In this document: positions 1 through 64,000 of the stretch, in pieces
Position numbering within the stretch: position 1 is the first letter of the stretch
How the letters are laid out: every line of letters starts with the position of its first letter
IMG/VR virus record: IMGVR_UViG_3300023210_000013
Coordinates: 1-64,000 of that record
Origin: a virus
DNA: 64,000 bases
Strand: one strand, 5' to 3'
The notes under the pieces: model-generated
Told to the model about the DNA's origin: nothing
The model's database searches: none
The model's input: only the letters and a program-made list of their open reading frames with translations
Program-made: the position numbers and the translations under genes

Positions 1-177
1 ATCAATAATGATGACCGTGAAGAGATTATAGATGCTATGGGTGACATTATGGTCACCTTGATTATTCAAGCTAAGATGCAAAATCTTAGTTTAGAAGAGT
101 GTCTTGAAAGTGCTTACAATGTAATTACAAAACGTACAGGTAAAATGATTAATGGTCAATTTGTAAAAGATAATTAA
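1..177 (+). CDS. MazG-like nucleotide pyrophosphohydrolase, C-terminal part
   Basis: The reading frame is open from the first base of the window and ends with TAA at 175-177, so only the last 58 residues are seen. They read as the final helices of a phage MazG-like NTP pyrophosphohydrolase: an acidic EEIIDAMGDIMV helix, where the ExxxD-type metal-binding end would lie, then a leucine-rich helix, and a tail with R-T-G-K followed by G-Q-F-V-K, which is common at the end of this family. Such enzymes hydrolyse (d)NTPs to monophosphates and fit the nucleotide-metabolism theme of this strand. The start and catalytic N-terminal half are outside the window, so the family call is moderate. The next gene starts one base after the stop, which suggests one operon. 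Confidence 0.55.
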   Translation: MNNDDREEIIDAMGDIMVTLIIQAKMQNLSLEECLESAYNVITKRTGKMINGQFVKDN

Positions 178-178
178 C

Positions 179-373
179 ATGAAATTATACGATGTACCTA
201 GAAACAGTAGAATAAGAGTAAAGACCAAAGATAAAGTGCCACCTGCTGCTCCTGAGATTGAATCAGGAGAAGAGCTTAACTTCAGGTCTATAGATGGAAT
301 GTATAGTTACTGCACCAGAGATAATGGTGAGGTAGTACATTTAGCAGCATGGACAGAAGTAGAAGTACTTTAA
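179..373 (+). CDS. Small hypothetical protein (64 aa)
   Basis: This is a short soluble protein with no signal peptide or membrane segment. It begins one base after the MazG-like stop, so it is almost certainly co-translated with it. The sequence is mixed charged and beta-prone (IRVKTKDKV, SYCTRDNGEVVHLAAW), compatible with a small beta-barrel fold such as SH3-like, but no family is recognised. It is probably an early or middle accessory protein given its place before the DUF932-like gene. It is followed by a 56-base gap that holds a promoter candidate. Confidence 0.7.
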   Translation: MKLYDVPRNSRIRVKTKDKVPPAAPEIESGEELNFRSIDGMYSYCTRDNGEVVHLAAWTEVEVL

Positions 374-405
374 TTGTACTGTGTCACTAATTTTTCTTAT
401 ATTTG
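374..405 (+). promoter_or_regulatory. Bacteroidetes-type promoter candidate for the DUF932-like gene
   Basis: TATATTTG at 398-405 fits the Bacteroidetes -7 consensus TAnnTTTG. A TTG at 374-376 lies 21 bases upstream of it, inside the usual spacing range of the -33 element. The predicted start would give a leader of roughly 15-20 bases before the ATG at 430. It is one of very few gaps on this strand. A host RNA polymerase promoter is inferred. Confidence 0.5.
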
Positions 406-410
406 TGACA
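382..410 (+). promoter_or_regulatory. Inverted repeat across the promoter, operator candidate
   Basis: TGTCAC at 382-387 and GTGACA at 405-410 form a perfect 6-bp dyad with 17 bases between. The right arm starts at the last base of the -7 box. The centre-to-centre distance is 23 bases, about two helical turns, as expected for a dimeric repressor, but the arms are short and chance is not excluded. Confidence 0.3.
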
Positions 411-429
411 GTTAAAAACCAAATAATTT

Positions 430-1275
430 ATGGGATATTCAAAACCAAAAGAGACTACTCGTGCTTATTTAGAGTCAGCCTCATTACCATCACACGGTGA
501 AACATACACCGTTATACCTCACAAAGAGGTAATACAAAACACTCTTAACATGTTAAACGCCAGTGGTTTTCATGTTACCAGAGAATTATACAGAGCAAAC
601 ATGAATGCTAATGTTGCTCAAGGTATATATCATATAGTACCACGCAACCCAATTGATGATAGTATTAAAAATGAAAAAGAATTAGGGATGATGTTTGCAT
701 GGACCAATTCATATGACAAGAGTACACGTTTTCAATGTGCTATTGGAGGATATGTTATGGTTTGTTACAACGGTATGGTTGCGGGTGATATGATGTCATT
801 TGCAAGAAAGCATACTGGATCTGCTGATCATGAAATTAAAATGCAAATTTCTAATCAAATTAAAAATGCAGAAAAGTATTATGCACGTATAATTAAAGAT
901 AAAGATTCTTTAAGAAATGTCACAGTATCACGTAAAGAACAATCTGAGTTATTAGGTCGTCTATATGCTGAAAAAGATATTTTAGATCTTAGTCAATTAT
1001 CAGTAGTTAAATCAGAAATGGATAAGCCATCTTATGATTACAATGCTGATCAAGAAAATGCCTGGGCCTTTTACAATCATGTTACACATGCTCTTAAAAA
1101 ATCACATCCTCGTGGTTGGTTAAGTAACACACAAAAATTTCATGAATTTATTGTAGGAGACTTGCTAGGTCAGATGGGAATTCAGACTCAAGATACCGTA
1201 GTTTCTACTCAGACAAATCTATTTGATATAGAAGTGGTTGAAGAAGAAGTTATTAGTCATGAGTTTGAATTATGA
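430..1275 (+). CDS. DUF932-like phage/plasmid protein (281 aa)
   Basis: The protein resembles the DUF932 family of phage and plasmid proteins. The N-terminal part has the typical YTVIPHKEVIQNTLN helix. The centre has a stretch on the pattern 'SYDKS.RFQCAIGGYVMVCYNGM', with conserved S-x-D, the CAIGG core and C-x-N-G-M. The C-terminal half is helical and charged and ends in an acidic tail. The function of DUF932 is not known; members often sit among DNA-metabolism or host-takeover genes. Length is within the family range. The ATG at 430 follows an A-rich leader and a good promoter candidate. The stop overlaps the start of the next gene by four bases (ATGA). I read the family from motif pattern only. 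Confidence 0.6.
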   Translation: MGYSKPKETTRAYLESASLPSHGETYTVIPHKEVIQNTLNMLNASGFHVTRELYRANMNANVAQGIYHIVPRNPIDDSIKNEKELGMMFAWTNSYDKSTRFQCAIGGYVMVCYNGMVAGDMMSFARKHTGSADHEIKMQISNQIKNAEKYYARIIKDKDSLRNVTVSRKEQSELLGRLYAEKDILDLSQLSVVKSEMDKPSYDYNADQENAWAFYNHVTHALKKSHPRGWLSNTQKFHEFIVGDLLGQMGIQTQDTVVSTQTNLFDIEVVEEEVISHEFEL

Positions 1276-1364
1276 TTAAAGCATTAATAGAAATTATAGT
1301 AACTATTATATTATTTGCTTTATCATTAATAATTTTTACTAGAGGTAGAAATTCAGAAGATTAA
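1272..1364 (+). CDS. Single-span membrane microprotein (30 aa)
   Basis: ATG at 1272 overlaps the TGA of the DUF932-like gene (ATGA), the classic sign of coupled translation. The 30 residues are almost one hydrophobic helix (about residues 5-22, rich in I, L, V, F) followed by a basic, polar tail TRGRNSED. This topology would put the tail in the cytoplasm. No family is recognised. A terminator hairpin begins at the first base after the stop. Confidence 0.55.
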   Translation: MIKALIEIIVTIILFALSLIIFTRGRNSED

Positions 1365-1415
1365 GGAGAGAACCAAACCTGCCAGTTAATAGCTGGCGGG
1401 CTCTCCTGTTTTCTT
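1365..1415 (+). terminator. Hairpin terminator with side bulge
   Basis: GGAGAG at 1365-1370 pairs with CTCTCC at 1401-1406. Inside it CCTGCCAG (1378-1385) pairs with CTGGCGGG (1393-1400) with one T-G wobble and a 7-base loop. Seven unpaired bases (1371-1377) bulge on the 5' side. A T-rich run TGTTTTCTT follows. This GC-rich structure stands out in AT-rich DNA and is a likely Rho-independent terminator or 3'-end stabiliser, although genes continue downstream on the same strand. Confidence 0.65.
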
Positions 1416-1427
1416 AAACAAAAATTT

Positions 1428-1607
1428 ATGAAAAAAAATGTATCAGATTCAAGACAAGAAGCAGAAAGAGTTTATAAAAAACTTGGCAAAAAAGATGGTC
1501 AAAAACATTTAGACCAAATTTTATGTTTTGTTGGTGGTATGAATTCTAAAAACTTAGTTGAATATTGGACAAAAGTAAATACATATTTTAATGAAAAAAA
1601 AATATAA
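1428..1607 (+). CDS. Small hypothetical protein (59 aa)
   Basis: ATG at 1428 opens a 59-residue frame ending TAA at 1605-1607. It starts with a very basic, polar helix (KKNVSDSRQEAERVYKKLGK) and continues with a more hydrophobic C-terminal helix containing CFVGG and W. No family is recognised. It is the first gene after the hairpin at 1365-1415, so it may have its own transcript or depend on read-through. Its end overlaps the next microgene by 17 bases. Confidence 0.55.
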   Translation: MKKNVSDSRQEAERVYKKLGKKDGQKHLDQILCFVGGMNSKNLVEYWTKVNTYFNEKKI

Positions 1608-1695
1608 TTGGTATAAAATAACAGCGTGGATTATAATATTTACTATTACAGTATTATTATGGTCTTCACTATATAATTTATTATGGAGAACTTAA
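1591..1695 (+). CDS. Single-span membrane microprotein (34 aa)
   Basis: The frame from ATG 1591 to TAA 1695 encodes a lysine-rich start (MKKKYNWYK) and one hydrophobic helix (about residues 12-30, rich in I, T, V, L, W). This positive-inside layout fits a small inner-membrane protein. It overlaps the preceding gene by 17 bases and the following gene by 13 bases. Such tight nesting supports expression but also means part of the signal could come from the neighbours. No family is recognised. Confidence 0.45.
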   Translation: MKKKYNWYKITAWIIIFTITVLLWSSLYNLLWRT

Positions 1696-1892
1696 ACCCT
1701 TTATCAAAAGCAAATCAATTAGTTGATGAGATGATGTCTCCTGTTGATGAATGGAATAAGTATCCTATGTGCAGAGATACTGCAGTACAGTGTGCTCTTA
1801 TTGCTGTAAATCACCTTATAAATGAAACCGGACGTAAGTACTGGTATGAAGTTAAACATTTTTTAGAAACCTTTAACACCAAAGAGAGATGA
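1683..1892 (+). CDS. Small hypothetical protein (69 aa)
   Basis: This is a soluble, helix-rich protein with several tryptophans and two cysteines (CRDTAVQCALIAVNHLI). I recognise the general look of small conserved phage proteins with a helical 'A-x-x-C-A-L-x-A-V' core but cannot name a family. It ends with TGA overlapping the next ATG (ATGA at 1889-1892), so it is probably translationally coupled to the following gene. Confidence 0.65.
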   Translation: MENLNPLSKANQLVDEMMSPVDEWNKYPMCRDTAVQCALIAVNHLINETGRKYWYEVKHFLETFNTKER

Positions 1893-2128
1893 CAGAGAAA
1901 GATTTACATGTATTATTAGAAGTACAATATCTAAAAGGAAGATTAGATGAACTAGAATACAAAGCAAAGCCTCATGTGTTTGGTTTACATAAATCCCGTA
2001 AGTTAGACATGCGTATTGATAAGTATTATAATAAACTTAAAAATACATCAGAACTTGCATATCATTTACATCAAATAGAAAGAACTAATGTTAGAGAAAG
2101 TAAAAACAAACATATTAAACATGAATAA
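1889..2128 (+). CDS. Small helical hypothetical protein (79 aa)
   Basis: A charged, all-helical protein (LLEVQYLKGRLDELEYKAK, then a basic segment and another helix) without membrane segments, probably a small helical hairpin. It starts in a four-base overlap with the preceding gene, and its stop lies in an eight-base overlap (ATGAATAA) with the DUF1599-like gene. No family is recognised. Confidence 0.65.
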   Translation: MTEKDLHVLLEVQYLKGRLDELEYKAKPHVFGLHKSRKLDMRIDKYYNKLKNTSELAYHLHQIERTNVRESKNKHIKHE

Positions 2129-2522
2129 AAAAATAGAACCTTTTGGTCATCCACTTAGTGATCTTCAAGAACACTCAGAAACTAAAACAGAATTAGCTAT
2201 AAGTGCTTGTAATACATTGTATCCAGAAACAGTAGCGGAGTTTAAAAAGATACAGCAAGAACAGCTTGAGTTGTTCTGTAAAAAACAAATGGATTACGGT
2301 CCAGAAAATATAACTCTTGGCAGAAGAATAGATGATCCTAAAAACCTTAAGCTTAGTTTGCTAGGTATATGGTTTAGAAGCAATGACAAAATACAAAGAG
2401 TATTAAACCTTGTACAAAGTAATAGAGATCCAGAAAATGAAAGTTTAGAAGATTCATGGATAGACCTATCAAATTACTCAATTATATCAATGCTTATTAG
2501 CAGAAACAAATGGGGTAAATAA
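2121..2522 (+). CDS. DUF1599/Nmad1-like nucleotide-metabolism protein (133 aa)
   Basis: The central and C-terminal parts match the pattern of DUF1599, also called nucleotide-modification-associated domain 1: a K-K-x-x-D-Y-G-P-E-N helix, an arginine pair in LGRRI, then a K-I-Q-R-V-L helix and a final D-x-S-N-Y-S-I-I helix. The family is linked by comparative genomics to phage base modification or dNTP metabolism; its reaction is not certain. I chose the ATG at 2121, which overlaps the previous stop by eight bases. An in-frame ATG at 2088 lies well inside the previous gene and would add 11 residues. A strong terminator follows. Among this strand's genes it fits with the MazG-like enzyme as part of a nucleotide-handling set. 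Confidence 0.65.
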   Translation: MNKKIEPFGHPLSDLQEHSETKTELAISACNTLYPETVAEFKKIQQEQLELFCKKQMDYGPENITLGRRIDDPKNLKLSLLGIWFRSNDKIQRVLNLVQSNRDPENESLEDSWIDLSNYSIISMLISRNKWGK

Positions 2523-2530
2523 ATTACATA

Positions 2531-2564
2531 AAAAAAGGGAGCATAATTAAACGCTCCCTTTTTT
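2531..2564. terminator. Bidirectional terminator between convergent operons
   Basis: AAAAAAGGGAGC (2531-2542) and GCTCCCTTTTTT (2553-2564) form a perfect stem of 12 bp including the A/T flanks, with a 10-base AT-rich loop. T-runs stand on both strands, so it can stop the + strand operon ending at 2522 and the - strand operon ending at 2579. Confidence 0.9.
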
Positions 2565-2578
2565 TTTATGTATTATTT

Positions 2579-5083
2579 TTAAGGTTCAATAGGTTGTATT
2601 ATTGCCATTGTACCTGCATTAATTGCATCACATGATGAAGAAATAACTGCTATATTAGAAGTTTTAACAGATAAATCACCAATTCCTAATGATCTAGCAT
2701 TAACATAAATTTCACCACCATCTTCTAAATTAGGTGAATAATAAGTATATGTTTTTGTTATAACTCTATCAGCTTCTGAATAAAAAGAATCTTCAAATGT
2801 ATGCAAAGGAATTACTCCAGCAGCAATACGAGCTTCAAATTGTATTTCAAAAACATATGTTTTAGCAGTAGATCTAGTTTCAAAAGATATAGAGATAGTA
2901 TTTAAATAATTTTTTCTAACTCCAGAAGTATTTTCATATCCCAAAACTACATTTCCTGCATCTTGAATAGGTACAAAATTTGTTGTAAGAGCTTTACCTG
3001 TACCTGGAATAACATTCCCAAAAGTACAATTTTCTGTACCTCCAGATGCATACTCAGGAATATTTAATACTCCTGATGTTAATGTTGCAGCACCCGAAGT
3101 TCCTGTAGTAGTTAAACTTGTAAACGGTACAGCTGGTATTGCAGGAAATGTTTGTAAATCCCCTTCTCCATTAACATACTGACTTGCAGTACCACCCCAA
3201 GTAAAGTTAGCAGCTGGTGTAGAAGTTGAATCTGCTACTGCAACACTTAAAGAATCTCCATTTACTAATGAAGCTGAAAAACTTGTAACAGTTCCAGGAT
3301 TTATAGTAGGAAAAGTAGTTAACTCTCCTGCACCATTTATATACTGAGTAATTACCCCATTAAAATCTAGCTCTATTCTTGGAGTAGTGGTAGAATCAAA
3401 TACTCTTAAGTCTATAGCATCTGCAGGTGTTGGGTTAACTAAAACTGAAACATCAGTAACAGTTCCTGGATTTCCTCCTGGGATTGCTGACCATACATTG
3501 TCTTTACTTAAGAATCTACCTGAAGTATCTACTCCATCTATTGCTGATAATTCTGCTGATACAACAACATCTCCATCTGCAGCACCTGTTGGTGTCATAT
3601 CAATGTATGTACCATTTTGTGTATCTACTGTCTCAACTATATTTGCTGGTACACTTGGAATAGAAGGGAAAGCTTGTAAAGCACCTGTCCCATCTATATA
3701 ATCTGTTGTTGCTCCTGCACCTGTAAGAGTTAATGTTCCATTACTTGTTACAGGACTATTAGTTACATTGAATGCTGAAGGTGCAGCTAAACCAACACTT
3801 GTTACTGTTCCTCCACCTCCTGATGCAATACCGTAAACAGTACCATCTATACTTATTGAAGTTAAATCTAATGTAGGGCTACCTGGGTTTCCAATTACAA
3901 TTGAACCACCTGATCCTTCAACCCATGGTACATTTACAACTAGTTGTGATGCATCATTAAATTGAACACCATAAGTTCTTAAAGATTCAGCACTTACTGG
4001 CTGAGCATCTTCTACTTGAACAGTATCATCCCAAAGTTTACCTGTTCCGGTAACTGTAGATGTCATTACTGGAACAAGTCCTGTAAGGGCTAATTTATAT
4101 TCTACTTCGTCTTCAACAATTATATGTCCAGCAGCATCATATTTGTGATTTTTGACCGCAAATACACTGCCATCTGTTAATTCTATACTAGCTGAAGCAG
4201 TAGGAATTACTGGTGTTGAATGTGCAATCCTTAACTCACCAAGAACAGAACTTACTTCAATCCATTGATTTTTTCCTACAACTTTAAGAACGCTATCTTG
4301 AACACCATCTTTTGTTAATCCAAGAAGTCCAAAAGGTTGTATTCCTGAATCTGGTGAAATTATTTCATAATCAGAGCCACCAATGTTTTCATCAACATAT
4401 TTAATTACTGCTAAAGTTGTAGGAATAGCATAATCAAATGGTTCTGCCGCTAATCCTTCTACTGAGTTAGTAATAAGATTAATAGACTCACCATCCATTA
4501 TTAGATTTTTATTGACAATAATATCTGTAGTCATCAAGCTTTCCTTGAATGTACTCCATAAAAGGTTAGTTGCATCCCAACCAAATGTTTTATTACCATT
4601 TATTGTTCCAACTGAAAAGCCAGCGTTAACATCAGCACCTAAAGTATTAAGTTCTATAATATTATCTGCTATTTGAACAATAGTAGATTCAATAGTTGTA
4701 GACGTTCCAAGTACTAATAAGTCTCCTTCAATAGTTGTATTTCCTTTTACAAGAAGATTTGCATCAACAGTACCTAAAGTAGCTCCAGCATCTTGACTAT
4801 ATACAGAATCAATTAGTGTTTGTACATTACAATTAGTAAGATCTAGTTCAGACCACACAGGTAATGTATGTTCCGTTCCTGTTCCACTGATTAAACCTTT
4901 GATTGTTTCACACTTAAAGTCTTTATACTTAATAGCATGAGGAACCATTTTAGGGTTATATAGAGGATTGCCTATACTACTTGGTTTTGTTCTACCAAAT
5001 TCAAAGTAATCTCTATTAATATCTAATTTTTTTTTGTCCTGCTTTCTTTCCAGTAAGTTTAAGACTTCTTGTATAAAATTCAT
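2579..5083 (-). CDS. Tail fibre/adhesin with N-terminal anchor module and threefold repeats (834 aa)
   Basis: A large beta-rich virion surface protein. Residues 1-60 carry a module shared with the next two genes upstream (MNFIQEVLNLLERK start, then a F-G-R element and a K-x-F-K element), read as a docking segment. The middle has fibre motifs such as GNTTIEGDLLVLGTSTTIES and IADNIIELN. Three units of about 55-60 residues then begin G-T-V-T and end in Q/D-Y-[IV]-[ND]-G-x-G-x-L-x-x-F-P. The C-terminal 150 residues form a distinct beta domain, possibly the receptor-binding tip. It is the last gene of the leftward operon, just before the terminator. The exact role (fibre, baseplate decoration or adhesin) is inferred. 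Confidence 0.7.
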   Translation of the reverse strand: MNFIQEVLNLLERKQDKKKLDINRDYFEFGRTKPSSIGNPLYNPKMVPHAIKYKDFKCETIKGLISGTGTEHTLPVWSELDLTNCNVQTLIDSVYSQDAGATLGTVDANLLVKGNTTIEGDLLVLGTSTTIESTIVQIADNIIELNTLGADVNAGFSVGTINGNKTFGWDATNLLWSTFKESLMTTDIIVNKNLIMDGESINLITNSVEGLAAEPFDYAIPTTLAVIKYVDENIGGSDYEIISPDSGIQPFGLLGLTKDGVQDSVLKVVGKNQWIEVSSVLGELRIAHSTPVIPTASASIELTDGSVFAVKNHKYDAAGHIIVEDEVEYKLALTGLVPVMTSTVTGTGKLWDDTVQVEDAQPVSAESLRTYGVQFNDASQLVVNVPWVEGSGGSIVIGNPGSPTLDLTSISIDGTVYGIASGGGGTVTSVGLAAPSAFNVTNSPVTSNGTLTLTGAGATTDYIDGTGALQAFPSIPSVPANIVETVDTQNGTYIDMTPTGAADGDVVVSAELSAIDGVDTSGRFLSKDNVWSAIPGGNPGTVTDVSVLVNPTPADAIDLRVFDSTTTPRIELDFNGVITQYINGAGELTTFPTINPGTVTSFSASLVNGDSLSVAVADSTSTPAANFTWGGTASQYVNGEGDLQTFPAIPAVPFTSLTTTGTSGAATLTSGVLNIPEYASGGTENCTFGNVIPGTGKALTTNFVPIQDAGNVVLGYENTSGVRKNYLNTISISFETRSTAKTYVFEIQFEARIAAGVIPLHTFEDSFYSEADRVITKTYTYYSPNLEDGGEIYVNARSLGIGDLSVKTSNIAVISSSCDAINAGTMAIIQPIEP
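3130..3805 (-). repeat. Three protein-level repeats in the tail fibre gene
   Basis: Units at about 3805-3640, 3470-3300 and 3297-3130 each encode a beta segment starting G-T-V-T-[SD] and closing with a Y-[IV]-[ND]-G-x-G-x-L-x-x-F-P element. They are diverged in DNA, so this is an old duplication within the fibre shaft. The last two are almost directly adjacent; the first is separated by a linker that also contains a related GTYIDMTPTGAADGD stretch. Confidence 0.65.
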
Positions 5084-5104
5084 GAGTTATTGTTTTTTAA
5101 TTTT

Positions 5105-5719
5105 TTAATGAGCTTTAGCTTGTATAATAATCCATTCTGCACCATCAGACCAAATAGATATACCTTCATATCTTTTTGATATTTCAAAAAATGCATTTCC
5201 ATCAATAGTTTCTCCTGTTGATGGTGTTATATTAATTTTATCTTGAGCTCCATTATCTAAAGATCCATCTGTTATTATACGTATATTTCTATGCATCATT
5301 GAAGCTGCCGTAGGAAGATTTAAAGTATATGTTCCACTTCCTAATCCATCCCATGATATATCAATTAAATCATAATCACTTGGCATTGTTGAACTACCCA
5401 GATCACCTGCTAAAACATTAAAAGGTGTTAAATATGAAACTGATCCAGATAAATCTAAATTAGATAAGTCAACTGTATTTCCATTTGATATTGATAAATC
5501 ATTTCCCTCTAATGATAATGTTTGATTATCTTCTGCTGGAGTTGCACCAATATATTTTTTTAAATCCTTTAATGAAACTAAATTAGTCTTCATATCAGGT
5601 TTAGGTTTAAATGCATCTAATGCTGTTTTAAATCTACCAATTGGAAGTACATCATTATCTCTTGGACTAACATTTTTTTTACGGCTTACTAAGCCTAATA
5701 TATCTTGTAATAAATTCAT
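5105..5719 (-). CDS. Fibre-like protein with shared N-terminal anchor (204 aa)
   Basis: The first 50 residues (MNLLQDILGLVSRKK, then PIGRF, then SLKDLKKYIG) align with the start of the 834-residue fibre and the 193-residue protein. The C-terminal 100 residues look like a small beta-sandwich often seen at the end of phage structural proteins, with segments such as YTLNLPTAASMMHRNIRII, GETIDG and ISIWSDGAEWIIIQ. A low-complexity linker joins the two. It lies between the two other proteins of the set in a tight operon. I infer a virion surface protein on the same attachment point as its paralogues; the exact place in the particle is not known. Confidence 0.6.
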   Translation of the reverse strand: MNLLQDILGLVSRKKNVSPRDNDVLPIGRFKTALDAFKPKPDMKTNLVSLKDLKKYIGATPAEDNQTLSLEGNDLSISNGNTVDLSNLDLSGSVSYLTPFNVLAGDLGSSTMPSDYDLIDISWDGLGSGTYTLNLPTAASMMHRNIRIITDGSLDNGAQDKINITPSTGETIDGNAFFEISKRYEGISIWSDGAEWIIIQAKAH

Positions 5720-5735
5720 AAGTTTAATTTTTTAA

Positions 5736-6317
5736 CTATCCTACTAAGCTTGTTATTAATGTTCCTTCGTTATCTACTGTTATTTCCCATAGACCTCCAT
5801 CAGGAGAGTTAATTAATAATCTTGATAAAGTAATATTAACATAATCATCATCAAGTTCTGATACGTTTATTCCTTTGTTTCCTACTAAAGTTCTAAACCT
5901 AAGAGCTTCACCTACTTTATCTTTATAAACTTCAGCACCTTTTCCTAAATTAATACCAACATTAGGTTCTCCTGATGTAGATATTTCTATTTCATTAACA
6001 TTTTCCTCTACTGTAAGATTGTTTCCAACAGCAGTAATAGTTCTTAAGTTAACAGTGCAAGGGTTTGGTGTTGTGCTAGAATAAATTCTTGCTGGCTGTG
6101 TACCAGCACCATTTACAATATTAGCATAACTACATTCTTTTGTTTCTAAAAGATCTTTAACTCTGATTAACTTAACACTTTTGTAAGGAATTGGTGATGC
6201 AATACCTAACATATCAGGTTCTTCATGTCTACCAAGAACAAGCAAATCTTCTGGAGTTGCTTCCTTGATAATTTGTTTTCTCTTAAAGAGACTTAATATA
6301 TCAGTTAGTATTTGCAT
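5736..6317 (-). CDS. Fibre-like protein with shared N-terminal anchor (193 aa)
   Basis: This is the third member of the set with the anchor (MQILTDILSLFKRKQ start, VLGRH element, then a K-D-L element). After residue 65 it continues with a beta-rich domain that is not obviously related to its two paralogues; it ends in short strands (GLWEITVDNEGTLITSLVG). The stop is TAG, which shows that amber codons are read as stops in this late operon. It is probably virion-associated through the common N-terminal module. No enzyme motif is visible. Confidence 0.6.
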   Translation of the reverse strand: MQILTDILSLFKRKQIIKEATPEDLLVLGRHEEPDMLGIASPIPYKSVKLIRVKDLLETKECSYANIVNGAGTQPARIYSSTTPNPCTVNLRTITAVGNNLTVEENVNEIEISTSGEPNVGINLGKGAEVYKDKVGEALRFRTLVGNKGINVSELDDDYVNITLSRLLINSPDGGLWEITVDNEGTLITSLVG

Positions 6318-6324
6318 AATTTAA

Positions 6325-6510
6325 TTATTTCTTTTTAGACCCGCTGTAAGTATTATGTGTACCACCACCCATACGCATTCTTTGAACCATAGGTTCAGTC
6401 ATATCACTATATGCTCCACCATAAGTCATTTTAGTAAGTAGTTTTTCACCACCACACTTCATGCAGCCCATGGCTCCACCGTTCTTATATTTTTTTTTAG
6501 CGTATCCCAT
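6325..6510 (-). CDS. Gly-Gly-rich small protein with CxxC (61 aa)
   Basis: A basic, glycine- and methionine-rich peptide. It carries four copies of a [M/Y]xxGG pattern: YKNGG (8-12), MKCGG (17-21), MTYGG (28-32) and MRMGG (45-49). It also has a C-x-x-C pair (C16, C19) and a lysine-rich C-terminus. The same GG pattern recurs in the large internal virion proteins at 36305-45321, so it may be a tiny virion component or a processed peptide. I chose the ATG at 6510, four bases after the preceding stop, over an in-frame TTG at 6525. No family is recognised. Confidence 0.6.
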   Translation of the reverse strand: MGYAKKKYKNGGAMGCMKCGGEKLLTKMTYGGAYSDMTEPMVQRMRMGGGTHNTYSGSKKK

Positions 6511-6514
6511 AATT

Positions 6515-6658
6515 TTAATAATCAAGTGTAAGTGTTGTTATAAATAAAAACACTTTAATAGTTGTATAATTAAATGTTTCATCTGGTCTCATAATTTCCC
6601 AACCTAGTAAGAATCTATCATGAGGCCAATGAAATGCAATTTCTAGTGTCCAATCCAT
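6515..6658 (-). CDS. Small hypothetical protein (47 aa)
   Basis: The frame starts with ATG at 6658, sharing one base with the stop of the holin-like gene (TAATG), and ends TAA at 6515-6517. It begins with aromatic and charged residues (MDWTLEIAFHWPHDRF) and ends in a hydrophobic strand or helix (VFLFITTLTL). It might be membrane-associated. The coupling to both neighbours (1-base overlap upstream, 4-base gap downstream) supports it as a real gene despite its size. No family is recognised. Confidence 0.55.
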   Translation of the reverse strand: MDWTLEIAFHWPHDRFLLGWEIMRPDETFNYTTIKVFLFITTLTLDY

Positions 6659-7116
6659 TATTTTCTATCTTGTGCGCTTGTACCATAGTAATATGCAAAG
6701 ATGTTACTTATTACAACACCTTCTATCATACCCATTAAGTGAACAAATAAATCATTGTCCATTACAGTAGGTTCATAAACTACAGCATATATTATAAAAA
6801 TAAAAGCTGACAAACCAGTTATACCTGTTGCCAACATCATTATATCTTTACTACCTGTTTTTTTAACTTCTATTTCACGGTTTCTAGCAGAATCTCTATC
6901 CTTAACCTCTAACTCATACATTTCTTTTGCCATTGATAAGGCAATTGCTTTATCTGCAGCAGGAATACCTGGATCTTTTTCTATAAGATTTTTAACCATA
7001 CCTAATACTCCAGCATCTGGTAAAAGATCACCAGCAATACCTAATACTTTAGGTGCAACTTTAGCAAGAAATTTTCCAAGCTTTGTATCTTTAAACTTTT
7101 TCTTAGTGGTTTCCAT
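6658..7116 (-). CDS. Holin-like membrane protein (152 aa)
   Basis: The N-terminal 40 residues are basic and amphipathic (KLGKFLAKVAPKVLGIAGDLLPDAGVLG). A charged helix follows (about 60-85, with ELEVKDRDSARNREIEV), and then two hydrophobic helices (about 93-113 and 123-142) ending in a short YYYGTSAQDRK tail. This layout is like that of holins of the gene-transfer-agent type and other phage inner-membrane proteins of unknown role. It sits with a membrane coiled-coil protein and other small proteins, so a lysis role is plausible, but no endolysin lies next to it; the peptidoglycan hydrolase in this window is the virion protein at 40993-45321. A structural membrane protein is the alternative. 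Confidence 0.5.
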   Translation of the reverse strand: METTKKKFKDTKLGKFLAKVAPKVLGIAGDLLPDAGVLGMVKNLIEKDPGIPAADKAIALSMAKEMYELEVKDRDSARNREIEVKKTGSKDIMMLATGITGLSAFIFIIYAVVYEPTVMDNDLFVHLMGMIEGVVISNIFAYYYGTSAQDRK

Positions 7117-7118
7117 AG

Positions 7119-7361
7119 TTATTTCTTTTTGTTTTTGCTACCTGCAGGCCTGCCTCTACGCTTTGTACCTTTGGCAGCATCAATAACATCTTTAGATTGT
7201 TCTACTACATCACCCATTTCTGTAGCAACGTTTTTTGCTCTAGACTTAACTTCTTTTACAACAGCTATTGCTTTTTCATCAACAGTTGTTTTAGACCAAA
7301 CCCATTTCCAAGATTTAGATAAAGAAAAATTCCAGATAGAACTTAATATTTTTTTAATCAT
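7119..7361 (-). CDS. Small protein with AT-hook-like tail (80 aa)
   Basis: Two parts are visible. The N-terminal 30 residues are aromatic and probably membrane- or interface-seeking (ILSSIWNFSLSKSWKWVWSK). The C-terminal end is highly basic with K-R-R-G-R-P-A-G-S-K-N-K-K-K, whose G-R-P core matches an AT-hook minor-groove binder. A helical linker joins them. An AT-rich genome gives such a hook many targets, so a role in holding or organising phage DNA at a membrane or inside the virion is possible but inferred. It ends two bases before the holin-like gene starts. A promoter-motif copy lies in the gap just upstream. Confidence 0.6.
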   Translation of the reverse strand: MIKKILSSIWNFSLSKSWKWVWSKTTVDEKAIAVVKEVKSRAKNVATEMGDVVEQSKDVIDAAKGTKRRGRPAGSKNKKK

Positions 7362-7386
7362 TTTATTTACTCTTAAGGATTTATAC

Positions 7387-7400
7387 TATAATATACAAAA
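7387..7400 (-). promoter_or_regulatory. Copy of the phage promoter motif
   Basis: The - strand reads TTTTGTATATTATA here, about 25 bases before the ATG at 7361. The same 14-mer stands at 7803-7816 and 57281-57294, and with one change at 13134-13147. It lies in one of the few gaps of the leftward operon. A promoter role is inferred from position and recurrence. Confidence 0.55.
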
Positions 7401-7427
7401 AAACTAAACGTTTTCAAAATCAATATA

Positions 7428-7736
7428 TTATACGTTTTTTAATCTTTCATTTTCTTTTTCAAGAAACTCAACTTTAACACGTAGAGCATGAACTTCAGCT
7501 GTTAATGTTAAGACTTGTTGTCTCATTAAATCTTTTGCTTCTGCTGAAGAAGCTAGTAAAGATTCCATATTTCTTACTCTAGCTTTTAAATCATCTCTAT
7601 ATTGCATTCCGTCATCGTTTGCTAACTCAAATTGTTGTATATCTTTTTTGGCTTTTATTTTAGTTTCAATTAAACGCCACAGACCGGTGCTACCTGCAAC
7701 AGTTGTAATCATTATTAATATTTCAGTTAACTCCAC
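7428..7736 (-). CDS. Membrane-anchored coiled-coil protein (102 aa)
   Basis: One N-terminal hydrophobic segment (about residues 3-22, with ILIMITTVAGSTGLW) is followed by a basic stretch and a long coiled coil (about 35-100, with leucine heptads in LTLTAEVHALRVKVEFLEKENERL). This is the shape of small phage membrane proteins such as inner-membrane spanins, but no clear partner outer spanin is adjacent. The start shown is GTG at 7736; an ATG at 7712 would remove eight residues of the hydrophobic segment. It is the first gene of the leftward block after the divergent promoter region. Confidence 0.6.
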   Translation of the reverse strand: MELTEILIMITTVAGSTGLWRLIETKIKAKKDIQQFELANDDGMQYRDDLKARVRNMESLLASSAEAKDLMRQQVLTLTAEVHALRVKVEFLEKENERLKNV

Positions 7737-7781
7737 TTAGATATAAATTACTTAATAAAAAATTATTTTATGCAAAAGCTG

Positions 7782-7789
7782 TATCTTTG
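7782..7789 (+). promoter_or_regulatory. Possible host-type -7 box (TATCTTTG)
   Basis: TATCTTTG fits the Bacteroidetes -7 pattern TAnnTTTG and lies in the divergent gap, oriented towards the gene at 7867. No TTG/TTTG element is seen at the right distance upstream, and the leader would be about 70 bases, so the call is weak. Confidence 0.3.
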
Positions 7790-7802
7790 CTTTGCACTTA
7801 TA

Positions 7803-7816
7803 TATAATATACAAAA
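7803..7816 (-). promoter_or_regulatory. Copy of the phage promoter motif in the divergent region
   Basis: The - strand reads TTTTGTATATTATA, identical to the copies at 7387-7400 and 57281-57294. It lies in the 130-base gap between divergent genes and would serve the leftward gene starting at 7736. On the other strand it reads TATAATATAC, which resembles a -10 box, so rightward activity cannot be excluded. Confidence 0.55.
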
Positions 7817-7866
7817 TCTTTGCGTAAAAGTGAAGAATAACTTTTAAAAATTTAAATTAAATCAAT

Positions 7867-8058
7867 ATGAGCAACGTAACAAAAGAAGTGTTTAATCACA
7901 AACTAACAGTGCAGTTTTTACCTGCAGAACCTTTAGTAGGTTTAAACATACATAATACACATGTAATATGTGCAGATGAAATCCCTAGACCATTGTTTGG
8001 TTTAGAACTAGGGTTTTTATTTTTTACCATAAGCTACACAAACGTAAGCTGGAAATAA
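7867..8058 (+). CDS. Small hypothetical protein (63 aa)
   Basis: This short protein has beta-prone segments and a hydrophobic C-terminal half (GLELGFLFFTISYTNVSW). It has no signal peptide and no recognised family. It is the first rightward gene after the divergent region and is closed off by its own strong terminator, so it is probably transcribed separately from the ribonucleotide reductase genes, as an early or stand-alone gene. Confidence 0.6.
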   Translation: MSNVTKEVFNHKLTVQFLPAEPLVGLNIHNTHVICADEIPRPLFGLELGFLFFTISYTNVSWK

Positions 8059-8114
8059 ATTCAATTTCCTTTGGTAAAAACTTTCAATTTTTGTAAATTG
8101 AATATACAAGATAA

Positions 8115-8160
8115 AGCTATGGTATCAATATAATATTTTTGATAGCATAGCTATTTTTTT
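8115..8160 (+). terminator. Strong hairpin terminator
   Basis: AGCTATGGTATCAA (8115-8128) and TTGATAGCATAGCT (8139-8152) pair along 14 positions with a single G-G mismatch and a 10-base loop. A run of T (8154-8160) follows. It ends the transcript of the gene at 7867-8058. A smaller hairpin (TTCAATTT, loop TTGT, AAATTGAA) lies just before it. Confidence 0.85.
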
Positions 8161-8186
8161 CTCAAAATTATTTTAAAACAATAAAT

Positions 8187-9167
8187 ATGAACAAAGACAT
8201 TTTTAGTCCCAGGGTAAATATATTGCCCTATGAGTACCCTCAGTTATTAGCATATAAAGATGCTATTAGACATTCTTATTGGATAGATACTGAGTTTAAT
8301 TTTACAGAAGATATTCAAGACTTTAAAGTCACTATATCAAAAGAAGAAAGAGATGTCATTAAAAAGACTATGTTGGCCATTGCTCAAATAGAAGTTAATG
8401 TAAAAACTTTTTGGGCAGACCTTTATAAGAGAATGCCTATTACTGAAGTGGGTGATGTTGGGATGACATTTGCTGAATCTGAAGTAAGACATAAAGATGC
8501 TTACGCTAGGTTGCTTAGAATACTAGGACTTGAAAAAGAATTCCAAACTGTTATTGATGTACCGGCTATTGCAGGTAGACTTAAGTACTTAAAGAAGTAC
8601 CTAAATGGTACACGTTCTAAAGATAACAAGATGTATACTAAATCAGTGCTGTTATTTTCTTTATTTATAGAGCACGTAAGTTTGTTTAGTCAGTTCTTAA
8701 TCATGATGAGCTTTAACAAAGAAAAGAATGTCTTTAAAGGTATATCTAATGTTGTTGAGGCAACATCAAAAGAAGAAGATATCCACGGTAACTTTGGTGC
8801 TGAACTTATTAATATCATTAAAAAAGAAAACCCTGAGTGGTTTGATGAAGAGTTTGAGGAATTAATTTATTCTGCATGTAGAAAAGCTTATAGAGCTGAA
8901 TGTGGTATACTAGACTGGATCTTTGAACAAGGTGAACTTAGCTTTTTACCACAAAATACAATACAGCATTTTATTAAAAATAGATTTAACAACTCACTAG
9001 AAAAGATAGGTATGAAACCAATCTTTGAAGTTGACTTAGAACTATTAAAGTCCACTGAGTGGTTTGATATAGAAATACTAGGAACCAAAGAAGGAGACTT
9101 CTTTTATAAGAAGAGTGTGGATTACAACAAGAAAAGCAAGAGCATCACAGAAGATGACTTATTTTAA
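8187..9167 (+). CDS. nrdB: Ribonucleotide reductase class I, small (beta) subunit
   Basis: This is the radical-generating subunit of aerobic ribonucleotide reductase, which makes dNTPs with the alpha subunit at 9332. Metal ligands can be placed at E69, at E99 and H102 in the E-x-x-R/H helix, at E162 and at E197 and H200 (EEDIH). The radical tyrosine is Y106 (H-K-D-A-Y), four residues after H102 as in typical NrdB. The C-terminal tail ends in acidic and aromatic residues (EDDLF), the usual alpha-binding tail. At 326 residues it is a normal length. The ATG at 8187 follows an A-rich leader after a terminator. In phages these genes feed replication with nucleotides recycled from the host. The gene comes before the alpha subunit, the reverse of the common order. 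Confidence 0.92.
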   Translation: MNKDIFSPRVNILPYEYPQLLAYKDAIRHSYWIDTEFNFTEDIQDFKVTISKEERDVIKKTMLAIAQIEVNVKTFWADLYKRMPITEVGDVGMTFAESEVRHKDAYARLLRILGLEKEFQTVIDVPAIAGRLKYLKKYLNGTRSKDNKMYTKSVLLFSLFIEHVSLFSQFLIMMSFNKEKNVFKGISNVVEATSKEEDIHGNFGAELINIIKKENPEWFDEEFEELIYSACRKAYRAECGILDWIFEQGELSFLPQNTIQHFIKNRFNNSLEKIGMKPIFEVDLELLKSTEWFDIEILGTKEGDFFYKKSVDYNKKSKSITEDDLF

Positions 9168-9179
9168 AAATTAATACAA

Positions 9180-9323
9180 TGTCAGAAAGTACACAAACAA
9201 ATGGTAACACCCAACTAAACAATGAAAGAGGAAACTTTAATCAAAGAGTTTCTAAATTTTCAATGTTGGGTAAATCCAAAAAAGTCCAATGGGACGGTAA
9301 AAGAAGAAACAGAACAATATAAA
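9180..9323 (+). CDS. Possible small basic protein between nrdB and nrdA (47 aa)
   Basis: An ATG 12 bases after the nrdB stop opens a 47-residue frame, polar and asparagine-rich at first and basic at the end (GKRRNRTI). It ends eight bases before the nrdA start, which is typical operon spacing. A competing frame from ATG 9222 to TGA 9359 encodes 45 residues with a more protein-like look (with FLNFQCWVNPKK) and overlaps the nrdA start. Only one is likely to be real; I prefer the first because of its start position. No family is recognised for either. Confidence 0.45.
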
Positions 9324-9331
9324 AAACTAAC

Positions 9332-10957
9332 ATGGAATATAATAACTATTACTGGCTGAATGAAGACAGCCGTACATTTTTATCAAGGGGGTATATAACA
9401 GAAACCCCTGAACAAAGAATCAAAGACATTGCTATTAAAGCAGAAAAGTATTTGAATATAAAAGGATTTGCAGAAAAGTTTGAACACTACATGGCCAAAG
9501 GGTATTACTCTTTGTCTACCCCGGTGTGGATTAACTTTGGTAAAGCAAAAGGATTACCTATCAGTTGTTACGGATCTAACGTAGATGACAACTTGGACAG
9601 TATATTAAATGCTGGCCGTGAAATTGGAATGATGTCTAAGTATGGAGGTGGAACTTCAGCTTACTTAGGAAACATTAGAGAAAGAGGTGCTCCTATTTCT
9701 ACAGGAGGATTTGCAGATGGACCAATTCATTATGCTAAGATATATGATACTGTGGTAGATGTATGTAAACAATCTGAAGCAAGACGTGGAGCATGTGCAG
9801 TGTACTTACCTGTAGAGCATGCTGACATTTTAGAGTTTTTAGATATTGGGACAGATGGTAATCCTATTCAAAACCTTCAATATGGTGTCACAGTTGGTGA
9901 TGCCTGGATGGAAGAGATGAAAGCAGGGGACAAAAGCAAACGTAAAGTTTGGGCCAAGATCATTCAAAATAGAAGTGAGATTGGTTTTCCATACATAATG
10001 TTTAAAGATAATTCTAATAATAATTCTCCTTATAAAGAGTTAGGACTAGAGATCACTGCTTCAAACCTATGTTCTGAAATACAATTACCTACAGACAGTT
10101 ATAATTCTTTTGTTTGTTGCTTAGGATCCATTAACCTGTTACACTGGGATGAGATTAAAGAAACAGATGCTGTAGAAACATATGTGTATTTTCTTAATGC
10201 AGTAATGGATGAGTTTATTATTAAGGCAGAAACAATGCCCGGTATGAAGAGAGCTTATAATTTTGCAAAAAATCACAGAGCTGTTGGTCTAGGTGTTATG
10301 GGTTACCATTCATTATTTCAATCTAAGCTTATTGAGTTTGACTCACTACAAGCTAAAGGTTTAAACAGTGAAATATTTAGAACTCTTAAAGACAGAAGTG
10401 AAATAGCATCAAGAAAGTTACATACAGAACACGGATACAATTCTATTAGGGATGGTTATGCTAACACAACCTTAATTGCCATTGCTCCAACTAAATCTAG
10501 TTCGTTCATTCACGGGGCTGTAAGTATGGGTATTGAGCCTATTAAGTCTAATTACTTTATCAAAGATCTTGCTAAGTCTAAAACGGTGTATAAGAATCCT
10601 TTCTTAGAAGCTCAGTTAGAAAAGCATGGTTTAAATAATACTAAGACTTGGCAATCTATACTTAAGAAAGATGGAAGTGTACAACACTTAGACTTTCCTA
10701 ATAAAGAAGTGTTTAAATCTTTTGTTGAAATATCTCCTAAAGAAATTGTATTACAAGCGGCTCAAAGACAAAAGTATATTGACCAGTCACAGTCATTAAA
10801 CTTAATGATAGATCCATCTGTCTCAGCTAAAGATATAAATAAGTTATATATGTATGCTTGGGAAGAAGGTGTAAAGACTTTGTATTATCAGTTTAGTAAA
10901 AGTAGTGCTCAGGATTTTGCACGTAATATATTAGAATGCTCTAGTTGTGAAGGTTAA
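9332..10957 (+). CDS. nrdA: Ribonucleotide reductase class I, large (alpha) subunit
   Basis: The catalytic subunit reduces ribonucleotides to deoxyribonucleotides. Visible residues are C79 (I-S-C-Y-G-S-N) and C262 or C263 (VCCLGSINL) as the redox pair; N245, C247 and E249 in NLCSEI as the active-site radical cysteine and its partners; the phosphate-binding IAPTKSSS; the radical-transfer pair Y518-Y519 in KTLYYQ; and the C-terminal C536-x-x-C539 that is reduced by a thioredoxin or glutaredoxin. It is 541 residues long. It begins directly with WLNEDSRTFLSRGY, so the N-terminal ATP-cone of cellular NrdA is absent, which suggests loss of dATP feedback inhibition, as in other phage enzymes. The next gene overlaps its end by 11 bases. 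Confidence 0.92.
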   Translation: MEYNNYYWLNEDSRTFLSRGYITETPEQRIKDIAIKAEKYLNIKGFAEKFEHYMAKGYYSLSTPVWINFGKAKGLPISCYGSNVDDNLDSILNAGREIGMMSKYGGGTSAYLGNIRERGAPISTGGFADGPIHYAKIYDTVVDVCKQSEARRGACAVYLPVEHADILEFLDIGTDGNPIQNLQYGVTVGDAWMEEMKAGDKSKRKVWAKIIQNRSEIGFPYIMFKDNSNNNSPYKELGLEITASNLCSEIQLPTDSYNSFVCCLGSINLLHWDEIKETDAVETYVYFLNAVMDEFIIKAETMPGMKRAYNFAKNHRAVGLGVMGYHSLFQSKLIEFDSLQAKGLNSEIFRTLKDRSEIASRKLHTEHGYNSIRDGYANTTLIAIAPTKSSSFIHGAVSMGIEPIKSNYFIKDLAKSKTVYKNPFLEAQLEKHGLNNTKTWQSILKKDGSVQHLDFPNKEVFKSFVEISPKEIVLQAAQRQKYIDQSQSLNLMIDPSVSAKDINKLYMYAWEEGVKTLYYQFSKSSAQDFARNILECSSCEG

Positions 10958-11213
10958 TAAAAAATTACTTAAGTTATTAGCTTATACAAATAAGCTTACA
11001 ACATATCAAAAGATTGCATCCCGTATAGGTTATATGGGTGCAGGCTTTTTGATTGCAGCTCAATGGACTTTAGAACCTGCTTTATTTATAGTAGGGTTTA
11101 TTTTTGTAATAGTGCAAACATCATCCAGGAAACAATGGAATTTAGTTGTGTTGAACTTAAATGGTTTGATTGCTTGGACTGTGCATTTTATACAAACTTA
11201 TTTAGCACAGTAA
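10947..11213 (+). CDS. Small membrane protein after nrdA (88 aa)
   Basis: The protein has a basic, amphipathic N-terminus and two to three hydrophobic helices (about 28-40, 45-58 and 66-84) with short loops, and a K-Q-W-N motif between them. It is a small inner-membrane protein of unknown function. The start is GTG at 10947, which overlaps nrdA by 11 bases; no ATG lies near. It is the last gene of this strand block. Its stop codon directly abuts the stop of the thioredoxin-like gene on the other strand, with no space for a separate terminator. Confidence 0.6.
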   Translation: MKVNKKLLKLLAYTNKLTTYQKIASRIGYMGAGFLIAAQWTLEPALFIVGFIFVIVQTSSRKQWNLVVLNLNGLIAWTVHFIQTYLAQ

Positions 11214-11612
11214 TTAAAATTGAGAAGATTTTTTTGCATCTTGAATAGCTTCTTTTAATTCAGGTAGTTCAACCGGGCATAAAAAATCTAAACTTGCTTT
11301 AAATGTAGTTTCAAGAACACCATCAACAAATATCATAATTGTTGGTGTTGTTCTTACTCTATATTTTTTTTTGCTTGATGGAGAATCAGCAATGTTACAT
11401 CTATAATATTTAACTCCTGTTAGTTTTTCCCAACCTTGAAAGGCATTATGCTTATTAAAGTCAGCATAAAACTCCACAATTATAACAGAAGTTGCATCAC
11501 TAAATTTATCTTTTCCACTAACCTTAGATTCAAAATTTGCATCAGTAATGTACTCTTGACTATATGTTGTAAAAGAAATTAATAGTATTATAAAAGTTAA
11601 TAGCTTTTTCAT
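11214..11612 (-). CDS. Secreted thioredoxin-fold protein lacking CxxC (132 aa)
   Basis: Residues 1-18 are a clear signal peptide (MKKLLTFIILLISFTTYS followed by Q), so the protein should be exported to the periplasm. The mature part has a thioredoxin fold: a V-E-F-Y-A strand, a long helix, a C-N-I-A-D strand and the cis-proline loop T-T-P90-T. At the active-site position, where W-C-x-x-C is expected, it reads F-N-K-H-N, so both cysteines are asparagine (N53 and N56). It cannot act as a dithiol reductase and is more likely a binding or scaffold protein. Two cysteines lie elsewhere. It is the last gene of a small envelope cassette with the coiled-coil protein and the barrel. Confidence 0.75.
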   Translation of the reverse strand: MKKLLTFIILLISFTTYSQEYITDANFESKVSGKDKFSDATSVIIVEFYADFNKHNAFQGWEKLTGVKYYRCNIADSPSSKKKYRVRTTPTIMIFVDGVLETTFKASLDFLCPVELPELKEAIQDAKKSSQF

Positions 11613-11617
11613 AATGA

Positions 11618-11902
11618 TTAAGGTTTCTTACTTATCTCATATACTCTTTCTTCCATTTTATCAAATTTCCGTAAAAGCATTTCAACATCTTTTTGGGTAT
11701 CCATAATAGCTTCTCTAATTGCCTCATCCTTCATATCAAACTCAATACGTTGAATTGTGGGTTCTGGTAATTTTTTTGCTTCTGCTATATCAGCTTGTAA
11801 TACAAAATACATGCTTGATAATGACACCACACCTCCTATAATAATACCTAATGTTTTTAAATCTAAAGTTACTTTAGTATTCTCTCCTATTTCTTTACTC
11901 AT
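11618..11902 (-). CDS. Membrane-anchored coiled-coil protein (94 aa)
   Basis: One hydrophobic segment (about residues 17-37, LGIIIGGVVSLSSMYFVLQAD) follows a polar N-terminus. The rest is a charged coiled coil (EAIREAIMDTQKDVEMLLRKFDKMEERVYE). The layout fits an inner-membrane protein with the coil in the periplasm or cytoplasm. It resembles small conserved phage proteins often found near lysis or structural genes, but no named family is assigned. It has the same topology as the protein at 7428-7736 but no clear sequence relation. Gaps to both neighbours are under 10 bases, so the three genes are one unit. Confidence 0.6.
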   Translation of the reverse strand: MSKEIGENTKVTLDLKTLGIIIGGVVSLSSMYFVLQADIAEAKKLPEPTIQRIEFDMKDEAIREAIMDTQKDVEMLLRKFDKMEERVYEISKKP

Positions 11903-11911
11903 TGTAATTTA

Positions 11912-13093
11912 TTATTTAATAGTATAGTTTATACCAAAAGTTGTTTGAAATAGTTTGCTGTCCCACATTTTTGTAAATTCTCCTTCCATAAATACACCAA
12001 AGTTTTTTCCTACTTTCCAACCTAAAGAAGCACCAAAAGAATAATCAATCCACTGCTCTGGTTCAGCATCTGTTTTTAAACCGCCTATACCCCAATTATT
12101 TCTATTAAGGTAAGTTGCTCTTTCATCTCCTTGTATATATCTATGATAGGGTAGTATATAATTACCGTATGCGTGTACCCAAAAGTTATTTTCATAATGA
12201 TAAAAATCAAAACCAACAATAGGAGCTATCTCACCAAATGCAGATAGTGCATTCCATCTTTCTTGATTATATCTATTCATTAAATCTGTAAAAATAGTTT
12301 CTCTAAACTCTAAGTCAGTATCAGCAACTCTTACTCCATTGGGATCAATCCAGTACCAGTCATTAGTTGTATCACCATTTTCATCTGTTTCTGTATAAAA
12401 GATATCATCATAACCATAATCAAACCCTAAAGTATACCAAGGGTTTACCGGATTACCATTAACATCTGTTTCATTTAACCATATTTCTATAGGATTATAA
12501 CCGTAAGGTCTGTCATGTCTTCTATAGACAGCACCGGCAGATATGCTAAACTTATTACCAATAGGTAGTCTAGCTCTTACTTCAGCAGATTGATACTTTA
12601 AATTAATTGTTCCTACTTCTCTTGACTCAGCTTTAACTATATGATACTTACCTGTGTGTTTTAAAAACACTCTGTGATTTTTATACTCAATTCCACGGAA
12701 CCTTTCTCTTTCAATATGGAATTGATATTCTAAACCTTGTATAGCTGAAGAAGGTGCTGAAAATGCCAGTTGGTTTTCTGTGCCATCATAAAAGTTTTTG
12801 GGTTTTCTTTCATAATCAAAACGTGCTAGTTTACGTATACCAAAACCTATACGGTAATCAAATGGATATTTAATTGTGTTATCCTCTACTCTAGGAATAG
12901 AATAGATACTACCATCATTATTTGTTCTAACAAAATAACTACGTTCTTTTTCTTCTACAGAATTAGAAACATCTCCTGATCCATATATAGTTCCATACTT
13001 AAGAAAGTCATGAGTAAGATCTTTAAAGAAAGTTTTTTGTGCTGATGCATTTAAAGAAAATAATAAAAATAACAGACCAACGTAATACTTCAT
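11912..13093 (-). CDS. Predicted outer-membrane beta-barrel protein (393 aa)
   Basis: A signal peptide (MKYYVGLLFLLFSLNASA followed by Q) leads into a mature protein made of alternating strands rich in Y, F and W, with short turns and long polar loops, some with G-N/D repeats (for example around GDTTNDWYWIDPNG). It ends in a C-terminal strand (TTFGINYTIK) of the type that inserts into the outer membrane, though the last residue is K rather than F. These are signs of an outer-membrane barrel of about 10-14 strands. A phage-encoded barrel in a late operon may block superinfection, help release, or be carried in the virion; all are inferred. A promoter-motif copy lies 40 bases upstream. Confidence 0.65.
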   Translation of the reverse strand: MKYYVGLLFLLFSLNASAQKTFFKDLTHDFLKYGTIYGSGDVSNSVEEKERSYFVRTNNDGSIYSIPRVEDNTIKYPFDYRIGFGIRKLARFDYERKPKNFYDGTENQLAFSAPSSAIQGLEYQFHIERERFRGIEYKNHRVFLKHTGKYHIVKAESREVGTINLKYQSAEVRARLPIGNKFSISAGAVYRRHDRPYGYNPIEIWLNETDVNGNPVNPWYTLGFDYGYDDIFYTETDENGDTTNDWYWIDPNGVRVADTDLEFRETIFTDLMNRYNQERWNALSAFGEIAPIVGFDFYHYENNFWVHAYGNYILPYHRYIQGDERATYLNRNNWGIGGLKTDAEPEQWIDYSFGASLGWKVGKNFGVFMEGEFTKMWDSKLFQTTFGINYTIK

Positions 13094-13133
13094 ATTTAAT
13101 AGTTTTAAAAGGTTGTACGTTGGTTTGTACAGA

Positions 13134-13147
13134 TATAATATACTAAA
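13134..13147 (-). promoter_or_regulatory. Copy of the phage promoter motif (one mismatch)
   Basis: The - strand reads TTTAGTATATTATA, one base different from the 14-mer at 7387, 7803 and 57281. It sits in the 74-base gap between the 1906-residue protein gene and the barrel gene, so it would let the envelope cassette be expressed separately. Confidence 0.5.
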
Positions 13148-13167
13148 AATTATTTTTATATGAAAGA

Positions 13168-16100
13168 TTAATCTCCAATATAAAAGCTTCTAGTTTGAAT
13201 CATATCTTCCCATTTCTTAATTTCATATAAGATTGGAACTATATCCATAATTTCTTTCTTTATTTTCATTTGATCAGCTCTGTAACCTCTTTGATAATAT
13301 ACATCCTTATTACCATACCAATCTTCATCATTACCCGTAATAGCATATCTTAAACCTGCAGTACCAAGATCCCAAGTCTTATCCATTACATTTCCAAATT
13401 CTCCTAATGCTTTAGTTGCAGCAAAAGGACTTTCAAAAAATGCAAGCGCATCAGACATTCCTAATAAAGGAATAAACAATTGTAGTTCATCTCTAGCTCT
13501 AGTAGCTTGATACAATGATAAATTCTTTAATCTTTTTACTAAATCACTATCATCATCATCGTCTTTCCATATACCTCTTAGAGTACTAATAATTGTAAGA
13601 ATAGAAATTAAAATTGCTAATTCAGCATTAGTTCTATGTACGTTTAAAGCAGCATTAATAAACTTTTCATCATTCTGAGAACCGTCATTTTTAAAACCTT
13701 TACCTCCTTTTGTAGAAGACTCCATCCAGCTTTGCATCATTGACTTTTCTTTTTCTTTATTTTTTGCTACATTTTTAACAAAGTATAAAACAAAATTAGC
13801 CCAAGAGTTATAACGGCCTTCCATCCATCCTAGATTTTCATCATAGTATCTTTTTTGATATCTAGCTCTAATAGCAGGTACAACCCACTTATGAAATTGT
13901 GCTAGTAATTTACCCCAAGTATGAACTTGAATTACCATTCTATCTTCATGAGCATAGTTACCGTGAATTTGTTTATTAACTTCACGGATCTTCATTCTTA
14001 TATCATATCTTACTTTATCAGTAAAACTTCCTGTTTCAGTATAGATAAGATTACCCCCTGCATCTTTTGCACTTATGTTTCCTTTAAACATTTTACCAAA
14101 AGTTGGTACATCTTTTTTAATTTTAACCATAGTTGTGAAACCTTCTTTCATAACTAATTTTTGATTTGCATCATCAAAATCAAATGCATCAAATAAAGTT
14201 GATAGCTCACCGGTTGCAGGATTAAGTATATACGTATCCATAAGCAAAGCCATTCCAACTTTAGTCTGAACATTATATTCAGCTGCATCTTGAAATACAT
14301 AACCTACATTTGCAAATCTTTGGAAGTAACTTACATAGTCTCCTTGTTGACCTTGTTCTCTAATATCTGATGAAGAATCCATCATTCTAAATAAATCTAC
14401 AAAAGCTTCATACTTACTAATAGGTTGATACGGATCATATTTAGTTCCTGTAGTTTTTTTAGCAACAGCATGTGCTGTTCTATTCCACATATCTTGAAGA
14501 GCTCTTTTATTAAATTCTTTAGAAGCTCTCATATAAGCATCTCTACTAAAGAATCTTTGACCCATCATTTCTATACCATTGTTAATCCTACCTAATACGT
14601 AGTTATTAAAGTTACCAAAAACATTAAATCCTACATAAGATAATGAACTGTATGCTAGCAACTTATCTACAGCTTTTTCAACCATACCTTTAGTTACTTC
14701 AGCATTGTTGTAAAAGACCATATTCATAAAAGCCCTTGCATGCTTGGCATTATTAGAATCTTTTCCTGGTGCTAAAGCTTCTACATCATTACCTTTCTTA
14801 CCAAATGTAGAAGAGAACTTTGCAGAAATCATTTTTTTATACTTAGACTTTGCAGGTTCTTTATACTTTCTATCTTCTATAACTTTAACAAAAGCAAGTA
14901 ATGTATCTTCTATACTAGTCATTGACTCATAAGTCTGAGCCATTACACTAAACTTCAACATCGTACTTACTACATCCCAACTTAACTCTTCAGCTTTTGG
15001 TTTACTTCTTAAAGCAATTTCTTTAGATTGTAATACTCTTAACTCTGATTCAAATTCACTTGATCCAATTTTATCATCTGCATAATCTTGTTTTAAATCA
15101 ACAATATCTTGTTGAATTTTTTCAACTGCCGCTTCATCTTTTAAAGATCCAACAAACATTATTGGTAATGAATCTATAACCTCCCCGTTTTCATCTACAT
15201 TAACTCTACTTAACCTTGTAGTTTCTGTAAAGAAATCCTTCATGCTTTGTTTTTGACGTGCTACATAAGATGTAACTACATTTGGATTCTTAGAAAGTTG
15301 TGTCATTAATTTACCTTGAACTCTAGGTGTTTTACCTAGCATAAAGTCTCTTACGTTTTCAGGAAGTTGTTTTAACATTCCGTTTTCATATTGCTCTTTA
15401 ACTACCAAGTAAAAAGATTTTCTAGCCATAGCTAAAGCATCATTAGGATCAGCTTCCATAATAGCTATATACTTATCACTACGTAGATCTATAGTCTCAC
15501 CATCAACAACTGTTATAGGACGTGCTTCTGTAAACTTTTTATCAGGAAACCAATTTCTTTTTTCTGCAACCATTCCGGTTGGTACACCATCAATTAATAC
15601 AGGTGAGTTGTATATAACAGTATTTCCATACTTAGCTTGAAATTCTGCTATCTGCTCATCAGTTATACCAGCTTTAAATTCCCATATACCAAAATCACCC
15701 AACGGTAAATACTCTTGATATTGTGATCTAATTTCTTTCCACTCTTCTGTAAACTTATGGAAGTCACCATCTGTTGGTGTAAGACCAAACATACCAGCTG
15801 GAGTTTCAGGACTTTTAAAAGCACTAAATGCTTTTTTCTTATAGTATAAATCTTTATTAAATGCTATGTCTGCTTTATCAGCGGTTTTAACATCCAGTAT
15901 TTCTTTATACTGTAATGGCACACCGTCTCCATCAACTGTTTCATTATACAATGCATCATATAGATCAGTATATTTTTGACCTAATTCAACAACATATCTA
16001 CCAGTATGATTACCGTCTTTATCAGTTTCTATTATAAACTCAAAAATTTCTTTATCATTTTTACCTGGAGATAACTTTCTTAAGTAAGCTCCGGCAGCAA

Positions 16101-18888
16101 TAATTTTTTCTTCTCTTTCACCAATTCTATCTAAAGATTCTTCTCTCTTTTGATGCCATAGTTTTTTCATTAAAGCAAGCAAAGTATCTTTGGATGTATT
16201 AATGTCTGTGAAGTTAAGAGTAGCTCCTGAAATTTTTTCTGCTTCTTGAAACAACATTTCAAATTCAGCATCTGTAAAATCTCTTGTGGTTTCATTTTTA
16301 GTAATAAACTTAACGTGGTCAATTATTGCTTGATCAGCTATACTTGGTACATTATTTCTATTGTTTTTACCAGCAACTCTTTTTAAAGTTAAACCTAACT
16401 TATCTTTTAATTTAATTTGAGAACTATTTAAGTTTCCATAAGTTGCAGAAACAGCTGTCAATCCATCAAATGAATCAGCAAATGCTTGAGTATTACGTGC
16501 TACTTGAATAAAATTCACATCACTTAAGTTCTTCTTATCAATTAAATATTTTTCTAATTTTTCAACTTCTCTTAAAGACTGTTGTAAAAATTCAGTATAA
16601 ACTCTAGATGCACTTAAACCATCACCAGAACGCAAAGCTTCCGTTGCCATTGTAATAGCAAGGTTTAATCTAACAATTGTATCTTCTTTGGTTTTATCCA
16701 TAGATATAGCACCTTTTACAGTCTTCAATACTTCAACACGTTTGATCATGTCAGCTTGAAAATTTTCTATACCTTTAAATAATATTTCATACTCAACACC
16801 TCCAGCATCATCTATTCTATCATTTTGATCTGCTGCTGCAACTACGTCATTGTAATCAGCATCTTCCATAATAGGATAGTCAACTGATTCTCTTCTTGCT
16901 TCTTGTATTTTATTCTTGGCTTTCTTGTCAGTATTTCTTTTAACAATTGCATTTACATAAGGTAAATTTTGACCCATAGGATGTGCTACTGGATCTTGTA
17001 TTTTTAATTCACCATTTATTAATTCTACATTGTAAGTAGTAACAGCGGTATCTGAATCTTCAAATTCATAACCCATGTTTTCAAGCATTCTTCTATTTAA
17101 GTTACTTTTAATTGCCTGTCTTGTTTGAGCAGGTAACTTTTGTATTCCTACTTTATTTTTTAAAATAGAACCTTCAGTTAAAGTAACTTCTTTATCATAC
17201 CCTGTTTGGATATCAATTATCTTTAGTTTACCCGCTTTGGTAATTATAACTAAATCAGCTTTACTTGCAATGTTAGTACCGGTTGTATCTAAGTAATGTA
17301 AAATTACATTTGGTATTACTACATCACCGTTTCCCTCCATTAACTTAATGTAAGTACCTAACTCATTATAAAGTTTTTCTGCTTGTTCTTTATTTAACGT
17401 AGTTGTTTTTGTACTTGCAACATCAATACTTTCTTTTAATATAATACTGTTTAATAAAGTATCTATATCATTTCTAAAAGCAATTTCTTCTTTTGTTTCT
17501 TTTGAGCCTAATACATCTCCTGAGATGACTTGGCTTGCTGACTTAATGGATTTACTTAGATTATCAAGTTGATAATATTTTCCATCTTTCTTATTTAATA
17601 TTACTATAGTATTACCTTTTGCTATTTCTGCTTGATTTGCAGATAAAGAATCAACAGACTCTTTGTCTGAAGATACTATATTAAACAAGTTTTTAATTAT
17701 TGCTTTTTGTGCAACACCCGCTTTGCTCATTGCTGAGTCTACTACTTTTTGTTTATCAGAAGATAAAGAGTATTTAACTTTTTTTATGTTTGATACTTTT
17801 AAATCAAATATTACATTGCTTGTATTAAGAAGTTTTGCAACATCTGAAAGATTTGCTGTAGACTTTATAGCAGATGTAGGTAATTTTATATCACCATCAA
17901 CTGTTATGTAATCATGCAAGTCTTGTATAACAGACATGAACCACTCAAGCATTTCTTTTACTTTACCTAAAAATGTTTTAGTAGGCTTTGTTTCATAATC
18001 ATTATCAAAATGTCTAGTTAAAGCTTGTGTTATTAATTCTAAGTCTCTTTGGTAATCAGTAAACCTTCCATTCTTAGTATTATATGCTTCATCTATTTGT
18101 TGTTTCAATATAGGGAAACTTTTTTTAGCTTCTTCTACAAGGGATTTAAATAGCTCAGGGTTGTCTAGTGCTAAACTGTCTGTAAAAGCGTGTAAGACTT
18201 CTTCTATTGCAGTCTCATTAGTTACTCTACCTTGAATTAAAACTACTTGCCCGTCATAATAAAAAGAATTAATGTTGGCAAAGTTTACTTTGTTTTTAGT
18301 TCCCGGATCTAATTTTTTATAATAAGCTTCAGCTTGTTTAACTGATACAACATTCATTCTTAACTCAGGAAACATTCTTTGTAAATGACCTAAAACTTTA
18401 ATAGTATGTGTACCGTAAGCTTTTCTATTTTCAGGTAGCATATCATTAAGACTAAACAAGTCTTCATTCACTACAACTCTATATGACTTTGGAGTTCTAA
18501 CAAGAGTAACTGACCCTTGAGGTATGTTGTTTTGACTAAGATATCTTAATGCTCTTTTATAGTTATATTGCAAAAACTCAGGAGATCCTTCTCTGGCATT
18601 AGGTGCTGTATTATTTATAAAGTAATCACCACCCAATTCATTAGATACACTTGCTATTTTTAGACGGCTTAAATTAGTTAGAACGGCTTCTTTAAAATTT
18701 TTCTGTTTTAAAGAAAGAGCAACCTTACTATCTTCCATCATTTGCAATGCCTCTTCTGTTGTAGGAAAAGTATCTTCTTTTGTTAAAGATTGCCATCTTG
18801 ATATAACATTGTTAACAGCAGATTCATTTGGAAACTCTTCTCTTAAAGCTTTATACTCAGGAAGATTTACATTATAACACTTACTCAT
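13168..18888 (-). CDS. Giant virion protein with degenerate zincin and PD-(D/E)xK-like domains (1906 aa)
   Basis: A second giant protein, directly after the polymerase giant (4-base gap), as in crAss-like phages where such proteins are packed and ejected. Three regions can be read. Around 225-290 there is a zincin-like helix, I-E229-E230-V-L-H233-A-F, with a following E284; the first histidine of HExxH is replaced by E, so it is probably inactive. Around 535-565 a nuclease-like core appears, with A-D545-L-V-I-I, G-K-L-K-I-I-D559-I-Q561-T-G, a PD-(D/E)xK pattern in which the lysine is Q. The C-terminal third holds IHGNYAHEDRM, FHKWVVPAIRARY and one hydrophobic helix near residue 1750. I expect a DNA-ejection or polymerase-associated protein; function is inferred. 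Confidence 0.7.
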   Translation of the reverse strand: MSKCYNVNLPEYKALREEFPNESAVNNVISRWQSLTKEDTFPTTEEALQMMEDSKVALSLKQKNFKEAVLTNLSRLKIASVSNELGGDYFINNTAPNAREGSPEFLQYNYKRALRYLSQNNIPQGSVTLVRTPKSYRVVVNEDLFSLNDMLPENRKAYGTHTIKVLGHLQRMFPELRMNVVSVKQAEAYYKKLDPGTKNKVNFANINSFYYDGQVVLIQGRVTNETAIEEVLHAFTDSLALDNPELFKSLVEEAKKSFPILKQQIDEAYNTKNGRFTDYQRDLELITQALTRHFDNDYETKPTKTFLGKVKEMLEWFMSVIQDLHDYITVDGDIKLPTSAIKSTANLSDVAKLLNTSNVIFDLKVSNIKKVKYSLSSDKQKVVDSAMSKAGVAQKAIIKNLFNIVSSDKESVDSLSANQAEIAKGNTIVILNKKDGKYYQLDNLSKSIKSASQVISGDVLGSKETKEEIAFRNDIDTLLNSIILKESIDVASTKTTTLNKEQAEKLYNELGTYIKLMEGNGDVVIPNVILHYLDTTGTNIASKADLVIITKAGKLKIIDIQTGYDKEVTLTEGSILKNKVGIQKLPAQTRQAIKSNLNRRMLENMGYEFEDSDTAVTTYNVELINGELKIQDPVAHPMGQNLPYVNAIVKRNTDKKAKNKIQEARRESVDYPIMEDADYNDVVAAADQNDRIDDAGGVEYEILFKGIENFQADMIKRVEVLKTVKGAISMDKTKEDTIVRLNLAITMATEALRSGDGLSASRVYTEFLQQSLREVEKLEKYLIDKKNLSDVNFIQVARNTQAFADSFDGLTAVSATYGNLNSSQIKLKDKLGLTLKRVAGKNNRNNVPSIADQAIIDHVKFITKNETTRDFTDAEFEMLFQEAEKISGATLNFTDINTSKDTLLALMKKLWHQKREESLDRIGEREEKIIAAGAYLRKLSPGKNDKEIFEFIIETDKDGNHTGRYVVELGQKYTDLYDALYNETVDGDGVPLQYKEILDVKTADKADIAFNKDLYYKKKAFSAFKSPETPAGMFGLTPTDGDFHKFTEEWKEIRSQYQEYLPLGDFGIWEFKAGITDEQIAEFQAKYGNTVIYNSPVLIDGVPTGMVAEKRNWFPDKKFTEARPITVVDGETIDLRSDKYIAIMEADPNDALAMARKSFYLVVKEQYENGMLKQLPENVRDFMLGKTPRVQGKLMTQLSKNPNVVTSYVARQKQSMKDFFTETTRLSRVNVDENGEVIDSLPIMFVGSLKDEAAVEKIQQDIVDLKQDYADDKIGSSEFESELRVLQSKEIALRSKPKAEELSWDVVSTMLKFSVMAQTYESMTSIEDTLLAFVKVIEDRKYKEPAKSKYKKMISAKFSSTFGKKGNDVEALAPGKDSNNAKHARAFMNMVFYNNAEVTKGMVEKAVDKLLAYSSLSYVGFNVFGNFNNYVLGRINNGIEMMGQRFFSRDAYMRASKEFNKRALQDMWNRTAHAVAKKTTGTKYDPYQPISKYEAFVDLFRMMDSSSDIREQGQQGDYVSYFQRFANVGYVFQDAAEYNVQTKVGMALLMDTYILNPATGELSTLFDAFDFDDANQKLVMKEGFTTMVKIKKDVPTFGKMFKGNISAKDAGGNLIYTETGSFTDKVRYDIRMKIREVNKQIHGNYAHEDRMVIQVHTWGKLLAQFHKWVVPAIRARYQKRYYDENLGWMEGRYNSWANFVLYFVKNVAKNKEKEKSMMQSWMESSTKGGKGFKNDGSQNDEKFINAALNVHRTNAELAILISILTIISTLRGIWKDDDDDSDLVKRLKNLSLYQATRARDELQLFIPLLGMSDALAFFESPFAATKALGEFGNVMDKTWDLGTAGLRYAITGNDEDWYGNKDVYYQRGYRADQMKIKKEIMDIVPILYEIKKWEDMIQTRSFYIGD

Positions 18889-18892
18889 ATCA

Positions 18893-21800
18893 TTATAGTT
18901 TTATGCGGCATCCTTGGTCAACAAGAAATTCTTTTATTGTTTCAAAGTTACTTAATTTAAATGACTTTATGAAGCCATCTTGCGTTGTTCCTATCCCGGC
19001 AGCTTTTAATATCTCTTTGTTTTCTTTATTTTTATTTATATAATCATAAAAGAATTGTATTATTTCAGAATCACCGTCTGTCATACCAAGATCTAATTCA
19101 AGTTGTGTTCCTGGATCATCAACATCTACCTCTTCTATTTGAGACATTATAGCATCCATTTTTTCTTGATCTTTTTCTGTTAATTCAATACCTTTAGAAA
19201 GGCCTTTATTTGAAATAAAACTAAGCAACTTATCTGTTGGATCATTAACCTCTTCTGGACGTGCTGTAGCGTCTGCTATATTAACACCATCAATATCAAT
19301 GTTCTCTTCAGTAGCTATTCTATTTGTATTAGCAAAATTAGACATTTTATCATTTGCTTTTTCTGCACCTGAAAAATCAACATTATCAAAATCTACATTA
19401 TCTATTTCATCAAGACCTTCTATGTCATCAAAGTTTACTCCGTAATAATCATCCTTTGAAAACTCTCTTAACTCAGCTAAAGTTGGTCTATTAAAGTTTT
19501 CTGTGTTAAACATAAACCCAATAGCATTTTGTTTATAAGCACCTTTCAATTCTATTTTTTCATAAACAACACTGTCTGCTTCTACTCTACCGTTTAAAGC
19601 TGAAGGCATTAAAGTAACACCTAAACCTTTTCCTGATTTTTTAAAATCATTAGCTCTTACAAGTTTATAATAAGAAGTTGTTCTAGTTTGATCTGCATTA
19701 ATATCAGTCTTTGAAATAAATAATGAAAAAGGATATTGTGGTTTTTCATCACTAGTTCTAGTGTAAGTCAGATTATCTTCAAATATAGTTTCTTCATAAC
19801 TGTGTGGTGCTTTTGGACCACTTATAAAGTCTTTACTAAAGACTGCAATGTTTCTTGAATTAATAGCAGACTCACCATAGTTATTTACAAACTCATCCTG
19901 TAGTTCTTGAAGTGATACTCCAAAAACACTTTCATAACTTTTCTTACCTTGAAATGCTTGTACAGCATCCGTTGCTGAATCTAAATAATTCTCCATTATA
20001 AATGGAACTAAAGAATCAATTATACTTCCATTAGCGTATTGTAAACCATCTTTTACCATAGCATAATGAATTATGTTTACAGCATCAGCTCTAGTATCAC
20101 TTTGTCCATACAACTGGTGAAATCCATTTTGGATACGTAATTTTTCATTAGCACTAAGCTTACCAAAACTTCTAGATTGAATTAAGTTTAATCCAGTAGT
20201 GTTTGTTTTACTGTCTGCAGGATTACTAAATAAATAATAATCTAAGAAATAATTAGAAGTGCCTTCATGTTTTTCTCTTAGTTCTTCAAATATAGTATTT
20301 GCATTAAATTTAGTTTCTGCATTACCATATATAAACTCATTAGATAAAGAACCTCCAATTGCTGCAGCCGCTTCATCACTATTAAATACTCTATGCATAT
20401 AAGACTTCATAGTCAAATATGTAAGTAAGTTTTTAGATATGCCATCCATAACTTGAGCTGAAGCACTTTTCTTAGTATAACCCTCTACCCCAGCATAGAT
20501 CTTTTTAAAGTCTTCTGTTCTAGATAAAAATACTTTAGGTAATACTTCAGTACTAAATTCATTATATACTTCTAATAAATCCCCTACGTAATGTTCTTTT
20601 ATAGCAGACCTCATATCAAAAGGTCTTATTATTTTTTTAAATTCTTTATCATCTAAATACAGACCTAAAGTTTTTATAGCATTATCTTTTTCATTAAGAC
20701 TAATAAAGTCTTGACCAAATCCTGTATTAAGATTAAAGATTGGAATCATGTTATCTATAAACTTTTTGACATCCATAAAGTCAAGTATGGTTTCATAGAT
20801 TGAATATAACTCTTCATCAGTAGCATTAGCATTAACACCAGCAGCTAATGTTACATCTGTAACTTTAACTTGTGTTCCTTCTTTTACTTGAAGCTCTTTA
20901 AGTGCACCTTTAATTTCACTTTTAGCTGTCATAGGATCTTTCATGGCTTGTCTAATAGCTGCAACATTTACAAACATTGTTGCTGTATGTAGTGATACAC
21001 CCAGACCAATCATTGTTTCTACTACACCTATAGATGCTTTATTAAAACCTAACTTAGATAAAATTCTTTCTTTAGCATCATCTGTAGCTGCAGTAATAAG
21101 TGCTGATAATAAATACTGTGCTCTTGTTTCTTCATTTTTAACATTGGTTTCAAACCTATCATAGTTTATACCATTAATGTCAAGTGATCCCCATTTAGGA
21201 TTAAGAATAACTTCTGTTTCTTTTAAGAAGTTTATTACAACATTTCTTGGGACTACTGCTCCAATTAAATTAGAGTTTTGTTTTACATTAACGTGAGTAT
21301 AGAATTGACCAGGCAAACTATCAATAGGTAAATCTTCTTTTGAAAGTTCTGCTAATTGCGGAAACTGTCTAAATAAATTATCTACTTCTGCTTTTAATGC
21401 AACAACATCTGCTGGTTGATAAGCTACAGGTTTTTGACCATTAACTGATTCAGTCATACCTTTGTTACCTTGCAAAGCAGTTTTTAAATCTAGGAGTTGA
21501 TTATTAATAGCACCTTTATATGGTTCTGTTTTATAATCTTTTTTATATTGTTTGTACTCAGCAAATGTTCTTGGTAAGTTTAATGTAGTTAAGGCATCTA
21601 ATGTATCTGCAGTAAAACCAAATTTTTTAATTAATTCTTCTTTTACTTCCGGGTCTAAAACTCTTGATAAACTTGGACGCGTTGTCTCAAATTTATATAG
21701 AGCATCATATAAGTAAGATCCTTTTTTACCTGTTAATTTATTTTGATAAACTATGTAGTCACCAAAACTTTCTTCTTCTGAAACATTGGCTCTACCATAT

Positions 21801-24800
21801 TCTATAAATTGCTTGTTCTTGACATACCATTCTTTTACATGAGTAAAAACTTTATCAATATCAAAATCCGCTCCTGATACTTCTACAAGTTCTTCTGGAA
21901 ATACAGCTGTTGAACCAAGGTATACAGGATCAAAATCTACTATTCTTACATTAAGAGAAGAGTGTTTATCTTGAGAAGGTATTCTTACAGCAAACATTTT
22001 TGCAACTGCTGCAGGCATTCTACCTGTACCATTCTCTATAAGATCCATTACTTCTTTATAATGTGCGGGTACAATACCCTCAGCATATCTTTCATTTGTA
22101 GCAACCCAAGTACTTGGATCACCTTCTGTAACATATTCTACTAAGTCTACTCTTAGTCTATCAATAACAGTTACTCCTTCAGGATTTGTTTTTAAAGCTT
22201 CAGCTAACAATTCAAAACCATTTGGTTCTCTTAAGTCTATAGTTATTTTAGCGTTACCGCTTTTAACATAAGCTTTTCTTCTAACAACTTCTTGTTTATC
22301 TAAATTACCTTCTGCATCTAAACTATATACTTTTCTAATTACAGATTTTCCAAAAGATGATTTTAATGCTAAAGCATGTCCCTCAACTTTTTCTTGTAGT
22401 ACACCTTGACTAAAGTAAGATAAAAAGAATTGCTCAAACTTTTTAATAGCTAATGGTTGATTAAGCTCATACTTGTTTGTTCCGTTCTCATCAGTAAAGA
22501 ATTCAATTTGATTACTACCAGCGGCTGAAGACTTTAAGTTTGCCTGAGCTGTACGTAAGAATGTAGCATAACTAGGTGCTACTTCTCCGTTCTCAACCAT
22601 TGTATCTATAATGTCATTATCCAAGTTTTGGATAGTCTCAAACATTAAATCTTTTTTCTGACTAAACTCAAACTTAATACCAGCTCCTGTTAGTCTATGG
22701 TATTCTTTTCTAATATATCCTACAGGTACTTCCTTACCATTTAATAATACTGTCTCATCATCACTTTGCTCACTAGTAACTATAGTTTTAATCTGATTAG
22801 GTAAAGTAACCTTTGTTTTATTAGAAGGGTTGACCTGTTGTAAACCAAAATCTTTTGCATTTAATGGCGTTATGTCATCTAACGTTAAAGGATTATTTGT
22901 TTCACTTAGTCTAGCTAATGTTTGTACTTTTTGCTTAAACATTTTAGAAGCAGAGACCGGAACTAAGAATGCAATCTTTTCAGGATTGTTTCTTTCAAAT
23001 TCTTCTAACATTTCTCTTGCAGCATTAAGCTGTTCCATTCCTTGTTTAGCTACTCTTTTTCCATTTACTACATCAGATGTTTCTTGTTTAGTTAATGGTG
23101 TAGTTGACATTTTATCAAATACATTCCCATCACCATAAACATATTTCTTTGAGTTTAATACAGCATTTTGTTTTAAGTATCCATTCTTACCAAACCATTC
23201 TTCAGATGTAATCTCAACACCCGCATCAACTTTGTCCATTAACTCAACATAAGCATCATTTAATTCAGCTAAACCAAAAGCAAAATATCTTGCTCCTTTT
23301 GCTGTATAATAAGTTTGTGCATCTGTTTTTTCTCCACCTCTGTTTCCTGGTTGAGCTCCATCAGTAAATCTTTGTTCAAACAAATCATCTTCTACTAATA
23401 TCATAGAAATAGAACCTTCACCTAAAGTATGGTATATACCTTTAGCTGGATCTACTACTGTTGTTTCTACTGGAGTAATTGCTCTGTTCTGCATTTTAGC
23501 TCTCTTAATAGGATCTACAAATGCATCTTTAAATAACCTAGCTTCTTCACCTAATATTAATTGGTTGATGGCCATTGTATTTAAATAATTACTTAAAACT
23601 ATTTGTGCAATGTTTACTATTTGAGTACTATTATCAAGACCTAATTCTTGTTTAGCTCTTAATGCTTTTTTAGACTTAGGGAAAAAGCCTCTAGCTAAAA
23701 GAGAAATTCCTTGGAACTGAGTATTACTTTCATCTGCTGATAATTGTCTAGCAATATTTTCATCTTTAGCAAGACTTGCAAACTCATCTACTAGAGATTC
23801 TAGTCCTTTTACTATAGATCCTCCTTTGTCAAAACCTGATGAATCAAACGCTTCTCCTTTTTTAGCTTTTTCTATTAAGGTATCTTGAGTAGCTTTATCC
23901 ATTAACCAAGCTGTCTTAAAGAATTTAAATCCTCTACCTTTATCTGGTCTTGTGGATTCAACATCATTATAACCAAGGATACCTTGTGGTCCTTCTATAC
24001 CTTCTTTAAAGTTTTCTTTTATTGCATTGTATTCTCTTTCTATTTCATTAATAGTAAGATTAACTGTGTTAGGTAGAATGCTGTATTTACCAATACCTTC
24101 ACCAGACTTGTCATTAACAGTTTGGATAATAGGAAGCTTAACCATATCATTGGTATTTGATGCTTCCATAATTCTTAAAAGAACAGGTGCTATAGCTTTA
24201 GTTACTTCTAGCCCATCTTCAATATAAGTAATTTTACTATTTGTTTCACTAGTTGTATTGTAAGAAGCTGTATACATGTCTATTAACATTGTTACAAATT
24301 CTTTTGATGTCATTTCACCATAAGCAGATGCTTCATCTGTCATTGCAGCTTCAGATAAATTATCAATTTTATCTTCTGTTAAATCAGTAATCCTTGTTCC
24401 TGAGTTTCTTTCAATAACAAGCTCATTATCCGCAGCCATTTGTATAAAGGCCGGGTTGTTTAATAATAGGTTATTACTTAAAAATGGAGTAGTCTCTTCT
24501 AAAGTTTCTAAAAAGTCTACATCATTTAATTGTTTTATTCTATTAGAATGGAATGTTTGTTTTTGATGAGCATATATTAGTTTACCATTTACATCTACAA
24601 ATACAGTAGCACCAATTGCTTCATCAAAGTTTGCATTACCTAAAGCTAATTTATTTAACCTTGTACTCATACCTTTACCTGCATCATCTACAAATAAATT
24701 TTCTGGAGCTGGTTGTCTTTTCTTTGTTCCTTTAATTACTTGAGTTACATCAAGTCTATTAACAAACTGTTCTGCATCTTCTTTTGTAATAAGATTACTA

Positions 24801-27800
24801 TCACTACCTATTAAAGCCATTTCTCTTTGGAAATTTGTTGACTTATTTTTAAGAGCTGAAATAATACTTACTTCTAAATAACCTCTACTAAAACTAACAC
24901 CAATTGCTTCATAAATTGCTTGTGATAAATACTCAGCTTGAAGTCTTATATCTTTATTAGTCATGTTGCTTTTACCTAAAACACCTTGCAAAGTTCTCAT
25001 AACTTGAAGTGCTTTGGTTAAAGTCTCAGGATTAGATTTATAATTTTCAAACTTATCACCATGAAACTTTTTCCATGCATCAATTTGTGCATTAGCAGCA
25101 TCTGACTGTGTAGCTGAAATAATTAAAGCCTTTCCTGTTACTGGATCTTTTAAGTGGAAGTTATATCCAAATCTACTATTTTGATAAGTCTTTATAAAGT
25201 CATGATAAAGTTTAGAATCTTTAACCTCTGTGGGTAATGCTCCTGACTCAATGACATCTTCCATAGTAGTATTAGAATCTGTAATACCCACTGTATTTAA
25301 AAATCTATCAATAACAGCAGATGTGTTAACTGATCTTCTAGAATGATAATACATTCTTTTAAGGATTTCAAAATGTGATGTCTGATTCATTGCTGCTAAC
25401 ATTAAACCTGTATGAGCATCAACGTAGTTTGCATGAACTTTAATTTTCTCTCCATTCAATAGTTCAGTATTACCAAACATGTCTGTTGAATCAATAGTTG
25501 TAGAACTAATAAATAATTTTACACGTTGACTTGGTTTGATACCAACTTCTTGGCTTTCCATTCCATATTGAGAAGTACTTCTGCTTCCAACAGATTGTTC
25601 TAGTTCATCAATTTCTTCTTCTTCTCTTTCAGTTTTTATTTGAAAAAGCTCAAGGTAATCTTCTACTTCTTTAATTATTGCTTCACCATCATTTAATTCT
25701 AATGCTTGATAAATTTGTTCTAGTTTATCAGCTTGAGAATCTGATAAATTTTCACCACTGTATTGTGCATTACCTGGATTGTATAAGTCAGCGTAGTCTG
25801 CTAAAACAGATCCTATATATATTTTATCTATTTCTTCTTGTTCAGTTTCTTTTCCAGAAAATTTATCAGCAAGTGCTTGTACTTTTTGTGCATTTACTTT
25901 TTCATTTCTTTCATCTATTCTTTCTGCATAAGTATTAGCAATTGTTCTTATTAAGATATCTGCAGTAGCAGGATCTAAATATAACTCAGAAGCAAATACT
26001 TCACCGCTAATAGACTCATATGGGATTGCTTTTAAAGCTTCTATTGTTACATCCCCTTCAACATCTCTTGTATAAAAGTTTTCTTGTATAGAGCTACCTC
26101 TATATTTACCTGAATCTATATTTTCAAATACATTAAGTAAATCACTTTTACCTTTAAAACGTTTTAATGATCTTTTAATCCATTCAACTATTCTGTTAAA
26201 GAATGATTTAATAGTAGATGATGTTTTGGTGCTTCTAGGGTTTTGCTTAAACTTAGCAAACTCATCAGCCATATACTCTTCTAAATATTCACGTTCTAAT
26301 CTCTTAGCGTTCATATCTCCATATAAAGGATTAAGACCTTTAAATTTACCTAATGCTTCATCAAGAGCTTCTTGTGAACCAAGCTTACTTAACAATTCAC
26401 CTTTAGCAATTCTAAGTAAATTAGATTGTTCTTTGTCTGTAAGTAACATTCTAAATACAGCGTGAAAAGCTTCATGATAAGCTATCAAAGTAGATGGACT
26501 TGTATATATAGTTCCTTCTCCTTGTAACCCACCTGATAAGTTTCTTAAAGACATAACAAATTTACCAGCAGTAAAACCGTTAGCTTTCAGTCTGTCTTTA
26601 ACTTCATTAATATCTTTTACAGTAATAAAACCAGGAAGATTATTTTGAGCCCAAGAAATAAATTCATCAATTTTTAAATCTTCAGATATTGATTCTTGAG
26701 TATCAACTATTTTAAAAGCATTTTTACGTTGTGCTTTTAATTCTTTAATTTTACTTGTAATATTTTTATACTCTTCAGATTCTTGTTTTAAATTATATCT
26801 GTTTAAACCTTCAGCTTTAGCTCTGGTATTTATTTCAGATTCCAAAACTTTCTTTTGTTTTTCAAGAGTTGTTATTTGTTCTTCTAATGTTTGTTCACTC
26901 TCATTCTTTTGTGTTTCAGCTGCAATTTTATTTCCTTGTCTCCAAACTTGAAACTTATCTTTGTTGTTTCCAACTGTAGGAATAGAAGAATCCAGTCTAT
27001 CTCTAACATATCTTTCAAGAAGATCAAGCTCATTCATATAGAATTTATACCTACTGTCAGATCCAAGATATTTCATTATCATATCTTTCCCTACCTCCTT
27101 GGTAATCTTTCCTGATGCAACGCTTTTTTCTACTACGGCTATATAATCTTCTATTGAGTTTTCAGCTTCAACAGCTTCTTGACCTACTAAGACACCACCC
27201 TCAACTCTGATAGATACAACGCCTTCAGTGTTACCTCTATATGAGTTTTGTTTTGCTATAACTAATTCAGCCTGAAGAGCTTTAAATTTCTTTAAATCTT
27301 TAGTTTGTATAGAACCATCTTCAGACCTTAAGTCTTTTATCTGTTGTTCTACATTAGCCAGAGCATCCTCATACTTTTGATTAGGATTTACTTCTTTATT
27401 TATAGGACCCGCATCTTGTTGAGCTTTTCTATCAACTAATATTTGATTTATTAAACCTGTATTAGCTTCAAATATAGCAGCTTCTTGAGGAGTTAATGGC
27501 CCAGCATTTTGAATTTTAGTTGCAAGGTTTTCTAAAGTTGCTTCTGAAACTTTACCTGTTTCTACAAACTCATCAAACTCACTTACAGGTTTTTCTTTAG
27601 GTCCAGGTATTATTTCTTCTACCTCTGTTAAGTTACCTGTGAAATTAAAATACATCTTTTGACTATGTCTAACTCTAGGGTCAATATCAGTAACAGTTTT
27701 TTCTATCATTTCCTGAGCCGTAGCTGTAGTATCAAATACAACTGTCATAGAATCTCCTGAAAGATTTACTTTGTTAGGTACAGTTTTATTGTATACAACA

Positions 27801-30800
27801 ACTTTTGGATTTGCATTAATTTTTGCAAACAACTCTTCTACTAACATAGGGTTGTCTACTAATGCATCTATATTTCTAGCTTTAACAGATGCAAATGCAA
27901 CAAGAACTGTTTTAGCACCTTGACCTTTTTTATCTTTTACGCTTAACTTAAGAAGTATGTCTCCATTATCTTGTACTTTTAAATCCACAAAAGAATTAGG
28001 CACACTTGCCAAATAGAATCCACTATTAAAAGAATCATTAAAGTCATAGTTGTATTTAGAATCTACAACTTTGCCATCTTTAATATTATCGTCAACTGTA
28101 TCTTTTGCTCTTTGAACAAGTTTAGAATAAAGAACTGTTCTTTCACTTTCTGATACAGCTTTTTGTTTAAGTTGTACTAAAGTAATAGCTCCACTTGGAG
28201 ATTTAACAACAGCTACATATCTACCAGTTATTGAAGCAACATAAGATAGATTTGATTCTCCACTTTCTAATTCTGATTTTTTTAATTGATCTTCAACTGA
28301 TTGTATAAATTCTACTTCTTCATTTACATTTTCTATATCTGTAGTATAATTTGTAGATATACTACCATCTTTGTTTTTAGTATTTGTAATAATTATAGTA
28401 TTACCATCAAAGGTTCCATATACTAAATCATCTAAACTTTTTGCTATACCATCAAAACTAAATTTACCTTGCGTCAGCTTTAGTTCAGTATTTGTTTGCT
28501 CTTGGAATTCTGCCAATGTCATAGTAGCATTATTTTCCATAGCATCTAACTTTCCTGTAAGAGCTGCTTGTTTTATAACTTGAGATTTTAAATCTTCTAT
28601 GCTTGAACCTTCTGCTAAAATGTATGCGTTTAAATTATTATCAGTAAACTCATTTATACTAATGCTTTTTCCGCTTTTACCTTTAAAGCTAAAATGATTA
28701 TTTCTTACAAATGCAATAGAACCATCCCAACCAGCAGGATATAAGTCAGCAACTTTTTCTGCTGCTTCTTGTGACAAACTAATTTGCACCATATACTTAT
28801 CTCCATTTTTAGAAATAAATGGATTCTCTGGTTCTACACCTAACTGATAAGATGTTCCATCTTTAGGTATATTTAAAACTACCCTAACTATAGACTCATT
28901 TAATTCTTGCTCTGTAAGTCTTTCTAATATTTTTTGTAATCTTGCTTCAGCTTCCGCAACAGTTTCTCTTAAACCTGTTGTTTCATTATTCATTTGTTTA
29001 GCATAGATACCATTAATATCACGGTGATCTATCTTAGTCATGTTAGCAGAATACTTTACTTCAGCAACTTTAAGTTGTTCTTTAGTATATAAAGTATTAA
29101 ACCCTGCTTCTTCTACATAAAAAATAGATTCTAGTTTATCATTTTTAGATGCATCTAATTTTTCAAATGGAATTAATTTTAAAAGATTGCCTTTTTTAGT
29201 AGAGCTTTCTGTTCCAAGTACAATGTATTTGTTTCCATCAACATCAACTACCTCATCACCATACTTTATTTCTTGACCATCAAAGTTGTAAGCTTGCTCA
29301 CTAGGAACTATTTTAAGAAGTCTTTCCCAAGCACTCCATGCTTTGTCCATTTCATCTTGACTAGCACCGTAAGAGTTTCTAGCATTAGCTTCATCTAGAA
29401 ATGTTTGAGGTAATGTTTTACCTTTATTATCTACTATACTATATATGAAATCAGGTTCATTTGATCCTTCTTGGTAAACTGTTCTTTTTACAATGTTAAC
29501 ACCCGGTCCTAGTTGAGCTACTTTAGTAGTATTAGTGTTTACTATAGATTCTAAACCTTGTTCAGACTCAGCAGTAAATATACTTGAATCAATACCACCT
29601 AATGCTAAAAGGAATTTTACTGGTTTACTTTCAATAGATTCAGCAACCCAAGCTTTAAAACCTTCTTCAGCATTATAACTTTCTCCTTGTTCATCAAGTG
29701 TTTTAAACCACAGTCTTTTAAGACTATCTAAACCATTGACAGCATTATTACCTTCTGTAGAGTTTAACCATTCTTCTAAGGATACAATTGAATTACCCTC
29801 ATTAATATTTTTAATTTTATAAGAAGCATACATTTGCTCCAAGACATCCTGTGATACAGGAGATTGTCCTTCTAAAAGAATATTTGCATCAGGGGCACTG
29901 TTTATATCTTTAAAATCAGATTCATCTAAATTAGTTTCAACAGCATCATCAAAATTATCTTTTGACTTAGGTGCTTCAGTAGCTTTCTTTTTAGGTTTAT
30001 CAGTTTTTACTTCTTCTTCTTTTACTTTAAATCCAGAAGTCTCCTTGTAAATACTTATAAGAGCATTTATTTTTTCAAATATTTCTTTATCTATTTCAGG
30101 ATTAAGTACACCTTTAGCTGAAATAAATTGAGTTATTGATGTAACATCACGCGTTTCTATAAAAGCTTTAAACTGTTCATCACTTATTACAATACCTAAT
30201 TGTTTAAGTTGTTGAAGTAATATATTAGCATGCTCATCTGCAACACCAGCTTCCATATTTTTTTCAAATATATCTTTGGCCTTACTATATAAAACTTTAA
30301 ACTGATCACTTAATCTATCTACTAAATCTAAAACTTTTTCAGGGTCTCCAAATAAAGCAACTGTTCTATCAAACAATTGAGATCTTGTATCTAAGTTATT
30401 ATGATCAAGAAGTTGAGCTAATACTTTGTCTACTTCACCTCTTTTAATATAACCGTTTTTATTATTACTTCTAGCACCTAGTACTTTTAAATAATTAATT
30501 AACGGAGTTCTTAATTTATTAGATTTACTTCTATCATATACTTTTGAATCTTTATCATATATACTATCTAAAGCAACTTTATATGTTAATAGACTTGTAA
30601 GTAATTTTTGTTTTTGCTTAAGGTCTTTAGTTGTAAGCTTATCTTTATTATCAGTATCCTGTAGAGTTTTTATCTCTTTCATTAACATGACTACCTCTTG
30701 ATCAATAGTATCACTAGTTAGTAGTTTAGTTAAGTCACCTGCTTGAAGATTACTTAATACATCAGAAGATTCTAAAGCTGCCTCTAGACCAAATCTTCTT

Positions 30801-33178
30801 GCGTTAGCCATTTTAAATTCATTCTTAGCAACTAAATAAAGAAGTCTAGCATGTTCTATAGCATTATGTTTTATCCTAGAATCATTATATTCTTTGGTAT
30901 CTTTATCATATTGCTCATAGTTTTCTGGGTTTCTTATTACATCAAAAGAATCATTATATTCTTTCTCTTGTACTTTCATCCCATCAATAGACTTTTGTAT
31001 TTTTTCTCTTACATCAGATATATCTTTTGCAGAGTCTGGATAAAGTTCTTTAAGTTCTTCATCTTTTAAACCTAGTAAGTCTTCTAGTTGTTCTACATAC
31101 AAACCTGTTGCACCCGCAGTCATTAAAAAATGTCTGTGTTGAAATGCAGCTATATCTTTTGCATCTTGAAAACCTAAATGATCATCTTCTAAAAGACTTC
31201 TTTTTGTTTGTTCATCACCTTCTTGTGCTTGGAATAAAGAAAGATTGGTAGGATTAAAATAATCAAAAGGATTGTCTTGTATATCATCTCCTATTTCATT
31301 TATTATTTTAATATACTTTTCTTTATTTTCTTGATATTTTTTATACTGTTCAGGGTTTGTCTTTTTTTGATATATTTCAGGAAGAACTTCAAACATTGCT
31401 CTTTGAGGTCCTTGCACAATACCACCCATTAAAAAACCAGACATAAAAACATGAGCACCTTCAGCACTCATTTGACTATTAAAACCGGCTTTCATAGCGG
31501 CCATCTTAGCATCTGTCTTTAAAGCTAATGGATTTTCCATTAAAGTTCTATGGTAGTCTACAACACCAACTTGAACTCCTTCTTGATATACTTCTTGTAA
31601 ACCTTCTCCAATACTTGCTGCAGAATACCTTAGTAAACCAGCACCAGTATTTTTTAATGTGGTTCTAGCACCTAAAGCTTTAAGTCTTTTAATGTTTAAA
31701 AAGTTACCCATTAAGGTTTTAGGAGTAACATCAGTATATAAACCTTTGCTTAATCCACCACCTTTAGTTCTAACTCCTTTAGTTCTAACTATATTTTTTG
31801 CAAAACCAGGAAGCTTATCACTAAAGATTCTTCTTAACGTAGGAGAAAAACCTTTTAAAGCTGTTCCAAGTACAAGCTTGTTAGTTAAGAAAATAGCAGG
31901 AGCATTTAACCATAATGTTTCAGTAGCTCCTTTTAAAGCATCTGTGTTAATTTCTTCTAACTGTTCTCTTGTTAGATCACCGCCTCCATTTTCTTCTGAC
32001 TTAATTCTTACACCTTCAGCATAAATTTCATTAAAAGCAAAACCAGCTTCCATTTTACCTTCACTCATTGCAAAGTTAATTGAACGCATGTCTCTGTAAA
32101 AAGCTCCAAATCCTTTAGACATTTTAGCTACAGAAGTAATTCCATTTGCTGTATTTTCAGCAGACTTCATTGCTTTTATAGCAGCCATTGTTTCAGGTGC
32201 AAAGACTGTTCCTGCTAATCTAAAAGGTGCAGCACCTGCAGCTCTTATTGCAGTAAATGCATCACGCGCAGATTCAACAGCTCTAATAGAATCTAATATT
32301 GATCCACCAGCTTTAACAGCTTTAGTTACATCAAATAGATTACCCATTGTTTTAATACCTCTAACAAAATTTCTACCGGTACCTGCTAGAAATGCACCAA
32401 TACCTGCAGGTGCTCCAACACCAGTTGAACTTAAAGCAGCAGAACCAGCAGCTAATGCTAATTCTTCAGCTGCAATAGAACCTAATATACCAAATGTATA
32501 TCCTGTTTGTAAAAATAAATTTGCGGCACCTCCACCAAATCCACCTCTTGTACTACTACCCATTCTATTAGCTTCTGCAAACTCATAAGAAGATTGATAG
32601 TCTGCATCCATCCAATAATTATCATCATCAAATAAATCTCCAATAGCTCTATAGCCAGACATAAAACCTGAGCCTAAACCATCTGACCAATAAGGTACTT
32701 GTCTAGTAAAAAATTCTGCTGTAGCTGAACTATTTTGATTATAATATTTTTCATTATCCCTTAAAGGATTATAACCTAATTCATCAAATTTATAATGATC
32801 TCTTACCCTGTCAAAACCTGAACTTTTAGCTCCTGAGATTAAAGGTTGTTCATACAAAGGTTCATTACTTACACCTTGCATGTAACTATTAGGATTATTA
32901 AAAACTTTACTAAAATTATCAAAACTACTTTCAGGTGTATTTTTAATCCCCACATTAGAAGGAATTAAAAGATTTACTGTAGGTACAATATCTTGCATTG
33001 TGCGTTTGAATTCATCTGCAACTTGATCATCATAATCAGCAGGGAAATCAAACAACTCATCTATAGGTTGAAACTCAAAATTTTCAGGATTCCAAGTTTC
33101 AGAAATAGTTGTGTTGGGAGATACTTGGGTCTGAGCTGCTTCTGGAACAGTCAGGCCGTCTTGATTTTTTTGTTCCAT
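18893..33178 (-). CDS. Giant virion RNA polymerase polyprotein with zinc protease domain (4761 aa)
   Basis: The key motif is D3771-F-D3773-I-D3775 in the context V-S-G-A-D-F-D-I-D-K-V-F. It matches the metal-binding DxDxD of multisubunit RNA polymerase beta-prime and the DFDID of the crAss-like virion polymerase. About 39 residues before it R-I-P-S-Q-D-K-H-S-S matches the R-x-P element that precedes this motif in beta-prime. Near 2235 there is a complete zincin site: H2235-E-A-F-H2239, with E2301 in E-Y-M-A-D-E-F-A as third ligand. Residues of about 212-266 are Ala/Gly-rich and hydrophobic, possibly membrane-active. Long helical stretches separate the parts. I infer that it is packed in the head, ejected, perhaps cleaved, and transcribes early genes. 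It is far larger than known single-polymerase versions. Confidence 0.8.
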   Translation of the reverse strand: MEQKNQDGLTVPEAAQTQVSPNTTISETWNPENFEFQPIDELFDFPADYDDQVADEFKRTMQDIVPTVNLLIPSNVGIKNTPESSFDNFSKVFNNPNSYMQGVSNEPLYEQPLISGAKSSGFDRVRDHYKFDELGYNPLRDNEKYYNQNSSATAEFFTRQVPYWSDGLGSGFMSGYRAIGDLFDDDNYWMDADYQSSYEFAEANRMGSSTRGGFGGGAANLFLQTGYTFGILGSIAAEELALAAGSAALSSTGVGAPAGIGAFLAGTGRNFVRGIKTMGNLFDVTKAVKAGGSILDSIRAVESARDAFTAIRAAGAAPFRLAGTVFAPETMAAIKAMKSAENTANGITSVAKMSKGFGAFYRDMRSINFAMSEGKMEAGFAFNEIYAEGVRIKSEENGGGDLTREQLEEINTDALKGATETLWLNAPAIFLTNKLVLGTALKGFSPTLRRIFSDKLPGFAKNIVRTKGVRTKGGGLSKGLYTDVTPKTLMGNFLNIKRLKALGARTTLKNTGAGLLRYSAASIGEGLQEVYQEGVQVGVVDYHRTLMENPLALKTDAKMAAMKAGFNSQMSAEGAHVFMSGFLMGGIVQGPQRAMFEVLPEIYQKKTNPEQYKKYQENKEKYIKIINEIGDDIQDNPFDYFNPTNLSLFQAQEGDEQTKRSLLEDDHLGFQDAKDIAAFQHRHFLMTAGATGLYVEQLEDLLGLKDEELKELYPDSAKDISDVREKIQKSIDGMKVQEKEYNDSFDVIRNPENYEQYDKDTKEYNDSRIKHNAIEHARLLYLVAKNEFKMANARRFGLEAALESSDVLSNLQAGDLTKLLTSDTIDQEVVMLMKEIKTLQDTDNKDKLTTKDLKQKQKLLTSLLTYKVALDSIYDKDSKVYDRSKSNKLRTPLINYLKVLGARSNNKNGYIKRGEVDKVLAQLLDHNNLDTRSQLFDRTVALFGDPEKVLDLVDRLSDQFKVLYSKAKDIFEKNMEAGVADEHANILLQQLKQLGIVISDEQFKAFIETRDVTSITQFISAKGVLNPEIDKEIFEKINALISIYKETSGFKVKEEEVKTDKPKKKATEAPKSKDNFDDAVETNLDESDFKDINSAPDANILLEGQSPVSQDVLEQMYASYKIKNINEGNSIVSLEEWLNSTEGNNAVNGLDSLKRLWFKTLDEQGESYNAEEGFKAWVAESIESKPVKFLLALGGIDSSIFTAESEQGLESIVNTNTTKVAQLGPGVNIVKRTVYQEGSNEPDFIYSIVDNKGKTLPQTFLDEANARNSYGASQDEMDKAWSAWERLLKIVPSEQAYNFDGQEIKYGDEVVDVDGNKYIVLGTESSTKKGNLLKLIPFEKLDASKNDKLESIFYVEEAGFNTLYTKEQLKVAEVKYSANMTKIDHRDINGIYAKQMNNETTGLRETVAEAEARLQKILERLTEQELNESIVRVVLNIPKDGTSYQLGVEPENPFISKNGDKYMVQISLSQEAAEKVADLYPAGWDGSIAFVRNNHFSFKGKSGKSISINEFTDNNLNAYILAEGSSIEDLKSQVIKQAALTGKLDAMENNATMTLAEFQEQTNTELKLTQGKFSFDGIAKSLDDLVYGTFDGNTIIITNTKNKDGSISTNYTTDIENVNEEVEFIQSVEDQLKKSELESGESNLSYVASITGRYVAVVKSPSGAITLVQLKQKAVSESERTVLYSKLVQRAKDTVDDNIKDGKVVDSKYNYDFNDSFNSGFYLASVPNSFVDLKVQDNGDILLKLSVKDKKGQGAKTVLVAFASVKARNIDALVDNPMLVEELFAKINANPKVVVYNKTVPNKVNLSGDSMTVVFDTTATAQEMIEKTVTDIDPRVRHSQKMYFNFTGNLTEVEEIIPGPKEKPVSEFDEFVETGKVSEATLENLATKIQNAGPLTPQEAAIFEANTGLINQILVDRKAQQDAGPINKEVNPNQKYEDALANVEQQIKDLRSEDGSIQTKDLKKFKALQAELVIAKQNSYRGNTEGVVSIRVEGGVLVGQEAVEAENSIEDYIAVVEKSVASGKITKEVGKDMIMKYLGSDSRYKFYMNELDLLERYVRDRLDSSIPTVGNNKDKFQVWRQGNKIAAETQKNESEQTLEEQITTLEKQKKVLESEINTRAKAEGLNRYNLKQESEEYKNITSKIKELKAQRKNAFKIVDTQESISEDLKIDEFISWAQNNLPGFITVKDINEVKDRLKANGFTAGKFVMSLRNLSGGLQGEGTIYTSPSTLIAYHEAFHAVFRMLLTDKEQSNLLRIAKGELLSKLGSQEALDEALGKFKGLNPLYGDMNAKRLEREYLEEYMADEFAKFKQNPRSTKTSSTIKSFFNRIVEWIKRSLKRFKGKSDLLNVFENIDSGKYRGSSIQENFYTRDVEGDVTIEALKAIPYESISGEVFASELYLDPATADILIRTIANTYAERIDERNEKVNAQKVQALADKFSGKETEQEEIDKIYIGSVLADYADLYNPGNAQYSGENLSDSQADKLEQIYQALELNDGEAIIKEVEDYLELFQIKTEREEEEIDELEQSVGSRSTSQYGMESQEVGIKPSQRVKLFISSTTIDSTDMFGNTELLNGEKIKVHANYVDAHTGLMLAAMNQTSHFEILKRMYYHSRRSVNTSAVIDRFLNTVGITDSNTTMEDVIESGALPTEVKDSKLYHDFIKTYQNSRFGYNFHLKDPVTGKALIISATQSDAANAQIDAWKKFHGDKFENYKSNPETLTKALQVMRTLQGVLGKSNMTNKDIRLQAEYLSQAIYEAIGVSFSRGYLEVSIISALKNKSTNFQREMALIGSDSNLITKEDAEQFVNRLDVTQVIKGTKKRQPAPENLFVDDAGKGMSTRLNKLALGNANFDEAIGATVFVDVNGKLIYAHQKQTFHSNRIKQLNDVDFLETLEETTPFLSNNLLLNNPAFIQMAADNELVIERNSGTRITDLTEDKIDNLSEAAMTDEASAYGEMTSKEFVTMLIDMYTASYNTTSETNSKITYIEDGLEVTKAIAPVLLRIMEASNTNDMVKLPIIQTVNDKSGEGIGKYSILPNTVNLTINEIEREYNAIKENFKEGIEGPQGILGYNDVESTRPDKGRGFKFFKTAWLMDKATQDTLIEKAKKGEAFDSSGFDKGGSIVKGLESLVDEFASLAKDENIARQLSADESNTQFQGISLLARGFFPKSKKALRAKQELGLDNSTQIVNIAQIVLSNYLNTMAINQLILGEEARLFKDAFVDPIKRAKMQNRAITPVETTVVDPAKGIYHTLGEGSISMILVEDDLFEQRFTDGAQPGNRGGEKTDAQTYYTAKGARYFAFGLAELNDAYVELMDKVDAGVEITSEEWFGKNGYLKQNAVLNSKKYVYGDGNVFDKMSTTPLTKQETSDVVNGKRVAKQGMEQLNAAREMLEEFERNNPEKIAFLVPVSASKMFKQKVQTLARLSETNNPLTLDDITPLNAKDFGLQQVNPSNKTKVTLPNQIKTIVTSEQSDDETVLLNGKEVPVGYIRKEYHRLTGAGIKFEFSQKKDLMFETIQNLDNDIIDTMVENGEVAPSYATFLRTAQANLKSSAAGSNQIEFFTDENGTNKYELNQPLAIKKFEQFFLSYFSQGVLQEKVEGHALALKSSFGKSVIRKVYSLDAEGNLDKQEVVRRKAYVKSGNAKITIDLREPNGFELLAEALKTNPEGVTVIDRLRVDLVEYVTEGDPSTWVATNERYAEGIVPAHYKEVMDLIENGTGRMPAAVAKMFAVRIPSQDKHSSLNVRIVDFDPVYLGSTAVFPEELVEVSGADFDIDKVFTHVKEWYVKNKQFIEYGRANVSEEESFGDYIVYQNKLTGKKGSYLYDALYKFETTRPSLSRVLDPEVKEELIKKFGFTADTLDALTTLNLPRTFAEYKQYKKDYKTEPYKGAINNQLLDLKTALQGNKGMTESVNGQKPVAYQPADVVALKAEVDNLFRQFPQLAELSKEDLPIDSLPGQFYTHVNVKQNSNLIGAVVPRNVVINFLKETEVILNPKWGSLDINGINYDRFETNVKNEETRAQYLLSALITAATDDAKERILSKLGFNKASIGVVETMIGLGVSLHTATMFVNVAAIRQAMKDPMTAKSEIKGALKELQVKEGTQVKVTDVTLAAGVNANATDEELYSIYETILDFMDVKKFIDNMIPIFNLNTGFGQDFISLNEKDNAIKTLGLYLDDKEFKKIIRPFDMRSAIKEHYVGDLLEVYNEFSTEVLPKVFLSRTEDFKKIYAGVEGYTKKSASAQVMDGISKNLLTYLTMKSYMHRVFNSDEAAAAIGGSLSNEFIYGNAETKFNANTIFEELREKHEGTSNYFLDYYLFSNPADSKTNTTGLNLIQSRSFGKLSANEKLRIQNGFHQLYGQSDTRADAVNIIHYAMVKDGLQYANGSIIDSLVPFIMENYLDSATDAVQAFQGKKSYESVFGVSLQELQDEFVNNYGESAINSRNIAVFSKDFISGPKAPHSYEETIFEDNLTYTRTSDEKPQYPFSLFISKTDINADQTRTTSYYKLVRANDFKKSGKGLGVTLMPSALNGRVEADSVVYEKIELKGAYKQNAIGFMFNTENFNRPTLAELREFSKDDYYGVNFDDIEGLDEIDNVDFDNVDFSGAEKANDKMSNFANTNRIATEENIDIDGVNIADATARPEEVNDPTDKLLSFISNKGLSKGIELTEKDQEKMDAIMSQIEEVDVDDPGTQLELDLGMTDGDSEIIQFFYDYINKNKENKEILKAAGIGTTQDGFIKSFKLSNFETIKEFLVDQGCRIKL

Positions 33179-33182
33179 AATA

Positions 33183-36100
33183 TTACTTACCTTGAATAAT
33201 TGATGGTTTTATTCTTTTTTGTTCTTTCAAATTTTTTGCACTAAGATCAGCTAAAGACGCTCTATAGTTTGCTACTATTCTATCTACTTCATTAAGACCA
33301 GCAGGTTGCCCTTGCTCATTTCTAATTAGTTGAATAGGTTGCTGTCCCATTTTTTCAAATAGACCCGTTGTAGCATTAACACCTAACATCTCCATAGAAG
33401 AATAAAAAGCACCATCTTTATTGAATACTCTAAATGATCCTGCATTTTCTTTATACATGTCGTAAAGATAACTTTTATCTGGAGACATTTGAATTTTTTG
33501 ATTAACAGAAGAGAAATTATATTTGTCTAAGTTTAAATCTACTACAGCATCTGACTGTGGAAACATCATTGTTATTTCACTATACTTTTTAATTCCAGCA
33601 GCACTCTGAAGTCCAACTGGAGTTTTTGCTGCAGTTGATGCAAAGTCTTTTAAATACTGATCAGTATAAGTAACTTTCATTCCTGACATTATTGTACCAT
33701 CTTCTAAAGTTTTTACTACAGGTCTCATTTCAATACCCATAGAAAACTTTTTACTAGCAGCTGCTTTAGGATCTAATAAATATCCTCTAATATCTCTTAA
33801 ACTTTCACCTAGTATTTGATTAGCAGTTACATCATTTGTCCCATCTAATTCTTCATCTGATAATCCAGATGGAGTAATTATTTTTTCTCCTGGAGCATTA
33901 AATTGATCCACTAAGTTTTTAAGATCTGTATATACTTCTGGATTAACAGCTATAGAATTTATACTAAATGTACTTTTTGTACCACCATATGTATATAAAT
34001 TTGAAGCATTCATATCATCTAGTTGAACACCTCTAAAATAAGCATCAGCAGATAGTGGTTGAAATAATTTATTTTCAGGATCTAATCCTTGTGCATTATA
34101 TGATTCATTTAAAGTAGAATTTAAAACTTGTCTTTGTTGTGCATAATATTTTTTAGCATCTTCTCTAGCTTCATTTTCTACAAATATTGTATCACCCCAC
34201 ACATACTCATCAATTTTTTCATCCATATAATCTGCAATTCCAGGGAATATTGTAGCAGCCTGATATGTGTTATTACCTTTATCATCTCTTCTTCCTCTAC
34301 CTTCTATATAATCCGCATCTTTAATTGAACCTTTTTTGGCTTTTGCTATATAGCGTTCAATAAATTCTTCTTCTTCTAAGACTGTTCCATTATTAACAAT
34401 TTCAGGTACTCCAGCATCTGTAGCAGCTTTAGTGCTAAGACTAGATATTGTTTTAGAAGCATCCCAATTCTTTTGAATAGTTTCTTTACTTACTTTATCC
34501 CAATGTAATAATTGATCAGTTTCTCCTGCTATTCTATCACTAAGTTGAACTAAACTGTTATAACCAGGTGATGTTAAAACTCCAGGATTTGTTTTATTAA
34601 GTTCAGTTAATTCACCAAAACTTTTCTTGTAAAGATTTTCTAGTTCTGCAGCGTTCTCAGGTTTATTAAGTAATTTTGTAATTTGTTTTATATTACCTGT
34701 TTCTGTTTTACCGTTTATCTCAATACTAATAATACCTGTCTGCTGTGCAACAGGTAAATCAGATTGTTTCAATTCAAATAAAGACGTAATAAATTCTGGC
34801 TTCTTTGCATTTACAGAAGCTTCTTTTTTGCGTAAGTCTTCTGCATTTCTTGCTAATGGATCTTCTATCTCTTCTGTGCTTTCAGCAATTGTAGAACCTC
34901 CATCAGGTCCTGTCACTCCATCAAATATAGAAGCAGCAACAAAAGCAGGATTAATTATTTCACCTTTTTTATTTACGTTACCTTCTATTTTTCCTTTTAG
35001 TATAAGTTCATTTCTTCTATTAGAACTTGCATTGTTATCTCTAGCTAAATTATACTGATGTTGTATTTGCATTTTGGTATAAGGATTCTCCATTGATATA
35101 GTTTGAGAATAATCTCTTTTACTATATGATGTAGCCGCTCCTAAAATGTCACTGCTTAGATTATAATTCATAAGCATGTTGTAAGCAAAGTTTAGTGCAT
35201 CAGTATTTTCATCTGCTTCACCCATTCTTTGCAAGTCTCCTTCATTTCTTTTTAGTGCTTCATCTGAAGTTTCAAAAGCCTCAAAAGCTTCAAGCATTGC
35301 TTTATGCTCATCACTATCAGGTATAATACCTTCTTCCTTTTCATAACGTTCCCAATTTTGTTTAGCTTGTAAAGCTTTTTCAAATTGATTTCTAAGAATA
35401 GGATTTGCTTTTTCATTTCTAGCTCTTAAATCTTCTAAAGTACTTTGAGCCCAAGCGTTCTTTCCTTCTCCAATACTGCTGTATTGTCCATTTTTAAAAC
35501 CAATTTCTGCATGATTTCTTGCAGAAACAAAACCGCTTGTTCTATAAGCATCAATAACTTTAGGATCTTCCATTAAGGTTTTCATCAAAAAGTTATAAGC
35601 ACCAGGTACTTGAAGAGAACCATTCTTTTGTCTTATGATAAAAGGATCACCTTTCTTAACTGGTAAATCCATTTCAACATCTTCAAAACCAGCATCCTTT
35701 AGAATCTTCATTGACATAGTTTCTAAGTCTACATTCTCTACATAAGTAGGTAAACCTGCTTTTAAAGCATCATCTCTATTGTCATTTTTGAAATCTTCCA
35801 TTTGGTAATTCATTGCCTGAATACCTGTGGCCCAATATTTTTTTCTTTCTTCAGCACTAGCAGATGCTTTTAAAGAACCTGCTAATTGCATATTTCTTTT
35901 ATACTGAGAGGTAAAAACCAAATCTTTAACTATCAAGTCATCCTCATAAAAAGGTTTGAATAAGGATTGAGCAGAGTCAACATTTTGACGTATGGATAAA
36001 TCCATTCCTGATAGCTTCTCTATTCTAGGGATTAGTTGTTCAGTATATTGATTTCTTGCATCTATTGTGTCTTCTCTTGACATATCTGCATAAACAACTT

Positions 36101-36245
36101 TACTGTATTGATCACTCAACTGTTTATAGTTAGTGTCAAAACGGTCTTGTCTGGTGTCTAAAACAGCAGACATGAATTTATAATCCGGAGTAAACGGTGT
36201 TGTTTCTCTTTCATATCTTTGATATCCTGGTACGTATGTTGCCAT
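33183..36245 (-). CDS. Internal virion (cargo) protein (1020 aa)
   Basis: A long, mostly helical, charged protein with no signal peptide or enzyme motif. The start MATYVPGYQRYERETTPFTP, followed by D-Y-K-F-M-S-A-V-L-D-T-R-Q-D-R-F-D-T-N-Y, is of a kind I associate with internal virion proteins of marine Bacteroidetes phages. It ends four bases before the polymerase giant starts, so it is made together with it and is likely packed in the same place and ejected. The gap upstream (36246-36304) is AT-rich, with a palindromic AAGTTTTTAAAACTT on the - strand but no clear promoter-motif copy. Confidence 0.6.
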   Translation of the reverse strand: MATYVPGYQRYERETTPFTPDYKFMSAVLDTRQDRFDTNYKQLSDQYSKVVYADMSREDTIDARNQYTEQLIPRIEKLSGMDLSIRQNVDSAQSLFKPFYEDDLIVKDLVFTSQYKRNMQLAGSLKASASAEERKKYWATGIQAMNYQMEDFKNDNRDDALKAGLPTYVENVDLETMSMKILKDAGFEDVEMDLPVKKGDPFIIRQKNGSLQVPGAYNFLMKTLMEDPKVIDAYRTSGFVSARNHAEIGFKNGQYSSIGEGKNAWAQSTLEDLRARNEKANPILRNQFEKALQAKQNWERYEKEEGIIPDSDEHKAMLEAFEAFETSDEALKRNEGDLQRMGEADENTDALNFAYNMLMNYNLSSDILGAATSYSKRDYSQTISMENPYTKMQIQHQYNLARDNNASSNRRNELILKGKIEGNVNKKGEIINPAFVAASIFDGVTGPDGGSTIAESTEEIEDPLARNAEDLRKKEASVNAKKPEFITSLFELKQSDLPVAQQTGIISIEINGKTETGNIKQITKLLNKPENAAELENLYKKSFGELTELNKTNPGVLTSPGYNSLVQLSDRIAGETDQLLHWDKVSKETIQKNWDASKTISSLSTKAATDAGVPEIVNNGTVLEEEEFIERYIAKAKKGSIKDADYIEGRGRRDDKGNNTYQAATIFPGIADYMDEKIDEYVWGDTIFVENEAREDAKKYYAQQRQVLNSTLNESYNAQGLDPENKLFQPLSADAYFRGVQLDDMNASNLYTYGGTKSTFSINSIAVNPEVYTDLKNLVDQFNAPGEKIITPSGLSDEELDGTNDVTANQILGESLRDIRGYLLDPKAAASKKFSMGIEMRPVVKTLEDGTIMSGMKVTYTDQYLKDFASTAAKTPVGLQSAAGIKKYSEITMMFPQSDAVVDLNLDKYNFSSVNQKIQMSPDKSYLYDMYKENAGSFRVFNKDGAFYSSMEMLGVNATTGLFEKMGQQPIQLIRNEQGQPAGLNEVDRIVANYRASLADLSAKNLKEQKRIKPSIIQGK

Positions 36246-36304
36246 AATACTAAATTACTAAAATTTATTAAGTTTTAAAAACTTTATTTATACACTTTTT
36301 AGGT

Positions 36305-38878
36305 TTAATAACCTATCTTACCTAGATAAAATGGGAGAAACTTTTTAACTTCCTTACCTTTTTTTGCTGTTGGGTATCCACTACTAGGTGAATGTTGACT
36401 TCTCATTTGTCTTAATTGATCAGCATAAGGGTCCGCTCCGTAACCTTGTGGTGTTGAAGCTGTTGCATTTTTACCATATGTTTTTCCTAATATTGTATTT
36501 ATTGTAGTGCCATCTAAACCTTTAGCTTTTAAATCTAAAGCTCTTGATGTCATTTCATCATAAGGAGTTAACTTATTACCAGACTGTTTGTTAGCTGCTA
36601 AAGGCGGTGCTCCATTATTCCATTCTATTGCTCCAGCTTGTGTTGGATCAACATTATAATAAGGATACAATGTATTCATACTATATGTGTTAGCCATATT
36701 AGTATAAGCATTAGCTGTTAAATCAGCCATCTGCTCTCTATCTAGATTTTTCTCATCCATGAAATTCTGCTGAGTTAATTGAGTAGCATCATATTGAGAT
36801 ACACTTCTATCTCTTTGTTCTCTTTTTGCAGCTGCTCCTAACTGAGAATTCATTGCTAAACCTTGATTTACAGTATTGATATTTCTACCATGTGTTCCTG
36901 CAAATACGTTTGCGTTTTGTTTAAATGCATTAGCTCTACTTTGCGCTAATCTAGCATTCATACTTTGAGGTCCTGCAAATGCACCAATAGCTTGTGATGC
37001 AATATTTAACTGCTCATTAGTATCAGCCAATTGTCTTGTAGGTTCTTCAAGTACATAATCTACTTTAGGAATTTCAACTTGAGGTTGCCAAGGCAAAAAC
37101 ATTTCTCTATCTCTCATAGCAAGAGCACCCATTTTTAATAGGTCTTGAGTATAAAATGATTTGTCTGGATCTTCATACTTATATTCAGGATCACCTGGTT
37201 TAATTTCTATTTTAGGATCCGGTTCTTTTTCTACTGCTGGTTTAGCCGTTCTACCTAATGGTCTCCTTGAGGAAGTAAATGTTCCAAAATCACCATCATA
37301 ACCTTTTCCTTTTTTGTTTGGATCAAATCCATAATCTTTATTAAGACTGGCAGTTAAAGTACTTTCCATTTCAGGAGTCCATTCTTTACCTTCTTCTTCA
37401 AACGTTGCTTTAATTCTTTGTACTTCTTCTGGTATATATGTATCATTTATCCAATGTTGGAATTTTTCTACATCTGGATTTGTACCATCTGCTTTTTGAG
37501 AAGATATAGACGTTTTTAAACTTTCTATATCTGGATATTTATCTTTCCAAGCTTCAAAGAAACCTTCTTGATTTTCAGCAGCATCTCCATAAAGACCACT
37601 TCCTTTTGTATAGCCTTGTCTATCTTTAAAATTTGTTTCACCTACACCTATGCTATTAACATCAATACCTAATTTTTCATAGTATGCAATAACTTTAGGA
37701 TCCCATGCTACATTAGTCTTTCCTGATGACTTTTTCTTTTTAGGAGTAGTAACAGGATCCTTTTTAGTAACGGCTGTTTCTTCAGCAATAACTTCTTCTG
37801 CGGTAGTTGAATTAGATGAACTAGGTGTATATTGTTTTTCAACACTTAATAATGCATCAGCTAAACCATTTGGTCCACCTGCATTAAAAGCATCTTCTAA
37901 CTTTTTCTTTAAAGCATTTCTTGTTTCCTCATTTAAAACAGCAGGTGTTACTTTGTCAAGCATAGATTCAAAGTCCATTGGGCTTGTTCCAGCTCCTGAT
38001 AATGGTGGGAATGTAGGTACACCATACTGTGCTTGTGGTAACATTTCTGTACCATATTGAGCCATTGCCATTTCTTGAGGCATCTGCTGAGGCATCTGTT
38101 GTTGCATACCACCTTGACCACTTTGCTCCATCATGTCTCTTAGAGCCATTATCTGTGCTTGTTGTTCTGGAGGTAATGCACTTATTGCTTTTAATGTAGC
38201 CTGTTGTTTATTTATGTTTTCAACTTTTGCTGTAAACTCAACAGGATCTTGACCTTGAGAAACTAAATAAGGGTATGCCGCTAAAGGCACCCCATCTGAA
38301 AATTGTTTTTTAGCTTCTTGTCCAAATGCAAGTTTAGATAAACTTTTCATATTTTTATCTATCATTAAGTCTGCACTATTTGCTTTTATAGAATCTACAT
38401 CAGGGCTAGCCAATGCTCCTATAAATTCATTTAATTGATATTTTTTAGAAATTTTTGCAGGAGTCATTGCTTTTTTAGATTCAATACCAAACTCAGCCAA
38501 TTCATTTTTTTTGAATTTCATTTTTTGAGTATCTGAAAATATAAAAGACTGTTCAGGCAAAAACATTGGGACACCACCACTACTGTGTCTAGGCCCATTA
38601 ATATTATAAAGACCAAACTGACCATCATCATTTAAATCAGTAAGAACAGTTTCCCCTCCTTCTGCTTCTAAATTAGCCATATCTCTAGGTACAGAAGTTA
38701 ATGAATATTTCATATCACCTTCTGTAAAAGAATTAGATGACTCCATAGAAGAACCACCTGTAGCTAAACCATAATCAAATTGACTTCCAGTCATACCACC
38801 TTGTTGCATTTCTTTTACAACTTTACCATCTTTAATTTTAAAGCCTTTTGGTAGTTTGTTTATTTTAATCTTTGCCAT
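36305..38878 (-). CDS. Internal virion protein with GG motifs (857 aa)
   Basis: The N-terminal 180 residues have a pattern I recognise from internal proteins of Bacteroidetes phages: LEAEGGETVLTDLNDDG, then G-P-R-H-S-S-G-G-V-P-M-F-L-P, then S-F-I-F-S-D-T and T-P-A-K-I-S-K-K-Y. M24-Q-Q-G-G is a copy of the [M/Y/L/F]xxGG motif, and MAQYG and LPQAQYG are copies of the PxAQ motif. A Q/M-rich stretch (about 250-285) and a T/K-rich linker (about 350-400) follow. The rest is helical with Y/N/Q-rich segments. It sits between two proteins of the same class in an operon with 2-base gaps. I infer a protein that fills or lines the tail or head and is ejected. Confidence 0.6.
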   Translation of the reverse strand: MAKIKINKLPKGFKIKDGKVVKEMQQGGMTGSQFDYGLATGGSSMESSNSFTEGDMKYSLTSVPRDMANLEAEGGETVLTDLNDDGQFGLYNINGPRHSSGGVPMFLPEQSFIFSDTQKMKFKKNELAEFGIESKKAMTPAKISKKYQLNEFIGALASPDVDSIKANSADLMIDKNMKSLSKLAFGQEAKKQFSDGVPLAAYPYLVSQGQDPVEFTAKVENINKQQATLKAISALPPEQQAQIMALRDMMEQSGQGGMQQQMPQQMPQEMAMAQYGTEMLPQAQYGVPTFPPLSGAGTSPMDFESMLDKVTPAVLNEETRNALKKKLEDAFNAGGPNGLADALLSVEKQYTPSSSNSTTAEEVIAEETAVTKKDPVTTPKKKKSSGKTNVAWDPKVIAYYEKLGIDVNSIGVGETNFKDRQGYTKGSGLYGDAAENQEGFFEAWKDKYPDIESLKTSISSQKADGTNPDVEKFQHWINDTYIPEEVQRIKATFEEEGKEWTPEMESTLTASLNKDYGFDPNKKGKGYDGDFGTFTSSRRPLGRTAKPAVEKEPDPKIEIKPGDPEYKYEDPDKSFYTQDLLKMGALAMRDREMFLPWQPQVEIPKVDYVLEEPTRQLADTNEQLNIASQAIGAFAGPQSMNARLAQSRANAFKQNANVFAGTHGRNINTVNQGLAMNSQLGAAAKREQRDRSVSQYDATQLTQQNFMDEKNLDREQMADLTANAYTNMANTYSMNTLYPYYNVDPTQAGAIEWNNGAPPLAANKQSGNKLTPYDEMTSRALDLKAKGLDGTTINTILGKTYGKNATASTPQGYGADPYADQLRQMRSQHSPSSGYPTAKKGKEVKKFLPFYLGKIGY

Positions 38879-38880
38879 AA

Positions 38881-40968
38881 TTATAACATTTCTATATCAG
38901 CACCTGCTGCTATTAATGCAGCTAGTGTATCATTATCAACTTCTATTTCTCCACCTGTTTGCATTTCATCTTGATGTATGAAACCCATCTTAGACATTCT
39001 TTCATGGTCACCAGGTTTATTTGCTTTATAACCTTTTCCTGTTTTAGGATCAAACATCATGTGTGGTTCAAACCCACCGCCAGCTTTATATATTTCTCTC
39101 CCATACTTTGAATAATAATCAACTAGATTATTTTGTTCTTGTAAGCCACTGTTTACATCAAAGTTTCCTTGAGCATTAGGTACGTCTGTTACAGCATAAA
39201 CTTTATCTGCGTTTGTTTGACCTCTTAGATCATCTAGTTGATCAGTAGGATCTGTAAATGCAGTTAATAAATTAGCACCCATTACAAGACCTTTGCTTAT
39301 ATCACCTACAGCATTCATAACAGGACTATCTTTAATAAACGTTTCTGCTTGATCTATTGCATTACCTACAGATCTTTTTCTTTTAACAGTAGGTTGTGCG
39401 CTTGTATTATCTGCAGCTGGTTCATCTGCAGCTGTTAATGGAGTATTAACCTGTAGTGGGTTAGCAACACTTTGTTGTAACTGAGAATCTTTTACTGCTT
39501 GAGTATCTCTATTATAATCTGTTTTTAAGGCACTTTGTAAAAAGTCACCCATGCTATTAGGTATCTGAAAATTTTGTTGCTCTTGCTGTAAAGGAGTTGG
39601 TCCCATTGGGCCTACTGGAACATCTTGTTTGTTACCATACATCCAATCAGGTATGTTAAATTGAGCTTTAGGTAATGGTGTACCACCATATCTAAACTCA
39701 GCATTGTCATACATAAGCATTAAGTCATTTTGACTTTTACCTTGAAGCATAGGACTTGTTGAATTTTTAACGTACCATTCTTTAAAGCTTGGTTGATCTG
39801 CAACAGGAGATTTACTAGAATTTGGCACCGCCATCATACTTGGCTGATTTGCAGCAGCTGTAGTTAATGGAGCATCTGTTGAGCCTTTATATACATATGG
39901 AGAAAAACCAGGAGCTTTTTGAGCACCTCGTTGTCCTGTTACCATATCTCTATATCTACCTCTGTGTTTAGCTTTTTCTTCTTCTGTTAGATTTTCTAAA
40001 GATTTTGATATTGGATTACCGTTATCATCATAACTAAGAACTACGTCTTTACCGTATACACCACTTTCATTTTTTAAAGCATTAGCAACCATAAATGCAT
40101 TATCCTCACCATATTCTTTTATACCAGAAGTAATGTCTGCAATTGTCTGACCGTGTTGTAATCTTTGATTTTTAGGTATAGCATCAAGTTCTAATTGACT
40201 AAAAGCCATGTTGCCTGTAAACTTATTAAGTTCTGGATTAAAATCAAACTCTGAATACTTAAATAAATCTGCTGCTTTTTCTTGACGTGTTTTTACTACA
40301 CCATCATTTAAATCTTCTAAAGTTACAGCATAATTTGCTTTATCATTATCACCAAAATCTACTTCATAAGATTTATTACCAAGTTGTTTTTGTTTATATC
40401 TAGCTTGTTTACCATCCCAATCACTAAAAGTATTTTCCATTTCACCAACAAAATCATTTAGCATATATGCTGCATTAATTAAGCTGTTCTTTTTTGGATA
40501 CGGTGTTGAGTATATAGGTCTATAACCTTGATTAGGTTGTCTATCTATAGGCCCTCTAGCAGTAGTTTCAAAACCAACATTTGCTTGAGGTACTTCAACA
40601 TTGTCAAGTTGTTCTAGAAGTTCTGCTTGTGGATCAGCAGACTGACCTTCAGCTACATTACCTGGCATTTGTCCAGGCTGTTCCGCTTGCATAGACTGTT
40701 CTTGTGCTGCTTTTATTTGTTCAGCACCTAACAGTAAATCTGCAAATTTAGATGGATCATAACCTGCTTCTTCAAAGACAATGTTTAATTGATCTGGCTC
40801 TATACCTTCTTGCAAGTAAGATGCAAGAATTTGTGCAGGCTCTTCACCAGCTTCAATACGTTGTTGTACTTCTGCTGAAAGTTCTTGCAAAGGAACGTCA
40901 TTAACTGTTTTATTTACAGCTCCACCTTCCTGGTATAAACTTATTTTATTTAGTTCTTTTTCCATCAT
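38881..40968 (-). CDS. Internal virion protein with GG motifs (695 aa)
   Basis: A hydrophilic, Q/N/D-rich protein. Y12-Q-E-G-G stands near the start, followed by two small helices that resemble each other (IEAGEEPAQILASYLQEGI and IVFEEAGYDPSKFADLL). F-R-Y-G-G-T-P-L-P-K-A-Q stands in the middle, and Y-K-A-G-G and M-Q-T-G-G near the end, the last about 22 residues from the C-terminus. No enzyme motif, signal or membrane helix is seen. The GG and PKAQ motifs are shared with the neighbours on both sides, so the three proteins probably meet in the same part of the particle or are handled by the same protease. Two adjacent ATGs open the gene at 40968 and 40965. Confidence 0.6.
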   Translation of the reverse strand: MMEKELNKISLYQEGGAVNKTVNDVPLQELSAEVQQRIEAGEEPAQILASYLQEGIEPDQLNIVFEEAGYDPSKFADLLLGAEQIKAAQEQSMQAEQPGQMPGNVAEGQSADPQAELLEQLDNVEVPQANVGFETTARGPIDRQPNQGYRPIYSTPYPKKNSLINAAYMLNDFVGEMENTFSDWDGKQARYKQKQLGNKSYEVDFGDNDKANYAVTLEDLNDGVVKTRQEKAADLFKYSEFDFNPELNKFTGNMAFSQLELDAIPKNQRLQHGQTIADITSGIKEYGEDNAFMVANALKNESGVYGKDVVLSYDDNGNPISKSLENLTEEEKAKHRGRYRDMVTGQRGAQKAPGFSPYVYKGSTDAPLTTAAANQPSMMAVPNSSKSPVADQPSFKEWYVKNSTSPMLQGKSQNDLMLMYDNAEFRYGGTPLPKAQFNIPDWMYGNKQDVPVGPMGPTPLQQEQQNFQIPNSMGDFLQSALKTDYNRDTQAVKDSQLQQSVANPLQVNTPLTAADEPAADNTSAQPTVKRKRSVGNAIDQAETFIKDSPVMNAVGDISKGLVMGANLLTAFTDPTDQLDDLRGQTNADKVYAVTDVPNAQGNFDVNSGLQEQNNLVDYYSKYGREIYKAGGGFEPHMMFDPKTGKGYKANKPGDHERMSKMGFIHQDEMQTGGEIEVDNDTLAALIAAGADIEML

Positions 40969-40975
40969 ATCATAC

Positions 40976-40990
40976 TATTAATATACAAAT
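40976..40990 (-). promoter_or_regulatory. Diverged copy of the phage promoter motif
   Basis: The - strand reads ATTTGTATATTAATA here, sharing TTTGTATATTA with the other copies. It fills the 24-base gap between the 1442- and 695-residue protein genes, just before the ATG at 40968. The spacing to the ATG is short, so a promoter would give a nearly leaderless message; low confidence. Confidence 0.3.
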
Positions 40991-40992
40991 AA

Positions 40993-43900
40993 TTAAGCGG
41001 TTTCCCTAATAATATTGCTCATTATATAGTTGGGAGAAGTTGTCCCACCTAGCCTTGCTTTCCTAAGATAAACTCTATTAAGTTTATCATATACTTTTTG
41101 AGCTTGTTTTTGCATGTTTGTATTATCATACATGCCTTTCATATAATTCTTATACATTGTTAATTCATTCACTTTACTTTTAGGCTCTCCTCCATGTGCC
41201 ATAGTTGATGGCTCAAAGTCATTAGCGGGTGTTTCCACATAAGCATAATTTTCAGGAAATAAATCTGTTCTGTATTTATTTACTTTTTTAATATAGGAAT
41301 CAGACGGTCTTACAGATCCAGGCATTCCTGTTGGTAGCACTTGACCCACTTTAAAAGCAGCATCACCTATAATAGGTAAATGTTTATAATTAGTTGAATT
41401 AATATCTAATAGTGTAGCATCATATAATTCTCTTAAAGCTTGAACTTCAGTTTCAGCATTTCTTGAATCAGCAACTCTACCTGTTTTTAAAAGTCTATTT
41501 GTTCCTTGATTATAAGCTAGAATTGACATGTTTCTAATATCTTCTTCTGCTAAATTTAATTCAGGGTAAGTGTTTGAATAATCTTTAAACGTTTCATAAT
41601 TTTTTGTAATCAAATAAGTTATTGCGTCAATTGCTTTATCATCTGACTTTCCTAAATCATCAGCACTATTAATTTGAAAATAACTCTTTGCAAAATTATC
41701 TAATGCCGTAAGTTTAGTTTTACCTATTCCTAATGAAACGTCTTTAGGTTTATAACCTTTGTAATCATAGACCATATTTTTAACATACCCCGCATCTTCC
41801 TTACTTCTTGGAACAGATGCACCTACCCCGGTTTCTGCACCAGTTATACCAACTATTGTTGACTCTAACCATTTAGGGTCTACAGAAGAATTTAATATTT
41901 CTGGTATTTTAGTTGAATTATATTTAGCTCTTTTAAATACATTTTCAAGTTGTGTAAGTCTTTCTCCTTCGTAATCACCTGATTGATATCTTAAAGATAA
42001 ATTTCTTATTGTAGATGGATCAATTTCAATATCTTCAATACCATCAACATTATAAGTTGAATTAACTTTAATATCTTCTTTAGGTCTTCTTATCCATCCA
42101 GTAACTAATTCATCATATGGTTGTTGTAAAACTGTACCATTTACATTATGTGTAATAATTGGAACACCATCAATAACATCTGATACAAATCCAGTATGTG
42201 TATTGTGTGTTTTTGAGTTTAATGTTTCTTCATGATGACTTGAACCATCCCAATATAATCCAACAATATCACCTGTTTTGTAATCACTTGCTTTTGTTTG
42301 TTTTTTTCTTTTTACTTCTTTTGTTATTCTTTTTATATCTTCTGCGGACGTAGCATTATCAAATGCTTTGTCATCATATATATTAAAAACAGATTTACTA
42401 TTTTCAACATCATTCATGTTTTCAAATATGTCCCATGCATTTTTATACTTAATACCTAAAGACTCTGTCATAACATTATTACCTTCCAATATACTACACA
42501 TTCCGGCAGCACATCTTCCATCTTTTAGTTTACTAGGTATAAAGTCAAACACTAAAGCATTTGGATCTTCTTCAGTTTTTTTTGTGTTATAAGCTTGTAA
42601 AGCTTCTTTTGTTTGTTGACCAAACTTACCATCTATACTTGAACCTTCTTTATTAAGTAGTGTAGCAGACATAAATCCTTTATCAACAAGGTCTTGTTGA
42701 ATCCTTAATACTTCTTCTTTATTATCAGGATTGTAATTTTTATAATATTTTGATATTGCTGATGGTGCTAAATTTACATCATCTATCATAGATTTGTGAG
42801 CGGCAAATGTTTTTGCTCCATAATCTCCATCTGCTCCAGTTGCTCCTATATCATATCCTTTACTTAATAAATCTTTTTGTAAAGTTTCAACTTCAGAAGG
42901 AGAAGCATTTGTCATATCTTTCCAACCTCTTGCATAATCATTTGAGCTCTTAGTAAAATCAGAAACTAAATTAGGTCTTTTATATTTTGATTTTTCTAAT
43001 CTACTTTCTTTGTCCAAATCAGCTATTACGCTGTTATACTCTTCTGGGCTAAGTGGCTCATTAAGATTTCCATCTTTTATAAAAGGTAATTGCTTCTGAG
43101 TTATAGCAGTATTATCTCTTACTACTGTTGTGTCTAACATTTGATTGTTTACATAATCAGCACCTGCTTGTTTTAAAAATTCTTGTAATTTTGAAGCTGG
43201 CTCAAATTCTGGTTTACCAAGATTTGGTATCACACGTCTAGTGGCAACTCTTGTATTATCTTGAACTGCGGTTCTCCATTCTCCATTACCATATTGAAAT
43301 GATTTATAGCCATTCTTAATACCTTCTTTTTCTGCTGCTTTTTTACTTTCTAAAAAACTAGCACGGTCACCTTCAGCTTCTACATTTTTATGACCCTGTA
43401 ACCAAAGATCTACAGGAGATAAATTACCATTTGTAAAATCAGATAACTTAGCTTTTGACTCTATTAAATTTGCAAAAAACAATGCGTATTGATCTTCTGA
43501 TGACAACTGATCAGCTGATGTAGCATTTACAATACTATCTTTTATAGTATATCCTTTTGCATCTGCAACATTTTTATATCTTTTTAATGCTGTATTAAAT
43601 GATTCACCTTCAAATTGAAATAACCCTCTACCAGGCCCACCTTGATACTGTTTAGCTTTTGGATCCATTCTTGACCACGGACTTGATTCATGAAATGCAA
43701 TTGTATCTGCTAATTGTCCCCATGTATCTTTTGTTCCACCTCTGGTTTCTACTATATAGTTTGATATATTATTATAATCTAATATTTTAGAATTATCAAC
43801 TTTGTCTTCTCCATTACCATCTTGTGCTTTTGGTATACCTCCATACTTTAATTTGCTTTTTAAAACTTGTTTGCTCATGTCCCAACCAGATTCTATTTCA

Positions 43901-45321
43901 TCTAGTTTATTAGCTATACCTTTAAAACTATTGCTATCATAAAAGTTTTCATAACCAGCATCCTTAATAAACCAGTTGTCTGTTGCACCTGTAGATGCGT
44001 GTCCACCATACGGTTGCCATAATCCTTCAGTAGTTCCTGTTTTTCCTGCTCCTTTTTTTCCAGCTAATCCACTTGATTTGTAAAATAATTGTGATTGACC
44101 ATTTGGCAATGCTACTTCTGCAATCTGTCTACCAAATTTATTTCCATGATTAATTACATTAGGTGAAATTACATCATTAGCATTAAAACCAATTTCATCT
44201 AAATGTTTTCCTTGTGATTTCATAGATGTTAAAGCATCCTGAATACCTTCTGGTGATCTACCATAGTTTGTAACTCCTCTTGACCAACTAGGTTTAACAT
44301 TATCTGCAACTTTAACTGTATTTTCTACAACTTCTTTTGCTATTGTTTTTTTCAAACCTTTTTTTAAACCTGCTTGTGTAACGTTGTTAATTAGATTCTT
44401 AGCTACACCTGCTCCTACGTATGTACTTGGATCAGTTGCTAAGTTGGTAATAAATGCACCTACAGGATTTTCTACCAATGGATTCCCATTTGCATCTTTT
44501 AATCCAGCTACATTTTTTACAGGTGTACCATTTTGATTTGTAAATGTAAATGTTTCATCATCTGATCCTGGTGTTGCAAAGCTTGGCATAGCGTTCATAA
44601 AATTAAACTCACCATCACCACGTCCTGTAAATGATTCAGTAGCCTCTGCTATAAGATTTGCAGGTATTCCCATTACACCTAATAAGTTAGATATATTAGC
44701 TGCTGGTACTTTTGCCATTTCTTTAACAAGACCCCAAACAGATTTTTCTTCTACTTCTGTACCATCTTGAGCTTTAGGTTTCCAAGAACCTTTACCAAAC
44801 TTTATTGCACTTTCTTTATCTGTTCCAAAGTCTATAACCTCACCTCTTCTTTGAGCTTCTTTATATGCTTCTTTCCAAGGTTTAGTAGACATGTCTATCC
44901 AAGTACCATCCGGGTCTTGAAATAGTGTAGGAAAAGAAAACCAATTTTTACCATCTAAAGTTTCAGTTGCCATAAGATGTGTGGACTCAGAGCCATCTCC
45001 ATTGTCCCTAACACCTTGTCTTTTTGGAACTTCATAACCTGTCTGTACCATAGGTACTTCTAACACACTATCTCCTGGAAACTGATAGTTACCACCAGGC
45101 TTCATTATTTGTTCATTACCTAAGTTGTCTCTACCATATACAGGAAAGTCTACACCTTCCATAGTAATATTACCAGATGGTATGATATTATAAGGATTGT
45201 TTACATCAGGTGAATTTCTTTTATAACCTTCTGTTGAAAACAAATTTGATACATGTGTTATGTATTCATTTGGGCCTCCGGGTAAACCTCTGCTTTCTTT
45301 ATGTTCAGTATTTTTTTTCAT
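40993..45321 (-). CDS. Multi-domain virion peptidoglycan hydrolase (1442 aa)
   Basis: This protein should open the cell wall during DNA entry. Domains in order: an N-terminal region with Q-F-P-G-D-S-V-L-E-V-P-M and the phage motif G-S-E-S-T-H-L-M-A-T-E; a lysozyme-like domain with E545 (A-F-H-E-S-S-P-W) and G-R-G-L-F-Q-F-E; two peptidoglycan-binding repeats at about 808-845 and 866-910, each with a G-D-Y-G or G-K-F-G turn; a cysteine amidase or endopeptidase of CHAP/NlpC type with C937 or C942, G-D-I-V-G-L-Y-W, H1042-T-G and H1058; and a second transglycosylase-like domain with E1163 (G-A-E-T-G-V-G) and L-A-Y-N-Q-G-T. It carries L-K-Y-G-G, M-A-H-G-G and R-L-G-G-T motifs and two PKAQDG copies. 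The gene shares one base with the muzzle gene stop. Confidence 0.75.
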   Translation of the reverse strand: MKKNTEHKESRGLPGGPNEYITHVSNLFSTEGYKRNSPDVNNPYNIIPSGNITMEGVDFPVYGRDNLGNEQIMKPGGNYQFPGDSVLEVPMVQTGYEVPKRQGVRDNGDGSESTHLMATETLDGKNWFSFPTLFQDPDGTWIDMSTKPWKEAYKEAQRRGEVIDFGTDKESAIKFGKGSWKPKAQDGTEVEEKSVWGLVKEMAKVPAANISNLLGVMGIPANLIAEATESFTGRGDGEFNFMNAMPSFATPGSDDETFTFTNQNGTPVKNVAGLKDANGNPLVENPVGAFITNLATDPSTYVGAGVAKNLINNVTQAGLKKGLKKTIAKEVVENTVKVADNVKPSWSRGVTNYGRSPEGIQDALTSMKSQGKHLDEIGFNANDVISPNVINHGNKFGRQIAEVALPNGQSQLFYKSSGLAGKKGAGKTGTTEGLWQPYGGHASTGATDNWFIKDAGYENFYDSNSFKGIANKLDEIESGWDMSKQVLKSKLKYGGIPKAQDGNGEDKVDNSKILDYNNISNYIVETRGGTKDTWGQLADTIAFHESSPWSRMDPKAKQYQGGPGRGLFQFEGESFNTALKRYKNVADAKGYTIKDSIVNATSADQLSSEDQYALFFANLIESKAKLSDFTNGNLSPVDLWLQGHKNVEAEGDRASFLESKKAAEKEGIKNGYKSFQYGNGEWRTAVQDNTRVATRRVIPNLGKPEFEPASKLQEFLKQAGADYVNNQMLDTTVVRDNTAITQKQLPFIKDGNLNEPLSPEEYNSVIADLDKESRLEKSKYKRPNLVSDFTKSSNDYARGWKDMTNASPSEVETLQKDLLSKGYDIGATGADGDYGAKTFAAHKSMIDDVNLAPSAISKYYKNYNPDNKEEVLRIQQDLVDKGFMSATLLNKEGSSIDGKFGQQTKEALQAYNTKKTEEDPNALVFDFIPSKLKDGRCAAGMCSILEGNNVMTESLGIKYKNAWDIFENMNDVENSKSVFNIYDDKAFDNATSAEDIKRITKEVKRKKQTKASDYKTGDIVGLYWDGSSHHEETLNSKTHNTHTGFVSDVIDGVPIITHNVNGTVLQQPYDELVTGWIRRPKEDIKVNSTYNVDGIEDIEIDPSTIRNLSLRYQSGDYEGERLTQLENVFKRAKYNSTKIPEILNSSVDPKWLESTIVGITGAETGVGASVPRSKEDAGYVKNMVYDYKGYKPKDVSLGIGKTKLTALDNFAKSYFQINSADDLGKSDDKAIDAITYLITKNYETFKDYSNTYPELNLAEEDIRNMSILAYNQGTNRLLKTGRVADSRNAETEVQALRELYDATLLDINSTNYKHLPIIGDAAFKVGQVLPTGMPGSVRPSDSYIKKVNKYRTDLFPENYAYVETPANDFEPSTMAHGGEPKSKVNELTMYKNYMKGMYDNTNMQKQAQKVYDKLNRVYLRKARLGGTTSPNYIMSNIIRETA

Positions 45322-48300
45322 TATCTAATGGACATATTTAATTTAGTGTTTGCTATTTTAAGAAGCATCTTTCTATCTCCAGATACATTACGTCTTAATA
45401 GTAATTTATTATAATAGTGTCTGAACTTTTTATGTTGCAATGGATCTTTAGCATAATTTAAATTAGCGGCATTAAGATCTTTTATGTAACCATTCATTTG
45501 AGTAATAAACTTACTTCTTTGAATACCTGTAAACTCACCTCTATCATCAGTAATATCCCAGAACTGATTAAATCTATACTTCTGTTCTTCTTTAGAATAT
45601 AGAATTCTAATATCATTAGTTCCTATAATAGGATATTGTAGTGCTGCAAACGGATCTTCTTTTGGTGTTAAGTCTAATTTTAATAATCCAGATACTTGTT
45701 CTGAATTATATATAATACTTTCATCAAAGTTAAAATCTAAATCATGCCATCTATCATCTCCACAAGCAAGTAGTAAATCTCCTTTATATACATAAGATTC
45801 CAATTGGTATTCAACACTTCTAATAGTGTTAACAATTTGACCTGTGTTTTCTATTACTTCTACTTCCCATGGGTAATCTACACCATAGTAATTAGAAAAT
45901 AAATCACACCTAACATTATGCCTCCATAAAGATCCTGATTCAAAACTAGGTTGAGTTGAAAATGATCCAAAATAATTACAAGTTAATGGATTAAAATTAA
46001 TATAACTTGGACTACCTGTTCCTAATACATTAGTTAAATATACATCATCACATACTCCAGTTTCAGTAGTACTAGCTTCTGGAAATGCTGGACCTGGACA
46101 ATTACATTCTACTTTTCTACAAATAGGAGGGTTTGCAACAGTACAATCTCCTTCAGATAAAGTATAATTATTATTAGAATCAGGATACACAACCTCATAA
46201 CCTTCGGGACATTCACATGTAGGAGGTGCACCACATATAGCACCAGCAATTGCAGTTGATATAACAGCTGATGTATTATTAGGTTGAGATCCATCTGCAA
46301 TCATTACAAAATCTTGCGTTGGATCATTACAAGTAATTTGATTTATAATAGCTACTGCATTTGCATTTGGGAAATTTGATGTATTACACCAAACACTAGT
46401 AACATTATACTGAGGTAGATTTTGATATTGACAACCGTTAGGAGTACCAGCTGTCCATGCAGCATCAGTCATAAAAATCATTACTCTTGTAAAACCAGGT
46501 TGTCCTAATCTATTTCCTAACTGAGAAGATGCTGTATTATTTAAAATACTATCTGCATGTGCCATACCTACTGGAATGTCAGTACCTGACGTAGGGTTTG
46601 GAGCATACCATGCATTTACAGCAGCTATATTTAAACCGGTACTTTGCATTGAAAATCCACCAGGATTAAATGATTGTGTGAAATTTGCATTTCCCCATTT
46701 TGTAAATCCTATTTGAAATGTACCATTAGCTAAACCTGCAGTTACTTCAGGACTACCTAAAAACTGAGCTACAAATTGTCTTTGTGCTGCTATGGGTGCA
46801 CCAAGTGTACTTGTAGACCAATCCATTGCTATTACAATATCTAGTGTACAATTTACTGTATTATCTACTACTGTTGCCGGTACTTCTTCTACTACTACTG
46901 TTGCTGGTTCTACTTCACTATAAATTTTTTCACACAAGTTTGTTGCAGGATTAAAAGTATATCCCGGAGGACATGTGGGTGATTCATTAGCAACTGTCTG
47001 TGTAGTTAAAAAATGATTAATACTAGGTAGTGCAAGTTCAGGATGCCAATCATGAAATGAAATCCATGCTTGTGATTTAGCATCATAAGAAACTGTCCAA
47101 GAAGCATCTTCAAAATAAAGCGGGTCACCTACTTTTATTGGTGTACCAGGACTTGCCGGTAATGTCTTATACACAAATCCATCATTAACAAAATGTACTT
47201 CTCCTCCACCTGAACCAGGTATTAAATTTTCTTTTACTTTATAATCTTTTTTCATAAAGTAAACTATATCATCATTGACATCATATATACTTTGACATCC
47301 AATTCCAATAACAGGGTTATCAGATAACTTACTAAATTCAAGTTCTGGATACTGTTTTACAAGAATAGATGGGAGGTATTTATTAAACCACCATTTCATC
47401 CCTTTATTAGAAATATTGTCAAGCTTTCCTGTGTAATGAAATATCTTACCTTGAGCTTGTGACATGTAGTATATTCCTGTAGGTGTATTTACTACAGATC
47501 TCATGCTTTCAGATGAACCATATTCATTGGATAAATCAGAGTTTGCAATATTCTGTAAAGGTTGACTAAATAGTCCACCGTCACCTATTGTAAGTTTTGT
47601 CCCTAAGTCTGTTTGCAGTTGATCTACACCCTGGAACATTACAGGAGATTGATAAGGAAATAATATAATTGCACCACTCTTACTTATAGGCTTTATTACA
47701 TTTACTTCACTTTTAAAATCTTTATAATTGTTTGGTAAAAACACTCTCCAAAAATCTTTCTTTGCTTCTTTTTGTGCTTGTAAAGAATATATAAGTCTTT
47801 TAGGATAATACTGATAGCAATTTTCTGCAACGTAAGGATCATAATCTCTAGGTTGTACATTACCAAAAGATGTAACTTGAGTTATCATTTTACTAATACT
47901 TAATGATAAATCATACTTATAAAAGTTATCTTCTTTTTGAATATCAGCATGAAATAAATCATCTGTATTTGTATAATCATAAACATCATAATGACGTTTT
48001 GCAGGAGTATCATCCCAATCTCTTTGTGAAAGATTATATTCTGATTCTACAAAAAAGTCTTGCACTCCATTAACGTGAGTATACATATAAGCATACCTCA
48101 TAGCAAAAGAAGGATTTGGATCATTAGGTAATCCTAATAAACCTTCTATAGTAGAAGGACAAGAATTACTACCTCTATCTAAATAAAATAAATCATTTGG
48201 TAATGGATCACTAGAAGAACCTAAACCTAAAGTTGCAACTTCTAAACCTAATGATGTAGTATCATATTTTCTTGTGTCCATCCAAAATCTTGGATAAGGA

Positions 48301-51300
48301 ATATTAACACGCTGTAAATAATCATATGTAAATTGATCAGGCTGGCCATTTAAAAAATCTGCAAAAATAGGCATTATATTTTTTTCAGTATATCTATTAA
48401 CATATACATCACCTCCAAATATAGGCTTTGATGTAAATGGTTGATTAGGATATTCTGGTACAATTAGTTCTGTACAGCCTTTCATTTGAATTTGTTTAAT
48501 ACCGTCAATTTGACCATATTGATTTTCAAACTCAAACTTTAATCCTCCATATCTAGCAGATATACTTTTTTTCTGTTCTTGATCAGGACTTTTTATATAA
48601 TTATCACCATAACTATTATCAGCATCTCCACCTATAGTAAATCTAGATTTGTCTATTACAGACGGGTCATTTAATTCATCCGCTGTTGCTATTGCAACCG
48701 TATCTGGTCTAAATAAATTATTTATTTTAAAACCTTGAAATTGCTGAAAAGAACTCCCAATGTAGTTGGCATTTAAATTTTTAGTTCTGAATATATCATT
48801 ACTAGAAGAAGGTGTAAAATTATTATAAAACCCGTGTGAATTATATTTAAAAGCAAAATCTTCTTCTTTTACTAAATTATATATTAAATCAATTATTTCT
48901 TGAGCTCCAATTGCAATGTTTGCTGCACCCAATGGAACACCTAAAAGTGCTCTAAATACTTTTGGTAAATTTGAACTTGATGTATTATATGAATAAGTTG
49001 TATCTTTTCTACCACCTTGTATTCCAGGTATCAACCCTTTGTTTTTATCTAGTAAATGATCTGAGTAGTTTACCCCCCAATCAGTTACACCACCATCCCA
49101 TATACTAGTAACCTGCGTTAAGTCACTAATAAGAGCATCAATTACAATATCAGTTATAGTTGTTGCTACTCCAACTCCTTCAAATACACCTAAAGCAAGA
49201 ACGTATCCGGGGTTTGGATAAGAACTACCTACACCGGCAGGACCTGCAAATCCAAAATAAGGACCTAGAGGTGGTGGAAATGGACCAAATGTTTCACCAG
49301 CATAAACAGTCCCTTTAGTACCTTGCACTTGATTAATAGCATAACCTATTCCAATAATTGCAGCAATAACAGCACCACCGTTTCTTATTAATTTATTTTG
49401 AGGATGATTTTCAGATTTTATAAAATGCCCTACAGACTTACCTGAAACTTCACCATAGATTCTAGTTTCAAAAGCATTTAAAAAAGGCTTTCTAAAATTT
49501 AACTCAGGAGAGTGAAAAGTAAAATAATCTTTTTTATATCCAGTTAAAGGCTTAAAACCAGAATTAGAAAAAACACTTTGACTCCAAGAATCACAACCAT
49601 CTGTTCTATTATTATTAGCACCATCATGGAAATATACATCAGGTCTTAAATCATTATAAGGATAGTTTGGATATAAACCTTTAGAATTACCTAAAGTTTG
49701 ACCACCTGCAGGAATATCATATTCCCTCATGTTTTTAAATATACCTTTAGCTAAAATAGATCTATGCCCTTCACGTGATCCTCTTAATATTTCATAACCA
49801 ACTATATCTGTTAAAATGTTTCCATCATTATCTAAAGGTGGTTTTATGTTTTCAAACTCTACACCAATTATTCTTATTGAGTTTCCATTGGTTGTAGATA
49901 AATGCAAATCAGAACTTAATTCTTCAGTAGGTATTTTATGGTGTCTAATATATTTTCCACATAAATCATTATCTGGTGAAACATTTCCCCAAATAGGATC
50001 AGAAGAACTATTCCAAATATCAGGTCTTGTTGCTGGATATTTTTCAGTAGATTCCCAATAACCCATGTAACCTTTAGCAATAACACTAGTTCCATCTTCT
50101 AATATTTCACTAGAGCCCGGTATAATAGTAGCTGTATTATAAACTTGAAAGTTCTTTTCTTGACTGCTTAATGTATTAGTTCCACCAGCTGTTGCTGTTT
50201 CATTTACTACTTGACCAAATTGAGTTATACCGTTTGTTGATGGAGGTCTACCTGGAATATGATAAGAGCTAGATCTATCACCTGTATTAAATATCCACCT
50301 TATAAAAAATGCATATTGTTCATCTCTCATTAAACCTGTTTTGTTACCTCCATTATAATAATAAGAAGCAGGCATTTCTGCAGAAACCCATTTAGATCTA
50401 ATTTGATTTGCTAATGGTTGATAGTTAAAATCAAATTTTTCTGTAGGTCCTTGTCTTATAAGCCAATCATTTACAATATACATTGCATCTGATTTTTCAT
50501 ATGCCGGATTCATTAAAGGAATAAGCTCTAATGGAACACTAACTAAAGATTGATCTATATAATCTATTTCAATATCTGATTGCTCAGTACTATATAATCC
50601 TAATTTTTTAGCTACGGTATTTTCTTGATTATTAGATAGTATTACTAATTCATAATAATCAAATTCTATATCTAAATTTGTTACATTTATTTTTAATGCA
50701 CCTGAATTTCCTCTGTGATCAAATAAAGATTGCACATTTGATACACCAATATAATCAGTAACTTTTTGTTCATTTACTGTGTAAGCAACAAAAGCTTGAT
50801 ATGATCCATTTCTTAATTGACCACCACTAATAGATTTTTCTATATGTACACAAGGCGTATCTAATAAAGGAGCAAGTCTAATTTTTTCACAATCTAAATC
50901 ATTTGTGTCTTCATATATAACACAATCAGCTCCTTCTTCTGATACCTCATTTTGAATATAAGGTATGTCATTTATATTTAAAGTTCTTGATGGGTTGTTA
51001 CCATCATCCCAATATATTTGCCAAGTACAGTCAAAGTTTTCTTTAGAAGCACCAACAATTAAATGTAATTTATTAAAAGATAAACACGTATCATTAACAA
51101 GTGATGTATATTCACACTTGCTATCATCAAACAATCCTATTTCAGAATTAATATTATCTGTACCAAAAAGAACCCAGCTATCCTGATATAGATGAATAGC
51201 TCCTATTATTGTGTAAGGTATATTAGCACATTCTAAGTTTGCTGGTTCATTACCAATGAGACCAACATCCCCATCTACAGAATTGTTAGCTGCATTACGC

Positions 51301-51446
51301 GCATGAAACCATTGCTCCTTACTTTGAAAAGAAGCACTCATATCTTTGCTCATGCCTTTTGTAAACATCCTGCTATCTACTGAAGATGTATTTTGAAGAC
51401 CTGGAGCCTTTGATTTAGCCTGTGTACTAGCTCTTTTTTTAGCCAT
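45321..51446 (-). CDS. Muzzle-like tail protein with VWA domain (2041 aa)
   Basis: The N-terminal 200 residues resemble the tail stabilisation or muzzle protein of crAss-like phages: K-G-M-S-K-D-M-S, then H-A-R-N-A-A-N-N-S, then G-L-I-G-N-E-P-A-N and repeated beta strands, suggesting a propeller. Most of the protein is beta-rich with Y/N/D loops, and a Gly/Ala-rich hydrophobic region lies near residue 680-760. At about 1535-1735 there is a von Willebrand A domain with metal site D1542-W-S1544-T-S1546 and a later F-M-T-D, flanked on both sides by cysteine-rich segments (C-P-P-G-Y-T-F; C-E-C-P-E-G-Y). The last 250 residues return to tail-type sequence. It lies next to the ring-protein genes. 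I infer a tail tip or muzzle that can bind the host surface in a metal-dependent way. Confidence 0.7.
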   Translation of the reverse strand: MAKKRASTQAKSKAPGLQNTSSVDSRMFTKGMSKDMSASFQSKEQWFHARNAANNSVDGDVGLIGNEPANLECANIPYTIIGAIHLYQDSWVLFGTDNINSEIGLFDDSKCEYTSLVNDTCLSFNKLHLIVGASKENFDCTWQIYWDDGNNPSRTLNINDIPYIQNEVSEEGADCVIYEDTNDLDCEKIRLAPLLDTPCVHIEKSISGGQLRNGSYQAFVAYTVNEQKVTDYIGVSNVQSLFDHRGNSGALKINVTNLDIEFDYYELVILSNNQENTVAKKLGLYSTEQSDIEIDYIDQSLVSVPLELIPLMNPAYEKSDAMYIVNDWLIRQGPTEKFDFNYQPLANQIRSKWVSAEMPASYYYNGGNKTGLMRDEQYAFFIRWIFNTGDRSSSYHIPGRPPSTNGITQFGQVVNETATAGGTNTLSSQEKNFQVYNTATIIPGSSEILEDGTSVIAKGYMGYWESTEKYPATRPDIWNSSSDPIWGNVSPDNDLCGKYIRHHKIPTEELSSDLHLSTTNGNSIRIIGVEFENIKPPLDNDGNILTDIVGYEILRGSREGHRSILAKGIFKNMREYDIPAGGQTLGNSKGLYPNYPYNDLRPDVYFHDGANNNRTDGCDSWSQSVFSNSGFKPLTGYKKDYFTFHSPELNFRKPFLNAFETRIYGEVSGKSVGHFIKSENHPQNKLIRNGGAVIAAIIGIGYAINQVQGTKGTVYAGETFGPFPPPLGPYFGFAGPAGVGSSYPNPGYVLALGVFEGVGVATTITDIVIDALISDLTQVTSIWDGGVTDWGVNYSDHLLDKNKGLIPGIQGGRKDTTYSYNTSSSNLPKVFRALLGVPLGAANIAIGAQEIIDLIYNLVKEEDFAFKYNSHGFYNNFTPSSSNDIFRTKNLNANYIGSSFQQFQGFKINNLFRPDTVAIATADELNDPSVIDKSRFTIGGDADNSYGDNYIKSPDQEQKKSISARYGGLKFEFENQYGQIDGIKQIQMKGCTELIVPEYPNQPFTSKPIFGGDVYVNRYTEKNIMPIFADFLNGQPDQFTYDYLQRVNIPYPRFWMDTRKYDTTSLGLEVATLGLGSSSDPLPNDLFYLDRGSNSCPSTIEGLLGLPNDPNPSFAMRYAYMYTHVNGVQDFFVESEYNLSQRDWDDTPAKRHYDVYDYTNTDDLFHADIQKEDNFYKYDLSLSISKMITQVTSFGNVQPRDYDPYVAENCYQYYPKRLIYSLQAQKEAKKDFWRVFLPNNYKDFKSEVNVIKPISKSGAIILFPYQSPVMFQGVDQLQTDLGTKLTIGDGGLFSQPLQNIANSDLSNEYGSSESMRSVVNTPTGIYYMSQAQGKIFHYTGKLDNISNKGMKWWFNKYLPSILVKQYPELEFSKLSDNPVIGIGCQSIYDVNDDIVYFMKKDYKVKENLIPGSGGGEVHFVNDGFVYKTLPASPGTPIKVGDPLYFEDASWTVSYDAKSQAWISFHDWHPELALPSINHFLTTQTVANESPTCPPGYTFNPATNLCEKIYSEVEPATVVVEEVPATVVDNTVNCTLDIVIAMDWSTSTLGAPIAAQRQFVAQFLGSPEVTAGLANGTFQIGFTKWGNANFTQSFNPGGFSMQSTGLNIAAVNAWYAPNPTSGTDIPVGMAHADSILNNTASSQLGNRLGQPGFTRVMIFMTDAAWTAGTPNGCQYQNLPQYNVTSVWCNTSNFPNANAVAIINQITCNDPTQDFVMIADGSQPNNTSAVISTAIAGAICGAPPTCECPEGYEVVYPDSNNNYTLSEGDCTVANPPICRKVECNCPGPAFPEASTTETGVCDDVYLTNVLGTGSPSYINFNPLTCNYFGSFSTQPSFESGSLWRHNVRCDLFSNYYGVDYPWEVEVIENTGQIVNTIRSVEYQLESYVYKGDLLLACGDDRWHDLDFNFDESIIYNSEQVSGLLKLDLTPKEDPFAALQYPIIGTNDIRILYSKEEQKYRFNQFWDITDDRGEFTGIQRSKFITQMNGYIKDLNAANLNYAKDPLQHKKFRHYYNKLLLRRNVSGDRKMLLKIANTKLNMSIR

Positions 51447-51450
51447 GGTG

Positions 51451-52332
51451 TTATCTTATTGTAGGTGTGCTTTTGAACATATTGTAATAGTTATGGTATT
51501 GTGCTTTTCTATTCACTTCCCACATTTTTTTAAGTTCAGCAAAGTCTGGTGTATTTATAAAACTTAATGCATTATTTCTAGCAGCTCTTAATCTACCCTC
51601 TATAAGGCCTAGTTGATTATTTACAGGTTCTCCTGCAAACATCATATTTTCTAGAATTCTTTGTTTTAAAGCGTACTCATAATATTCATTGCAATAAGGA
51701 TGATCTAATACCAATAAGTTACCGTCATTGTCTTCCATTGCTCCTTGGAAGTTTATATATACTTTACCAGTCTTAAAATTAGTTTTAATAAACCCATCTT
51801 TTATTTCAGCTATGTTTTGTGATCTTTGATTTAAAACCGCTGAATCACATGTTGCATCATTGACAGTTGTAATAGTTAAAGGGCTAAATGCAGTGTAAGT
51901 TCTAAACTCTGCACTTGATGTTTGATGTACTAATTTATAACCTGTCCCATCAGGACAATCTTTTATTACACACACGTCATTACAAGAAGCATCTTCACAA
52001 GGACCTGTTCTTCCTGGAGCAGGTACATAATCTACACCTACTGTTTCAACATGTGTACCAGATGGCATTGTATGTTCTATGGTATAATTTCCTGTAACAA
52101 ATGCATAATTTAAATATGCAAAGTCATGAGGTAATCTTGCTTTGTTATGTTCAACATCTAAAATAACTTCTTTAGTTCTATGTATTTTTAACCCTAAGTC
52201 ATAGTTTACTCTTGTTGCTACTTTAATTAATTGAGCTGCATCAATCATTCCTTCCAAAGCATATGTTGAAAAGTCAATTGAAACATCTTCCATCAATGAA
52301 TCAAACGTTCTATATTTATGTGATATTGCCAT
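51451..52332 (-). CDS. Tail ring/adaptor protein, crAss-like (293 aa)
   Basis: A mixed alpha-beta protein with an N-terminal helix bundle (D-F-S-T-Y-A-L-E-G-M-I-D-A-A-Q), a central beta domain and C-terminal helices ending N-Y-Y-N-M-F-K. The central domain has a cysteine-rich insertion with seven cysteines (about residues 112-162, with C-E-D-A-S-C and C-V-I-K-D-C). Its place between the muzzle-like gene and another ring-like gene, with a one-base overlap, is the reason for the ring/adaptor call (the role of P22 gp4-type or crAss ring proteins). I see no sequence motif that proves this. It is probably part of the portal-to-tail connector. Confidence 0.5.
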   Translation of the reverse strand: MAISHKYRTFDSLMEDVSIDFSTYALEGMIDAAQLIKVATRVNYDLGLKIHRTKEVILDVEHNKARLPHDFAYLNYAFVTGNYTIEHTMPSGTHVETVGVDYVPAPGRTGPCEDASCNDVCVIKDCPDGTGYKLVHQTSSAEFRTYTAFSPLTITTVNDATCDSAVLNQRSQNIAEIKDGFIKTNFKTGKVYINFQGAMEDNDGNLLVLDHPYCNEYYEYALKQRILENMMFAGEPVNNQLGLIEGRLRAARNNALSFINTPDFAELKKMWEVNRKAQYHNYYNMFKSTPTIR

Positions 52333-53003
52333 TATCTATGTAAATTAATTTTGTTATCAGAATCTTCAGAAGGAATTCTTACAGTACTCATCATTACTTG
52401 CAATACCTGACTTTCTATTTCTGCAAAAAGTGATTCTGGTATATTCATTGCCTGCTCATAACGTGGAGTGCATTCATCTTTGCTATCACAAAGCCAATCA
52501 GATATATCATCATCAAAAACTCCTTCAAGTTTTATAGCATCCCATTCTAAATCAGGTAAATATAAATACCCATCCATATACCAAAAATATTTTTGCTTAT
52601 TGTATCTGAATGAGGTTGTTTTAGTAAGTGAGGTATATGTTCCTGGTTGTGTTGCTTTAAGTTCAGTAGAGCCATCAATAGAACTTACAGTTCTTATTAA
52701 AGCTCCCCAATAACCTTCTAGCATTTTAGGAAGTTTAGTTTTTGTACGTTTTATTGTACATCCGGATTGGATGCCTGTACAATGAGCTTCTACTTTATCT
52801 ACTTCAATTAATTCTATAAAAGGAAGTGTTTTCCAAATTGCACTAAATTTTAATAACTTATTTGCGTGATCTTGTCTTCTAATTAAAAGTTGTGCAAACT
52901 TTAAAATTAAACTATATACGTATCTGTCAGTAACAAAAGCGTCCTGGGACTCTGCTTTTACCTGACCACGTACTCTTGATATAACTTCTCCTATATTTGT
53001 CAT
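52332..53003 (-). CDS. Tail ring/adaptor protein, crAss-like (223 aa)
   Basis: The N-terminus (M-T-N-I-G-E-V-I-S-R-V-R-G-Q-V-K, then F-V-T-D-R-Y-V-Y-S-L-I-L-K-F-A-Q-L-L) matches the style of a conserved tail-connector protein of crAss-like phages. A beta domain with several W and Y residues follows, and a C-terminal helix (P-E-S-L-F-A-E-I-E-S-Q-V-L-Q-V-M-M) closes the protein. It overlaps the 293-residue gene by one base and follows the 188-residue gene after five bases, so the three form a cassette. Function as a ring around the portal or tail hub is inferred from this context. Confidence 0.55.
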   Translation of the reverse strand: MTNIGEVISRVRGQVKAESQDAFVTDRYVYSLILKFAQLLIRRQDHANKLLKFSAIWKTLPFIELIEVDKVEAHCTGIQSGCTIKRTKTKLPKMLEGYWGALIRTVSSIDGSTELKATQPGTYTSLTKTTSFRYNKQKYFWYMDGYLYLPDLEWDAIKLEGVFDDDISDWLCDSKDECTPRYEQAMNIPESLFAEIESQVLQVMMSTVRIPSEDSDNKINLHR

Positions 53004-53008
53004 TGTGT

Positions 53009-53575
53009 CTATGTTTCAAATTCATCATAGTCCTTCAGTGTTTTTGTAGTTGAAGTTAAATTTGGATCATACAGTTGTGAAACTTTTATCTTACTTTGCA
53101 TTTTTAAATACTTTGTCCAGTTCAGAGGATATTCTTGTGCTACCGTTCTTTTAAATTCTCTGTTGGCAACAAAAGACCATAACTCTCTGTTTTTGAACTT
53201 ATACTTAGTTGACCAATTTGTGTAAAATATTTTTCCTATGTTTCCGTCTGTATCCCAATTTTTATTTCTTAATACTTTACCATATTCATTAGATCTTGAA
53301 TAATCAATGTTTACTGTTTTTGCCGGTGGGCAAGTCCCAATAAATAAATAACCCAATGAGTCTGGTAACTCTACACCTTCTCTATGTTTTATAACTCCTT
53401 CCCACAATGCTCTATTGTATAGCTTAATTATTTGTTTTAACTTAGCATCATCAATATGGGCATATAAGGGTTTACGCTCTTTAAATTCTTTAAATGTTTC
53501 TTTATTGAGAAGACCTAATGTTTTCTTCCTATACCTAGGAGCATTTAAATCAGGCTTCTTAAAATTATTTATCAT
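53009..53575 (-). CDS. Conserved tail-module protein, crAss-like (188 aa)
   Basis: A basic protein that starts with F-K-K-P-D-L-N-A-P-R-Y-R-K-K. It then has a helical segment, a short motif G-V-E-L-P-D-S-L-G-Y-L-F-I-G-T-C, the element N-W-D-T-D-G, K-I-F-Y-T-N-W and a final basic helix (R-E-F-K-R-T-V). I recognise this order from a conserved gene next to the tail-ring genes of crAss-like phages, where its role is structural and not well defined. It is the first gene of the ring cassette and has its own upstream gap holding a promoter-motif relative and a terminator. Confidence 0.55.
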   Translation of the reverse strand: MINNFKKPDLNAPRYRKKTLGLLNKETFKEFKERKPLYAHIDDAKLKQIIKLYNRALWEGVIKHREGVELPDSLGYLFIGTCPPAKTVNIDYSRSNEYGKVLRNKNWDTDGNIGKIFYTNWSTKYKFKNRELWSFVANREFKRTVAQEYPLNWTKYLKMQSKIKVSQLYDPNLTSTTKTLKDYDEFET

Positions 53576-53586
53576 ACTTACTACAT

Positions 53587-53601
53587 TATTAATTTACAAA
53601 A
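53587..53601 (-). promoter_or_regulatory. Diverged copy of the phage promoter motif
   Basis: The - strand reads TTTTGTAAATTAATA, sharing TTTTGTA-ATTA with the other copies (one change in the core). It stands about a dozen bases before the ATG at 53575 and after the terminator of the phosphoesterase gene, so it is well placed to start the ring/muzzle operon. Confidence 0.4.
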
Positions 53602-53634
53602 AAAAGCTCACTTATGAAAGCTAAAACGTGCTTC
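53598..53634 (-). terminator. Weak hairpin terminator after the phosphoesterase gene
   Basis: On the - strand AAGCAC pairs with GTG-A-GCTT with one bulged base, followed by a run of eight T. The stem begins just after the stop of the phosphoesterase gene. The loop is long (16 bases), so it is a modest candidate; its T-run overlaps the promoter-motif relative. Confidence 0.4.
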
Positions 53635-53635
53635 T

Positions 53636-54859
53636 TTACAAAGCTTGGTAAGTTAATTCACAAATGTTACCCATTGTAGGGTGTTGTAACTCTAACTTAC
53701 CTGATCTTCTATTACCAACAAATTTATTTGAATAATGATAATAATCAGTCTTACCTAAACTAGGTAAAGTTTTTTCTATAAAGCCTGCTGTTTCATTTGA
53801 TGTCATATACTCTACTTTTCTATCAGTATGTATGTGACCTTTAAATAATGTTCTGTTTGTAGTATCACCCCATGCCTTTGGGTATTCTGATGCATATATT
53901 AAAGGGTTGTTTTTACTACGCTTATCTCCATGTTCAAATGCATTAAAGTTATTATGCCAAACATGTACTTTTCTTTCTTCATATTTTACATCCCAAGTTA
54001 TTTCATCAGAAGTAATTGATTTAGAAAGCGCGTGTGCTAAATGAAAAGATGATAATCTATCATGATTACCAGGAACATAAACCACTACTAATTTGTTACA
54101 AAAAGCTTTGATATAATTAATTGCCCAATGCATTGCATCAAAGGCCTTCATATAAGCCTCTGTAGAGCTCATACAATTGTCTAAAGGAGTTCCGCTTGTA
54201 GTTGTGCCATGAAAGGTATCCATGTTGATTAAATCACCTCCTACAACAAAGTACATTGTATCTATAGAGTGAGCTGGTGTAGCTCTTTCTAATAAGTTTA
54301 TAATTGTGTCTTCAAAATCTTTATCTATTGTTTCATTACCTTCTTTACCAAAATGAATATCTTGCAATGAAATTACACCACAAACCTTTTCTTTATTTTG
54401 TACTATACCTGAATTGGTTTTAGGTATTTTATAAGTTTTGGGAGTCCAAGATTCTAATAATTTTTCAAAATCACTTGATGAAGTTTCCTTAACTCTTGAT
54501 ATTAAGGCTGATACGCGCCAATGGTCTCCCATTTGCTTATTCCAATATTGAGATAATTTCCATATTGAAGTATCAATTTTTAATAATGATATTATTTCTT
54601 CTGCTGATTTTGGTTCATGATTAAATGTACCAGATATTTTCCCTGTACCTTTATCAAGATCTATTGCCTCTGTAACATTAACATCTTGTGATATTTTCTG
54701 TAAATGTTTTTTCTTTTTTTTAGATAACCTTCTTTCTAAAAGAACTTCTTTTTTAAGCTTTACATATTCTGATTCTAAAATACCTAATTTAGCTGCACAA
54801 TATGTGGGATGTTTTTTCCACTTTAAAGTTTCTTTTATTTGTTCCTTGAGGTTTTGCAT
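53636..54859 (-). CDS. Calcineurin-like metallophosphoesterase (407 aa)
   Basis: All metal-site blocks of the family are present in order: D167-x-H169 (S-L-Q-D-I-H-F-G), G-G-D209, G-N265-H266-D, H310 in F-E-H-G-D, and G-H342-I-H344. This pattern is shared by SbcD/Mre11-type nucleases and other phosphodiesterases. The N-terminal 150 residues are helical and basic, with a possible helix-turn-helix (C-A-A-K-L-G-I-L-E-S-E-Y) and a run of lysines, which suggests binding to nucleic acid. The substrate cannot be told from sequence. I chose ATG 54859; an in-frame TTG at 54886 would add nine residues. Terminators stand on both sides, so it is a single-gene unit within the structural region, possibly with different timing. 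Confidence 0.75.
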   Translation of the reverse strand: MQNLKEQIKETLKWKKHPTYCAAKLGILESEYVKLKKEVLLERRLSKKKKKHLQKISQDVNVTEAIDLDKGTGKISGTFNHEPKSAEEIISLLKIDTSIWKLSQYWNKQMGDHWRVSALISRVKETSSSDFEKLLESWTPKTYKIPKTNSGIVQNKEKVCGVISLQDIHFGKEGNETIDKDFEDTIINLLERATPAHSIDTMYFVVGGDLINMDTFHGTTTSGTPLDNCMSSTEAYMKAFDAMHWAINYIKAFCNKLVVVYVPGNHDRLSSFHLAHALSKSITSDEITWDVKYEERKVHVWHNNFNAFEHGDKRSKNNPLIYASEYPKAWGDTTNRTLFKGHIHTDRKVEYMTSNETAGFIEKTLPSLGKTDYYHYSNKFVGNRRSGKLELQHPTMGNICELTYQAL

Positions 54860-54883
54860 AATAATGAAGATTTTTAAATTTAC

Positions 54884-54891
54884 CAAATATA
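54884..54891 (-). promoter_or_regulatory. Possible host-type -7 box before the phosphoesterase
   Basis: The - strand reads TATATTTG, matching TAnnTTTG and identical to the box before the DUF932-like gene at 398-405. It lies between the terminator at 54906-54938 and the ATG at 54859. No good TTG lies at -33 (the T-run of the terminator is there), so confidence is low. Confidence 0.35.
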
Positions 54892-54905
54892 ATGAATTTC
54901 TTCTA

Positions 54906-54938
54906 ATAAAAAAAAGAGGCCCCTAAACGGAGCCTCTC
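54906..54938 (-). terminator. Rho-independent terminator
   Basis: On the - strand GAGGCTCC pairs with GGGGCCTC across a 5-base loop (GTTTA), with one T-G wobble, followed by a run of eight T. It closes the transcript that ends with the 185-residue cysteine-rich protein gene. It is one of the clearest hairpins of the window. Confidence 0.85.
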
Positions 54939-54987
54939 CAACGTTAGTAGTAGAAAACCAACAAACCACCACTTCTCTGTTGTTATT

Positions 54988-55545
54988 TTATAAAGTAGTA
55001 ATCAATATTTCAACTGAGTCACAATAGACTCCACCAAATAAAGATTGCACTTTTATTTTATAATCTGTTGCTGTAGTTAATCCTGTTATTTCAAACTTTG
55101 ATTCAAGAACTGAAATAGGAGTTAAATTAGCTGTAGTCCATCCCGAAGGTGTTACTACTGTATCATACTGAACATTAAAACTTGCACTTAAAGATGAAGC
55201 ACCATTCCACACTACAGTAGCTTTATTAGCTTCAATTCCTTGAGCATATACATTGTAAGGAGCATGATGTACATTATCTGCAGTACATGCGCCTAAACCA
55301 TTAACCATTGTTAAAGCCATTTTTTGTAAAATCTGATCAAGTCTTTCTCCTGATTGAATTTTAAAAATACCTGCTGCTGTTTCTATTTGAAAAGAAGTTC
55401 CACAATAACTAACACACTCAGTACATTGAACATCATCACAACGTTCATTACCTACTGAACATTCTGTATATCCGCAAGGTGTAGCATAACTGCTGTCTTT
55501 GCACCCACAAGGTTTTGAACTATTTTTATTACAATTACAGGACAT
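54988..55545 (-). CDS. Cys-rich protein with fibronectin III-like domain (185 aa)
   Basis: The first 55 residues contain twelve cysteines, many in C-N-C, C-G-C-K and C-x-x-C arrangements, and look like a small metal- or disulfide-stabilised knot. A helix with G-E-R-L-D-Q-I-L-Q-K-M-A-L follows, and then a domain of about 90 residues (NVYAQGIEANKATVVWNGAS, FNVQYD, FEITGLTTATDYKIKVQS) with the pattern of fibronectin type III repeats. Such domains are common on phage surface proteins and bind carbohydrate or other proteins. It follows the 560-residue protein of similar design in one operon and is closed by a strong terminator. It is probably on the virion surface; host binding is inferred. Confidence 0.65.
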   Translation of the reverse strand: MSCNCNKNSSKPCGCKDSSYATPCGYTECSVGNERCDDVQCTECVSYCGTSFQIETAAGIFKIQSGERLDQILQKMALTMVNGLGACTADNVHHAPYNVYAQGIEANKATVVWNGASSLSASFNVQYDTVVTPSGWTTANLTPISVLESKFEITGLTTATDYKIKVQSLFGGVYCDSVEILITTL

Positions 55546-55562
55546 ATTATTTTATATTTTTT

Positions 55563-57245
55563 TTAAGGTTGAGGTAGACATATTTGTTCAAGAGTTACTG
55601 TTACACCTGGTACAGGTGTGTAAGCACGCGCACATATAGTTATAACCGGTCTTACATCTGGTTCAGCACTAAATAATATAGTTTGGTCAGGAAATCCGTC
55701 ACAATTAACATATTGAAATGCTGTTGATTGGTTTGCTATTCCTTCAACTCTATATTGATTACATATTTGTGGTGTTTCTGCTTGAGCTGTTTCAAAAGGA
55801 ACATCATCACAATACGTTGTAAACCCATTTAAGTTTATTACAAGTTTAACTACATAACTTGTTTCAGCAGATAAGCCCGTTGCATTAAAGCTTACAACAG
55901 CACCTGGGTTATTTCTAACTTCAGTGAATGCTATTGTTTGCGGTAAAGAAACTGTCATAACATATAAACTATATGTTGCTGTTGTTCCTAAATTATTTGT
56001 AAATGCTACCGTTGCTGTTGAATCTGTTATAGAACTAACACCTATATCTGAAGGGCAATTAGATGGGCTAGATAGAGTTTTACTAATACTGTCACTACAC
56101 TGGTTAGTACCATCTGTTGCACAAAATGCAACTTGCGTTGTAAATCCTTGAAATTTATTAAGTGATGCCAAAGATACTACCACAGGTGATCCTGATTGAG
56201 CAATACTTATATCTGTAGTAGTTGATGTAGATCCACCAATACCATCTGTTATTGTAAGAGTTGTAAAACCATTACAATCACTATATGCTGGTGGTATGTT
56301 ACATCCTGAAAAATTAAAAGAAATAGATGATGCATTTCCTGTAGCATCTGTATTAAGAGTTGCTGAATAAGCAAATGTAATATCATCACACCCACTTCCA
56401 CAACAAGTTGTTTGTATTGATTCTATTGCAGCATACATATCACATACTATAGCCCATAAGTTACCATGAGATTGAGCAAGTGTTGATGGGTTATTAACCC
56501 AACTACCAGCTGAACCGTAAGTAGCACTACTTGATAACATTCCTGTTGATCCAGTTATACAACTTTGATTGATTGCTAAACCTATTAAGGCAGGACTACC
56601 AACTGCATTTTCTAAATTACATAATTTAGATTCAACTTCTGATAACAAAGCTGTTACAGCCATTGATAAACCAGGATTGATACATTGGGATATAAGACTT
56701 CCAGATCCACCGCCTCCTGCCGGAGTACATGATCCATCTGTTAAAACACAATTTTCTAATGTAATTAATCTTGTTTCATGATTATTAATAGTAACATTAA
56801 TTAAATTAATACTATCTAATATATCACAAATTTTTCCAGCTAGATACGCTGCATATAAATCTAATCTTAAAGCTGTTATTTGTTGAACTCCTACAGTATA
56901 ATATAAACATATTGGTAAATCTATAGTAGGTAAAACATACGCTGGTTTTTCAGTAGTATTACATATTTTATCAATAATTAACTGTAAAGTATCTGAGAGT
57001 TTTTTTGGAGCTTCTTGTCCTCCAGGTAATACACATTTTAAATCAAGACCTGAAAGATCAGGTTCTCCTGCAACTGAATCTATAATTTTACAAAGCTCTT
57101 CAGCAAGCTTTGCAATAACTTCACTTACACTGTCACCATTGCATATGTCTATACACGGTAGATCCGGACCTTGCCAGATGACACAATTTGAAGATATGTT
57201 AGAGCACGGTGTTGTGCTTCCATTATTCGTTGGTATCATAAACAT
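55563..57245 (-). CDS. Cys-rich virion surface protein with Fn3-like domain (560 aa)
   Basis: The N-terminus carries a motif seen in Bacteroidetes phages (C-V-I-W-Q-G-P-D-L-P-C, then C-N-G-D-S-V-S-E-V-I-A-K-L-A). The first 330 residues are helical with about twenty cysteines in spaced pairs. The C-terminal part has beta domains, including a fibronectin III-like one at about 390-495 (STATVAFTNNLG, VSFNATGLSAETSYVVKLV). The helical part may form a trimeric shaft and the beta part the tip. ATGs stand at 57245 and 57239; the first lies in the arm of a 13-bp inverted repeat. A full promoter-motif copy is in the gap upstream, so this gene and the 185-residue one form a unit. Confidence 0.65.
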   Translation of the reverse strand: MFMIPTNNGSTTPCSNISSNCVIWQGPDLPCIDICNGDSVSEVIAKLAEELCKIIDSVAGEPDLSGLDLKCVLPGGQEAPKKLSDTLQLIIDKICNTTEKPAYVLPTIDLPICLYYTVGVQQITALRLDLYAAYLAGKICDILDSINLINVTINNHETRLITLENCVLTDGSCTPAGGGGSGSLISQCINPGLSMAVTALLSEVESKLCNLENAVGSPALIGLAINQSCITGSTGMLSSSATYGSAGSWVNNPSTLAQSHGNLWAIVCDMYAAIESIQTTCCGSGCDDITFAYSATLNTDATGNASSISFNFSGCNIPPAYSDCNGFTTLTITDGIGGSTSTTTDISIAQSGSPVVVSLASLNKFQGFTTQVAFCATDGTNQCSDSISKTLSSPSNCPSDIGVSSITDSTATVAFTNNLGTTATYSLYVMTVSLPQTIAFTEVRNNPGAVVSFNATGLSAETSYVVKLVINLNGFTTYCDDVPFETAQAETPQICNQYRVEGIANQSTAFQYVNCDGFPDQTILFSAEPDVRPVITICARAYTPVPGVTVTLEQICLPQP

Positions 57246-57347
57246 CTTATTTTAAAACCTAGTAACTTACCGGTATATAATATAATATACAAAAGTTTTT
57301 GCAATCAAACAAGTAGTTCAATCACTTTAAGTTATAAAATAAGATGT
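57242..57347. repeat. 13-bp inverted repeat flanking a promoter motif
   Basis: ACATCTTATTTTA at 57242-57254 and TAAAATAAGATGT at 57335-57347 are exact inverted copies with 80 bases between. The left copy contains the first start codon of the 560-residue protein gene, and the promoter-motif copy lies between the arms. In a message that starts upstream of both arms, they could pair and hide the start; a message from the internal promoter would lack the 5' arm. Confidence 0.5.
57281..57294 (-). promoter_or_regulatory. Copy of the phage promoter motif
   Basis: The - strand reads TTTTGTATATTATA, identical to the copies at 7387-7400 and 7803-7816. It lies 36 bases before the ATG at 57245 in the largest gap of this operon. 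A TTG lies nearby upstream (GATTGCAAAAAC). Confidence 0.6.
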
Positions 57348-57369
57348 TATGTATATAGTATACTAATAA

Positions 57370-57642
57370 TTAGTTATCTACTAGTGCCGGTTCTGCTTCA
57401 GAAATAGCACCATCTGCTAAAGAAATATTAACTTCTCCATACGTTTCTTGTAACGTAGCAGACATTTCTTTTAATGAATTTTTTAAAGATGCATGATCTT
57501 GAAGTAATTCATATTTAGCAATTTCAATATTACCTAAATTTACTAAAGCATTATTAATATTAGATTGTAAAGTTTGTAAAGCTACTAATTCTTCAGATGT
57601 AACTTTTTTTGATTCTACAACTTTTTTTAATTTTTTTGCCAT
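57370..57642 (-). CDS. Small coiled-coil protein (90 aa)
   Basis: The protein has a basic start (MAKKLKKVVESKK), then two helices with leucine and asparagine heptads (ELVALQTLQSNINNALVNLGNIEIAKYELLQ) and a short acidic tail. I have seen similar small helical proteins next to fibre genes in marine phages, where they may act as assembly helpers or small virion parts; this is inferred. A possible -7 box (TATCTTTG on the - strand, 57672-57679) lies upstream, in a gap of 61 bases. Confidence 0.6.
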   Translation of the reverse strand: MAKKLKKVVESKKVTSEELVALQTLQSNINNALVNLGNIEIAKYELLQDHASLKNSLKEMSATLQETYGEVNISLADGAISEAEPALVDN

Positions 57643-57703
57643 GATGGTTTATTTTTATAATGTTTATACTTCAAAGATAATAAAATTATTTTAATTATAA
57701 TTA

Positions 57704-58894
57704 CTATCTAGGTACCATTTTTTGCATGTAAATAGTCAAACCATTTTCTAATTCAAATGCCATAGTACCAAACTTCTCATCAAAATAAGCATTTTTAACT
57801 CCTTCCATACTACCACCATCTGCACCTGCAGGACCTGCCGGTCCCGGTGCTCCTGCAGTACCTGTATTACCTTTTGGACCTGTTGATCCAGCGGGCCCTC
57901 TAGCTCCTGCTGCCCCGGTATTACCTTTAGCTCCAGCCGCACCAGCTGCTCCAGTAAGCCCTCTTGCACCGGCTGCTCCTGCAGCACCAGTATTACCTTT
58001 AGCTCCAGCTGCTCCAGCCGCACCAGCTGCTCCTGTTAGTCCTCTAGGTCCTTGTAAATTTGTAGCTTCTCCTACCCATATACCTTTACTATCAATTACT
58101 GTTGTACCTGCTATAGCTAGAAAACCTACATCAGCTACATTTTTTAATTTTAATCTACCGTTTGTAGTTAATGACATTGCTCCATCATTATTTCCTTGAC
58201 CTTCATATTTCCAAACCCATCCTCGGTCTGCATCATTATTCATTTGAAATACTGTAGCATAATCATTTAAATAACCATAAGATTGACCAGATACCATACC
58301 AAGACCATAAGTAGTTGAATTACCCCAGAATCTATATTTACTTGAATTATCACCTGAATTAGTATAGTGACTTGCTCCACCATTTGGTCCGGCTGGACCT
58401 ACTGCACCAGCATCACCTTTGGCTCCAGCTGCTCCGGCTGCACCTGCAGAACCGGCAGGCCCTCTAGCACCAGCTGCCCCAGCTGTCCCGGCTGCTCCTG
58501 TAAGTCCTCTTGCTCCTGCTGAACCCGCGTCTCCTTTTGCACCTGCGGCTCCAGCGTCTCCCTTAGCACCTGCTGGTCCTCTTGCACCAGCTGATCCGTT
58601 AGTACCGTCTGTTCCTGCAGGTCCTCTATCACCTTTAGCACCCGCTGCTCCATCTGCCCCATTTGAACCATCTGTTCCTGCGGGACCTCTTGCTCCATCA
58701 GCTCCGTCACTACCATTAGTTCCATTAGTCCCGTCAGCACCTCTTGCACCACCGTCACCCTTTGGACCTGTTAATCCTACACCCCCGGTATTTCCTTTTG
58801 GGCCTACAAATTGAGGAAAATTAGTAGTATTAAAGTTTCCTGTGTGTAATGCTTCATTACCACCAATTGTTGTTCCTTGTTTTAAATCTGCCAT
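57704..58894 (-). CDS. Collagen-like tail fibre protein (396 aa)
   Basis: The N-terminus (M-A-D-L-K-Q-G-T-T-I-G-G-N-E-A-L-H-T-G-N) is a motif common at the start of phage adhesins. Two blocks of Gly-X-Y triplets follow, about 31-170 and 284-360, dominated by GPAG, GAAG, GAKGD and GARG. They should form collagen-like triple helices. Between them lies a globular beta domain of about 110 residues (YRFWGNSTTYGLGM, GWVWKYEG) and at the end a short cap. The stop is TAG. Such fibres extend from the tail or capsid and often bear the receptor-binding part. The antisense frame also stays open through the triplets but is only a shadow. Confidence 0.8.
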   Translation of the reverse strand: MADLKQGTTIGGNEALHTGNFNTTNFPQFVGPKGNTGGVGLTGPKGDGGARGADGTNGTNGSDGADGARGPAGTDGSNGADGAAGAKGDRGPAGTDGTNGSAGARGPAGAKGDAGAAGAKGDAGSAGARGLTGAAGTAGAAGARGPAGSAGAAGAAGAKGDAGAVGPAGPNGGASHYTNSGDNSSKYRFWGNSTTYGLGMVSGQSYGYLNDYATVFQMNNDADRGWVWKYEGQGNNDGAMSLTTNGRLKLKNVADVGFLAIAGTTVIDSKGIWVGEATNLQGPRGLTGAAGAAGAAGAKGNTGAAGAAGARGLTGAAGAAGAKGNTGAAGARGPAGSTGPKGNTGTAGAPGPAGPAGADGGSMEGVKNAYFDEKFGTMAFELENGLTIYMQKMVPR

Positions 58895-58895
58895 T

Positions 58896-58997
58896 TTATT
58901 GTATATTTTGATTTGCTGTCACTAAACATTCAGTTGAAGAACACCCTGAGCCTTCTCCACCACATACTTCACACAAATATAATTCTTTATTATTCAT
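58896..58997 (-). CDS. Cys-rich microprotein, zinc-ribbon-like (33 aa)
   Basis: ATG at 58997 overlaps the stop of the 620-residue gene by eight bases (ATGAATAA, the same arrangement as at 2121), and TAA ends it just before the collagen-like gene starts. It holds four cysteines as C-E-V-C-G-G and C-S-S-T-E-C, a spacing that could bind one zinc ion or form disulfides. Its position in a packed tail-fibre operon and the coupled start support it as real. No family is recognised. Confidence 0.55.
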   Translation of the reverse strand: MNNKELYLCEVCGGEGSGCSSTECLVTANQNIQ

Positions 58998-60852
58998 TGT
59001 CTTCTATTATATTATGTGCATTTACACTTCCTCTTTTAGTAGATTTACCTAACACACCTGTAATACCAAGTGGATCTACTTCATAAATTCCAGGTAATGC
59101 CCACCATGTTTTATGTGATGTCTTACCATTATAGTAATCTAACCATCTTAAATGTATTTGATCATCTCCTTCTTTAAATCTAGAGACTCTAATATTACCC
59201 CCATTAGCTCCTACACTACCAAGTGTTTTTGTATTGTTATCAGCACTTCCATTTTCATAATTACCAAAAGCTCTACACCAGTGTTTAGTGTAAAACTCAT
59301 TACCTTGAGCATCAGTAAACCAATGCGGTAAAAACCAATAAGCCATTAATGACCATTTATCTTTTTCTACATTACCTGCTCCTGGGTAATGTGAATAAGG
59401 GTTTGTTGTATTACTAGTTCCTGAATAAGCATATGTAGGTACTAGTGAACCATTACTTCTTGTATGTGTACCTAGATAATTATTACCAGAAGTTTTTTCT
59501 TGACAATTCATCCAGATTAATCCAACATACATTTTATTAGAATCTATATTAACATAACCTATTTCACTATATCTGTTAGAATCACCTGTTAAGTTTTTAC
59601 CTTCATGGATGCTATATTCATTTCTTGCAGTAAGCGTTCTATTAAACCATCTTACTTGTTCTGTATCAAATCCAGATCCATATTGAGAATCTCCAAGGTT
59701 TGGTCTATTAGTTAAGTTTTTAGGTGAAGCCCATAAATCATAATAACTACCAGGATTACCTAATTGAAAACCTATATGTTCTGAAACATGTTGCCCAGAT
59801 AAAATATTTGATTGAATAGATGCATAACCTTTTGAATAAGGATGCATTCCACAACGTTGTATCTGTATATTCCGTATAGAAGAAATACCCTCATCAATAG
59901 AATCAGTCATATGATAATGTCCAGTTCTTAAATATTTAGCGGGAGCTCCACCTGTATTACTACCACTTGGTGTATCTCTTGCAGGACTCCACATAAAATA
60001 ATAATCAAATGTTTCCCATTCTACAGACTTAGAATCTTTTGAAGCAGATCTAATCCAACCATCTGAATCAGATGCAGACCAAAAATATGATCTTACACTA
60101 CCTCCAGCAGCAAACCTATCTCTAGATATTTTATGCTGCCCTGTCATTCTAACATATTCTCCTTCATATAATGATGCTCTACCAGTTTCTGGTATTGTAA
60201 AATATTTATGATGAAAACCATATCCTGTACCGTCATAGTTTATTTCAACCATGCTTTCACCATTATCTAAATCAGGACCATAACCTTCACTTCCAACTTC
60301 TCCCCAAATAGATGGTACTGCGTAAGAAACATATGCAGCATCTGCACCTGATGTATTTGTATGCAACACCTCTCTTATAATTCCCAATGCTGATGTACCT
60401 ATTGCCGCATAAGGATGTCTATGTGTAGGTCCTAAAGATAAACCTGGTAAATTAAACCAATGATTTGCTCTAACCATATCCATACTTTCTGCAAGATCTG
60501 AATTAGTTCCTATTGCATCAAATGATGATAAACAATAAAAAACATTTCCAAATTCATTAGAATGTATTGCTTTTAACTTGTTTGCTAAATTAGTTCTTTC
60601 TGCATCAGATGCATATACATCATATCTTCTAATGCCTTCAACCAATGTCATTTCTGGATGACTTATAATAGCAAGTGATAATCCCCTACCTCCTACATTT
60701 TCTCCTTGTTTACCATTATCCCATCTTATATATCCGGCACCAGTTTCATTAGCGTTATAACTTGTACCCTTGACCTCAATAAGGGAATGTAATGCCCCTA
60801 TGTGATCATGTATATTATTAACTTTTAAATCTCTGGTTTTAGTCAGTCTCAT
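58990..60852 (-). CDS. Tail tip/receptor-binding protein with ILEI-like N-domain (620 aa)
   Basis: The first 200 residues fit the pattern of an ILEI/FAM3-like domain: GENVGGRGLSLAIIS, R-Y-D-V-Y-A, C-L-S-S-F-D-A-I-G-T-N and Y-A-A-I-G-T-S-A-L-G-I-I. This fold occurs in some phage tail proteins and binds carbohydrates in other settings. The remaining 420 residues are a beta-rich domain with many W, Y, H and N residues and Gly-rich loops (G-S-N-T-G-G-A-P; Y-S-G-T-S-N-T-T-N-P-Y), typical of a receptor-binding or polysaccharide-interacting tip. No signal peptide or catalytic triad was recognised. It sits between two collagen-like fibre genes. Enzyme activity on surface glycans cannot be excluded. 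Confidence 0.6.
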   Translation of the reverse strand: MRLTKTRDLKVNNIHDHIGALHSLIEVKGTSYNANETGAGYIRWDNGKQGENVGGRGLSLAIISHPEMTLVEGIRRYDVYASDAERTNLANKLKAIHSNEFGNVFYCLSSFDAIGTNSDLAESMDMVRANHWFNLPGLSLGPTHRHPYAAIGTSALGIIREVLHTNTSGADAAYVSYAVPSIWGEVGSEGYGPDLDNGESMVEINYDGTGYGFHHKYFTIPETGRASLYEGEYVRMTGQHKISRDRFAAGGSVRSYFWSASDSDGWIRSASKDSKSVEWETFDYYFMWSPARDTPSGSNTGGAPAKYLRTGHYHMTDSIDEGISSIRNIQIQRCGMHPYSKGYASIQSNILSGQHVSEHIGFQLGNPGSYYDLWASPKNLTNRPNLGDSQYGSGFDTEQVRWFNRTLTARNEYSIHEGKNLTGDSNRYSEIGYVNIDSNKMYVGLIWMNCQEKTSGNNYLGTHTRSNGSLVPTYAYSGTSNTTNPYSHYPGAGNVEKDKWSLMAYWFLPHWFTDAQGNEFYTKHWCRAFGNYENGSADNNTKTLGSVGANGGNIRVSRFKEGDDQIHLRWLDYYNGKTSHKTWWALPGIYEVDPLGITGVLGKSTKRGSVNAHNIIEDNE

Positions 60853-60856
60853 TTTC

Positions 60857-62263
60857 TTATACTATAAATCTCATTGTTGTTCCATCATATGTAATAACTG
60901 ATCCATTAATACCTAATGATGTACCGTCAAATGTTAAGTTTGCTTCCCCATTAACTGTTGTTCCACCTGTAGCTGTTATTACTCTATTGTTACTATTATT
61001 TAAAACATCTAAAGTAGGTCCTGTTGCACCGTCAGTTCCGTCAGTCCCATTGGTACCGTTAGTTCCATTAGTTCCGTTTGTTCCATCAGTACCATCAGTA
61101 CCATCAACACCAGGATCACCTTTAGCCCCAGGGTCACCCTTGGCTCCTGGATCACCTTTTTCACCGGGCTCTCCTTTTTCACCAGGATCCCCTTTAGCTC
61201 CGGGATCTCCATTAGTACCATCAGTACCATTGGTGCCATCTACTCCGTTAGTTCCATTGGTTCCATTGGTTCCGTCTGATCCATTTGTTCCTGGATCACC
61301 ATCAACCCCATCAACCCCATTGGTTCCATCACTTCCATCTGTTCCGTTGGTACCATTTGTACCATTTGTACCATCTGTACCCGGATTACCTTTGTCTCCT
61401 TTAGGTCCTGTATTCCAAGAACATGCACCTGAATCTGAGTTATAAGTTGAATCACCGCCAGGAAGTATTATAACACCAGGCATCCATTTTAAAGATCCCG
61501 TGTCTGCATTATGTTGAGCAATAAGTAACCAATTTTCATTAGGTATAACACTTGAACCATTATAATCAAGAACATGCAATGTACCTGATTGATAATCTTC
61601 ACCGTATTTTTGTATCCAATATAATCCCCACCATCCTGGAACGTCAATTCCTGTATTAGCGGGTATATCTATGTGACCATTACTACTTAAGTTTTTACTT
61701 ACAGGTATACAGATAATCCTAGATGTCCACTTTAATACACCGTTTTTCCAAGTAACAGTACCACCACCACTCATAGAGTAGTTAGCATGTGCACCTTCAA
61801 ATACAGTTGTTAAATCTTGATCAACTGTTGCACCTGCACTAATACCATCTAATTTTGTTTTTAATGCTGCTGTAAAGTTCTTTGTGGTTAATCCACCGTC
61901 ACCTACAGAATATGTTGTGTCTTTATCTGATGTTGTAACCGTTGATGTTGTATCATCTGCATGAGTAAATGTAATTGTATCATTACTAACTGATGCTGAT
62001 TTAATTGGGTTTACACTAGCATCTAATTTATTACCAATGCTGGTAGATATAGTTGTAGAAAAATTAGGATCATCACCTAATGCAGCTGCCAATTCATTTA
62101 ATGTATCTAATGTAACAGGTGCGGAATTAACTAAGTTTGTTATAGATGTTGTTACAAATTCTTTTGTAGCAACAGTTTTACCCAAGTGAGTCATTACATC
62201 AGTAGATGCAATCTGTTCTCCGCTTATGGTTAATTCTCTTTTAGATGGTGTAGTTGTTGCCAT
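60857..62263 (-). CDS. Collagen-like tail fibre protein (468 aa)
   Basis: The N-terminal part has classic phage fibre motifs: L-D-T-L-N-E-L-A-A-A-L-G-D-D-P-N-F, then D-K-D-T-T-Y-S-V-G-D-G-G-L-T with K-T-K-L-D-G-I-S-A-G-A-T. A beta domain of about 110 residues follows (W-W-G-L-Y-W-I-Q-K-Y-G). At about 285-420 there are Gly-X-Y triplets of a different type from the other collagen fibre: GTNGTDG, GVDG, GDPG, GEKGEPG, encoded by near-perfect 9-base repeats. A short beta cap ends it. The T/N/D-rich triplets lack proline in many units, so the helix may be looser than in the GPAG type. It overlaps the 571-residue gene stop by one base. Confidence 0.78.
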   Translation of the reverse strand: MATTTPSKRELTISGEQIASTDVMTHLGKTVATKEFVTTSITNLVNSAPVTLDTLNELAAALGDDPNFSTTISTSIGNKLDASVNPIKSASVSNDTITFTHADDTTSTVTTSDKDTTYSVGDGGLTTKNFTAALKTKLDGISAGATVDQDLTTVFEGAHANYSMSGGGTVTWKNGVLKWTSRIICIPVSKNLSSNGHIDIPANTGIDVPGWWGLYWIQKYGEDYQSGTLHVLDYNGSSVIPNENWLLIAQHNADTGSLKWMPGVIILPGGDSTYNSDSGACSWNTGPKGDKGNPGTDGTNGTNGTNGTDGSDGTNGVDGVDGDPGTNGSDGTNGTNGTNGVDGTNGTDGTNGDPGAKGDPGEKGEPGEKGDPGAKGDPGAKGDPGVDGTDGTDGTNGTNGTNGTNGTDGTDGATGPTLDVLNNSNNRVITATGGTTVNGEANLTFDGTSLGINGSVITYDGTTMRFIV

Positions 62264-63978
62264 TATCTTAATCTTTTTCTATTATGTTTGTGTTTGATAT
62301 TAGTCTTTTTTGCTGCATCATGCATGGATGAATAATTCACACTCATAGAACCAGCTTCAACATAAAAAGGACTTCTATCATAAAAACCTTTTGCTGAAAT
62401 CTTTACTTTTAATTGTGTACCTGTAGAAGTGAATACATGAGATTCACTTGAGGTCATATTATATGATTCATACGTTGATCCATTATCATTAGACACTTGA
62501 GCATTTACAGTGCAATTAGCAGGTATAACAAAATTATCCATATTATGTAAAAAAACCATATCAACGTTTGCATTATTTTCTAATGTAAACGTACCATATA
62601 CTACATGCCAATCACCTATAAGTTCATATGGATGTTGATCTTCTCTATGTATTTTAAAAGAATGACCATCACCTGAGTATCCCATCCTTATCCAGTATTT
62701 ACTACCGTTAGCTGATTCCATTAAAACAGGTGAGTGACCGTAGTCACTTTGTGCTGTAGAACCTCTACCATTAGTAGTTGTATCTTCTTTGTGGCTGCTT
62801 CTTCTTCTAGGAGCCCAGGTTTTACCTGCACCTATATCATGATAACATAAGTCCAACATTGCCCATCCTCTGTCAGCACCAACAAACATAAAATTCTTTG
62901 AACCTGGTAATTTATCAGTAGGAGTACCTTCTGTCTTTTGAAATTTTGATCCTACTCTTAAGTAACCGGGTTGATTAACATTTGTAGTAACATTATTTAA
63001 TGGGTTAGCTTCTATTACATTTGGAACACCTCCGGTAAAACAAGGAGTATAATCTACTTTTAATATATGATCATATCCACCACACATTATAACATTTGGT
63101 TCTGAGTTAGGGTTTATAACAAATAAACCAGGATCTCTATTATACCCATTAACTGTCTTAACTGAATTAGTTCCTGCTACAGTATCTTCTAAATCACACC
63201 ATAGTGTTTTTGCGTCATTTGTTGAAGCATCTAGTATAACAGTAAATCCACCGTTCCCTTCATAATCCCAATAATACATTCTATCATTTACTTCATCATA
63301 AGATAAAGAACCTCTATAACCATTTCTATCATTAGTTGCAGAACCATCATATTTAGTTACTGAAGATTCTAACATTTGTTGTTCTCCTGTAAGTAAATTT
63401 CTTCTTGGAAATTTTTTGTAATGTCTAGCATCATGTTCTGAAGCATATATCCAATCACCCGCGGCACACAAACCACCAGCATACCAATACCCAGTTCTTC
63501 TGACATATCCATTTGCTCTTGAGTTTGTACCAGATGTATCAATAAAATCTGTAGGGTTTGGATGACTTGGTCTATCTTCTCTAATTACGGCACCTCCATT
63601 AGTAATACCATCTTTAGCACCTCTATAATCAAATATAGAATAGCCATATACATTGTAAGACATAACAACAGCTTTACCAGCACCCTTAGCCATAGCTACA
63701 GATTGCATGTGATTATATGTACTAGTTGTGTCTCTCCATAATGCATGACTATCATGATATAACTTAGTCATTGTACCATCATTATTAAGTCTTCTGAAAG
63801 CTACGCCATCACCCCAACCACATGTCATTAATATATCACCATCTATATCATATGAGTTATGTCCACCAATACATCTTTCTCCACCATCATATTCACCTGA
63901 TCCGCTATTAATAATGGCATTACTCATCCCTCCCTTTTGAACAGGACCTAGTGCATGAGTACCCTCATAGTCTGTCAT
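62263..63978 (-). CDS. Beta-rich tail fibre/adhesin (571 aa)
   Basis: A protein made of repeated short strands with W, Y, G and D turns, e.g. I-D-G-D-I-L-M-T-C-G-W-G-D-G-V-A-F-R-R and Y-D-E-V-N-D-R-M-Y-Y-W-D, the look of a beta-propeller. The C-terminal 110 residues form a separate domain (L-E-N-N-A-N-V-D-M-V-F-L, S-N-D-N-G-S-T-Y-E-S-Y) that resembles a small sandwich, followed by a basic tail (KTNIKHKHNRKRLR). No catalytic motif is seen. It is the most upstream gene of the leftward region in the window; the operon may continue beyond 64000. I infer a tail-tip or adhesin protein that works with the collagen-like fibres. Confidence 0.65.
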   Translation of the reverse strand: MTDYEGTHALGPVQKGGMSNAIINSGSGEYDGGERCIGGHNSYDIDGDILMTCGWGDGVAFRRLNNDGTMTKLYHDSHALWRDTTSTYNHMQSVAMAKGAGKAVVMSYNVYGYSIFDYRGAKDGITNGGAVIREDRPSHPNPTDFIDTSGTNSRANGYVRRTGYWYAGGLCAAGDWIYASEHDARHYKKFPRRNLLTGEQQMLESSVTKYDGSATNDRNGYRGSLSYDEVNDRMYYWDYEGNGGFTVILDASTNDAKTLWCDLEDTVAGTNSVKTVNGYNRDPGLFVINPNSEPNVIMCGGYDHILKVDYTPCFTGGVPNVIEANPLNNVTTNVNQPGYLRVGSKFQKTEGTPTDKLPGSKNFMFVGADRGWAMLDLCYHDIGAGKTWAPRRRSSHKEDTTTNGRGSTAQSDYGHSPVLMESANGSKYWIRMGYSGDGHSFKIHREDQHPYELIGDWHVVYGTFTLENNANVDMVFLHNMDNFVIPANCTVNAQVSNDNGSTYESYNMTSSESHVFTSTGTQLKVKISAKGFYDRSPFYVEAGSMSVNYSSMHDAAKKTNIKHKHNRKRLR

Positions 63979-64000
63979 AAAACAACCAACAACTTCAGAA

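Follow-up and report, generated by a model that had tools for sequence, protein, structure and literature searches.

The virion RNA polymerase of Cellulophaga phage phi14:2 (6VR4) is the nearest solved structure to the protein described here, both in sequence and in fold. It stands alone, and the neighbouring gp78 is without an HExxH motif, which in this phage occurs in gp76 and gp81. In crAss001 (Steigviridae), gp50 and gp47, the latter a protein of 2341 aa with an HEAFH context at its end, are encoded by two genes on opposite strands, and both are present in virions together with gp49 (PMC10172136; PMC6235969). Giant fusions of members of this block are found in p-crAssphage (BK010471), where gp45 already carries the name "RNAP associated protein fused to zincin protease" and the name of gp44 is "RNAP catalytic subunit fused to unknown RNAP subunit". 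N4-like virion RNA polymerases also combine a giant polymerase and a zincin-like domain in one chain (PMC5512222; PMC12633501), and gp96 of Thermus phage P23-45 joins a two-barrel polymerase to a giant ejected virion protein (5002 aa; PMC10770324). The same study mentions vRNAP fusions in crAss-like phages, and a search of its text found no mention of a protease domain in the P23-45 protein (PMC10770324).

The locus treated here lies on a stretch of 64,000 nucleotides (the window) taken from IMG/VR virus record IMGVR_UViG_3300023210_000013, which is 115,581 bases long. It shares the gp47 and gp50 modules with crAss001 but holds them in a single gene. Unlike p-crAssphage, in which the polymerase is joined to a gp49-like part and the zincin motif reads HESLH, it has the polymerase behind a gp47-like region with HEAFH. 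The polymerase of N4-like phages is of the T7 type with a single subunit and is followed, not preceded, by the zincin, while that of P23-45 is N-terminal and has the tail tape measure as its fusion partner.

The phage and its cargo genes

The rest of the record encodes a portal protein (phrog_6547, E 4e-86), a TerL (phrog_6681, E 1e-39) and an MCP (phrog_11589, E 1e-33). By tblastn with MCP and portal, the nearest phage is Leptolyngbya phage Lbo-JY46, followed by the crAss-like csAssE-Sib, cr108_1 and phi17:2. Together, these genes and neighbours identify the phage as crAss-like but not as a member of the well-known gut families. Searches of phage records at the DNA level gave no match. Besides the giant frame, the window carries the following genes:

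8187-9167, plus strand, ribonucleotide reductase small subunit (phrog_86, E 1e-64)
9332-10957, plus strand, ribonucleotide reductase large subunit (phrog_84, E 2e-144)
13168..18888, minus strand, 1906-aa gp49-like protein, third member of the crAss transcription/cargo block
40993..45321, minus strand, 1442-aa protein with an endolysin-type domain (PHROGs 1493/2649, endolysin)
57704-58894, minus strand, tail fibre protein (matches collagen-like minor tail protein families)

The 1906-residue neighbour of the giant protein is as the original prediction described it, and it has crAss001 gp49 as a homologue (tblastn, E 4e-10; phmmer, E 1e-16 in a small set). By gene order, the 1442-aa protein occupies the position of cargo protein C1 (gp45; the "tail lysozyme" of bajarodcaudo virus).

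The host of Lbo-JY46, which MCP and portal place nearest among isolates, is a cyanobacterium. The gp47- and gp49-type cargo proteins of this phage are encoded at L009:20603-25261 and 12355-20601 (also L221 and L222), and a search of its whole genome detected no two-barrel polymerase of the crAss-like family. A DWDGD motif (TKILLSDWDGDYF) is present in a neighbouring frame of 675 codons. The occurrence of both protein types without the polymerase suggests that gp47 and gp49 are ejection or cargo proteins themselves, not just polymerase subunits, and the giant protein of the window is therefore read as an ejected cargo protein with a polymerase attached.

Architecture of the 4761-residue protein

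Positions 18893-33178 of the minus strand form one frame of 4761 codons with an ATG start and zero internal stops (table 11). The original prediction had placed HEAFH at residues 2235-2239, a downstream glutamate at E2301 and DFDID at residues 3771-3775 in one uninterrupted frame, all of which is confirmed. HEAFH is the sole HExxH of the protein, EYMAD starts from E2301, and DFDID stands in the context SGADFDIDKVF. When the protein's own composition was shuffled 2000 times, HExxH appeared in 2.9% of the shuffles, HExxH with ExxAD or ExxGD within 90 residues downstream in 0.2%, and GxDFDxD in 0.4%; each motif is thus above chance expectation, and homology confirms both sites. Neither Pfam nor PHROGs holds a family for the whole protein. 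Its features are:

18893..33178, minus strand, 4761-aa fused protein: gp47-like cargo region, zincin and two-barrel virion RNA polymerase
30767..31957, minus strand, conserved gp47 module, residues 408-804 (hhalign to crAss001 gp47 and Lbo-JY46)
26063..26692, minus strand, zincin-like domain, residues 2163-2372 (hhalign and AF2)
26462..26476, minus strand, HEAFH, residues 2235-2239, with predicted zinc ligands H2235 and H2239 and predicted general base E2236
26276..26281, minus strand, E2300-E2301 of the EEYMAD motif, predicted third zinc ligand
25544..26062, minus strand, variable linker between zincin and polymerase, residues 2373-2545
19931..25543, minus strand, crAss-like virion RNA polymerase region, residues 2546-4416 (hhalign)
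20939..23203, minus strand, polymerase core modelled with AF2, residues 3326-4080
21854..21868, minus strand, DFDID, residues 3771-3775, catalytic Mg2+-binding motif

Profile comparisons by hhalign divide the protein into two halves. Residues 408-804 match positions 360-723 of crAss001 gp47 (crAss001 family; prob 99.3) and the 1552-aa protein of Lbo-JY46 (prob 99.6), and residues 2163-2372 match the C-terminal end of crAss001 gp47 (2092-2303; prob 98.7, E 1.7e-16). With the profile of the fused family, residues 2546-4416 match crAss001 gp50 298-2193 and its relatives (prob 100, E 9e-52), and residues 2821-4394 match phi14:2 gp77/6VR4 498-1971 (prob 99.8, E 1.7e-29). The two control comparisons, of the cargo half with the polymerase and of the polymerase half with gp47, both stayed below 1%. 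These matches make the giant protein a gp47, a virion cargo protein with a zincin, fused end to end to gp50, and we regard this fused architecture and the identity of the polymerase as all but certain. A membrane anchor in the gp47 half was also considered and is unsupported by hydropathy, which shows no strong membrane segment there (best 19-residue mean 1.44, at 231-249).

For the polymerase half, tblastn finds crAss-like RNA polymerases at E 6e-7. The AF2 model of residues 3326-4080 has a mean pLDDT of 88.5 and a pTM of 0.90, and Foldseek against the PDB returns 6vr4_A first (E 2.8e-14, prob 1.00, TMq 0.55) and then other two-barrel polymerases, with the P23-45 vRNAP second. A profile of the same residues has 6VR4 as its sole relevant match among PDB sequences (hmmsearch, E 3.6e-23). 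The two-barrel fold expected around residue 3771 is thus found in the model, and the polymerase is of this type, not of the T7 type that forms the single-subunit core of the N4-like enzymes. D3771, F3772, D3773 and D3775 do not vary among 53 non-redundant fused relatives; invariant R/P/S/G residues and DFDxD are common to crAss001, cr128_1, Dulem 41, p-crAssphage and phi14:2; and the DxDxD motif aligns in phi14:2, crAss001 and p-crAssphage. The length of about 2200 residues given for the studied polymerase in the original prediction agrees with phi14:2 gp77, which has 2180 aa in KC821624 and forms the 2194-aa chain of 6VR4.

For the zincin-like domain the evidence is of a different kind. H2235, E2236, H2239, E2300 and E2301 are invariant in the 53 non-redundant fused relatives, a set picked partly by motif, and the two glutamates are invariant in 94 aligned relatives, which include 31 picked by the polymerase and not by the zincin scan. 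The AF2 model has a mean pLDDT of 67.9, rising to about 83-95 in the active-site helices, and its order of a helix, three strands, the HEAFH helix and a Glu helix matches the core order of zincin-like MPTases, in which the third part is the HExxH helix (PMC5512222). In model numbering, the elements are H31-41, E46-50, E66-75, E78-87, H91-106 and H152-173, with HEAFH at 96-100 in H91-106 and EE at 161-162 in H152-173. Foldseek of this model against the PDB matched no solved zincin, and against BFVD it found at E <= 0.001 only crAss-like gp47-type proteins. The best PDB match by hmmsearch, the Pro-Pro endopeptidase 6fpc, is aligned over the stretch from HExxH to Glu and is non-significant (E 0.045), and no Pfam family scored above the cut-off for the domain. 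With a model of modest confidence and no match to a solved zincin, the assignment rests on motif, conservation and topology. On these grounds, residues 2163-2372 are a probable gluzincin-like metalloprotease domain, and the conserved residues suggest that it is probably competent in catalysis.

The linker that follows varies between 141 and 190 aa across relatives, and no conserved cleavage motif was found in it. It is the only obvious place for a putative autocleavage site.

Distribution of the fusion

A single-sequence scan of viral contigs (tblastn type) was unsuccessful, and alignments were needed. Scans of viral contigs yielded 514 polymerase relatives and 255 zincin relatives, and the best 80 of each were fetched. 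Loci L090-L169 were fetched by the HEAFH motif, so its invariance there is biased; the loci picked by polymerase (L010-L089) were used instead as the fair count. Among these best 80 of 514, HExFH and DFDID share one frame in 69 of the 73 contigs with enough upstream sequence. In three of the four exceptions (L029, L037 and L068) the zincin is intact and the frame is broken between it and the polymerase. The remaining one, the close relative L045 (L045:3263-13147), has an intact polymerase, has lost the zincin core and carries the N-terminal part of gp47 in another frame. In at least 62 fetched loci the fused frame is complete, with a length of 3.8-5.5 thousand residues, and the spacing from HExxH to DFDxD is mostly about 1400-1550 residues in a large environmental clade and in the Suoliviridae gut phages. 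An assembly artefact as the source of the fusion was rejected, since the same frame occurs in dozens of independent contigs.

The same giant protein is encoded by public Suoliviridae (delta crAss-like phages): cr50_1, cr10_1, cr118_1, cr1_1 and cr114_1, the last of which must be read with TAG as Gln. As in the window, one protein of ~4270-4950 aa is recognised as a polymerase by profile, a gp49-like gene adjoins it, and HEA[FWY]H lies 1442-1501 residues upstream of DFD[IV]D. These proteins differ from that of the window in being distant in sequence and in forming a separate clade of the polymerase tree, where the window falls in an environmental clade (99% SH-aLRT) apart from the named gut families. 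The gene of cr108_1 is also fused and has a group I intron (RF00028, E 1e-20; L001:24427-24745) inside the DxDxD codons; in place of one gp47-zincin-polymerase gene, the deposited record gives two ORFs, of 2967 and 798 aa, each called "hypothetical protein". The cr50_1 protein (YP_010110216.1, L213) is annotated "DNA helicase" and the cr118_1 protein (YP_010110531.1, L216) "exonuclease V", and in both the profile shows the polymerase region. Six TAG-recoded crAss-like phages, on contigs binned with hosts that include Bacilli, Mollicutes and Sphaerochaeta (L180, L184, L185, L189, L192 and L204), likewise show HEA[FW]H and DFD[IV]D in a single fused frame, 4.2-5.0 thousand residues long, when TAG is read as Gln.

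The original proposal of one chain with both a zincin-type site and a crAss-like virion RNA polymerase is therefore upheld. That the arrangement is unusual is not supported: it is standard in the environmental clade and in Suoliviridae. In such phages the gp47-zincin-polymerase fusion occurs regularly and is already present in deposited records, and it is ordinary for the group.

Other layouts of the block were also found. Three separate genes are present in crAss001 and Dulem 41; the polymerase is fused to a gp49-like part, with the zincin on a gp47-like protein, in p-crAssphage, crAss002, cr3_1 and ctbg_1; and the zincin heads the polymerase gene in L209 (HEAFH) and L176 (EEAFH), where the body of gp47 either lies at another place or was not detected. 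The zincin thus sits between gp47 and the polymerase wherever the gene boundary falls, be it after the zincin (crAss001), before it (L209, L176) or nowhere (the window). The L176 gene (L176:4973-15073) lies on a 229 kb contig of a bacterial isolate, Spirosoma oryzae DSM 28354 (NZ_PVTE01000009.1); its N-terminal zincin is without the first His, a gp49-like gene follows, and the locus is possibly a prophage or captured phage. About four changes on the polymerase tree are required to account for the N-terminal fusion, which is thus ancestral or arose more than once.

Further HExxH motifs (HELIH, HELSH, HEIMH, HEYLH and others) are present in other giant cargo proteins of the block, namely at L006:13452-20975 (cr116_1), in gp76 and gp81 of phi14:2 (L008) and in gp49-like frames of L158, L161, L163 and L168, and zincin-like domains may thus be spread through crAss cargo proteins.

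Probable packaging and ejection, and possible processing

The relatives suggest how such a protein may work. Its N-terminal half is a gp47-type cargo protein ending in a probable gluzincin-like metalloprotease domain, and its C-terminal half is a two-barrel virion RNA polymerase in a single chain (gp50/gp66 type). By analogy with these relatives, the chain would be packaged in the head with the gp49-like and other cargo proteins and ejected together with the DNA, after which its polymerase would transcribe early genes. The phi14:2 homologues are annotated as structural by MS/MS. Packaging and early transcription, known for the phi14:2 and crAss001 homologues only, are most likely the tasks of the giant protein as well, and the gp47-zincin-polymerase architecture combined with a role as virion cargo is, in our judgement, highly likely.

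What the zincin does is a matter of weighing several readings. The favoured one is that it processes the giant chain, in cis or in trans, at the linker between zincin and polymerase around or after ejection; such a cut would free the polymerase from the cargo half. The proteolysis, its site and its timing are inferred, and processing is favoured by the invariant catalytic set, the fixed position at the junction and the pattern of zincin loss. The zincin is absent from the gp47-like protein in four unfused lineages sampled (cr111_1, DAC15, cr116_1 and phi14:2), while loss in fused proteins is rare (L045 and Flavobacterium phage Fpv1), a contrast that is only suggestive in a small and phylogenetically linked sample. 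On the other side stand the two fused proteins without it, the variable and motif-free linker, and the unfused lineages, most of which keep the zincin. Indeed, the idea that the domain serves solely to split the fusion was rejected, for HEAFH is kept in the unfused crAss001, cr128_1 and Dulem virus 41. The N4 virion RNAP, which is also linked to a zincin, is reported to be packaged unprocessed (PMC5512222), which counts against processing. Our literature search found no report of a test of whether the protease cuts the giant protein. Self-processing by the zincin, though the likeliest of the readings, falls somewhat short of probable.

The size of the proteins in virions bears on when a cut could occur. 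Bands near 150, 270 and >300 kDa in gels of crAss001 virions (PMC6235969) fit uncut gp49, gp47 and gp50, respectively, and argue against gross cutting in virions. They also speak against a chain that is cut before or during packaging, with gp47-like and polymerase pieces held separately in the virion, as does the N4 polymerase packaged whole. Such an early cut would resemble that of phage P1 DdrB, which has a C-terminal zincin and is processed before packaging (PMC5512222), and the split crAss phages show that both halves work as separate chains; it nevertheless seems quite improbable. The original prediction had also offered the 1906-residue neighbour as a substrate. The giant protein and this gp49-like protein are probably in the same cargo pool, but nothing was found in favour of the cut, either in the sequence or in crAss001, whose gp49 was identified in virions and has a 150 kDa band against 154.5 kDa expected. 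We consider it very improbable indeed.

The same bands favour a reading in which the zincin is structural or related to assembly, binding the polymerase and aiding packaging in a chain of 4761 aa that stays intact throughout. The N4 virion RNAP, with its HExxH domain, is packaged uncut and needs the region of this domain for encapsidation (PMC5512222), and in the N4 structure the HExxH-bearing C1 domain in the C-terminal part is packed against the polymerase (PMC12633501). The P23-45 vRNAP stays fused to the tape measure, and the crAss-like and N4 fusions are discussed likewise (PMC10770324). A linker without a conserved cleavage motif and a gene boundary that shifts regardless of any cut site agree with this. 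However, the catalytic residues are all conserved, and not the fold alone, which a purely structural domain would not need; loss of a ligand is confined to rare relatives (L176, EEAFH). An intact chain with a structural zincin is a tentative reading and somewhat unlikely.

Retention of the zincin in split crAss phages, which have no gp47-polymerase bond to cut, would suit a role as injected effector, for which the cargo protein is only the vehicle and a host protein, attacked early in infection, is the substrate. Host-directed proteolysis has been offered as an alternative for such domains (PMC5512222), and zincin motifs recur in other cargo proteins (the gp49-like proteins of L158 and L161, and phi14:2 gp76). 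Yet the constant position between gp47 and polymerase in fused chains and the near-universal retention suggest a link to the junction, and a host-directed effector appears distinctly unlikely. In a more specific form of self-processing, the chain is a polyprotein for ejection whose self-cutting is confined to the infected cell, where the zincin releases active polymerase and the gp47 half remains with the DNA entry machinery; we consider this unlikely, if worth keeping in view.

The gut crAss proteins deposited as "DNA helicase" or "exonuclease V" are gp47-zincin-polymerase fusions. Fused proteins nearly always keep an intact zincin and several split lineages (cr111_1, DAC15, cr116_1, phi14:2) are without it, which makes the family a testable case. 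Release of the polymerase by the protease once the chain has been injected, if it occurs, would account for the working of a giant cargo chain whose jobs are incompatible, and also for the zincin that accompanies the unrelated polymerase of N4-like phages. If the chain does cut itself in the infected cell, zincins would have been recruited at least twice for the same job, beside the unrelated polymerase folds of N4-like and crAss-like phages.

Follow-up and report, generated by a model that had tools for sequence, protein, structure and literature searches.

The window analysed here is a stretch of 64,000 nucleotides from the IMG/VR virus record IMGVR_UViG_3300023210_000013 (115,581 bases). 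Its minus strand carries an intact open reading frame of 2041 residues (45321–51446) encoding a crassviral muzzle protein, which scores 95.6 bits against the Pfam family PF25731 (curated cut-off 27). The genes for tail ring proteins 1 and 2 adjoin it directly upstream (Table 1). Gp44 of crAss001 (PDB 7qok, 7qol, 8ckb; PMC10172136) is a member of the same family, encoded at the corresponding position of the tail gene cluster. The muzzle is hexameric, contains a seven-bladed propeller in gp44, and has a distal part believed to touch the cell and thereby trigger gate opening (PMC10172136). The C-terminal domain PF25729, present in gp44, was not found by Pfam in the window protein, although the part downstream of the insert aligns with other muzzles. 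In gp44 (1371 residues), a short turn stands where the longer window protein carries a cassette, made of a von Willebrand A (VWA) domain between two cysteine modules.

Table 1. Genes and protein features of the muzzle locus (window coordinates; residues of the muzzle protein)
Feature	Residues	Position	Strand	Basis
Crassviral muzzle protein gene	2041 aa	45321..51446	-	PF25731, E 3.1e-27; PHROG virion structural proteins
Crassvirus tail ring protein 1		51451..52332	-	PF24228, E 1.9e-8
Crassvirus tail ring protein 2		52332..53003	-	PF25702, E 2.8e-17
Second insertion slot, no cassette in the window	~1406–1436	47139..47231	-	filled in L043, L045, L074, L075, L078
Inserted cassette	~1486–1836	45939..46991	-	no insert in 10 of 78 relatives or in four deposited phages
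N-terminal cysteine module (C1492, C1505)	1486–1512	46911..46991	-	both cysteines invariant in cassette alignments
VWA domain	1532–1737	46236..46853	-	AlphaFold2; VIA-align Z 20.5
MIDAS motif 1, D-W-S-T-S	1542–1546	46809..46823	-	D1542 and S1544 invariant, S1546 ≥90% conserved, n = 45
MIDAS threonine (SGTDI)	T1622	46581..46583	-	conserved in at least 90%
MIDAS aspartate (FMTD)	D1661	46464..46466	-	conserved in at least 90%
C-terminal cysteine module	1738–1836	45939..46235	-	all 81 further loci with the module are muzzle ORFs
Core of the C-terminal cysteine module	1744–1784	46095–46217	-
Muzzle sequence after the insert	1837–2041	45324..45938	-	aligns across empty and filled relatives

Fold and metal site of the insert

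At the sequence level, the window cassette matches the Pfam VWA family weakly (E 0.0022, 18.7 bits, cut-off 23.8). The match is stronger in some relatives: among 57 related cassettes, 17–18 hit VWA models (lowest E-value 8.9e-8), and several muzzle cassettes pass the Pfam cut-off (e.g., G021 with 33.3 and G010 with 24.7 bits). Searching the PDB by phmmer with the complete window protein returned no matches; a profile built from 45 relatives retrieved mussel PTMP1 (E 3.7e-6), followed by collagen VI and integrin alpha-1. AlphaFold2, given residues 1440–1900 with the same 45 relatives, modelled most of the insert with a pLDDT of ~90 (pTM 0.54), and the muzzle flanks, folded here without the rest of the protein, were low in confidence. 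Foldseek matched the cassette model to 238 PDB chains at E ≤0.001. Superposition with VIA-align gave a Z-score of 20.5 with the VWA domain of CMG2 (rmsd 2.2 over 175 residues), 20.3 with that of the Porphyromonas gingivalis pilus-tip protein Mfa5, and 19–20 with integrin I domains. The predicted fold of the insert core is thus clearly of the Rossmann-like VWA type.

The complete MIDAS of the window cassette consists of D1542, S1544, S1546, T1622, and D1661. The first-pass annotation had proposed a MIDAS-type site from D-W-S-T-S (residues 1542–1546) and a later F-M-T-D (residues 1658–1661); both motifs are present, and the site is completed by a third, SGTDI with T1622, which it had missed. Its description of short cysteine-rich segments on either side of the domain was accurate (CPPGYTF...C at residues 1492–1505 and CECPEGY...PPICRKVECNCP at residues 1744–1784), and the non-VWA fold that it had named as grounds for rejection is not what the model gives.

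In an alignment of 45 muzzles of the VWA type with a mean column identity of 33%, D1542 and S1544 never vary and each remaining metal-site residue is at least 90% conserved, so the MIDAS is preserved beyond chance. When the set was enlarged to 59 non-redundant domains, all five residues were kept in 46, and S1546, D1542, and S1544 ranked 4th, 6th, and 7th by conservation among 205 columns; some of the exceptions probably reflect misalignment at T1622, where the loop varies in length. In ten close pairs, the dN/dS ratio of the VWA domain is 0.21–0.54 and that of the backbone 0.08–0.20, with the two values almost equal in one pair; the VWA ratio is below 1 in every pair. Around a preserved metal site, the domain otherwise changes fast, a pattern that alone is no proof of positive selection.

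Insertion, loss, and allele exchange at the muzzle site

Scanning IMG/VR with the whole window protein yielded 78 relatives, in which both muzzle flanks are common to all and the stretch between them differs. Site types were assigned by reading and by profiles built in this analysis. A VWA domain occupies the site in 53 relatives, and the site is empty in 10. The remaining muzzles carry the first cysteine module alone (L066), both cysteine modules with no core (L019, L030, L067), a PA14-like core (L022, L025, L055, L077), a decayed VWA (L026, L031), tandem domains (PA14-like plus decayed VWA in L057, VWA plus decayed VWA in L068), or other material (L027, L042, L045). The PA14 assignment rests on weak matches, namely L057 to Pfam PA14 (E 0.0044) and the PA14-like core to a PA14 domain in a PDB profile search (E 0.0084); an AlphaFold2 model of a PA14-like cassette reached a pLDDT of 46 and was left aside. 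The site is also empty in the muzzles of four deposited phages, Leptolyngbya phage Lbo-JY46, csAssE-Sib, Cellulophaga phi4:1, and Flavobacterium Fpv1, and the cassette had no match among 50,697 phage records.

These alignments settle several points of the first-pass annotation. Its judgment that the host protein is tail-like agrees with the family assignment and with the muzzle sequence that resumes past the insert. The cassette is a true insertion, as the empty sites demonstrate, and is not a fixed part of all relatives; the proposed limits of about 1505–1790 were too narrow. A recent acquisition by the window phage is improbable, since the VWA cassette is the majority state on a tree of the backbone from which the insert was left out, and was lost or exchanged there several times. 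In this tree, the window groups with the VWA muzzles L018 and L044, beside six empty muzzles. The tree implies at least 11 changes of site type and at least two between the empty and filled states; the root is uncertain, as long branches meet among the distant rows. Because the distant phages are empty, one early gain with a later loss beside the window is a simple reading, though there may have been two gains. The cassette is probably old and has been repeatedly lost or swapped, with no fresh gain in the window phage. Some muzzle lineages do without the VWA, so infection in general does not require it.

Individual pairs of genomes document loss and exchange at the nucleotide level. L019 and L076 share 91.5% and 88.4% DNA identity on the two sides of the core, where L019 has 9 nt in place of the 672 nt of L076 and both cysteine modules stay in frame: the L019 lineage has lost exactly the VWA core, as read from the DNA alignment. 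The muzzle genes of L012 and L020 are 86–100% identical per 90-base segment, mostly 97–100%, except between residues ~1561 and ~1885, where identity falls to ~59–79% and the differences include indels; the rest of the aligned 16 kb is 92–100% identical per 300 bases. At the protein level, their backbones are 97–98% identical and their VWA domains 59%. The opposite relation also occurs: L048 and L020 share 74% identity in the backbone and 90% in the VWA, and L012 and L013 share 85% and 87%, respectively. In L047 and L048, the second half of the VWA diverges as it does between L012 and L020. Since near-identical backbones carry divergent VWAs and divergent backbones carry similar ones, VWA alleles recombine from one lineage to another, and the break points lie close to the cysteine modules. 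An assembly chimera is an unlikely source of this pattern, given that the shared alleles are 87–92% identical, are not copies, and lie on separate contigs. A diversity-generating retroelement is likewise unlikely, as a reverse transcriptase match occurs in only 1 of 29 records; RVT_1 had no match in the window's record, nor in 28 of the 29 records in all. In eight related loci, gene content is alike around empty and filled muzzles, and no partner gene tracking the cassette was seen across ~8 kb around the muzzle.

The C-terminal cysteine module acts like a frame reserved for the cassette. Used as a scan query, it picked up 81 loci, 80 viral and one on a MAG contig; some of the contigs were already among the relatives, and in every case the module sits in a muzzle ORF. 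The scan also offered a candidate bacterial source, one 6.3-kb contig binned as Campylobacteraceae, which was set aside: it encodes a muzzle and is probably a misbinned phage. The conserved cysteines of the modules may pair as disulfides.

Position on the muzzle and likeness to known systems

Using Pfam positions and C-terminal alignment, we placed the cassette site at about the short turn near residue 1225 of crAss001 gp44 (SEFYAFKDG/KMWEQF). A second slot, ~50 residues upstream of the cassette in the window protein, takes similar cassettes in relatives and corresponds to a gp44 turn about 35 residues before the first (DVYFTYKDH/CLCYSE). In L043 and L078, it holds another cysteine module and VWA, that of L043 scoring above the Pfam cut-off (25.5 bits), and in L074 a metallopeptidase domain (Reprolysin_5, 28.2 bits versus a cut-off of 27). 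Judged from the strand pattern, the two slots appear to be turns of one kind, situated in successive propeller blades. The IG2 region of gp44 (residues 318–1021) is inserted in blade 3 (PMC10172136), seemingly at such a turn as well. If the two slots share their turn type with each other and with IG2, both would lie on the distal, cell-facing side of the muzzle.

Insertions in muzzle proteins have been noted before, with length variation placed in the crass and IG2 regions and no VWA cassette described (PMC10172136); the window cassette site maps downstream of both regions. We found no earlier report of a VWA domain in a crassvirus muzzle in the mostly open-access journal literature covered. 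Viral VWA proteins with a MIDAS are known from haloarchaeal tailed viruses (PMC7911831, PMC8651126), but these are separate genes beside AAA ATPases (CobT or MoxR-like) with no tail-protein part. Crassvirus BACON domains and retroelement-diversified tail proteins also place variable binding domains at the tail (PMC10136315, PMC12386605); their variation sits in fibres or spikes, whereas here it is the nozzle that varies, by recombination. The bacterial adhesins Mfa5 (PDB 6tnj) and LapA of Pseudomonas fluorescens (9no5; Foldseek E 6e-7 with the cassette model) share the VWA fold but are cell-surface proteins, with ~15% sequence identity. We rate as new not the modularity, which is known for phage receptor-binding domains, but its occurrence in a nozzle protein, with a conserved cysteine scaffold and allele exchange.

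The integrin alpha chain has a seven-bladed propeller, one loop of which houses an I domain with the VWA fold and a MIDAS. The muzzle resembles it in carrying a VWA with MIDAS in a probable propeller loop and differs in being a hexameric phage protein, in the cysteine-module frame, and in the blade position. The resemblance is an analogy, and we make no claim of descent.

A candidate receptor-binding module

We consider it fairly probable that the cassette is an exchangeable receptor-binding module of the crassvirus muzzle, whose VWA domain binds a host ligand through a metal ion. In the mechanism we propose, the two cysteine modules would anchor the cassette in a turn of the muzzle beta-propeller and present the VWA outward, so that the hexameric muzzle would show six copies. 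Each copy would most likely use a divalent metal held at the MIDAS to bind a protein or glycan on the host surface. Binding would help the nozzle to dock and thereby contribute to host specificity, and the contact may also aid gate opening. Specificity would shift when VWA alleles recombine between lineages or when the core is swapped for another binding-type domain. This reading, which agrees with the host binding suggested in the first-pass annotation, best fits a domain that is dispensable and exchangeable, retains a conserved metal site, and resides in the muzzle. It is better grounded by allele exchange, PA14-like replacement, and the raised dN/dS than by the motif itself, the PA14-like replacement lending weak support. 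A variable, exchangeable domain at the tail tip is what one looks for in a phage receptor-binding protein, and loss, replacement, and allele exchange are all found in the cassette.

The VWA could instead hold another virion protein, such as a fibre, a cargo protein, or an adjacent muzzle subunit, and serve assembly or particle stability. VWA domains often mediate protein-protein interactions, and those viral VWA proteins that the literature describes act as adaptors for AAA ATPases (PMC7911831). A partner in the virion appears rather unlikely, however, as the same neighbouring genes lie beside muzzles without the VWA in the eight loci compared, alleles move between lineages while the flanking genes stay unchanged, and collagen-like fibres encoded by the phage itself do not track the cassette. 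These fibres were considered as the ligand itself and rejected for lack of co-occurrence: they are present in 5 of 22 records, and most VWA phages are without them.

Our preference for receptor binding also has to be weighed against a role as a sensor, in which ligand or metal binding by the VWA alters the propeller and opens the gate, while the fibres mainly set specificity. Insertion in a propeller turn of the gate-holding protein fits this idea, and integrin I domains pass binding on to a propeller; yet many muzzles work without the cassette, and rapid allele exchange would be needless for a pure trigger, which makes this role quite improbable. A bolder combination, unlikely in our estimation, is an integrin-head-like nozzle whose metal-dependent VWA senses the final receptor, with movement passed via the cysteine modules to a propeller that opens the ejection gate, and with specificity traded as cassettes. 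Loss or decay of the cassette in several lineages would suit a selfish or neutral passenger with no function in infection, but strong conservation of the MIDAS residues and of the cysteines, together with a dN/dS far below 1, speaks against it; already unlikely from conservation, this explanation deserves hardly any credence.

The muzzle thus offers a slot, with conserved cysteine modules as its frame, into which different binding-type domains can be placed. The natural phage pairs that differ mainly in one domain make recognition by the muzzle directly testable. Crassvirus contact with the cell is generally attributed to fibres and spikes; here, the nozzle carries an exchangeable domain, which suggests that the nozzle itself helps choose the bacterial host.

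Muzzle cores and insertion slots

The muzzle cassettes of two related loci, L027 and L042, carry between their cysteine modules a core of ~400 residues within which no domain was recognised. The second muzzle slot, an insertion site ~50 residues upstream of the cassette, is occupied in the related locus L074:12429-14981 by a metallopeptidase domain (Reprolysin_5, HELGHVIGAKHEH). In another relative, a stop codon at L065:8613-8615, absent from near-identical relatives, splits the muzzle ORF of the contig and reflects either an error or a real mutation. The PA14-like module, a weakly assigned core that replaces VWA in some relatives, is also contained in large ORFs of other phages (L171, L172, and L174), the starts of which are unlike the muzzle; a PHROG search with the L171 ORF returned no match.

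Neighbouring genes and a second VWA

The peptidoglycan-binding-domain gene that follows the muzzle varies in length from 1100 to 2057 aa across close relatives, and the collagen-repeat fibre genes are present in only five of 22 related records.

Tail-region genes of the window and counterparts in related loci
Feature	Location	Strand	Note
Gene after muzzle	window 40993-45321	-	peptidoglycan-binding domain
Second tail-region gene	window 55563-57245	-	upstream of muzzle
Its counterparts	L029:1588-3792; L076 from 1500; L015 from 1729		
Two fibre genes	window 57704-58894 and 60857-62263	-	collagen repeats

Genes of the second tail-region type end in a VWA of their own in ~39 related loci, with a DYTxS-type MIDAS; the window gene itself lacks this terminal domain. 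Across the related loci, the presence of VWA in this gene does not track that of the muzzle cassette.
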